A DNA stretch of 35,995 bases from an uncultured Nitrosomonadales bacterium. Lineage in GTDB: Bacteria; Pseudomonadota; Gammaproteobacteria; Burkholderiales; Gallionellaceae. Position numbers and translations under genes: made by a program. The notes beneath the pieces were generated by a model. That model was not told the origin of the DNA. It made no database searches and saw nothing but the letters and a program-made list of their open reading frames with translations. The DNA is taken from contig CAIRBC010000357.1 of assembly GCA_903876685.1 (NCBI GenBank), forward strand, positions 1-35,995, given 5' to 3'. This document shows, one piece after another, positions 1 to 35,995 of the stretch (within the stretch, counting starts at the first letter, position 1; every line of letters begins with the position of its first letter).

Positions 1-101
1 CAGACGAGTTTGACTTTCCAACTCAACCAACCTAAGAATCCTGCCATGATGACAAAACTCGCCGGTGCAAGCAACTTATTTCACTTGCTAACACAAAGTT
101 A

Positions 102-136
102 AAAGGCGACAAGACCAATTGGGTCTTGTCGCCTTT
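102..136 (-). terminator. Rho-independent terminator of the giant repeat gene (possibly bidirectional)
   Basis: Perfect 15-bp inverted repeat aaaggcgacaagacc (102-116) / ggtcttgtcgccttt (122-136), 5-nt loop, T/A-rich flanks, starting 28 nt past the stop codon at 165. Confidence 0.85.
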
Positions 137-164
137 CTACTGCAACAGTCTTACATTAAACAGT

Positions 165-3100
165 CTAGCTACTGGATCCCAAAATCACGTTAAGCGATGG
201 ATTGTGCTGCGGTATCAACGACTGCGGCTTATTGGAGATCGCAGCAATCGGTGTAGCCGACAACCCGGTTACCTGGGTCGTGGTCAATGCCACGACTGCA
301 GGCGTTCCAACAGCATTACCATTCGTGTCAAATTGCTTCAAGGCAGCGACCATTCCGCCTACATTAACCGCCAAGCCTATCGGCGTAGCTGCCCCTGGTG
401 CAGTAGCAGGACTACTCAATAGCGAACCTCCAGAACTAGCCGACAATATCGCCTGCGATTGATTGAAAGAAGCAATCGCTTGAGATAATCCACCTACCTG
501 CGCTTGTAATCCTTGAGTTGCAGGAGTCACAGACACTGCAGGAGTCGCTACCGCAGCATTAGCATTAGCATTAGCATTAGCATTAGCAGCATTTTTGTCA
601 GTAACAAACCAGATATCCGACATTGCATGTGTCTTGCCATCGCTGGTTTCGAAACTGGAGACCAGTCCTTCAATATTTCCGTTATTGGCATTGGATGCTG
701 CCTTGGCAGAAAGATCAAGCTTGGTGATTCCCAGCGTATCCAGCGTGCGCAACTCACCCGCTTGAGTGATACCATCAGAATTACCATCTACCCAAACCTT
801 CAGGTCGGCAAATCCAGCGTCTGCACTGCTAATGGCACCATCTCCATTAGTATCCATGGAAGACAGAGCTGCAAACCCATTGGCAGCCTTTTGCCCATCC
901 GGCAGTACAAACGAACTACCAAACAACTCGCTACCATCGTTGATAACACCATCCTGGTTCCGGTCAATCACCAGCAAACCATCACCTCCAGAAACCCAAC
1001 CGGTCCCCACAGTATTGCCGGTGGCGAACAGATCGAATTTGGTTCCCGCGGTTATGCTTTGCGTGTTTATGCCATTGCCATTCAAATCAAGAACCAGAGG
1101 CGTAGCTAACAGATTTAATTTCGAGAACTGCTCAACGCTGAAGCCGACTTGCAGATTGGCAGCTATTAACGCTTCTACCTGATTGGTGGTCAGTGCGGAA
1201 ACCTGATCGGTGGTCAGACCCTGATTAATTTGCACCGTCGTCAGAGAGACTATTTGCGCAGTACTCAATACTGCAATATCACGGGTCGTGAATGCAGCAA
1301 GCTGAGTTGTAGTCAGACCCAGTTGAATCTGCGCAGTAGTCAATGCCGCCGCCTGATTAGTGCTCAAGGCGACAACCTGGTCGGTAGTTAAACCCTGATT
1401 AATCTGCCATGTGGTGAGTGCACGAATCTGACTCGTCGACAGCGCGCCAATTTGATCGGTGGTCAGACCCAGATTAATCTGTGTTGTGGTCAAGGCTGCA
1501 ATCTGGCTGGTTCTGAAAGCAGCCAGGTCGCGTGTTTCCAGCGAAGCAACCTGGGTTGTAGTCAGTCCCTGTTGTACCTGAGCCGTGGTCAGTGCTGCCG
1601 CCTGTGCGGTGGTCAGCGCAATCACCTGATCGGTAGTAAATCCCAGATTAATCTGCGTAGTGCCTAACGCAATCACTTGAGCTGTTGTCAACGCGGCCAG
1701 ATCATTGGTTACCAAAGCGGCAATCTGTGCTGTCGTCAATCCCTGCTGTATCTGCGCGGTGGTCAATGCCACAGCCTGATCTGTATTCAGGGCGACAATC
1801 TGATCCGTCGTAAGCCCTAGCATTACCTGTGTGGTAGTTAGCGCACGTACCTGATCCGTAGTCATGGCAACAATATGGGCGGTGCTAAGCCCCTGATTAA
1901 CCTGCGCCGTGGTCAAAGCGGCTATCTGACTGGTTTTCATGGCAGCCAAATCGCGTGTTACCAGCGCGGCAACCTGGGTCGTAGTCAGACCTTGTTGTAC
2001 CTGAGCCGTAGTCAGAGCGCGAACCTGATCCGTAGTCATCACGACAACTTGGTCGGTAGTCAGTCCCAATTCAATCTGGTTTGTGGTCAGTGCAACTATT
2101 TGCGCCGTATTCAAGGCAACAACATCACGGGTAACCAGAGCATTGATCTGCGCGGTAGTCAGTCCAAGTTGTATCTGCGCCGTGGTCAAGGCTGCCGCCT
2201 GATCAGTGCTCAACGCAACAATCTGATCAGTGGTCAGACCCAGTTGCACCTGTGTCGTGGTCAATGCACGTATCTGATTCGTCGTTAACGCAGCAACCTG
2301 TGCTGTGGTCAGACCCTGATTAATCTGAGCAGTAGTCAGCACCGCAATCCGATCAACCTTGAAGGCGACCAGATCGCGAGTTTCCAGTGCGGCAACCTGC
2401 GCAGTATTCAGACCCAGTTGCACCTGCGCCGTAGTCAACACTGCTGCCTGACTGGTGGTCAGCGCAACGATCTGATCGGTGGTAAGACCCTGATTAATCT
2501 GAGCTGTAGTCAACACTGTCACCTGCGTTGTATTCAAGACAGCCAGATCAGCTGTTTCAAGTACGGCAAGTTGGGTGGTAGTCAGCCCCAGTTGTAATTG
2601 CGCCGTGGTTAAGGCATACACCTGATCAGTGGTCAGTGCAACAACCTGATCAGTCGTCAAGCCGAGCTGAACTTGCGCCGTAGTGAGTGCACGAATCTGG
2701 CTCGAGTTCAATGCCTGCAGATCACGGGTACTGAGTGCGGCAAGCTGAGCCGTGCCAAGGCTCTGTAACTGAGCCGTGGTTAATGCAGCCGTCTGATCCG
2801 TGCTCAACGCAACGATCTGGTCAGTGGTCAGACCCTGTTGCACCTGAGCCGTGGTCAATGCACGCATCTGATTCGTACTCAGCACCGCAACCTGAGCTGT
2901 GGTTAGACCCAGATTAATCTGCGCCGTAGTCAGCACGGCAATCTGGCTGGTCTTGAAGGCGGCCAGATCACGTGTTGTCAGTGCAGCAACCTGAGTTGTA
3001 GTCAACCCCAACTGTACCTGTGCTGTGGTCAGCGCATTAGCTTGTGCGGTAGTCAAGGAGACAATCTGATCAGTAGTCAGTCCCAGATTGATCTGTGCGG

Positions 3101-6100
3101 TAGTCAACGCAGCCACCTGACTGGTGCTCAGTTCGACCAAATCGCTGGTTAACAGAACCGCAATGTTGGCTGTGGTCAGTGCCTGCACCTGCGTCGTGCT
3201 GAGCGCTGCGGCCTGATCAGTGGTCAATGCTACTATTTGATCTGTAGTAAGACCCTGCTGCACCTGAGCCGTAGTCAACGCACGAACCTGGTTCGTACTC
3301 AACGCAGCAACCTGTGCCGTAGTCAGACCCAGGTTAATCTGCGCCGTGGTCAATGCCGCAACCTGATTGGTTCTGAAGGCCGCCAGATCTCGTGTTTCCA
3401 GAGCCGCAACCTGAGTCGTTGTAAGACCCTGCTGTACCTGCGCTGTGGTCAGCGCGTTAGCCTGCGCAGTGGTCAAGGCAATTATCTGATCGGTGGTCAA
3501 ACCTTGGTTAATCTGCGCCGTAGTCAATACAGACAGCTGAGCAGTACTCCAGGCAGCCAAATCTCTGGTTAAAAGCACGGCTAGCTGAGCCGTCGTCAGA
3601 CCTAATTGCACCTGTGCTGTAGTCAGCGCCGCAGCCTGATCCGTCGTCAAGGCAACAACCTGATCCGTGGTCAGACCCTGCTGAACCTGCGCAGTAGTAA
3701 GTGCACGAACCTGGTTCGAGGTCAAGGCCACTATCTGGGCGGTACTCAGACCCAAATTAATTTGTGCCGTGGTCAAGGCCGCAATCTGGCTGGTCTTGAA
3801 GGCCGCAAGATCGCGTGTTTCAAGTGCTGCCACCTGAATGGTGGTCAACCCCTGCTGCACTTGCGCCGTGGTCAGCGCGTTCGCCTGCGCCGTGGTCAAG
3901 GCGACGATCTGATCGGTAGTCAATCCCTGATTAACCTGAGCCGTAGTCAACACAACCAGTTGATTAGTGCCTAGAGCCGCTATGTCGCGAGTTTGTAACA
4001 CGGCAAGCTGCGCCGTAGTCAGACCTAGTTGCACCTGTGCCGTAGTCAGCGCCACTGTCTGATCCGTACTCAGAACGGCAACCTGATCGGTGGTCAGACC
4101 CTGCTGCACCTGTGCTGTGGTCAGCGCACGAACCTGATCCGTGGTCATGGCACGGATATGGTCAGTGGTCAAACCAAAGTTGATCTGCGCCGTAGTCAAG
4201 GCGGAAATCTGACTGGCCCCGATGGCTGCAAGATCGCGTGTTTCGAGTGCTGCCACCTGCGTCGTGTTCAATCCCAGCGAAATTTGCGCCGTAGTCAGTG
4301 CCCTAGCCTGATCGGTTGTGAAAGCAACGATATGGTCAGTCGTCAGACCTAGATTAATCTGTGCTGTCGTCAGAGCAACGACTTGCGCCGTACTCATTGC
4401 AGCCAGTTCACGTGTTCCAAGTGCGGCTAGTTGTAAACTGTTCAGACCCTGCTGAATCTGAGCCGTACCTAACGCAAATGTCTGAGCCGTACTCAGTGCC
4501 GCAATCTGCTCAGTCGTCAAGCCGAGATTAACCTGTGTCGTGCTCAAGCTTGCAACCTGTGCCGTACTCATGACTGCCAGATCACCTGTCTCGATTGCTG
4601 AAACCTGTGCAGAGGTCAGAGCACGCACCTGAAGCGTCGTCAGCGAAACCACCTGATCAGAAGTCAAGGCAACAATATGGTCTGTGGTCAATCCTTGGTT
4701 AATCTGTGTTGTGGTCAGAGCACGAATCTGATTGGTGTTCAATGCAACAACCTGAGCAGTAGTCAAGGCGAGATTAATCTGCGCAGTCGTAAGCACAGCA
4801 ATCTGACTGGTCTTGAATGCTGCCAAATCACGTGTTTCAAGTGCTGCTACCTGCGTCGTTGTCAGACCGAGCTGCACCTGTACGGTAGTCAGCGCATTTG
4901 CCTGAGACGTAGTCAGTGCGACAATCTGGTCGGTAGTCAACCCAAGGTTAACCTGCATGGTGGTCAGTGCAGATACCTGGCCGGTACTCATGACTGCAAA
5001 ATCGCCAGTCTCTAGCGCGGCTACCTGATTGGTCGTCAAACCTTGTAGTTGCAACGTAGTCAATGCATACACTTGATCAGAACTCAAGGCAACGATCTGA
5101 TCTGTAGTCAGACCTTGTTGAACCTGCGCAGTGGTCAGTGCGCGTACCTGATTGGTTCCCAACGCAACAACCTGATCGGTAGTCATGCCCAAATTAATCT
5201 GCGCCGTGGTCAGCGCTGTAATCTGGTTAGTCTTAAGTGCCGCCAAATCGCGGGTCTCCAAAGCGGCAATCTGTGTCGTACTCAACGCCATCACCTGTGC
5301 TGTGGTCAACACGTTCGCCTGAGTCGTGGTCAGAGCAATGATCTGGTCAGTGGTTAACCCCTGGTTAATCTGCGCCGTGGTCAACGCGACGATTTGAGCC
5401 GTCGTCAGCGCTGCCAAATCGCGTGTTACCAGTGCAGCAACCTGAGCTGTAGTCAACCCTTGCTGAACCTGTGCTGCCGTCAAGGAAGCCGCCTGAGCCG
5501 TCGTCAGTGCAGCGACCTGGTCGGTGGTCAGCCCCTGATTGATCTGCGCCGTGGTCAGTGCGCGAATCTGATCCGTGCCAAGCGCTACAATATGTTCAGT
5601 GCTAAGACCCAGGTTAATCTGCGCCGTAGTCAGCACTGCAATCTGGCTGGTCTTGAACGTGGCCAGATCACGTGTCTCCAGTGCTGAAACCTGAGTCGTA
5701 GTCAACCCCTGCTGTACTTGCGCAGTAGTCAAAGCGTTAGCCTGCGCTGTCGTCAACGCAACTATCTGATCTGTAGTCAACGCCAGATTAATCTGTGTAG
5801 TAGTTAACGCAGACACCTGAGCTGTGCTCATAGCAGCCAGATCACTGGTTTGCAAGGCTTCCAGCTGAGATGTAGTCAGACCCTGCTGTACCTGCGCAGT
5901 AGTCAGTGCAGCTGCCTGATCACTGGTCAGTACGAAAATCTGGTCAGTGGTCAGACCCAGATTAACCTGCGTCGTCGTCAAGGCGCGGATCTGCGTCGTG
6001 TTCAACGCAGCTATATGGTCTGTAGTCAGACCCTGGTTAATCTGCGCCGTAGTCAACGCAGCAATCTGGTTGGTCTTGAACGATGCCAGATCACGCGTTT

Positions 6101-9100
6101 CCATTGCGTTAACCTGTGCGGTTGTCAAACCCAACTGAATCTGCGCCGTAGTCAGCGCGCTGGCCTGTGCTGTGGTTATTGCAACAATCTGATCCGTGGT
6201 CAGTCCGCGATTAACCTGAGCCGTTGTCAACACAATCACTTGCGCGGTCGTCAGCGCTGCCACATCGGCGGTTACCATCGCGGCCAATTGGTCAGTGGTA
6301 AGACCCAGTTGCACTTGAGCCGTGGTCAGCGCGCTTGCCTGTGCCGTACTCAACGCAACGATCTGTTCGGTGGTAAGTCCCAGCTGCACCTGCGCAGTGG
6401 TGAGAGCACGGATCTGATCAGTACTCAGCGCTGCAATATGGTCAGTCCTGAGCCCAAGGTTTATTTGTGCCGTAGATAGAGCAGCAATCTGGCTGACCTT
6501 GAAGGCGGCCAAATCGCGCGTTTCGAGCGCTGCTACCTGAGTCGTGGTCAAACCCTGCCTGATTTGTGCGGTAGTCAGCGCATTCGCCTGCGCGGTAGTC
6601 AGCGAGACAATCTGATCGGTGGTCATACCCAGATTAATCTGCGCCGTAGTCAGTGCGGCGATCTGCATGGTGCTCAGCGCAGCCAGATCAGCCGTAACCA
6701 AGGCCGCAATCTGAGAAGATGTAAGCACTTGCAACTGAGCGGTGCTCAACGCGGCAGCCTGATCTGTAGTCAATGCAACGATCTGATCGGTGGTGAGTCC
6801 AAGATTAACCTGCGCCGTGGTCAATGCGACCATTTGTGATGTTGTCAGCCCAGCCAGATTTCTTGTTTCCAATGCGGTAATTTGAGAGGAAGTCAAACCC
6901 AGTTGGACTTGTGTCACCGTCAGCGCAGCAACTTGATCCGTGGTCAGCGCAACAATCTGACCGGTGGTAAAACCCAACTGTAATTGTGCAGTGGTGAATG
7001 CTCGCACCTGATTAGTATTCAGTGCGCCAATCTGGTCAGTGGTGAGACCCTGGTTGATTTGAGCCGTAGTCAGCACGGCAATTTGACTGGTCTTGAAAGC
7101 AGCCAGATCGCGTGTTTCCAGCGCCGCAACCTGGGTGGTAGTCAATCCCTGCTGCACTTGTGCCGTGGTCAGTGCATTTGCCTGTGCCGTAGTAAGCGCA
7201 ACGATCTGGTCAGTGGTGAGGCCAAGATTAACCTGCGCGGTGGTCAATGCGACCACTTGTGCAGTTGTCAGCGCAGCCACATCTCGTGTTTCCAGTGCGG
7301 AAATCTGCGAGGAAGTCAAACCCAGCTGTACCTGCGTCACCGTCAGCGCAGCAACTTGATCCGTGGTCAGCGCAACAATCTGGTCGGTGGTAAAACCCAA
7401 CTGTATCTGCAAGGTAGTGAAGCCACGAATCTGATTCGAAGTCAAGACACCGACCTGATCTGTGGTCAGCCCCTGCCTTATCTGTGTCGTGGTTAACATC
7501 GCAATCTGGTTGGTCTTGAGAGCGACCAGATCACGCGTGGTAATTGCGGCGATCTGGGTGGTAGTCAAGCCTTGTTGAACTTGTGCCGTGGTTAATGAAC
7601 TCGCCTGTGCCGTAGTCAAGGCGACAATCTGATCCGTAGTCAGACCCTGATTAACTTGAGCAGTGGTCAATGCGACGATTTGAGCAGTAGTCATTACGGC
7701 CAGATCACCTGTTTCCAGCGCCGCAACCTGCGCAGTGCCCAGTCCCAATTGAATCTGCGTAAGGGTCAATGCAGCAACTTGATCACTGCCTAAGGCCACG
7801 ATCTGATCGGTGCTCAACGCATACACCTGAGTGCTCGTCAATGCACGAATTTGTGACGTAGACAGCGCAGCAACCTGGTCGGTCGTCAATCCCTGATTTA
7901 TCTGTGCTGTCGTCAAAACGGCAATCTGACTGGTCTTGAAGGCGACCAGATCACGAGTTTCAAGAGCAGCAACCTGGGTTGTGGTTAACCCCAATTGTAT
8001 TTGAGCGGTGGTCAACACATTTGCCTGCGTCGTGGTCAGCGCAACGATCTGGTCGGTGGTCAATCCCTGGTTTACCTGCGCCGTAGTCAGTGAAACCAAC
8101 TGTTGCGTAGTCAGAGCGACAAAATCACGTGTTTCAAGCGACTCAACCTGAGCCGTAGTCAATCCTTGCTGAATCTGCGCTGTAGTCAGGGCGGCTACCT
8201 GGTTACTGCTCAGTGCAACGATCTGATCAGTGGTCAACCCAAGTTGAACCTGTGCTGTGGTCAACGCACGCACCTGATCGGTAGTCAACGCAACGATTTG
8301 ATCCGTCGTCAATCCCAGTTTTACCTGTGCTGTGGTCAGCGCCGCAACCTGAGTTACCTTGAACGCCGCGAGATCACGCGTTTCCAGAGCTGCGACCTGA
8401 ATCGTGGTCAAGCCCTGCTGTACCTGCGCCGTAGTGAAGGTACTCGCCTGCGTCGTGGTCAACGCAATAATCTGGTCGGTAGTCATTCCGAGATTAATCT
8501 GCGCGGTAGTCAGTGCAGCAATCTGTGCCGTACTCAATGCAGCCAAATCCTGCGTTACTAATACAGCAACCTGAGCGGAATTCAGTGCCTGCACCTGCGC
8601 TGGGCTCATTGCATAGACCTGATCTGAACTCAGGACAATCACTTGATCCGTGGTCAAGCCCACTTGAACTTGGGAAGTAGTCAACGCACGAATTTGTGCG
8701 GTGCCCAACGCGGCCAGATCACGCGTCAACAGCGCGGCAACGTGTGTCGTCGTCATGGCCTGTATCTGCATCGTGGTCAGTGCTACCGCCTGATCCGTAC
8801 TCAACACTGCAACCTGGTCAGTGGTGAAACCCTGTTGCACCTGAGCCGTGGTAAAGGCACGAATCTGAGACGTATTCAACACAGACATCTGATCAGTGGT
8901 CATACCCAGGTTAATCTGAGCCGTGGTTAGCACTGCAATCTGACTGGTCTTGAAAGCCGCCAGATCGCGGGTTTCCATCGCAGCTACCTGAGTCGTAGTT
9001 AATCCCAGTTGCACCTGAGCTGTAGTCAGCGCATTCGCGTGCGCCGTAGTCAATGCGACGATCTGATCTGTAGTCAATCCCAACCTGACCTGACCTGTCG

Positions 9101-12100
9101 TCAGCGCAGACACTTGTGTGGTACTCATGGCGGCAAAATCAAGTGTTTCAAGCGCCGCAATCTGCGCCGTACCCAGGCTTTGAACCTGAGTCGAGGTTAA
9201 CGCAACCACCTGATCCGAACTCAGAGCAACAATCTGGTCTGTAGTTAGTCCCTGCTGCACCTGCGCTGTAGTCAACGCGCGGAGTTGAGTCGAGCTCAAA
9301 GCGCCAATCTGATCAGTAGTGAGTCCCAGATTAATTTGCGCGGTAGTCAACACGTTTATCTGGCTGGTCTTTAACGCAGCCAGATCACGCGTTTCAAGTG
9401 CGGAAACCTGACTTGAAGTCAATCCCTGCTGTATCTGAGCGGTAGTCAGCGCACTCGCCTGTGTCGTTGTCAACGCAACAATCTGATCAGTGGTAAGTCC
9501 CAGATTAATCTGTGTAGTCGTCAACGCCATTATCTGAGACGTCGTTAATGCGGCCAAATCGCGAGTTACCAGCACAGCAATCTGTGCCGAAGTTAACCCC
9601 TGCTGTATCTGTGCCGTAGTCAGCGCGACCGCCTGATCTGAACTCAAGGCGACAATCTGATCAGTCGTCAGACCGAGTTGCACCTGTGAGGTGGTGAGCG
9701 CACGGATCTGTGCAGTTCCCATCCCGGCAATCTGATCAGTCGTCAGACCCTGATTGATTTGCGCCGTAGTCAGCGCGGCTATCTGCGAAGTCTTGAAGGC
9801 AGCCAGATCACGTGTTTCAAGCGCGGCAACCTGTGTAGTCGTCAACCCCTGCTGCACTTGAGCTGTCGTCAACGCACTGACCTGATTCGTAGTCAGCGCA
9901 ATGATCTGGTCTGTGGTCAACCCCTGATTAACCTGCGCCGTGGTCAGCGAACTGATTTGAGATGTCGTCAAGGCGGACAGATTCAGCGTTTCAAGCGCAG
10001 CAACCTGTGTCGTTGAAAGTCCTTGCTGAATCTGCGACGTAGTCAGCGCGACAAGCTGATCCGAGCTAAGCGCAACGATTTGATCGGTGGTCAGCGCATT
10101 CACCTGAGCCGTCGTCAGTGCACGAATTTCCGAGGTGGTCAACGCGGCAATCTGCTCGGTGCTCAACCCCTGATTAATCTGCGCCGTAGACAAGGCAACA
10201 ATCTGATTAGTCCGCATTGCGGCCAAATCACGGGTTGACAGTGCTGCAATTTGAGACGTGGTTAAACCCAGTTGTATCTGTGCCGTGGTTAGAACACTAG
10301 CCTGAAGCGTGGTTAGTGCGGCTACCTGATCCGTAGTCAGCCCCTGATTGATTTGCGCAGTGGTCAGCACGATCACTTGTCCGGTATTCATCGCAGCAAG
10401 ATCACGTGTTTCGATCGCAGCAATCTGTGCGGTAGTCAAGCCCAACTGCACTTGCGCCGTAGTCAGCGAGTTCACCTGAGCCGTGGTCAGCGCGACAATC
10501 TGGTCGGTGGTCAGACCCAACTGAACCTGCGCCGTAGTCAGTGCACGCACCTGATCTGTCGTCATCGCAACGATTTGACTGGTGCTAAGACCCTGGTTGA
10601 TCTGCGCCGTAGTCAGCACAGCAATCTGGTTGACCTTGAAGGCAGCCAGATCACGAGTTTCCAGTGCGGCAACCTGAGTCGTGGTAAGACCCTGCTGCAC
10701 CTGGGCTGTAGTCAGCGCTGCAGCCTGTGTGGTAGTCAAGGCAATCACCTGATCGGTGGTGAAGCCCAGATTAACTTGCGCCGTAGTAAATGCTGCCACC
10801 TGAGCCGTGCTCATGACGGACAGATCACCCGTTACCAGCACTGCGACCTGTGCCGTGGTCATACCCTGTATCTGCGCAGTAGTCAGCGCGGCTGCCTGAT
10901 CCGAAGTTAAAGCAACGATCTGGTCAGAGGTCAAACCCAGTTGCACTTGCGCGGTAGACAATGCACGTATCTGCGCTGTACCCAGTGCAGCCAGATCGCG
11001 AGTGTTTAACGCGGCGAGCTGTACAGAGTTCAAGCTCTGCACCTGTGCCGTGGTCAGCGCTGCTGCCTGATCCGTACTCAACGCAACAATCTGGTCGGTC
11101 GTCAGACCGTTCAATACCTGATTAGTGGTTAATGCACGGATTTGAGAGGTATTCAAAGCGGCGATCTGGGCAGTAGTCATGCCTAGATTAATTTGCTCAG
11201 TGGTCAATACGGCAATCTGACTGGTCTTGAAAGCGGCCAGATCTCGCGTTTCCATTGCAGCAATCTGTGTTGTGGTCAAACCCAGTTGAACTTGAGCAGT
11301 GGTCAGCGCATTTGCCTGCGCCGTAGTCAGTGCGACAACCTGATCAGTAGTAAAGCCCTGATTAATCTGTGCTGTGGTCAGCGCAGCAATTTGCGATGTA
11401 CTCATCGAGGCCAAATCAAGCGTTTCCAGCGCCTGAACTTGCGCAGTGGTCATAACCTGCAATTGCGCGTTAGTCAGTGCAATCGACTGATCAGAGCTAA
11501 GTGCCACGATTTGATCGGTAGTCATACCAAGCCGCACTTGCGCCGTGGTCAAGGCACGAACCTGGTTGGTGCTCATTGCCACCACCTGATCGGTGGTCAA
11601 CCCTCTGTTGATCTGCGCGGTAGTCAGGGCTGCAATCTGACTGGTCTTGAAAGCGGCAAAATCACGCGTTTCCATCGCGGCCAACTGATCTGTAGTCAGA
11701 CCGAGCTGCACCTGAGCCGTGGTCAGCGCTGCAGACTGATCGGTAGTCAACGCAACGATCTGAGCGGTCGTCAAAACCTGATTAATCTGAGCTGTGGTCA
11801 ACGCGTTCACTTGCGCGGTAGTCATCGCAGCTAAATTGCGTGTTTCAAGCGCAACAACCTGGGTGGTGGTCAAAGCCTGCACCTGTGCGGTAGTCAAGGC
11901 CACTGCCTGATTGGTACTTAATGCAACAATGTGATCAGTGGTCAAACCCTGCTGCACTTGGGCTGTGGTAAGGACTCGCACTTGCGAGGTATTCAGTGCT
12001 GCGACCTGATCGGTGGTTAAACCCAGATTAATCTGTGCAGTGGTCAACGCAATCAACTGGCTGGTTTTGAAGGCAGCAAAATCGAGGGTACTCATCGCAG

Positions 12101-13748
12101 CAAGTTGTGCCGACGTCAGTCCCAACTGTACCTGTGCCGTCGTCAACGCTGCAGTCTGAGCAGTAGTCAAAGCCACGATCTGATCGGTGGTCAATCCCTG
12201 ACTGAGCTGAGCAGTGGTCAACGAAACCACCTGGGCAGTATTCAATACCGCAAAATCACTGGTTTCAAGCGCGGCAAGCTGAGCTGTCCCCAGACCCTGT
12301 TGAAGCTGTGCCGTGGTAAGCGCGGCGACTTGCGCAGTGGTAAGTGCGACGATCTGATTGGTGCTCAACGCATTAATTTGAGCGGTGGTAAGGGCGCGGA
12401 TTTGATCGGTCGTCAGTGCGCCAATCTGATCAGTGCTCAGACTCTGGTTAATCTGAGCCGTAGTCAACGCGGCAATCTGGCTGGTCTTGAAGGCAGCCAG
12501 ATCACGGGTTTCCAGTGCTGCCACCTGAGTCGTCGTCAACCCCTGCTGTACCTGTGCCGTAGTCAGCGCTGAAGCTTGAGCGGTAGTCAGTGCTACAATT
12601 TGATCTGTAGTAAGTCCCAGATTAATCTGCGTCGTGGTGAAAGCAACCACTTGTGCGCTAGTCAGCGCAGCCAGGTCACGGGTAATCAGCGCGTTAACCT
12701 GTGACGAGGTCAAACTCACCACCTGCGCCGTTGAAAGTGTGGCTGCCTGTGCCGTACTCAACGCGACGATCTGATCTGTGGTCAGACCCAGTTGCACCTG
12801 AGCCGTGGTGAGCGCGCGAGTCTGTGCAGTGCTCAATGCGGCAATATGATCGGTAGTCAAACCCAAGTTAATCTGCGCCGTAGTCAGCGCGGCAATCTGA
12901 CTGGTCTTGAACGCGGCCAAATCACGCGTCTCCAGTGCAGCTACCTGCGTGGTAGTCAAACCTTGCTGCACCTGCGCTGTCGTCAGCGCGGCAGACTGAT
13001 CCGTAGTCAATGCCACCACCTGATCGGTGGTCATGCCTAGATTAATTTGCGCCGTAGTCAACGCAGTGATCTGAGCCGTGCCCATCGCGGACAGATCCAG
13101 CGTTTCCAAAGCAGTGACCTGCGCTGAGGTCAGCGCTTGCACCTGGGCGGTGGTCAATGCCGCAATCTGTGTAGAACTCAAACTTACGATCTGGTCGGTA
13201 GTCAGTCCCTGAGCAACCTGCGCCGTAGTCAGCGCCATCATCTGGTTTGAGCTCATCGCAGCCAAATCACGCGTTTCCAGCGCTGCCACCTGGGTGGTAG
13301 TCAACCCCTGCTGTATCTGGGCAGTCGTCATCGCCCGCACCTGATCGGTGGTGAGTGCCACGATCTGGTCGGTAGTCAGACCCTGTTGTACCTGTATGGT
13401 CGTCAGCGCCCTGATCTGACCCGTGGTCAGCGCAACAAACTGATCGGTAGTCAAACCCTGATTTATTTGGGCAGTCGTCAACACCATAATCTGGCTAGAC
13501 CTTAATGCAACCAGGTCAGCTGTTTCTAATGCAGCTATCTGGGTCGTCGTAAATCCCTGCCTGAGTTGCGCGGTCGTCAGACCTTGTTGCACCTGAGCCG
13601 TAGTGAGCGCCACTATCTGGTCTGTTGTGAACCCCTCACTAATTTGTTGCGTTGTTAACGTAGCAATAGAAGAGGTAGAAAAACCTGCAATCTGCGCAGT
13701 CGACATTGATGCAATTTGCGCAGTTGACAATCCGGTAAAGATGGACAT
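165..13748 (-). CDS. Giant (4527 aa) LTTxQ-repeat protein with C-terminal RTX-type Ca-binding-like domain; probable secreted/surface protein
   Basis: Single ORF, ATG at 13748 preceded by AAAGGGAG with 7-nt spacing; ~500 tandem 8/9-aa units; C-terminus contains PLVLDLNGNGI...GWVSGGDGLLVIDRNQDGVINDGSELFG...DTNGDG...DGNSDG. Confidence 0.95.
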   Translation of the reverse strand: MSIFTGLSTAQIASMSTAQIAGFSTSSIATLTTQQISEGFTTDQIVALTTAQVQQGLTTAQLRQGFTTTQIAALETADLVALRSSQIMVLTTAQINQGLTTDQFVALTTGQIRALTTIQVQQGLTTDQIVALTTDQVRAMTTAQIQQGLTTTQVAALETRDLAAMSSNQMMALTTAQVAQGLTTDQIVSLSSTQIAALTTAQVQALTSAQVTALETLDLSAMGTAQITALTTAQINLGMTTDQVVALTTDQSAALTTAQVQQGLTTTQVAALETRDLAAFKTSQIAALTTAQINLGLTTDHIAALSTAQTRALTTAQVQLGLTTDQIVALSTAQAATLSTAQVVSLTSSQVNALITRDLAALTSAQVVAFTTTQINLGLTTDQIVALTTAQASALTTAQVQQGLTTTQVAALETRDLAAFKTSQIAALTTAQINQSLSTDQIGALTTDQIRALTTAQINALSTNQIVALTTAQVAALTTAQLQQGLGTAQLAALETSDFAVLNTAQVVSLTTAQLSQGLTTDQIVALTTAQTAALTTAQVQLGLTSAQLAAMSTLDFAAFKTSQLIALTTAQINLGLTTDQVAALNTSQVRVLTTAQVQQGLTTDHIVALSTNQAVALTTAQVQALTTTQVVALETRNLAAMTTAQVNALTTAQINQVLTTAQIVALTTDQSAALTTAQVQLGLTTDQLAAMETRDFAAFKTSQIAALTTAQINRGLTTDQVVAMSTNQVRALTTAQVRLGMTTDQIVALSSDQSIALTNAQLQVMTTAQVQALETLDLASMSTSQIAALTTAQINQGFTTDQVVALTTAQANALTTAQVQLGLTTTQIAAMETRDLAAFKTSQIAVLTTEQINLGMTTAQIAALNTSQIRALTTNQVLNGLTTDQIVALSTDQAAALTTAQVQSLNSVQLAALNTRDLAALGTAQIRALSTAQVQLGLTSDQIVALTSDQAAALTTAQIQGMTTAQVAVLVTGDLSVMSTAQVAAFTTAQVNLGFTTDQVIALTTTQAAALTTAQVQQGLTTTQVAALETRDLAAFKVNQIAVLTTAQINQGLSTSQIVAMTTDQVRALTTAQVQLGLTTDQIVALTTAQVNSLTTAQVQLGLTTAQIAAIETRDLAAMNTGQVIVLTTAQINQGLTTDQVAALTTLQASVLTTAQIQLGLTTSQIAALSTRDLAAMRTNQIVALSTAQINQGLSTEQIAALTTSEIRALTTAQVNALTTDQIVALSSDQLVALTTSQIQQGLSTTQVAALETLNLSALTTSQISSLTTAQVNQGLTTDQIIALTTNQVSALTTAQVQQGLTTTQVAALETRDLAAFKTSQIAALTTAQINQGLTTDQIAGMGTAQIRALTTSQVQLGLTTDQIVALSSDQAVALTTAQIQQGLTSAQIAVLVTRDLAALTTSQIMALTTTQINLGLTTDQIVALTTTQASALTTAQIQQGLTSSQVSALETRDLAALKTSQINVLTTAQINLGLTTDQIGALSSTQLRALTTAQVQQGLTTDQIVALSSDQVVALTSTQVQSLGTAQIAALETLDFAAMSTTQVSALTTGQVRLGLTTDQIVALTTAHANALTTAQVQLGLTTTQVAAMETRDLAAFKTSQIAVLTTAQINLGMTTDQMSVLNTSQIRAFTTAQVQQGFTTDQVAVLSTDQAVALTTMQIQAMTTTHVAALLTRDLAALGTAQIRALTTSQVQVGLTTDQVIVLSSDQVYAMSPAQVQALNSAQVAVLVTQDLAALSTAQIAALTTAQINLGMTTDQIIALTTTQASTFTTAQVQQGLTTIQVAALETRDLAAFKVTQVAALTTAQVKLGLTTDQIVALTTDQVRALTTAQVQLGLTTDQIVALSSNQVAALTTAQIQQGLTTAQVESLETRDFVALTTQQLVSLTTAQVNQGLTTDQIVALTTTQANVLTTAQIQLGLTTTQVAALETRDLVAFKTSQIAVLTTAQINQGLTTDQVAALSTSQIRALTSTQVYALSTDQIVALGSDQVAALTLTQIQLGLGTAQVAALETGDLAVMTTAQIVALTTAQVNQGLTTDQIVALTTAQASSLTTAQVQQGLTTTQIAAITTRDLVALKTNQIAMLTTTQIRQGLTTDQVGVLTSNQIRGFTTLQIQLGFTTDQIVALTTDQVAALTVTQVQLGLTSSQISALETRDVAALTTAQVVALTTAQVNLGLTTDQIVALTTAQANALTTAQVQQGLTTTQVAALETRDLAAFKTSQIAVLTTAQINQGLTTDQIGALNTNQVRAFTTAQLQLGFTTGQIVALTTDQVAALTVTQVQLGLTSSQITALETRNLAGLTTSQMVALTTAQVNLGLTTDQIVALTTDQAAALSTAQLQVLTSSQIAALVTADLAALSTMQIAALTTAQINLGMTTDQIVSLTTAQANALTTAQIRQGLTTTQVAALETRDLAAFKVSQIAALSTAQINLGLRTDHIAALSTDQIRALTTAQVQLGLTTEQIVALSTAQASALTTAQVQLGLTTDQLAAMVTADVAALTTAQVIVLTTAQVNRGLTTDQIVAITTAQASALTTAQIQLGLTTAQVNAMETRDLASFKTNQIAALTTAQINQGLTTDHIAALNTTQIRALTTTQVNLGLTTDQIFVLTSDQAAALTTAQVQQGLTTSQLEALQTSDLAAMSTAQVSALTTTQINLALTTDQIVALTTAQANALTTAQVQQGLTTTQVSALETRDLATFKTSQIAVLTTAQINLGLSTEHIVALGTDQIRALTTAQINQGLTTDQVAALTTAQAASLTAAQVQQGLTTAQVAALVTRDLAALTTAQIVALTTAQINQGLTTDQIIALTTTQANVLTTAQVMALSTTQIAALETRDLAALKTNQITALTTAQINLGMTTDQVVALGTNQVRALTTAQVQQGLTTDQIVALSSDQVYALTTLQLQGLTTNQVAALETGDFAVMSTGQVSALTTMQVNLGLTTDQIVALTTSQANALTTVQVQLGLTTTQVAALETRDLAAFKTSQIAVLTTAQINLALTTAQVVALNTNQIRALTTTQINQGLTTDHIVALTSDQVVSLTTLQVRALTSAQVSAIETGDLAVMSTAQVASLSTTQVNLGLTTEQIAALSTAQTFALGTAQIQQGLNSLQLAALGTRELAAMSTAQVVALTTAQINLGLTTDHIVAFTTDQARALTTAQISLGLNTTQVAALETRDLAAIGASQISALTTAQINFGLTTDHIRAMTTDQVRALTTAQVQQGLTTDQVAVLSTDQTVALTTAQVQLGLTTAQLAVLQTRDIAALGTNQLVVLTTAQVNQGLTTDQIVALTTAQANALTTAQVQQGLTTIQVAALETRDLAAFKTSQIAALTTAQINLGLSTAQIVALTSNQVRALTTAQVQQGLTTDQVVALTTDQAAALTTAQVQLGLTTAQLAVLLTRDLAAWSTAQLSVLTTAQINQGLTTDQIIALTTAQANALTTAQVQQGLTTTQVAALETRDLAAFRTNQVAALTTAQINLGLTTAQVAALSTNQVRALTTAQVQQGLTTDQIVALTTDQAAALSTTQVQALTTANIAVLLTSDLVELSTSQVAALTTAQINLGLTTDQIVSLTTAQANALTTAQVQLGLTTTQVAALTTRDLAAFKTSQIAVLTTAQINLGLTTAQVAVLSTNQMRALTTAQVQQGLTTDQIVALSTDQTAALTTAQLQSLGTAQLAALSTRDLQALNSSQIRALTTAQVQLGLTTDQVVALTTDQVYALTTAQLQLGLTTTQLAVLETADLAVLNTTQVTVLTTAQINQGLTTDQIVALTTSQAAVLTTAQVQLGLNTAQVAALETRDLVAFKVDRIAVLTTAQINQGLTTAQVAALTTNQIRALTTTQVQLGLTTDQIVALSTDQAAALTTAQIQLGLTTAQINALVTRDVVALNTAQIVALTTNQIELGLTTDQVVVMTTDQVRALTTAQVQQGLTTTQVAALVTRDLAAMKTSQIAALTTAQVNQGLSTAHIVAMTTDQVRALTTTQVMLGLTTDQIVALNTDQAVALTTAQIQQGLTTAQIAALVTNDLAALTTAQVIALGTTQINLGFTTDQVIALTTAQAAALTTAQVQQGLTTTQVASLETRDLAAFRTSQIAALTTTQINLGLTTDQIGALSTSQIRALTTWQINQGLTTDQVVALSTNQAAALTTAQIQLGLTTTQLAAFTTRDIAVLSTAQIVSLTTVQINQGLTTDQVSALTTNQVEALIAANLQVGFSVEQFSKLNLLATPLVLDLNGNGINTQSITAGTKFDLFATGNTVGTGWVSGGDGLLVIDRNQDGVINDGSELFGSSFVLPDGQKAANGFAALSSMDTNGDGAISSADAGFADLKVWVDGNSDGITQAGELRTLDTLGITKLDLSAKAASNANNGNIEGLVSSFETSDGKTHAMSDIWFVTDKNAANANANANANAAVATPAVSVTPATQGLQAQVGGLSQAIASFNQSQAILSASSGGSLLSSPATAPGAATPIGLAVNVGGMVAALKQFDTNGNAVGTPAVVALTTTQVTGLSATPIAAISNKPQSLIPQHNPSLNVILGSSS
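556..585. repeat. Hexanucleotide microsatellite (gcatta)x5 encoding Ala-Asn repeats in the C-terminal linker
   Basis: Five exact tandem gcatta copies; translated on minus strand as ...NANANANANA... Confidence 0.9.
600..1110 (-). other. C-terminal domain with four Asp/Asn-Gly Ca-binding-like loops
   Basis: DLNGNGIN, DRNQDGVIND, DTNGDGAISSAD and DGNSDGITQAGE motifs, with the LVLDLNGNG...DGLLVIDRN.DG.I..GSELFG signature typical of RTX/T1SS-type large proteins. Boundaries approximate. Confidence 0.7.
1140..13730 (-). repeat. Coding tandem repeat array: 24/27-nt units in a 420/423-nt higher-order repeat
   Basis: Anchor 'FKTSQ' (reverse complement ctggctggtcttgaa) recurs at 1511, 1934, 2357, 2951, 3371, 3794, 4217, 4811, 5231, 5651, 6074, 6497, 7091, 7514, 7934, 8357, 8948, 9368, 9791, 10211, 10634, 11225, 11645, 12065, 12485, 12905. 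Confidence 0.95.
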
Positions 13749-13859
13749 AATTTAACTCCCTTTAAAATCATTTAACTAGAAAACTAACGCGGGTAGTTTA
13801 GCCTAGAAAAAAATACTGGTTTAGGAAAACAATTAAAGACACTAAAGACTCTGTCCAGT

Positions 13860-13886
13860 TTATCGGCAACTTTCAGCAGAACTTTA
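13860..13886 (-). promoter_or_regulatory. Sigma-28 (FliA) class promoter for the giant repeat gene
   Basis: Minus strand reads TAAAGTTC-tgctgaaagtt(11)-GCCGATAA; 15/16 match to the established FliA consensus TAAAGTTT-N11-GCCGATAA; ends ~110 nt upstream of the ATG. Confidence 0.85.
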
Positions 13887-13984
13887 GAAAAAATTTAGCC
13901 TTTTTGAAGGGTCGAAATAAAAACAGTCAGGGATGAAATTTGTCACTTTAACGGCTCAGATAATCCGTTTGACAACCCGCGTGA

Positions 13985-14701
13985 CTAGCCCTCACGCTTC
14001 AGATTGGCTGCCACCAGTATACCTGCTTCATAAAGCAGCCATAGCGGAATCGCCAGCATGAATTGCGAAACCACGTCAGGCGGGGTGAATATAGCGCCGA
14101 TGACAAAGGCACCGACGATCGCATAAGGGCGAATTTCTCTCAACTTTTCAACAGTGACCACCCCCATGCGCACCAGCAGCACGACCGCAACCGGCACTTG
14201 AAAGGTCACACCAAAGGCCAGAAACATACTAATGACAAAGCCGAGGTATTTATCGATGTCCGTCATCACCGCGACACCCAGCGGCGCTGAGGCGGTAATA
14301 AAACCGAACACCACCGGGAATACCACAAAATAAGCAAAAGCCATGCCGCAATAAAACAGCAGCGTGCTGGCAATGACCAACGGCGCCACCAAACGTTTTT
14401 CATGCGCATACAACCCGGGTGCGACAAAACTCCAGACCTGATACAGAATATACGGCAGGGTAATCATCAGCGCGGTCATCAACGCTACTTTGAGCGGCAC
14501 GAAAAAAGGCGTAGCAACATCAGTGGCGATCATCTGCCCGCCTTTGGGCAACTTCGCCAGCAAGGGTTGAGCAAGCAATGCATAAAGGTCTGCAGCCCAA
14601 TGGAATAAACCCAGAAACACCAGTAGCAACACCACTGCAATGTTCAGCAAACGCTTGCGTAACTCGATCAGATGCGCGATAAAATTTTCGCTGTCGCCCA
14701 T
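13985..14701 (-). CDS. tatC: Sec-independent protein translocase TatC
   Basis: MGDSENFIAHLIELRKRLL... multi-TM TatC sequence; start trimmed to ATG at 14701 from the 321-aa track ORF, adjacent to the tatB stop. Confidence 0.95.
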   Translation of the reverse strand: MGDSENFIAHLIELRKRLLNIAVVLLLVFLGLFHWAADLYALLAQPLLAKLPKGGQMIATDVATPFFVPLKVALMTALMITLPYILYQVWSFVAPGLYAHEKRLVAPLVIASTLLFYCGMAFAYFVVFPVVFGFITASAPLGVAVMTDIDKYLGFVISMFLAFGVTFQVPVAVVLLVRMGVVTVEKLREIRPYAIVGAFVIGAIFTPPDVVSQFMLAIPLWLLYEAGILVAANLKREG

Positions 14702-14703
14702 GG

Positions 14704-15054
14704 TCAGGGTTTCACATCCGGTTTGGCTGCAGGGTGAACGGTATTCACATCCTGTACATCGGTCACAGCCTTGCCCTGCTGCACCATTAGAATTTTCCGT
14801 TCCAGCGCACTCCTGGCATCTTGCGTGGCTTGCTCGACAGCGCTGGCCTCCTTGAGCAGGCTGCTTTTCAGTTGATTTACCTCTTCGATGGCCATCTCTT
14901 TTGCAATGTCGGTTTTGATACTGTGCACATAACGCTGCACCCGCCCCCACAACAACCCTGCTGTACGCGCAACCTTAGGCAAACGCTCGGGACCGATGAC
15001 CACCAGTGCCACCACCATGATCACCACCAACTCGGAGAAGGCAAAGTCAAACAT
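14704..15054 (-). CDS. tatB: Twin-arginine translocase subunit TatB
   Basis: [32 protein letters not shown]-terminus. Confidence 0.95.
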
Positions 15055-15277
15055 GCGTACCGGACTTTGCTTTCGACTGAACTTGAGCGGTCACTTCGCC
15101 TTCAATGGCCTGCACTTCTGCTTGTGCCTGCCTGGGTTCATCCTCGCGCACGCCCTCCTTGAAGTTTTTCACCGCGCCACCCAGGTCGCTGCCAATATTA
15201 CGCAGTTTCTTGGTGCCAAATATCATTACCACAATCAGCAATACAACCAGCCAGTGCCAGATACTAAAACTACCCAT
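15047..15277 (-). CDS. tatA: Twin-arginine translocase subunit TatA
   Basis: [42 protein letters not shown]. Confidence 0.95.
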
Positions 15278-15297
15278 ACTGCTCTCCCCAGATTAGA

Positions 15298-15645
15298 TTA
15301 ACCGCGCTTCACCATGGGCGGAATGTTAGCACCGCCGATCACATGGATATGCAAATGAAACACTTCCTGACCACCGCCTCGCCCGGTGTTAATCACCGTG
15401 CGAAAGCCCTTTTCCAAGCCTTGTTCGCGTGCCAATCTGGCTGCGAGCACCAACATTCTGCCCAACAAATTCGCATGAGCGTCCTCGGCGTCCGCCAGTG
15501 AGGCCAGATGCAACTTGGGGATCAACAAGAAATGTACGGGTGCAACCGGGTTAATATCATGGAATGCCAGCACCTCATCATCTTCATATACCTTACGACC
15601 AGGAATTTCACCACAGGCAATCTTGCAGAACAGACAATCTCCCAT
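15298..15645 (-). CDS. hinT: HIT (histidine triad) family hydrolase, HinT-like
   Basis: MGDCLFCKIACGEIPGRKVYEDDEVLAF... and HLHIHVIGG triad; ATG at 15645 preferred to upstream TTG at 15651. Confidence 0.85.
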   Translation of the reverse strand: MGDCLFCKIACGEIPGRKVYEDDEVLAFHDINPVAPVHFLLIPKLHLASLADAEDAHANLLGRMLVLAARLAREQGLEKGFRTVINTGRGGGQEVFHLHIHVIGGANIPPMVKRG

Positions 15646-15647
15646 AT

Positions 15648-15971
15648 TCAATCCTTTTTACGGCTTTGTTTTTCAGCTAACCCGGACAAACCTTCACGAC
15701 GCGCCAGTTCGTCCAGCACATTCTCCGCACTCAACTGATGGTGCGACAGCAATACCATGCAATGAAACCATAAATCAGCAATCTCGTAAACCAGATGAGA
15801 CTTGTCACCCTCTTTGCTGGCCAAAATCACTTCCGTCGCTTCCTCGCCGACTTTTTTCAAAATCGCATCTTCGCCTTTACTAAACAGCCTGGCGACATAA
15901 GAGCTTTCAGGCGCGGCTGTTTTGCGTGCGGCCAGCGTTTCAGTGAGTCGTTGCAATATATCAGGATTCAT
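15648..15971 (-). CDS. hisE: Phosphoribosyl-ATP pyrophosphatase
   Basis: 107 aa; [12 protein letters not shown] and [13 protein letters not shown] motifs; his operon position. Confidence 0.93.
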
Positions 15972-16365
15972 TTTCCGGTTTCCTGTAAATTTCTTCGGGA
16001 TTCTTCAGTACCACATCCTTTTCCACCCATACGCCATTTGCCAGCTCTTTATAAAAACAGCTCTCGCGTCCGGTATGGCAGGCGATGCCGCCCTGTTGTT
16101 CAATTTGCAACAGTATTACATCGCTGTCGCAATCCAGCCGAATTTGTTTTACTTTCTGGATATGACCGGACTCTTCGCCCTTGTGCCACAATTTTTTACG
16201 CGAACGGGACCAGTATACCGCCTCAGACTTCTGGAAGGTCAGCTTCAAGGCCTCGCGATTCATCCAGGCTACCATCAACACCCGACCGCTAATGGCATCC
16301 TGCGCGATCGCACAGACCAGACCATCCTCCGACCAATTAACCTTTTTCAACCAGTCATCGCTCAT
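15961..16365 (-). CDS. hisI: Phosphoribosyl-AMP cyclohydrolase
   Basis: [60 protein letters not shown]. Confidence 0.95.
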
Positions 16366-17120
16366 CGCCGTACCTCAATCCCCTGCCCGGCCATGAAAGT
16401 CTTCGCCTGTTGCACGGTATATTCGCCGAAATGAAAAATACTCGCCGCCAATACGGCGTCGGCACCACCTAGTTTTACGCCATCGGCCAGATGCTGCAGA
16501 TTACCTACCCCGCCGCTGGCGATGACCGGAATGTCCAGCGCGTCTGTCACTGCCCGTGTCAACCCCAAGTCGAAACCATTCTTCTGACCGTCCCGATCCA
16601 TGCTGGTCAGCAGGATTTCACCTGCCCCCAACGCCTGCATTCTTCTCGCCCATTCGACCGCATTCATGCCGGTCGCGCGACGTCCGCCATGCGTGAATAC
16701 TTCCCAGAAACCCTGTTCATTTCTTTTGGCATCGATAGCTACCACGATGCATTGCGAACCATAGCGCCCTGCCGCCTCTTCGACCAGTTGCGGGTTCAGC
16801 ACCGCCTGCGTATTAATACTTACCTTGTCAGCACCCGCATTCAGCAGATTGCGCACGTCAATCACTTCCCGCACGCCGCCGCCCACGGTCAAGGGAATGA
16901 ACACTTGTGAAGCGACCTGTTCGATAATACGAAAAATGATGCCTCTATCGTCTGAACTGGCGGTAATATCCAGAAAAGTCAGCTCGTCCGCACCCTGCTC
17001 ATCATAACGGCGGGCAATTTCAACCGGATCCCCGGCATCACGCAACTCCACAAAACTAACCCCTTTGACCACTCGTCCTGCGGTGACATCGAGACAGGGA
17101 ATGATACGTTTGGCCAACAT
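16362..17120 (-). CDS. hisF: Imidazole glycerol phosphate synthase subunit HisF
   Basis: [42 protein letters not shown]. Confidence 0.97.
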
Positions 17121-17122
17121 GG

Positions 17123-17875
17123 TTAAAGCACTGCGCCGGTCAATTCATCCGCCAGCGCCTGAGCCTCGGCAAAATTCAGCGTGCCCTCGTAAATGGCGCG
17201 TCCGGTAATCGCACCGGTGATGCCTTCTCCCTGTACCGCACACAGCGCCCTGACATCGTCCAGGTTGGTGATGCCGCCACTGGCGATCACCGGCACATGC
17301 AGCGGCCTGGCCAGATCGACACTCGCAGGAATATTCACCCCATTTAACATACCATCGCGACCGATGTCTGTATAAATGACGGCTTCCACCCCATAACCCT
17401 GAAAACGCAACGCCAGATCGGCCGCATCATGCCCGGTGAGTTTCGACCAGCCATCCACCGCCACCTTGCCACCCTTGGCATCCAACCCCACCATGATATG
17501 GCCGGGGAAGGCATCGCAGGCCTCATGCAGGAAACCGGGAACCTTTACCGCCGCCGTGCCGATGATCACATAAGTCACCCCGATATCCAAATAACGCTCG
17601 ATGGTTTCCAGGTCGCGGATACCGCCGCCCAGTTGTATCGGCACCTCGCTGCCTTGCATTGCCTTGATGATTCCGCGCACTGCGGAGCCATTTTTTGGTT
17701 TGCCGGCGAAGGCACCGTTCAAGTCGACCAGATGCAGGCGTCTGGCGCCTTGCTCCAGCCAATGCTGCGCCATCTCAGCAGGATGTTCGGAAAATACCGT
17801 GGCATTTTCCATCACGCCCTGTTTGAGGCGCACACAATGACCGTCTTTCAAATCAATAGCAGGAATAATCAGCAT
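17123..17875 (-). CDS. hisA: ProFAR isomerase HisA
   Basis: [41 protein letters not shown]. Confidence 0.97.
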
Positions 17876-17893
17876 GGCAGCACATTAAAAAAG

Positions 17894-18529
17894 TTAAGGA
17901 TTCCATTGCACAAAATTTTGCAGCAGCTTGAGCCCTGCCGTTTGGCTTTTTTCCGGATGAAACTGTACTGCGTACAAATTTTCTCGCGCCACCGCACACA
18001 CAAAAGGCTGCGGATAATCGCTGGTAGCCTGCACTAACGCATTGTCCAGAGGACGCACATAATAACTATGCACAAAGTAGAAGCGTGCATCCTGCTCTAT
18101 GCCCTCCCATAAAGCATGAGCTACCGTCCGGTGCACCTGATTCCAGCCCATATGCGGCACCTTGAGTTTCTGCTGCTGTGCATCGTGCAGATTAGTGGCA
18201 AAACGCAGTACCTCTCCGCGCAAGATCCCCAGTCCCGCCACATCGCCCTCCGCACTGTGCTCAAACAGCATCTGCAAACCAATGCATATTCCCAGGAATG
18301 GCTTGTTGCGCGCAGCCTCCAGCACCGCCTCCCGCAAACCGCGTGCCTCCAGTTCGCGCATGCAATCCGGCATCGCTCCCTGCCCGGGAAATACCACTCG
18401 TCCTGCCTGTGCAATGACTATCGGGTCGGCACTGACGATAATTTCAGCATCCGGGGCTACCCGGCGCAAGGCCTGTTCGACAGAACGTAAGTTGCCCATT
18501 CCATAATCTACTACCGCGACATCATTCAT
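17894..18529 (-). CDS. hisH: Imidazole glycerol phosphate synthase subunit HisH
   Basis: VVDYGMGNLRSV; FLGICIGLQMLFE; QFHPEKSQ. Confidence 0.97.
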   Translation of the reverse strand: MNDVAVVDYGMGNLRSVEQALRRVAPDAEIIVSADPIVIAQAGRVVFPGQGAMPDCMRELEARGLREAVLEAARNKPFLGICIGLQMLFEHSAEGDVAGLGILRGEVLRFATNLHDAQQQKLKVPHMGWNQVHRTVAHALWEGIEQDARFYFVHSYYVRPLDNALVQATSDYPQPFVCAVARENLYAVQFHPEKSQTAGLKLLQNFVQWNP

Positions 18530-18535
18530 TTTGGC

Positions 18536-19123
18536 TTACAACATCCCTTTAGTAGAAGGCATCGCACCCTGCATACGAGGATCCGGTGTCAACGCCATGC
18601 GCAAGGCACGTCCAAAAGCCTTGAACAGAGTTTCTGCCTGATGATGGGCATTGTTGCCAGACAGGTTATCGATATGCAGGCTGACCAGCGCATGATTGAC
18701 AAAACCCTGAAAAAACTCGCGGATCAAATAAGTTTCAAAATCCCCTACGCTGTCTTTGACAAATTCACAATTGAACACCAAGCCGGGTCTGCCGGAAATA
18801 TCCAGCACCACCCGCGACAAGGCTTCATCCAGCGGCACATAAGCATGCCCATAGCGGTTAATGCCTTTTTTATCACCAATGGCCTGGTTAAATGCCTGAC
18901 CCAGCGTGATACCGATATCTTCCACGGTATGATGCGCATCTATATGCAGATCACCTTTCGCCTGTATGTCCAAATCCAGCAAGCCATGCCGTGCCACCTG
19001 ATCGAGCATATGCTCAAAAAAAGGCAACCCGGTCGCAAATTTCGCCTGTCCGGTGCCATCCAGATTCAACTCGATGCTGATCCGGGTTTCCAGTGTGTTG
19101 CGTTGAACTTTTGCGCTGCGCAT
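18536..19123 (-). CDS. hisB: Imidazoleglycerol-phosphate dehydratase
   Basis: [29 protein letters not shown]-type motif; [13 protein letters not shown]. Confidence 0.97.
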
Positions 19124-19126
19124 TAT

Positions 19127-20215
19127 TTAACCTAGTGAAAGTTGGGTAAGCGTTTCGTGCAAAGCCGCGATGAATTTTGCACATTCCTCAGGCGTGCCCA
19201 CAGTCACGCGCAAACAATCTTTCAGCTGAGCGCCTGTAAGAATCTTGATCAGCACACCGCGCTGCTTTAATCCGGCATAAATCTCAGCCGCCTGTGCAAC
19301 ACGGAATAATAAAAAATTGGCTTCGCTGGGATAAACCCGGACGGCAGCTATTTCAGATAATTCGTGGTACAACCAGGCACGATCCACTTTGATCTGTTCA
19401 GCCTGGCGCAACAATAACTCATGATGTTGCAGCAATATTCCAGCGACCCGTTGCGGCAATACCCCGACATTATACGGCAAGCGGAGTTTTTCCAGTTGTT
19501 CCAGCCAGGCGTTACTTCCCGCCAGGAAACCCAGTCGCAAACCCGCCATGCCGAGCTTGGAAAAAGTGCGCATCACCAGCAGATTCGGATAAAGCGCCAG
19601 ACGCGAAATAAAACTATCAGAGGCAAAGGCATAATAAGCCTCGTCTATCACGACCAATCCTTCTGCTGCCTGGATAATCTGTTCCACCTGCTCCGCCGGA
19701 TACAAGTTTCCGCTAGGGTTGTTCGGATAAGCCAAGAAAATCAGGGCGGGTTTTTCGCGAGCAATGGCTTCCAAAGTAACGGGCAAATCCAGCGTGTAAT
19801 CTGACGCCAGCGGCACACCGACATAACGCATCCCAATAAAGGTTGCAATCATCCGGTACATCACGAAAGAGGGTTCCACACTAAGCAGGGTTGCACCCGG
19901 CTTGTTGAGCGCCATCGCCAGCACCTGGATCAACTCATCAGAGCCATTGCCGAGCAACACCCCCATGTCCTCTGGCAGGTTTAGCAGGTTGCTGATTGCT
20001 TGCTTGAGCGACGCGGCAGAGGGATCAGGATAACGGTTAATCTCGGCGGAGGCGACTGCTTCGGCAATTTCGCTGCGAACTTCCACAGGCAAGACATAAG
20101 GATTTTCCATCGCATCCAGCTTGATATAACCCGCGCAATCCGGCACATGGTAAGCGTGCAAATCGAGAATTTCGCGGCGCAGCAAACGGCTTGCGAGTGA
20201 GGAAGCGGAAGGCAT
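19127..20215 (-). CDS. hisC: Histidinol-phosphate aminotransferase
   Basis: LDAMENPY; LLGNGSDELIQ; NPSGN; VIDEAYYAF; RTFSKLGMAGLRLG. Confidence 0.95.
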   Translation of the reverse strand: MPSASSLASRLLRREILDLHAYHVPDCAGYIKLDAMENPYVLPVEVRSEIAEAVASAEINRYPDPSAASLKQAISNLLNLPEDMGVLLGNGSDELIQVLAMALNKPGATLLSVEPSFVMYRMIATFIGMRYVGVPLASDYTLDLPVTLEAIAREKPALIFLAYPNNPSGNLYPAEQVEQIIQAAEGLVVIDEAYYAFASDSFISRLALYPNLLVMRTFSKLGMAGLRLGFLAGSNAWLEQLEKLRLPYNVGVLPQRVAGILLQHHELLLRQAEQIKVDRAWLYHELSEIAAVRVYPSEANFLLFRVAQAAEIYAGLKQRGVLIKILTGAQLKDCLRVTVGTPEECAKFIAALHETLTQLSLG

Positions 20216-20417
20216 GAGATGAATCGCTCAATAAGTTAGTCCAAAACAGGGTGCTAGCTTATCACAAGGTGCACAGCCGTGCCGAAAATATGAATCCAAG
20301 TCTGATGATTCTATTCACCGCCATAAAAATTCGCGAATATATTCCCAAATATTGCCGCCGCCATTCCTTATGTAGTAAGCTGTAACATAATCGGTCGCGC
20401 CTTCAAACGTACAACGA

Positions 20418-21542
20418 ATGCCTAATAAACTTTCCAATCCACCAACCAGCCCGTCCCCGGACAAGCTGCAAGGGTTTATCGCCAATTTACCGGGCATGGC
20501 CTGCCAGATTGAATTGCAAAAAGATGGCAGCTTCACCTTCCCTTATGTCAGCGAAGGCTGTATGACCCTGTTTGGACTCCCTTCGCAACAACTACAAAAC
20601 GACGCTAGCTGTTTTGTCAAGCTCATTCATCCCGAAGACCTTGCCTCTATGCTGGATACCTTGAAAAAATCTGCCCAGACCGAGTGTTTCTGGAACTGGG
20701 AAGGTCGTATCACCTTGCATGACGGCGAATGCAAATGGATCAGCCTGGGAGCCACGCCACAAATCACTGAAAGTGGCTTGCCACGCTGGGAAGGCATCAT
20801 CCTCAACACCACGCAAAGCAAGCTGGGCGAACTGGAAGTCAAACGCGTACAACAACAATTGCTGGAACTTTCCTCACATATACAGGACGCCAAAGAACAG
20901 GAGCGCCTGCGCATTGCACGAGAAGTGCATGACGAAATTGGCAGCCTGCTCACCGCGATCAAAATGGATTTATCCTGGATGACGCAGCGTCTGCCCAAGG
21001 ACAACCCCACGCTCACCAACAAGGCAAAAACCATAGAAGAACTGGTGAACCGGGCAATCACCTCTGCCAGTAACCTGGCTCACCGGCTACGCCCGGGCTT
21101 TCTCGATTGTTTCGGCATCATCGCCGCGATCGAAATTGAGGCTCAGGAATTTTCCAAACGCTGCGGCATCAGCTGTACGGTCATCAAATCTCAGGAGAGC
21201 ATCGATTTGCCAGAAACCCATTCGATCACACTATTCCGTGTGTGTCAGGAAACTTTGAATAACATCCTGAAACATGCCCATGCCAAACATGTGCAAATCG
21301 AAATCGTCAAGGGTACAGATCATCTGGAGCTGATTATCTCCGATGACGGAATCGGCTTTTCCGAGGCTGCGCGCAATAAGCCCAGGTCTTTTGGCCTGAG
21401 AGGGGTGCAAGAACGGGTCGCCCACCTGGGTGGCACCGTCAAACTGGCCAGCACCCTGGGGCGTGGCACGCAAATTGCCATTTTTGTCCCGCTCAAGGAA
21501 GAAACTCCACAACAGGCGCTGTTCGGCGACACCTCCATATGA
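20418..21542 (+). CDS. Soluble PAS-domain sensor histidine kinase, NarL-type (HisKA_3/HATPase_c)
   Basis: EQERLRIAREVHDEIGSLLTAIKMDL H-box; ISDDGIGF and GLRGVQERVAHLGG ATPase motifs; no obvious TM segment. Confidence 0.9.
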   Translation: MPNKLSNPPTSPSPDKLQGFIANLPGMACQIELQKDGSFTFPYVSEGCMTLFGLPSQQLQNDASCFVKLIHPEDLASMLDTLKKSAQTECFWNWEGRITLHDGECKWISLGATPQITESGLPRWEGIILNTTQSKLGELEVKRVQQQLLELSSHIQDAKEQERLRIAREVHDEIGSLLTAIKMDLSWMTQRLPKDNPTLTNKAKTIEELVNRAITSASNLAHRLRPGFLDCFGIIAAIEIEAQEFSKRCGISCTVIKSQESIDLPETHSITLFRVCQETLNNILKHAHAKHVQIEIVKGTDHLELIISDDGIGFSEAARNKPRSFGLRGVQERVAHLGGTVKLASTLGRGTQIAIFVPLKEETPQQALFGDTSI

Positions 21543-22180
21543 TAAATATTCTTGTCGTAGACGATCATGCACTGATCCGCAAGGGTCTGAAAATGCTGCT
21601 CGAAGAAGGTCCTGATTTCCATATCGCGGGCGAGGCGGAAACCGGGATGCAAGCCATCACCATGGCCAGAAACCAGCACTTTGATCTGATCCTGCTCGAC
21701 ATTTCGTTATCAGACAAGCACGGCATAGATGTGTTAAAGCAGCTAAAATCCGAACAACCCGAGGTCAAGATTATTGTGCTCTCCATGTATCCCGAAGAAC
21801 AGTATGGGGTACGCGCACTCAAAGCCGGTGCGATGGGCTACATCAACAAACAGAGCGCGCCGGAAAAACTGGTCGGTGCGATACAGCAGGTCATTAGCGG
21901 CAAGAAATATATCAGCGCGCTACTGGCAGAACAATTACTGAGCAATCTGATCGGCGAATCCCAGGAACTGATGCATCAGAGCCTGTCAAACCGCGAATAT
22001 CAGACGCTCTGCCTGATGGCCTCCGGAAAATCCCTGACCGAAATTGCCGAAATCATGACACTTAGCTCCAAGACGGTAAGCGTCTACCGCGCCCGAATGC
22101 TGGAAAAAATGGGTTTCAAAAATAATGCCGAGGCGGTTCACTACGCCATTGCACACAATCTGGTCGATATGAATAAATGA
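21539..22180 (+). CDS. NarL/LuxR-family response regulator
   Basis: MINILVVDDHALIRKGL; LDISLSDKHG; C-terminal LuxR HTH (SNREYQTLCLMASGKSLTEIAEIMTLSSKTVSVYRARMLEKM); 4-nt overlap with kinase. Confidence 0.93.
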   Translation: MINILVVDDHALIRKGLKMLLEEGPDFHIAGEAETGMQAITMARNQHFDLILLDISLSDKHGIDVLKQLKSEQPEVKIIVLSMYPEEQYGVRALKAGAMGYINKQSAPEKLVGAIQQVISGKKYISALLAEQLLSNLIGESQELMHQSLSNREYQTLCLMASGKSLTEIAEIMTLSSKTVSVYRARMLEKMGFKNNAEAVHYAIAHNLVDMNK

Positions 22181-22196
22181 ATAGCAGGTTAATAGC

Positions 22197-23945
22197 ATGA
22201 ATACCAACAGCCCCTCCGATGTTGCCCGCGAAACGCTCAAAACGCTGGCTGCGCGCAAGCTGATACCGACCCCGGCCAACTACACAAAAATTTATACTGA
22301 AATCGGCGGCGCTAGTACCGAAGAAGGAAACAGTGCCGCAAAAGTATTGCGCGACATGGCAGAACGTCTGACAAAGTCGCATAAATCCGCTTTGATAGGG
22401 GTGGCGTTGAAAAGACTGATTCAGGCCGAAGATTGGGATCTGTGCTTCAAGGAATTTGAAAAATTAATCCCGAAACAGGGCGAAGAACCCACACTAAAGT
22501 GGTCTGAATTAATACGCGATTTGTTACGCCAACTGGAAACCCCGCATAAGGGTTTGACTATTACCCGAAAAAAGGAAGGCATTGAAACTGTACTCGGCAA
22601 GTTTGCGGCAAACACCGACACCTTGTATGAAAAACTGAATGCGCTGATCCGTTCCTGGTCCGAAGCTATAGTCTCTGTCAACGAAATTGATCCCGCCGAA
22701 CTGCCGGTTAGCGCCAGCACCCCGGCACATTTTATCTCTGGTGAAGCAGCAAGCCTACCAGCCAGACTCGCCGATTTACTGGCGCAAACCCTGGAAAGCA
22801 TACTCTGCATGCAACCGGAACTGACTCAGGAAATTCAGGCTCACGCCATTCAGGTGCGCAAGATCCAGAATTATGATCAACTGACTGCCTTCGCCAGCCA
22901 ACTACGCCACTTCCTGATCAGGGTTGAATTACGCGCAGGTGACAACGCAAAAATTCATGAAGGCCTGGTGCGACTGTTACGCCTGCTGGTGGAAAATATC
23001 GGTGAAATCATCGAAGACGAAGACTGGCTACATGGACAGGTTGCGATCTTGCGCGAAATAATCGCCAGACCCATCGATCGCCATGCCATCGCCGATGCCG
23101 AGCGCGCACTTCGAGACGCCATCATCAAACAAGGTTTCCTCAAACAAAGCATCACCGAGGCTAAAACTACGCTTAAAACCCTGATGGCCAGTTTCATCGA
23201 CCGCTTGGGCGAAATCACCGAAAGCACCGGCGAATATCATCAAAAAATTGAACAATACAGCGAAAAAATCAGCAAATCCAACAATCTGACTGAACTCTCC
23301 CATTTGCTGGAAGACATCATGCAGGATACGCGCATCATCCAGGCAAGCGCCTTGCGTTCTCATGAAGAACTGGTGGGCACCCGCAAGCAGGTGCACGAAG
23401 CCGAATCAAAAATCAGAAAACTGGAACAGGAACTTGCCGAGGTCAGCGAACTGGTTCATCAGGATCAACTCACAGGCGCACTCAACCGGCGTGGTCTGGA
23501 CGAAGCCTTCGAGCGGGAAGCGACTCGCGCCGACCGCAACCAGACAGGACTGTGCGTGGTGCTGCTGGACATCGACAACTTCAAGCGAATCAACGACAAC
23601 ATGGGTCATCAGATCGGCGATCAGGCGCTGATTCATTTGAGCCATGTGATCAAGGAAGAGCTACGCCCCAGCGACTCGGTTGCACGCTATGGTGGAGAGG
23701 AATTCATCTTGCTCCTGCCAGACATTGACCTTGCAGAAGCCACCGCCACCGTCGAACGCTTGCAACGAGAACTAACCAAAAAATATTTCCTGCACGAAAA
23801 CGACCGCGTGCTGATCACCTTCAGTGCAGGGGTGGCGTTGCGCGCAGCACTTGAAACCCAGGAAGATACGGTCGGTCGCGCCGACCGTGCGATGTACAAG
23901 GCAAAACTGGCGGGTAAAAACCGGGTAGTAGTGTCTGATAACTAA
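22197..23945 (+). CDS. GGDEF-domain diguanylate cyclase with long helical N-terminal region
   Basis: RYGGEEF active site, upstream RPSD (RxxD I-site) at 5-residue spacing; LTGALNRRGLDEAFEREATRADR. Confidence 0.93.
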   Translation: MNTNSPSDVARETLKTLAARKLIPTPANYTKIYTEIGGASTEEGNSAAKVLRDMAERLTKSHKSALIGVALKRLIQAEDWDLCFKEFEKLIPKQGEEPTLKWSELIRDLLRQLETPHKGLTITRKKEGIETVLGKFAANTDTLYEKLNALIRSWSEAIVSVNEIDPAELPVSASTPAHFISGEAASLPARLADLLAQTLESILCMQPELTQEIQAHAIQVRKIQNYDQLTAFASQLRHFLIRVELRAGDNAKIHEGLVRLLRLLVENIGEIIEDEDWLHGQVAILREIIARPIDRHAIADAERALRDAIIKQGFLKQSITEAKTTLKTLMASFIDRLGEITESTGEYHQKIEQYSEKISKSNNLTELSHLLEDIMQDTRIIQASALRSHEELVGTRKQVHEAESKIRKLEQELAEVSELVHQDQLTGALNRRGLDEAFEREATRADRNQTGLCVVLLDIDNFKRINDNMGHQIGDQALIHLSHVIKEELRPSDSVARYGGEEFILLLPDIDLAEATATVERLQRELTKKYFLHENDRVLITFSAGVALRAALETQEDTVGRADRAMYKAKLAGKNRVVVSDN

Positions 23946-23960
23946 GCGCTAATGTAAATA

Positions 23961-26381
23961 ATGAATCCCTGTTTTCACTGTGGCCTGAGCATAGAGAATG
24001 GCGTTAATTTACACGCTTTTCTGGAAGACGCTCAACGCAGTTTTTGTTGCCTGGGCTGCCAGTCGGTTTGCACAGAGATTTTTGCAGCCGGCTTGCAAGG
24101 CTATTACCAGCGCACCCCCGAAGGTATTTTGCTTGGACCGCCACCAGAATTACCCAAAGATATTGAAATTTACGACGATGACGAGGTGCAACAAGAATTC
24201 ACTACCTGCTCCGGGGAGATGCGCGACATACACCTGCTGGTCGAAGGCATACACTGCGCCGCCTGCGTCTGGCTGATTGAGCGCGCCCTGCTACGCCTGC
24301 CAGGCGTTGCCTCTGCGCAGGTCAACATGGCCGGGAAAAGGCTGCATCTGAACTGGGATAACCGGCGCGTCAAATTATCAGACGCGCTACGCGCCTTATC
24401 CAAAATCGGCTATGCGGGCGTCCCCTATGATCCTGAAAACGCCGAAGGCGCTATCCGCAAGGCCAATCGCTCGATGCTCTACCGGCTGTTCTTCGCTGGT
24501 TTCGGCATGATGAACATGATCTGGGTGGCGATAGCGCTGTATAGTGGCGCGAACCACGACGAATTCCGCAACTTTTTCCACTGGATAGGCCTCGGTTTGT
24601 CCACTCCGGTCTTGCTTTACTCGGGTTATCCATTCTATCGCGGCGCACTAGGCGGCTTGCGCGCGGCCATGCTGACCATGGATTTACCCATTGCGATCGG
24701 CCTGAGCGTGACTTACATCTACTCTTGTTATGTCACAATCAGTGCAAACAACACCGGAGAGGTTTATTTCGATACAGTGACCAACCTGATCTTTGTGATC
24801 CTGATTGGGCGTTATCTGGAAGGGATGTTTCGCCACCAGGCGATTTCCGCGACCAGACGACTGATGGAACTGCAACCCCGCGCAGCCATTGTCATGCAGG
24901 ACGGAATTGAAAAAATCACCCCGATACGCGGTGTCAAGCCCGGTGATCAGGTAATGATCAAACCCGGCTGCAAAGTCCCGGTAGATGGTATCGTGCTGGA
25001 AGGACAAAGCTCCGTCGATGAGTCCATGTTGAGCGGCGAAGCAGCGCCTGTAAGAAAACAAGCCGGTGCCCTGGTATCCGCCGGCACGGTGAATAATGAT
25101 GGCGCCTTGCTGGTAACCGTACAAAGCCTGTTGCAGGATACCACTCTGGCGAAAATCATTCGTCTGGTTGACGAGGCACAAAACTCCAAGGCACCCATCC
25201 AGCGTCTGGCCGACCGGGTCGTGCCCTGGTTCGTACTGATCACGCTGTTTTGTGCGTTATTGACTTTTTTTGTGGTGCACCACGACAACTTCGAACTCGC
25301 ACTCATGGCGGCAACCTCCGTGCTGATCATCACCTGCCCTTGCGCCCTCGGCATGGCCACCCCGATGTCGATAGCAGTGGCCTCAGGCTTGGGTGCAAAA
25401 CACGGAATATTAATCAAAAATGGCCTGGTACTGGAAACCCTGTCACGGGTGACGCATTTCGTATTCGACAAGACCGGCACGCTCACCGAGGGAAAGATGA
25501 GCATCGCAAAAGTGTGCGTCACACCCGGTATCACAGAACAGAAAATATTGAGTTTTGCAGCGGCAGTCGAGCGCTACAGCGAACACAGCGTTGCCCGTGC
25601 CATCGTTGCTGCTGCACCTGACTACCGCGACCGGATCGTAAGCGAATTTCAGGCGATACCAGGTCTGGGGGTTACGGCTATCGTTGACGGAAAAACCGTC
25701 TTGCTGGGCAGCGCACTATGGCTTGCGCAGCGTGGTATTCCCCATGACCACAAACTACTGGAGGATTCCATGGCACTGGAAAGACAGTCGATAAGTTGCG
25801 TGCATATCGCCATCGACAACCAGCATCTGGCGGTACTGGCACTCGCCGACCAGCTACGCGCAGATGCCCGGACTCTGGTCGATGAACTGCGTGCTGCGGG
25901 TATCGCGATGACGCTGCTCTCCGGCGACAGAAAGCCGGTCGCCGAGGCAATTGCCAAACAATTGGGCGGTATGTCGGTAATCGCCGAGGTATTACCTCAA
26001 GACAAGGACAAGGTGATCCGTCAGTTGCAACAACAGGGTGCAATCGTCGCGATGGTAGGAGACGGCATCAACGACGCTCCTGCCCTGATTCGCGCCAATG
26101 TCGGTATCGCCCTGGGCTCCGGGACTGACGTTTCCGTGGAAAGTGCAGACATCGTTCTAATATACAATGAGCTGGACAAAGTCAGGTTGGCAACCCTGCT
26201 GTCACGTCGCACCTTGCGCACTATCCGGCAAAATATCGGACTATCTCTGGTATATAACGCTATTATGATACCGCTGGCAATGCTGGGTATGGTCACCCCG
26301 CTGGTGGCCGCCATCACCATGCCTTTCAGCTCACTGATCGTGATCGGCAATGCGGCACGCATACGAAATTTATTCAAATAA
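23961..26381 (+). CDS. ccoI: cbb3-oxidase-type copper-translocating P-type ATPase (CcoI/FixI)
   Basis: N-terminal CCLGCQSVC region, HCAACVWLIE metal-binding domain, TCPCALGMATP, FDKTGTLTEG, GDGINDAPAL; followed by ccoS. Confidence 0.93.
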   Translation: MNPCFHCGLSIENGVNLHAFLEDAQRSFCCLGCQSVCTEIFAAGLQGYYQRTPEGILLGPPPELPKDIEIYDDDEVQQEFTTCSGEMRDIHLLVEGIHCAACVWLIERALLRLPGVASAQVNMAGKRLHLNWDNRRVKLSDALRALSKIGYAGVPYDPENAEGAIRKANRSMLYRLFFAGFGMMNMIWVAIALYSGANHDEFRNFFHWIGLGLSTPVLLYSGYPFYRGALGGLRAAMLTMDLPIAIGLSVTYIYSCYVTISANNTGEVYFDTVTNLIFVILIGRYLEGMFRHQAISATRRLMELQPRAAIVMQDGIEKITPIRGVKPGDQVMIKPGCKVPVDGIVLEGQSSVDESMLSGEAAPVRKQAGALVSAGTVNNDGALLVTVQSLLQDTTLAKIIRLVDEAQNSKAPIQRLADRVVPWFVLITLFCALLTFFVVHHDNFELALMAATSVLIITCPCALGMATPMSIAVASGLGAKHGILIKNGLVLETLSRVTHFVFDKTGTLTEGKMSIAKVCVTPGITEQKILSFAAAVERYSEHSVARAIVAAAPDYRDRIVSEFQAIPGLGVTAIVDGKTVLLGSALWLAQRGIPHDHKLLEDSMALERQSISCVHIAIDNQHLAVLALADQLRADARTLVDELRAAGIAMTLLSGDRKPVAEAIAKQLGGMSVIAEVLPQDKDKVIRQLQQQGAIVAMVGDGINDAPALIRANVGIALGSGTDVSVESADIVLIYNELDKVRLATLLSRRTLRTIRQNIGLSLVYNAIMIPLAMLGMVTPLVAAITMPFSSLIVIGNAARIRNLFK

Positions 26382-26390
26382 GAGGACACA

Positions 26391-26567
26391 ATGAATGTAA
26401 TTTACAGTTTAATACCCGGAATGATTTTTTTTGGTCTGATTTTTCTCGCCGTGCTGATTTTTGCGGTAAAAAATGGCCAGTACGAAGACATGGAAGGCAA
26501 TGCCAACCGGATTCTGCTCGATGATGATGCCGACATGATGAATCACGACAACAAGGCGCAAAAATAA
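26391..26567 (+). CDS. ccoS: Cytochrome oxidase maturation protein CcoS (cbb3-type), 58 aa
   Basis: My translation: MNVIYSLIPGMIFFGLIFLAVLIFAVKNGQYEDMEGNANRILLDDDADMMNHDNKAQK*; RBS AGAGGA just upstream; absent from ORF track (size cutoff). Confidence 0.9.
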   Translation: MNVIYSLIPGMIFFGLIFLAVLIFAVKNGQYEDMEGNANRILLDDDADMMNHDNKAQK

Positions 26568-26679
26568 CACCTACCCATCGATAGCACAGCTAATGCGTAT
26601 TAACCAACCGCTATTGTCCCGTAACCAAGGCTTGGTCAACATACCCCTTGCTGAAAATTTAAAAAGTCAGGGAGCCTGA

Positions 26680-27552
26680 TTGTTGAAGTATTCTGAATCT
26701 CGACTAGAGCAGATAACGGTGCGCGGTTTGCGCTACGCAATCCGTCATTGGGGAGAAACCGACGCACCCATGCTATTTTTTCTGCACGGCTGGATGGATT
26801 CCTCTGCCACCTTCCAGTTCGTGGTGGAAGCACTACTACCGTCATGGCATATCATTGCTCCGGACTGGCGCGGTTATGGCGAATCTGAATGGCTGTCCCG
26901 CCCTTATTATTTCCCGGATTACTACGCGGATCTGGATGTCATCCTGGAGCATTATGCCGGGGATAAGCCGGTCAGCCTGGTGGGTCATAGCATGGGAGCC
27001 AATATTGCCGGTATTTATGCATCGGCTCGTCCGGAACGTGTCACCAGGTTGGTCATGCTGGACTTCTTGGGTCTGAAGCCTGAAATCGATGCACCCGGAG
27101 CACTTGATAAATGGCTGACAGCGATCCGTACTGAGCCAAAATTACGAGCCTATCGTGATTATGCAGCACTGGCACAGCGCTTGATTGCGGTCAACCCGCG
27201 TTTACATCCAGACCGTGCAGCCTTTCTTTCCCGCTTTGCCAGCCGGATTATGCCGGATGGTTTGGTCACGATGGCCTGTGATCCCTGGCACAAAGTTTCA
27301 TCACCTATTCCTTATCGTGTAGAAGATGCCAAAGCCTGTTGGCGAAAAATTGCCGCACCCGTGTTATTAGTCATTGCCGAGCAGGGTTTTGTGCAGCAGC
27401 GCTTAGGCAACGACCCAGAGGAATATCGCAGCCGTCTTGAATGCTTTACCAAATTAAATATTGCAAACATCGCCAATTCCGGACACAACCTTCAGCATGA
27501 CCAACCGGAACAATTGGCGCTGCTGCTGGAAGAGTTTTTACCAGGAACATAA
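26680..27552 (+). CDS. Alpha/beta hydrolase
   Basis: FFLHGWMDSSATF; APDWRGYGES; VGHSMGANIAG nucleophile elbow; C-terminal NSGHNLQHDQPEQ. TTG start. Confidence 0.9.
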   Translation: MLKYSESRLEQITVRGLRYAIRHWGETDAPMLFFLHGWMDSSATFQFVVEALLPSWHIIAPDWRGYGESEWLSRPYYFPDYYADLDVILEHYAGDKPVSLVGHSMGANIAGIYASARPERVTRLVMLDFLGLKPEIDAPGALDKWLTAIRTEPKLRAYRDYAALAQRLIAVNPRLHPDRAAFLSRFASRIMPDGLVTMACDPWHKVSSPIPYRVEDAKACWRKIAAPVLLVIAEQGFVQQRLGNDPEEYRSRLECFTKLNIANIANSGHNLQHDQPEQLALLLEEFLPGT

Positions 27553-27844
27553 CTCAACAAAATCGGCAAAAACGGGGTCAGGTCTAGTTAAGTAGCACAT
27601 ACCCACTGACGATTCTTCCCTCTGTTGCAAACAGTACTTCAAAATATTCGGCAAGTTGCGGGAAGAATATCCGCCAGCCTGGAAATCATTTCTCGATATT
27701 TTCCAGCATGTGGCTAATAGATGCGCTGCTCACCGACTTCAAATCCGTAAATATTCGGTTAACCCATAGACTCCCACGAAAAGCAAAATCACCAGTGCCA
27801 GCCTGGTGGTAAGGCATGAACGTATTATTTGCGACCGAAATTAC

Positions 27845-27964
27845 CACCCTGCCCTTCGGGCACCCTTCCAGCGGAGGGGAATGGGTGATCCAAAATATTT
27901 TCCTATTCCTAAGGCTTGGAATTTTATTCCCCTCCATTGGAGGTGTGCCCGTCAGGGCAGGGTG
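27845..27964. repeat. REP-pair/BIME- or MITE-like imperfect inverted repeat
   Basis: Left arm caccctgcccttcgggcacccttccagcggaggggaat (27845-27882) is near-complementary to right arm attcccctccattggaggtgtgcccgtcagggcagggtg (27926-27964); each arm contains smaller hairpins. Confidence 0.8.
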
Positions 27965-28198
27965 TTTCTTGAAACCATGTACTAAAATATTTTTGTAATA
28001 TCCATATTTGAATTTTGCTTAGCTTGAATGGGTTGGCCGAATATATACTCAGATCCATTTATAGTTATTTGAATTTTAAAGAATATTTAATTATCGCACA
28101 TATCATCGTAAATCTTGACGATATTGTTAAGATAGTATTTGGTATTTCCAATCACATACCACTCGAAGCCATGAAAGCAGATTACGCAGATTTTAACT

Positions 28199-28249
28199 AA
28201 CGGACATGGCAATGATGCCACCCCTTGTAATGAAACCGCCATGTCCGTT
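28199..28249. repeat. Perfect 12-bp inverted repeat (hairpin, 27-nt loop)
   Basis: aacggacatggc (28199-28210) and gccatgtccgtt (28238-28249). Confidence 0.75.
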
Positions 28250-28290
28250 TCCCTCTCCCCATCCCTCTCCCGCAAGCGGGCGAGGGAGAG
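28250..28290. repeat. Dispersed-repeat-like pyrimidine/purine hairpin
   Basis: ccctctccccatccctctcccgcaagcgggcgagggagag; cccgc-aa-gcggg core and ctctccc/gggagag outer arms. Confidence 0.5.
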
Positions 28291-28567
28291 TACGATCGCT
28301 ACGCGTGTTTCACGTTAAATAAAATAATAAGATAACTTATGCAGTCACGTCTCCCTTTGGGTTAAGCCGCAAATAATCGTAACCGATTGAGCATCACCAT
28401 TAATCTGCAGATTGAACTACGGAATTTAGGATAATCTGGTTAACCTGTTGAAATGTCGACTAAGCATGCATTTTGGGCAGGCATGCCATAATTTTTTCAA
28501 TAAACAGATAATGAGATTTTTATTACAATATCGGTTAATCTGATGTACCTCTGACCCAAATCCGATT

Positions 28568-30988
28568 ATGTCCGACATTGAATCCAAACAGCCTGCTACA
28601 GACTCTGTTATGCAGCATGGACACCATAAAACGCCGGGCAGAACCGAAATAGATCAACTGATTGCCTTGTTCAATAGCGGCAATCTACTTGAACTGGAAA
28701 GACAGGCACAAATCATGATCAACCATTATCCTGATTCAGGGTTTGCCTGGAAGGCATTGGGTGCCGCTTTACTGACCCAGGGTAAAAATGCACTGCCTGC
28801 AATGCAAAAGGCGACTGCGCTGCTGCCTGAAGATGCAGATGCACATTACAATCTGGGCAATGCGTTGCGCGATAGCGGGCGACTGGATGAAGCGCTGGCC
28901 AGTTACCTATCGGCGCTGAAAATCAAGCCTGATCTCGCCTACGCGTACTACGGCATGGGCAATGTACTGAAAGAACTGAATCGACTCTCTGAAGCGGTAA
29001 CCAGTTACCGAAGTGCCCTGAACATCGATGCCGGTCTTGCTACGGCACACAATAATCTGGGAGTTGCGTTACAAGAACAGGGGTTGTTCGATGAGGCGGC
29101 GAGCCATTACCGATCCGCACTAAAAATCGATCCCGGCTTTGCCACTGCACATAATAACCTGGGTATCGCATTGCAGGAACTTGGGCAACTCGATCAGGCC
29201 ATGGCAAGCTACCGTTGTGCGCTGAACTGCCAACCTGATCTCGCAAGCGCCCATTATAATCTGGCAAATGCCTTGCGCGATCTGGGGCAGCTTGACCAGG
29301 CAGTGGCAAGCTACTTGCAAGCGCTGGAGATTGATTCGGAATATGTCGATGCCTTGAGCAATCTCGCGCTGCTGTACAATATGCAAGCCAACCCGACACT
29401 GGCCTTGAAATGCATTCAACGTTGTTTAGCGCTCAAGGAGACTGAGGGTGCTAAAAATATCTTCGCTTCTTGCGTCAAACGGTTACGTTCAACACAAGGC
29501 ATACCGGGGATCAGAGAAAACATGATTCGTGCCCTGACTGAGCATTGGGGACTGCCTGGCGAACTGGCGCAACTCAGCATACATCTAGTCAAGCTCAACC
29601 CAGGTATCCATGCGTCATCCTGGCCAGTGCAACCGGAGAAATTCGAAGCCCTTGCAGAGGACCCGCTACTTTGCGCATTACTCTGCTCTGCGCCCATTTG
29701 CGACATGGAGATTGAGCAGTTTATGACCCTGGCGCGACGTGCCATGCTGAATACCGTTAACGAGCCAGTAACACCCAAATTAAACTTGAAATTCTATTGT
29801 GCTCTGGCTCGCCAGTGTTTCATCAACGAATATGTGTATGCGCTCAGTGATGACGAAATTCACCAGATGAATGCCTTGCGCGTTTCCTTAACTGCCGCGC
29901 TGGAAGCAAATGCGCTACTGCCTTTACAGCAAGTGGTGTGTGCTGCTTCATATTTTCCTCTATATACACTCCCGTTTGCCGCCACGCTGTTGAACATGGA
30001 CTGGCCTGAAGCAGTGATGGCGCTACTGGTACAACAGGTGCAGGAACCGCTAATTGAGCAACAATCAATATCCACTATTCCGAGGCTGACCGGTATTGAG
30101 GACGATGTGTCGCTGCTGGTTCAGCGTCAGTATGAAGAAAATGCTTATCCACGCTGGATCAAGGCAGCGCCTGCCGCAGCGGCAAAAAATCTGAACGTAT
30201 ATCTGACACGAAAGTTTCCTCTGAGCCCGTTCAAGTGTGACTACAAAGCTGAGCCAATCGACATCTTGATTGCCGGATGCGGCACCGGCCATCATTCGAT
30301 CCAGACTGCGCAGCAAATCAGGGGAGCAAAAGTGCTGGCGGTCGATCTGAGCATCAGCAGTCTGGCTTATGCCAAGCGCAAGACGCAAGAACTGGGCTTG
30401 AATTCAATAGAATATGCTCAAGCCGATCTGCTGCAACTAGGTTCCCTGGGTCGAGACTTCGATGTGATCGAATCTTCTGGAGTATTGCATCACCTGGCTA
30501 ATCCTTTTGCCGGGTGGCATGCACTTTTGTTGCTGCTACGCCCTGGCGGATTCATGAAACTGGGCTTATACAGCGCGATTGCGAGACGCAATGTTGTCAA
30601 AGCAATCAAAACGATAAAAGATTGGGGTTATGGGGTAACGGCAAGCGACATACGCCAATGCCGTCAGCAATTGGTTACGCTGGAAGCTTTGGATTCATTC
30701 GGCAATACTTTTAAATCAAGCGATTTTTTCAGCATGAGTGCTTGCCGTGATTTGCTGTTTCACGTGCAGGAGCATCGCCTGACCTTGTCCGATATCGCCG
30801 TGTTCCTTGAAGAAAACGGGCTGACATTATTGGGTTTCGAGATCGGTGACGAGGTGCTGTATGCTTACAGGCAACGATTTCCTGAGGATCGCGCAGCCAC
30901 TAACCTGGACTATTGGCAGACCTTTGAATACGAAAATCCTGACACTTTCTTTGGCATGTATCAGTTCTGGATTCAGAAAATGCGCTGA
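28568..30988 (+). CDS. TPR-repeat protein fused to SAM-dependent class I methyltransferase
   Basis: At least five TPR units (e.g. AHNNLGVALQEQGLFDEAASHYRSALKIDPGF) followed by a long middle region and DILIAGCGTGHHSIQTA...DVIESSGVLHHLANPFAGWHALLLLLRPGG. Confidence 0.9.
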   Translation: MSDIESKQPATDSVMQHGHHKTPGRTEIDQLIALFNSGNLLELERQAQIMINHYPDSGFAWKALGAALLTQGKNALPAMQKATALLPEDADAHYNLGNALRDSGRLDEALASYLSALKIKPDLAYAYYGMGNVLKELNRLSEAVTSYRSALNIDAGLATAHNNLGVALQEQGLFDEAASHYRSALKIDPGFATAHNNLGIALQELGQLDQAMASYRCALNCQPDLASAHYNLANALRDLGQLDQAVASYLQALEIDSEYVDALSNLALLYNMQANPTLALKCIQRCLALKETEGAKNIFASCVKRLRSTQGIPGIRENMIRALTEHWGLPGELAQLSIHLVKLNPGIHASSWPVQPEKFEALAEDPLLCALLCSAPICDMEIEQFMTLARRAMLNTVNEPVTPKLNLKFYCALARQCFINEYVYALSDDEIHQMNALRVSLTAALEANALLPLQQVVCAASYFPLYTLPFAATLLNMDWPEAVMALLVQQVQEPLIEQQSISTIPRLTGIEDDVSLLVQRQYEENAYPRWIKAAPAAAAKNLNVYLTRKFPLSPFKCDYKAEPIDILIAGCGTGHHSIQTAQQIRGAKVLAVDLSISSLAYAKRKTQELGLNSIEYAQADLLQLGSLGRDFDVIESSGVLHHLANPFAGWHALLLLLRPGGFMKLGLYSAIARRNVVKAIKTIKDWGYGVTASDIRQCRQQLVTLEALDSFGNTFKSSDFFSMSACRDLLFHVQEHRLTLSDIAVFLEENGLTLLGFEIGDEVLYAYRQRFPEDRAATNLDYWQTFEYENPDTFFGMYQFWIQKMR

Positions 30989-31020
30989 GCAATGATCCGC
31001 CTGAATAATCCCGGGAAAAA

Positions 31021-32205
31021 CTAGCGCATGCTATGCATATAAATACCGAACAATCCGGCATGTGCCTGCTTTAATTTCAAGCGCAAGGCCATGGTGTTTT
31101 CGGTCAATCCGCGACCTTCTGCCAGCAATTCCTGCAATGCACCATACGCACGACCGGGTCGATCATCCGGCAGGTTACCGGGCTTGATATTTTTCGTCGG
31201 TTTGCGCTCCAGCAGCAACCAGGCCGGAAAGTAGCGTATATCCAGCTCAGGCTCTATTTCCAGAGTCCGATAACGCTCCCATGCCGCGCGTAGATTCTTG
31301 TCCGGCGCTTTGAGCAACGACTGTTCCGCCGACAATGGAAAATCCCAGCACATCCTGCACCAGAGCAATAATGCCTGCTCACGCTCACCCAGATAATATT
31401 CTGCCTCTGCCAACCGGCTTTGCAAAACCGAAAATTCCTGCCATTCGGGAACTTGTAATATCGATGCTTTTACGCCAGCCCAATCGTAAGCAGCCGCCAG
31501 CGGATAACTGGCATGCAATAATGGCGACTCTGCGGAAAACGCTGCCCCGCGCAAAGCGTCGGCCAGTCGATGCCAGAGAGGGGAGAGAAAATCTCTAGCG
31601 GCTATACCCAGTTCGGCTGTGGCCAATGGTGCAACATAGGCTTCGAGGTATTCGCTTTCGGCGAGATAATCCCTGACCGGATCATTCAACTTTTGCGCCG
31701 CCTTGCACAAAGCTTCCAACACCGCAAATCGAGGATGGTTTAAAGGCTGTAACTGCTCTAACAGTGCTTGGGCGTCTGCCCCGCGTCGGGAACATAGCGC
31801 ATCAATGATGCCATTCACCAGCACATTGGCGCTGTTATCCATGAACAGGTCGAGCTGCATTTCGTTTCCTGCGCGACGATAATGCCTGCAACACAAGCCT
31901 TCAAACGCCGCATCTGCGGAAAGGCGCAATACCGTGCGGTCTTTCCAGGCAATATACTCGCGACGATCTGACTGCAAGCCTAACGATGATGCATAGCGAG
32001 CAGCGACTTCCAGCATACTGCGTATCCGTTCTGGACTGCCTGCCAGAACTTCGTCCAGCGTGGAAATCAGACCGCAGCGCCACCCCTCGTAATCGGTATA
32101 GGAAAGCCTGGCTTCGGCAAGCAATAACTCCAGCGGTGAATATTCCCCCTGCTCAAGCAACAACCGGTCAACTATTGCGTGAATTTCATGAAAATTTCCG
32201 GTCAT
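31021..32205 (-). CDS. Uncharacterised 394-aa protein coupled to the SNF2 helicase
   Basis: Intact ORF; ATG overlaps helicase stop (ATGA, 32202-32205); no family recognised by eye. Confidence 0.8.
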   Translation of the reverse strand: MTGNFHEIHAIVDRLLLEQGEYSPLELLLAEARLSYTDYEGWRCGLISTLDEVLAGSPERIRSMLEVAARYASSLGLQSDRREYIAWKDRTVLRLSADAAFEGLCCRHYRRAGNEMQLDLFMDNSANVLVNGIIDALCSRRGADAQALLEQLQPLNHPRFAVLEALCKAAQKLNDPVRDYLAESEYLEAYVAPLATAELGIAARDFLSPLWHRLADALRGAAFSAESPLLHASYPLAAAYDWAGVKASILQVPEWQEFSVLQSRLAEAEYYLGEREQALLLWCRMCWDFPLSAEQSLLKAPDKNLRAAWERYRTLEIEPELDIRYFPAWLLLERKPTKNIKPGNLPDDRPGRAYGALQELLAEGRGLTENTMALRLKLKQAHAGLFGIYMHSMR

Positions 32206-35200
32206 GGCACCGCCTGTTCCAGGGGTTCAAACAACTGCGTCAATTCGTCTGCTGACAACGGTACTGCGGCAGCGCCGCCTTCTTCCAGCACTCCCTTGGC
32301 CAGATCGCGCTTTCTTTGCTGCATACTGACAATTTTTTCTTCCACCGTACCTTCGGTAATCAATTTATAAACGAACACCGGATTTTCCTGGCCGATACGA
32401 TGTGCACGGTCGGTGGCCTGATTTTCTGCGGCGGGGTTCCACCAAGGATCATAATGGATCACCGTGTCGGCAGCAGTCAGATTCAGTCCGACACCGCCCG
32501 CCTTCAGGCTGATCAGGAACAACGGAACTTCACCCTTTTGAAAGCGGCTGACGGGGGTTTCGCGGTCGGTGGTGTCGCCGGTGAGCAGCAGATAAGGCAA
32601 TTCCAGTCGCGTCAACTCCTGTATGATCAACGCCAGCATCGAGGTGAATTGAGAAAATAGCAGAATGCGCCGCCCTTCTTGCAGCATTTCCGTCAACAGG
32701 CTGATTAATAGTTCAAGTTTAGCCGACTCATTCACCCGTTTCGCCGCAGGCAGTTTGAGCAGACGCGGATCACAACATATCTGGCGCAATTTAAGCAGCG
32801 CATCGAGAATCACGATCTGGCTGCGATTCATGCCTTTCTTGTTAATTTCCTTTTGTACTTTTTCATGCATGATCACCCGAATCGCCTCATACAAATCGCG
32901 TTGGGCACCCCCCAACTGGCAATAGCGCACGATCTCGGTTTTGGGTGGCAATTCACTGGCCACCTCAGCCTTGCTGCGGCGCAACAGAAACGGCGCGATA
33001 CGGCGTGCCAGCAGGCTGCGCCGCTCAGGGTCAGCCTGTTTTTCGATAGGGTTGCGAAACAGTTTGCGAAAACTCTTGTCCGAGCCCAGCAAACCGGGTA
33101 GCAGAAAATTGAATTGTGTCCACAATTCGCCCAGATGATTTTCCAGCGGGGTACCGGTGAGCGCCAGTCTGTACTGCGCCTTGAGTTGATGAACGATGCG
33201 GGTCGCCTGCGACTTGGGATTCTTGATGATATGCGCCTCATCGAGTATCAGATAATAAAAATCCTGCGCAGTCAAAACCTCCTGGTCACGCGATAACAAT
33301 GGATAGGTGGTGAGCACTAAATCATAATTGCCGATGCTATCGAAATGTTCCTTGCGTTGCATACCCTGCAGTACCAGCACCCGTAACTCCGGCGCGAAGC
33401 GCTCAGCCTCATGCCGCCAGTTGAACATCAGACTGGTGGGCGCTACCACCAGACAGGGCAGAGTCATTCTTCCGGATTCTTTTTCCAGTAGCAGATGCGC
33501 CAGTGCCTGCACGGTCTTGCCCAGACCCATGTCATCGGCGAGGATACCTGCCAGTTGGTATTCCCTGAGGAATTGCAACCAGTTCAGCCCTTGCTGCTGA
33601 TAAGCACGCAACTGCGCCTTCAAGCCTACGGGTGCTGCAACCGGCTGAATTCCCTTGAAATCACGCAGTCTTTTACCCAGGGCACGCAAACGCTCGCCCC
33701 CCATCCAACGCAAACCGTTGTCCGCATCTTCCAACTCTGCCAGACGCGCTGCCTGAACCAGCGATAACTTCAGTCTTTCCGTGTTTTCGTCCACATCGAA
33801 AAGTTCGACCAGCACCGAAAGTATGCCTTTAACCCTGGCGGCAGGTAAAGCCACCAACCGACTATCCGGCAGTCTGCCAGTGAAATCCAGGTTTTTATCG
33901 GCCATATCGGCGAGTGTCGCTACATTCAGCCCGCCTTTAAACTTGCCCATCAGGTTCAGCAATATCGGCAGCAGATTCACCGTCTTGCCGTCTACCTGGA
34001 TGCCCAGTTCCAGCCCAAACCAGTCATTACCGGCGTTCTCCTCCAACTTGGCAGTCCAGTCTTCCACCTCTGCGAAATTGAAGCGAAAACTCTGAGTCAT
34101 TTCCACTTGCCAGCCAGCGGCTTGCAATTTTGATATGCCTTCAATGGTAAAATCGATCCAGTCATTTTCGCCGCCGGGAAACATCAGCGCATCCTGAAAT
34201 TCTTTTTCGACTGCATATCCCATCGAATCCGCATAGACAAACCCCATTCCAAGGATTTCATGGGTAAATCGTTTTTCGCTTGCGTCCTGGCGCGTGATGC
34301 GCTGCAATTCTGCACCCAGTTGTCGCGTGAGCGGTTTCTGCTTGTCCTGCTGGCGCAGGTTGCTGATACGGATGCCGTCATAAGCAAATTCCAACAGCGC
34401 CCCATCCAGGATTTTCGCCGGCCGTTCGCGCATGATTTTGAAAATGGGATCAAAAAAGGCAGGCTGAAGCACCTCAATACAAAACAACCGCAAGCAGGGA
34501 ACAGGAACAACATCATTAACTTGCTTTTCATGGATGGCTAGCGGCATGGGCATGGCGGTCTGTTTACCTGCCATTTCAATGCGAAATATTTCTGCCAAAT
34601 GCACGGGAATGGTCGGCGCACACACCAGTGTCGCCGCAACTTTATCGGGTAGACCGGTCTCGATTTCGCCACAAAGCTGTTTATCCCTATACCAGGGTGG
34701 CGCAAACGGCCATACCTCTGCCGGCACGACCATTTCAAAACTCAGCTTCTGGTTGCCCTGCTCATCGATTACCCAGGTAGGGGTTGCGCTGCGCTTTGCA
34801 CCCAAAGCAAGCGGCTCAGAATCCGGGCTATTCCAGAAACACCGGCCGGTAGCGATCATTTGCTTCGCCAATTGTGCGCCTTTTACGCCGCTCAGCCCCA
34901 TCAAGCGGTTCCCCACCCGTTTTAAACTGTGCAAGGCTTCGACAATTTCCTGGTCTTTCAAGTTAAAATAATACGGCAGTTGACCGGCTAGATTGAATTC
35001 ACTGCCATAGTAAGTCACCTTGCCAAACCCACCCTCTTTCAGCAGCCTGCAGGTAAAAAAATCAACACTCAGCAGGTTTGGTTGATTCAGCTTGAGTACA
35101 TAAAGCAGGTGTTGCGGGGTATCCGGCAATTCATCCTTGGCCTGCAAAGTCTGTTGTTCGAGCTCCTTCAACCACGAGCTGTATTCATGGGGTAAAGCGG

Positions 35201-35549
35201 ATGATTTCTGCTTGGGCGACTGCACCGGCGTAACAGTTTTTTGCGGTGTCAAGTGTTTGACGGATAATTTGGCATGCAGCAGCGCTGCGGCCACATGCTC
35301 GCAATTGTAACCCTCCTGGCAACTACATTCCCCGCGAATCTCGGTTCCACCTGCAAGCTCCTGAAGGCGGATGTACACGCGATCGCGTGTGCCACTAAAA
35401 CCGCTGACAACCGCGCTGATGACATCGCCCTGTCTGTGAATTTCCAGCATGGATATCTTGCCCTTTTCAGACAAGGAACGCCCAATTTCCAAAGAATGGG
35501 CAGGAAAAGTACGCGAAATATCTTCAGGACTGAGGAGGGGAAGTAACAA
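32202..35549 (-). CDS. SNF2-family (DEAD/DEAH-like) helicase with N-terminal SWIM zinc finger
   Basis: CSCQEGYNCEHVAAALLHA (SWIM CxCx(n)CxH); ILADDMGLGKTVQALA; LDEAHIIKNPKSQ; DPWWNPAAENQATDRAHRIGQ. TTG start. Confidence 0.93.
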   Translation of the reverse strand: MLLPLLSPEDISRTFPAHSLEIGRSLSEKGKISMLEIHRQGDVISAVVSGFSGTRDRVYIRLQELAGGTEIRGECSCQEGYNCEHVAAALLHAKLSVKHLTPQKTVTPVQSPKQKSSALPHEYSSWLKELEQQTLQAKDELPDTPQHLLYVLKLNQPNLLSVDFFTCRLLKEGGFGKVTYYGSEFNLAGQLPYYFNLKDQEIVEALHSLKRVGNRLMGLSGVKGAQLAKQMIATGRCFWNSPDSEPLALGAKRSATPTWVIDEQGNQKLSFEMVVPAEVWPFAPPWYRDKQLCGEIETGLPDKVAATLVCAPTIPVHLAEIFRIEMAGKQTAMPMPLAIHEKQVNDVVPVPCLRLFCIEVLQPAFFDPIFKIMRERPAKILDGALLEFAYDGIRISNLRQQDKQKPLTRQLGAELQRITRQDASEKRFTHEILGMGFVYADSMGYAVEKEFQDALMFPGGENDWIDFTIEGISKLQAAGWQVEMTQSFRFNFAEVEDWTAKLEENAGNDWFGLELGIQVDGKTVNLLPILLNLMGKFKGGLNVATLADMADKNLDFTGRLPDSRLVALPAARVKGILSVLVELFDVDENTERLKLSLVQAARLAELEDADNGLRWMGGERLRALGKRLRDFKGIQPVAAPVGLKAQLRAYQQQGLNWLQFLREYQLAGILADDMGLGKTVQALAHLLLEKESGRMTLPCLVVAPTSLMFNWRHEAERFAPELRVLVLQGMQRKEHFDSIGNYDLVLTTYPLLSRDQEVLTAQDFYYLILDEAHIIKNPKSQATRIVHQLKAQYRLALTGTPLENHLGELWTQFNFLLPGLLGSDKSFRKLFRNPIEKQADPERRSLLARRIAPFLLRRSKAEVASELPPKTEIVRYCQLGGAQRDLYEAIRVIMHEKVQKEINKKGMNRSQIVILDALLKLRQICCDPRLLKLPAAKRVNESAKLELLISLLTEMLQEGRRILLFSQFTSMLALIIQELTRLELPYLLLTGDTTDRETPVSRFQKGEVPLFLISLKAGGVGLNLTAADTVIHYDPWWNPAAENQATDRAHRIGQENPVFVYKLITEGTVEEKIVSMQQRKRDLAKGVLEEGGAAAVPLSADELTQLFEPLEQAVP

Positions 35550-35614
35550 TTTTGGTTCCTGGATTAAGCGCTAATCTGTCGTGGCCAAGGCCAATTATTA
35601 AACATCATTCGTAG

Positions 35615-35630
35615 GGTGCGTCTGCGCACC
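35615..35630. repeat. Short hairpin within a common 'gtagggtgcg..cgcacc' type dispersed motif
   Basis: ggtgcg-tctg-cgcacc in the noncoding gap between ubiE and the helicase. Confidence 0.4.
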
Positions 35631-35677
35631 ATTCGGGATAAGTCAAAAATTCTGCTGGGCAAGTGCACCCTGCAACG

Positions 35678-35995
35678 TTACAACTTGTAGCCTCTATGTA
35701 CCGCGACCACGCCGCCGGTCAGGTTAAAGAAATCGACCTGTTCCAATCCTGCCTGTTGCATCATTTGCTTCAGTTCTTCCTGCCCTGGATGCATGCGTAT
35801 CGATTCGGCAAGATACCGGTAACTATCGGCATCATTGGCGATGAGTTTGCCGATTTTTGGCAGCAATTTGAAGGAATAAGCGTCATAAAAAGGCTCCAGC
35901 GGCTTGATCACTTTGGAAAACTCCAGCACGATCACCCGTCCGCCAGGCTTGAGCACACGCTGCATATCGGCGAGCGCCGCCTCCTTGTGCGTGAC
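35678..35995 (-). CDS. ubiE: Ubiquinone/menaquinone biosynthesis C-methyltransferase UbiE, C-terminal part (truncated by window edge)
   Basis: ...[79 protein letters not shown]...[13 protein letters not shown]. Confidence 0.92.

Follow-up and report, generated by a model that had tools for sequence, protein, structure and literature searches.

That a giant secreted adhesin can be under flagellar control is already known from FrhA of Vibrio cholerae, a large secreted adhesin encoded by a class 4 flagellar gene that is down in fliA mutants (PMC6890996). Two other described systems can be compared with the locus presented here. FrpC carries a self-processing module (PDB 6sjw and 6sjx), and proteins of its type perform a clip-and-link chemistry (PMC7078468). 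FlmG of Caulobacter, a soluble O-glycosyltransferase, binds its substrate through an N-terminal domain and acts on flagellin (PMC7591256).

The window analysed in this work is a whole stretch of 35,995 nucleotides from an uncultured member of the Gallionellaceae, a family that, by its named records, includes iron-oxidising betaproteobacteria. It contains a giant ALTTAQ-repeat gene (165..13748, minus strand; 4527 aa including the stop codon), recognised as an ORF and by Pfam. The pattern of FrhA recurs here with a repeat that is unrelated and with a glycosyltransferase gene linked to it. A LapG site and an N-terminal retention module, both present in FrhA, were not found in the giant protein, and the FrhA repeats are unrelated in type to the ALTTAQ helical solenoid. 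With the FrpC module the giant protein shares a domain of about 170 residues with EF-hand-like loops; the scissile Asp-Pro of FrpC, however, is Thr-Pro in the giant protein and Thr-Pro or Ser-Pro in all its orthologues, and the giant lacks RTX nonapeptides. FlmG is a functional parallel, likened by function and not by homology, for the TPR/GT41 genes that stand beside fliC or beside the ALTTAQ gene. Literature searches on ALTTAQ, HeliScrew and Gallionella adhesins gave nothing relevant, and no functional paper was found on PF20080, the Pfam family of the repeat; PMC11784438, considered as a giant-adhesin comparison, concerns a trimeric autotransporter and was discarded as not relevant. Our overall reading, which we regard as probable, is that a working FliA promoter drives a type-I-exported solenoid whose role on the swimming cell would be that of an adhesin or surface fibre and which is possibly O-glycosylated.

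The FliA-type box upstream of the giant gene

On the minus strand, positions 13886-13860 read TAAAGTTC TGCTGAAAGTT GCCGATAA, that is, a -35 element TAAAGTTC (13886-13879), a spacer of exactly 11 nt (13878-13868) and a -10 element GCCGATAA (13867-13860). As a FliA (sigma-28) promoter we took a -35 TAAAGTTT and a -10 GCCGATAA at 11-nt spacing, in sense orientation and 5' of a gene; the box has all of these features and matches the consensus at 15/16 positions. It is located in the gap between the tatC stop (13985) and the ATG of the giant gene (13748), at a distance of 111 nt from the latter, and the earlier note, which had described this match, its spacing and its orientation, is thereby confirmed on the sequence. 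A transcription start would be expected near 13851-13855 on the minus strand, and a Shine-Dalgarno-like GGGAG, read from the sequence (13756..13760, minus strand), is found 7 nt 5' of the ATG.

The same note had held that such a match is not expected by chance in 36 kb, and this claim stands. In a pattern scan the box is the only match in the window with three or fewer mismatches, 0.26 being expected. The flagellin promoters of other Gallionellaceae have the form TAAAGTTT-N11-[T/C/A]CCG[A/T]TAA and lie ~95-105 nt 5' of the ATG. A matrix trained on 23 flagellin promoters, exclusively from other Gallionellaceae, gives the box 19.4 bits, the top score of the window, with the runner-up at 11.6; none of 150 Markov-simulated windows attained 19.4 bits. 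Base shuffling of the 300-nt region upstream of the giant gene gave p = 0.0015 for the box.

Five Gallionellaceae genomes carry giant ALTTAQ genes that share a C-terminal domain: the own genome (assembly G000), G009 (contig JAUXOL010000007.1), G024 (JAQUAI010000003.1), G130 (SCUU01000017.1) and G053. All five are preceded by a sense-strand N11 box (1, 1, 1, 2 and 2 mismatches) that ends 100 to 195 nt 5' of the start codon. The mean pairwise identity among the five is 0.85 for each box, 0.25 for the spacer and 0.27-0.29 for the 40-nt flanks, and the conservation of the box with spacer and flanks at chance level is, by this comparison, a clean footprint. As the orthologues share a common ancestry, their boxes do not count as five separate occurrences. 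One of the boxed orthologues does not adjoin tatC. A sixth ALTTAQ gene, truncated by a contig end in G079, has TAAAGTTT-N12-GCCGATAA, with a spacer of 12 nt.

The genome-wide box scans were pattern searches. The own genome encodes FliA, FlgM, FlgK, FliD and flagellin, at scores over or near the family cut-offs, and its FliA gene adjoins FlhF- and Mot-like genes. Two sites with at most one mismatch were found in its 4.82 Mb, the window box and C593:6247, the latter standing 5' of a flagellin gene; flgK has a site with two mismatches. At three mismatches there are 56 matches versus 84 for a reversed control pattern, and thus only near-perfect sites are informative. In five relatives (about 13.6 Mb) a scan for TAAAGTNT-N12-CCGATA gave 11 perfect sites, and each of them could be assigned: 5 to flagellin, 3 to ALTTAQ giants, and 1 each to flgM, flgK and a NIT-domain sensor. 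Four of the flagellin sites are direct, and the fifth, at a contig end of G009, was assigned by inference across the contig break to the flagellin starting C9. All six ALTTAQ genomes of the family have flagellin, which is weak evidence since flagellin is present in 116/158 genomes anyway. The own-genome flagellar genes and the conserved boxes support the proposal of the earlier note that the giant protein would belong to the late flagellar regulon. The G000 assembly is fragmented (600 contigs) and large, same-genus genomes being listed at 1.5-3.5 Mb; gene gain or an unrecognised mixture is possible.

It could be argued that the motif is a chance match and that transcription of the giant gene starts at another promoter or comes through from tatC, which lies upstream in the same direction. 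A sigma-70 scan of the minus strand of the tatC-giant gap gave no site, so that other promoter types could be hidden there. This explanation would have to account, however, for two boxes kept before five orthologues with random spacers, one of them away from tatC, for the failure of every simulated window to reach the score, and for the 11 perfect sites in relatives, every one of which is assigned to a flagellar gene, a sensor gene or this giant. We consider it extremely improbable and reject it on the matrix, the simulations and the footprint. In our opinion the box at 13860..13886, judged by its sequence, matrix score and shuffling, is almost certainly a promoter of the FliA type.

Not every ALTTAQ gene can be FliA-driven. 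Three further ALTTAQ genes of the own genome, L087:3615-7889, L088:2995-7347 and L086:4257-4751 (contigs C294, C526 and C63), have no convincing N11 FliA box, and they may be expressed in another phase. In other Burkholderiales families, N11 boxes were clearly above shuffles for three ALTTAQ genes out of ten (G283, G428 and G251), the remaining seven having no convincing one. Since the own paralogues lack a good box, FliA control is not a property of the ALTTAQ repeat family at large.

Some other genes of these genomes deserve mention. Small Ser/Thr/Asn-rich proteins are encoded at L006:847-1500 (minus strand, C92) and L012:1548-2276 (plus strand, C512) of G000, each right behind a 2-mismatch FliA box; they gave no Pfam or NCBIfam match, their similarity to each other is confined to the last 34 residues, and they may be additional FliA targets of a non-structural kind. 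At L094:5476-6225 (plus strand, G000 C568), between a chemoreceptor-like gene and oxidoreductase-like genes, lies the gene of a second FliA/WhiG-like sigma factor, which scores below the family cut-off. In G053 (C24), flhD, the flagellar master regulator (L321:973-1296, minus strand), has a FliA-like box 204 nt upstream, a possible feedback. A 368-residue protein of no known family (L334:1557-2660, plus strand, G079 C46) is encoded directly behind a FliA-like box.

Position at the edge of a flagellin cluster

In G009 and G024 the gene order is ALTTAQ giant, tatC, tatB-like gene, his genes (followed by fliW in G009), histidine kinase, LuxR regulator, GGDEF gene and flagellin, where genes without a Pfam match were named by inspection. 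Flagellin is followed by flaG-, fliD- and fliS-like genes, in G024 on the same contig and in G009 on another one. The window shares with these relatives tatC (13985..14950, minus strand; assigned by homology and synteny, its true start probably further in), the his genes and, at 20418..23945 on the plus strand, a trio of PAS histidine kinase, LuxR-type response regulator and GGDEF protein, also assigned by homology and synteny, and then has a P-type ATPase in the place of flagellin. The window kinase is 83% identical to that of G009 and the GGDEF protein 62%, and the regulator is 65% identical to that of G130. In G079 it is the ALTTAQ gene that comes after the GGDEF gene, at the position which flagellin has in relatives. 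Together with the shared synteny, this places the giant gene at the edge of the flagellin cluster. The earlier note remarked on the lack of flagellar genes in the window; taken literally this is correct, but it misleads, as the trio adjoins fliC in relatives.

Elsewhere in the window, a 1115-residue SNF2-type helicase (32202-35549, minus strand) is related to SCO1167-family, pilus-regulating and ZorD-like helicases and adjoins a 394-residue ORF of no known family, and a methyltransferase domain is fused to a TPR protein (28568-30988, plus strand).

Protein architecture, probable export and possible glycosylation

The giant protein begins with a short-helix solenoid of ALTTAQ repeats (PF20080) that advances in steps of 8 or 9 residues over approximately residues 1-4210 (1119..13748, minus strand), as seen by Pfam and in a structure model. 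Pfam finds the repeat in 115 stretches, with 2462 bits against a gathering cut-off of 26.4. AlphaFold2 predicts a regular short-helix solenoid within the last 578 residues of the protein, with pLDDT mostly 85-96. The nearest natural solenoids of the PDB in a fold search, such as mesothelin, are weak matches, and a protein named HeliScrew4 matches the repeat by sequence. Residues 4217-4384 (597..1100, minus strand) match the FrpC self-processing module in sequence (E 2e-36) and in fold, and the EF-hand-like loops are retained. Ahead of the conserved Pro the window protein has Thr and the orthologues have Thr or Ser, and there is no Asp-Pro anywhere in the giant protein; therefore, FrpC-type clip-and-link self-processing is not expected. 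We would expect this domain, by its sequence, to act as a calcium-triggered folding cap. The C-terminal tail (168..596, minus strand), of low model confidence and with short motifs common to the orthologues, is a candidate export signal. A terminator-like perfect hairpin is located 3' of the gene (101..136, minus strand). Searches of the giant protein for RTX nonapeptides GGxGxDxxx, for the LapG-type di-alanine motif [TPA]AAG and for a signal-peptide-like stretch found none. The repeats start almost at residue 1 and no N-terminal retention module was found; LapA-like retention was discarded for lack of a motif.

The export machinery is suggested by the relatives. In G009, G024, G053 and G130 the gene of the best HlyB-type ABC protein shares contig and strand with the giant gene and lies downstream of it, with a HlyD-like gene behind. 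Immediately downstream of the giant stands a gene of the TPR/GT41 (O-GlcNAc-transferase) type, assigned by Pfam in G009 and G130 and from translated-sequence similarity in G024 and G053. Further sugar genes, mostly named by inspection, are placed between the GT41 gene and the transporter. In G079 the last genes on the transporter contig encode a TPR protein and a fragment that matches the C-terminal tail of the giant, and the genes in between resemble, by eye, a nonulosonic-acid sugar pathway. In the own genome the giant gene is followed by the terminator-like hairpin, the contig end cuts its downstream side, and the best HlyB is found on C71 in an unrelated context; the GT41 genes of this genome adjoin flagellin. 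The HlyB/HlyD linkage in four relatives makes type I export likely for the giant family, and for the window protein we hold it to be probable. O-glycosylation is a possibility that we raise tentatively from the gene context. Neither the likely type I route nor the FrpC-like domain had been part of the earlier note.

A different exit could be imagined, in which the FliA-controlled giant is part of the flagellum or leaves through the flagellar gate as a filament-attached or sheath-like fibre, and not by type I secretion. FliA control, the linkage to the fliC cluster and the lack of a signal-peptide-like stretch would fit with this. However, the C-terminal domain comes from a type I-secreted family (PMC7078468), HlyB/HlyD genes are linked in four relatives, and repeats that begin almost at residue 1 leave no room for a disordered N-terminal export signal. 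We find the flagellar route quite improbable beside type I export.

G024 has on C13 another type I ABC transporter gene (L342:2895-5096, minus strand) with a 1-mismatch FliA box at 5188-5214, and the start of an ORF two to three genes past it (L342:2-733) resembles, by eye, a LapA-type retention module. Similar transporter genes in G000, G079 and G130 have no such FliA box 5' of them.

A proposed second fibre for the swimming cell

FlgM leaves the cell through the finished hook and thereby frees FliA. A working FliA (sigma-28) promoter would place the 4527-residue ALTTAQ protein in the late flagellar regulon, and from FliA biology and the boxes the freed sigma factor would have flagellin, FlgK and the ALTTAQ giant transcribed together. 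A HlyB/HlyD-type type I system would export the giant unfolded, and outside the cell it would fold with calcium into a long thin helical solenoid, capped by the calcium-binding domain related to the FrpC module and spared FrpC-style self-cutting. The TPR/GT41 transferase would perhaps O-glycosylate some of its many Thr residues. The product would be displayed as a surface fibre or adhesin on swimming cells ready for attachment. The sequences themselves show the box and its conservation, the linkage to flagellar genes, the repeat family, the homology of the C-terminal domain and, in relatives, the linkage to the transporter. FliA dependence, export, glycosylation and adhesion are what we infer for the giant protein from sequence comparison and one structure prediction.

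Adhesion is the role that we favour, with reservations. It is suggested by size, repeats, likely export and precedent, and these leave space for a FliA-controlled giant that is not an adhesin: it could, for instance, be released as a matrix protein or associate with the stalk, form a glide or sheath layer that depends on calcium, or act as a weapon upon contact. Pfam found no toxin or enzyme domain, however, and the precedent of FrhA speaks for adhesion, so that we regard the non-adhesin roles as rather unlikely. Motility-linked adhesin or surface fibre would be the best reading, the adhesin part being one that we infer.

New to us are the link between PF20080 and FliA, this protein family with its helical solenoid, the connection with iron oxidisers and the apparent lack of a retention module. 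The locus would give a first hold on how PF20080 giants are regulated, and a likely route for their export. It is conceivable, and we propose it with caution, that in Gallionellaceae and certain other betaproteobacteria the flagellated cell has a dedicated accessory in ALTTAQ giants that bear an FrpC-like cap: type-I-exported and glycosylated, they would be a second surface fibre that FliA switches on along with flagellin. This gives a concrete prediction of how iron-oxidising Gallionellaceae couple swimming to attachment: if true, the second fibre would couple swimming to landing on mineral surfaces.
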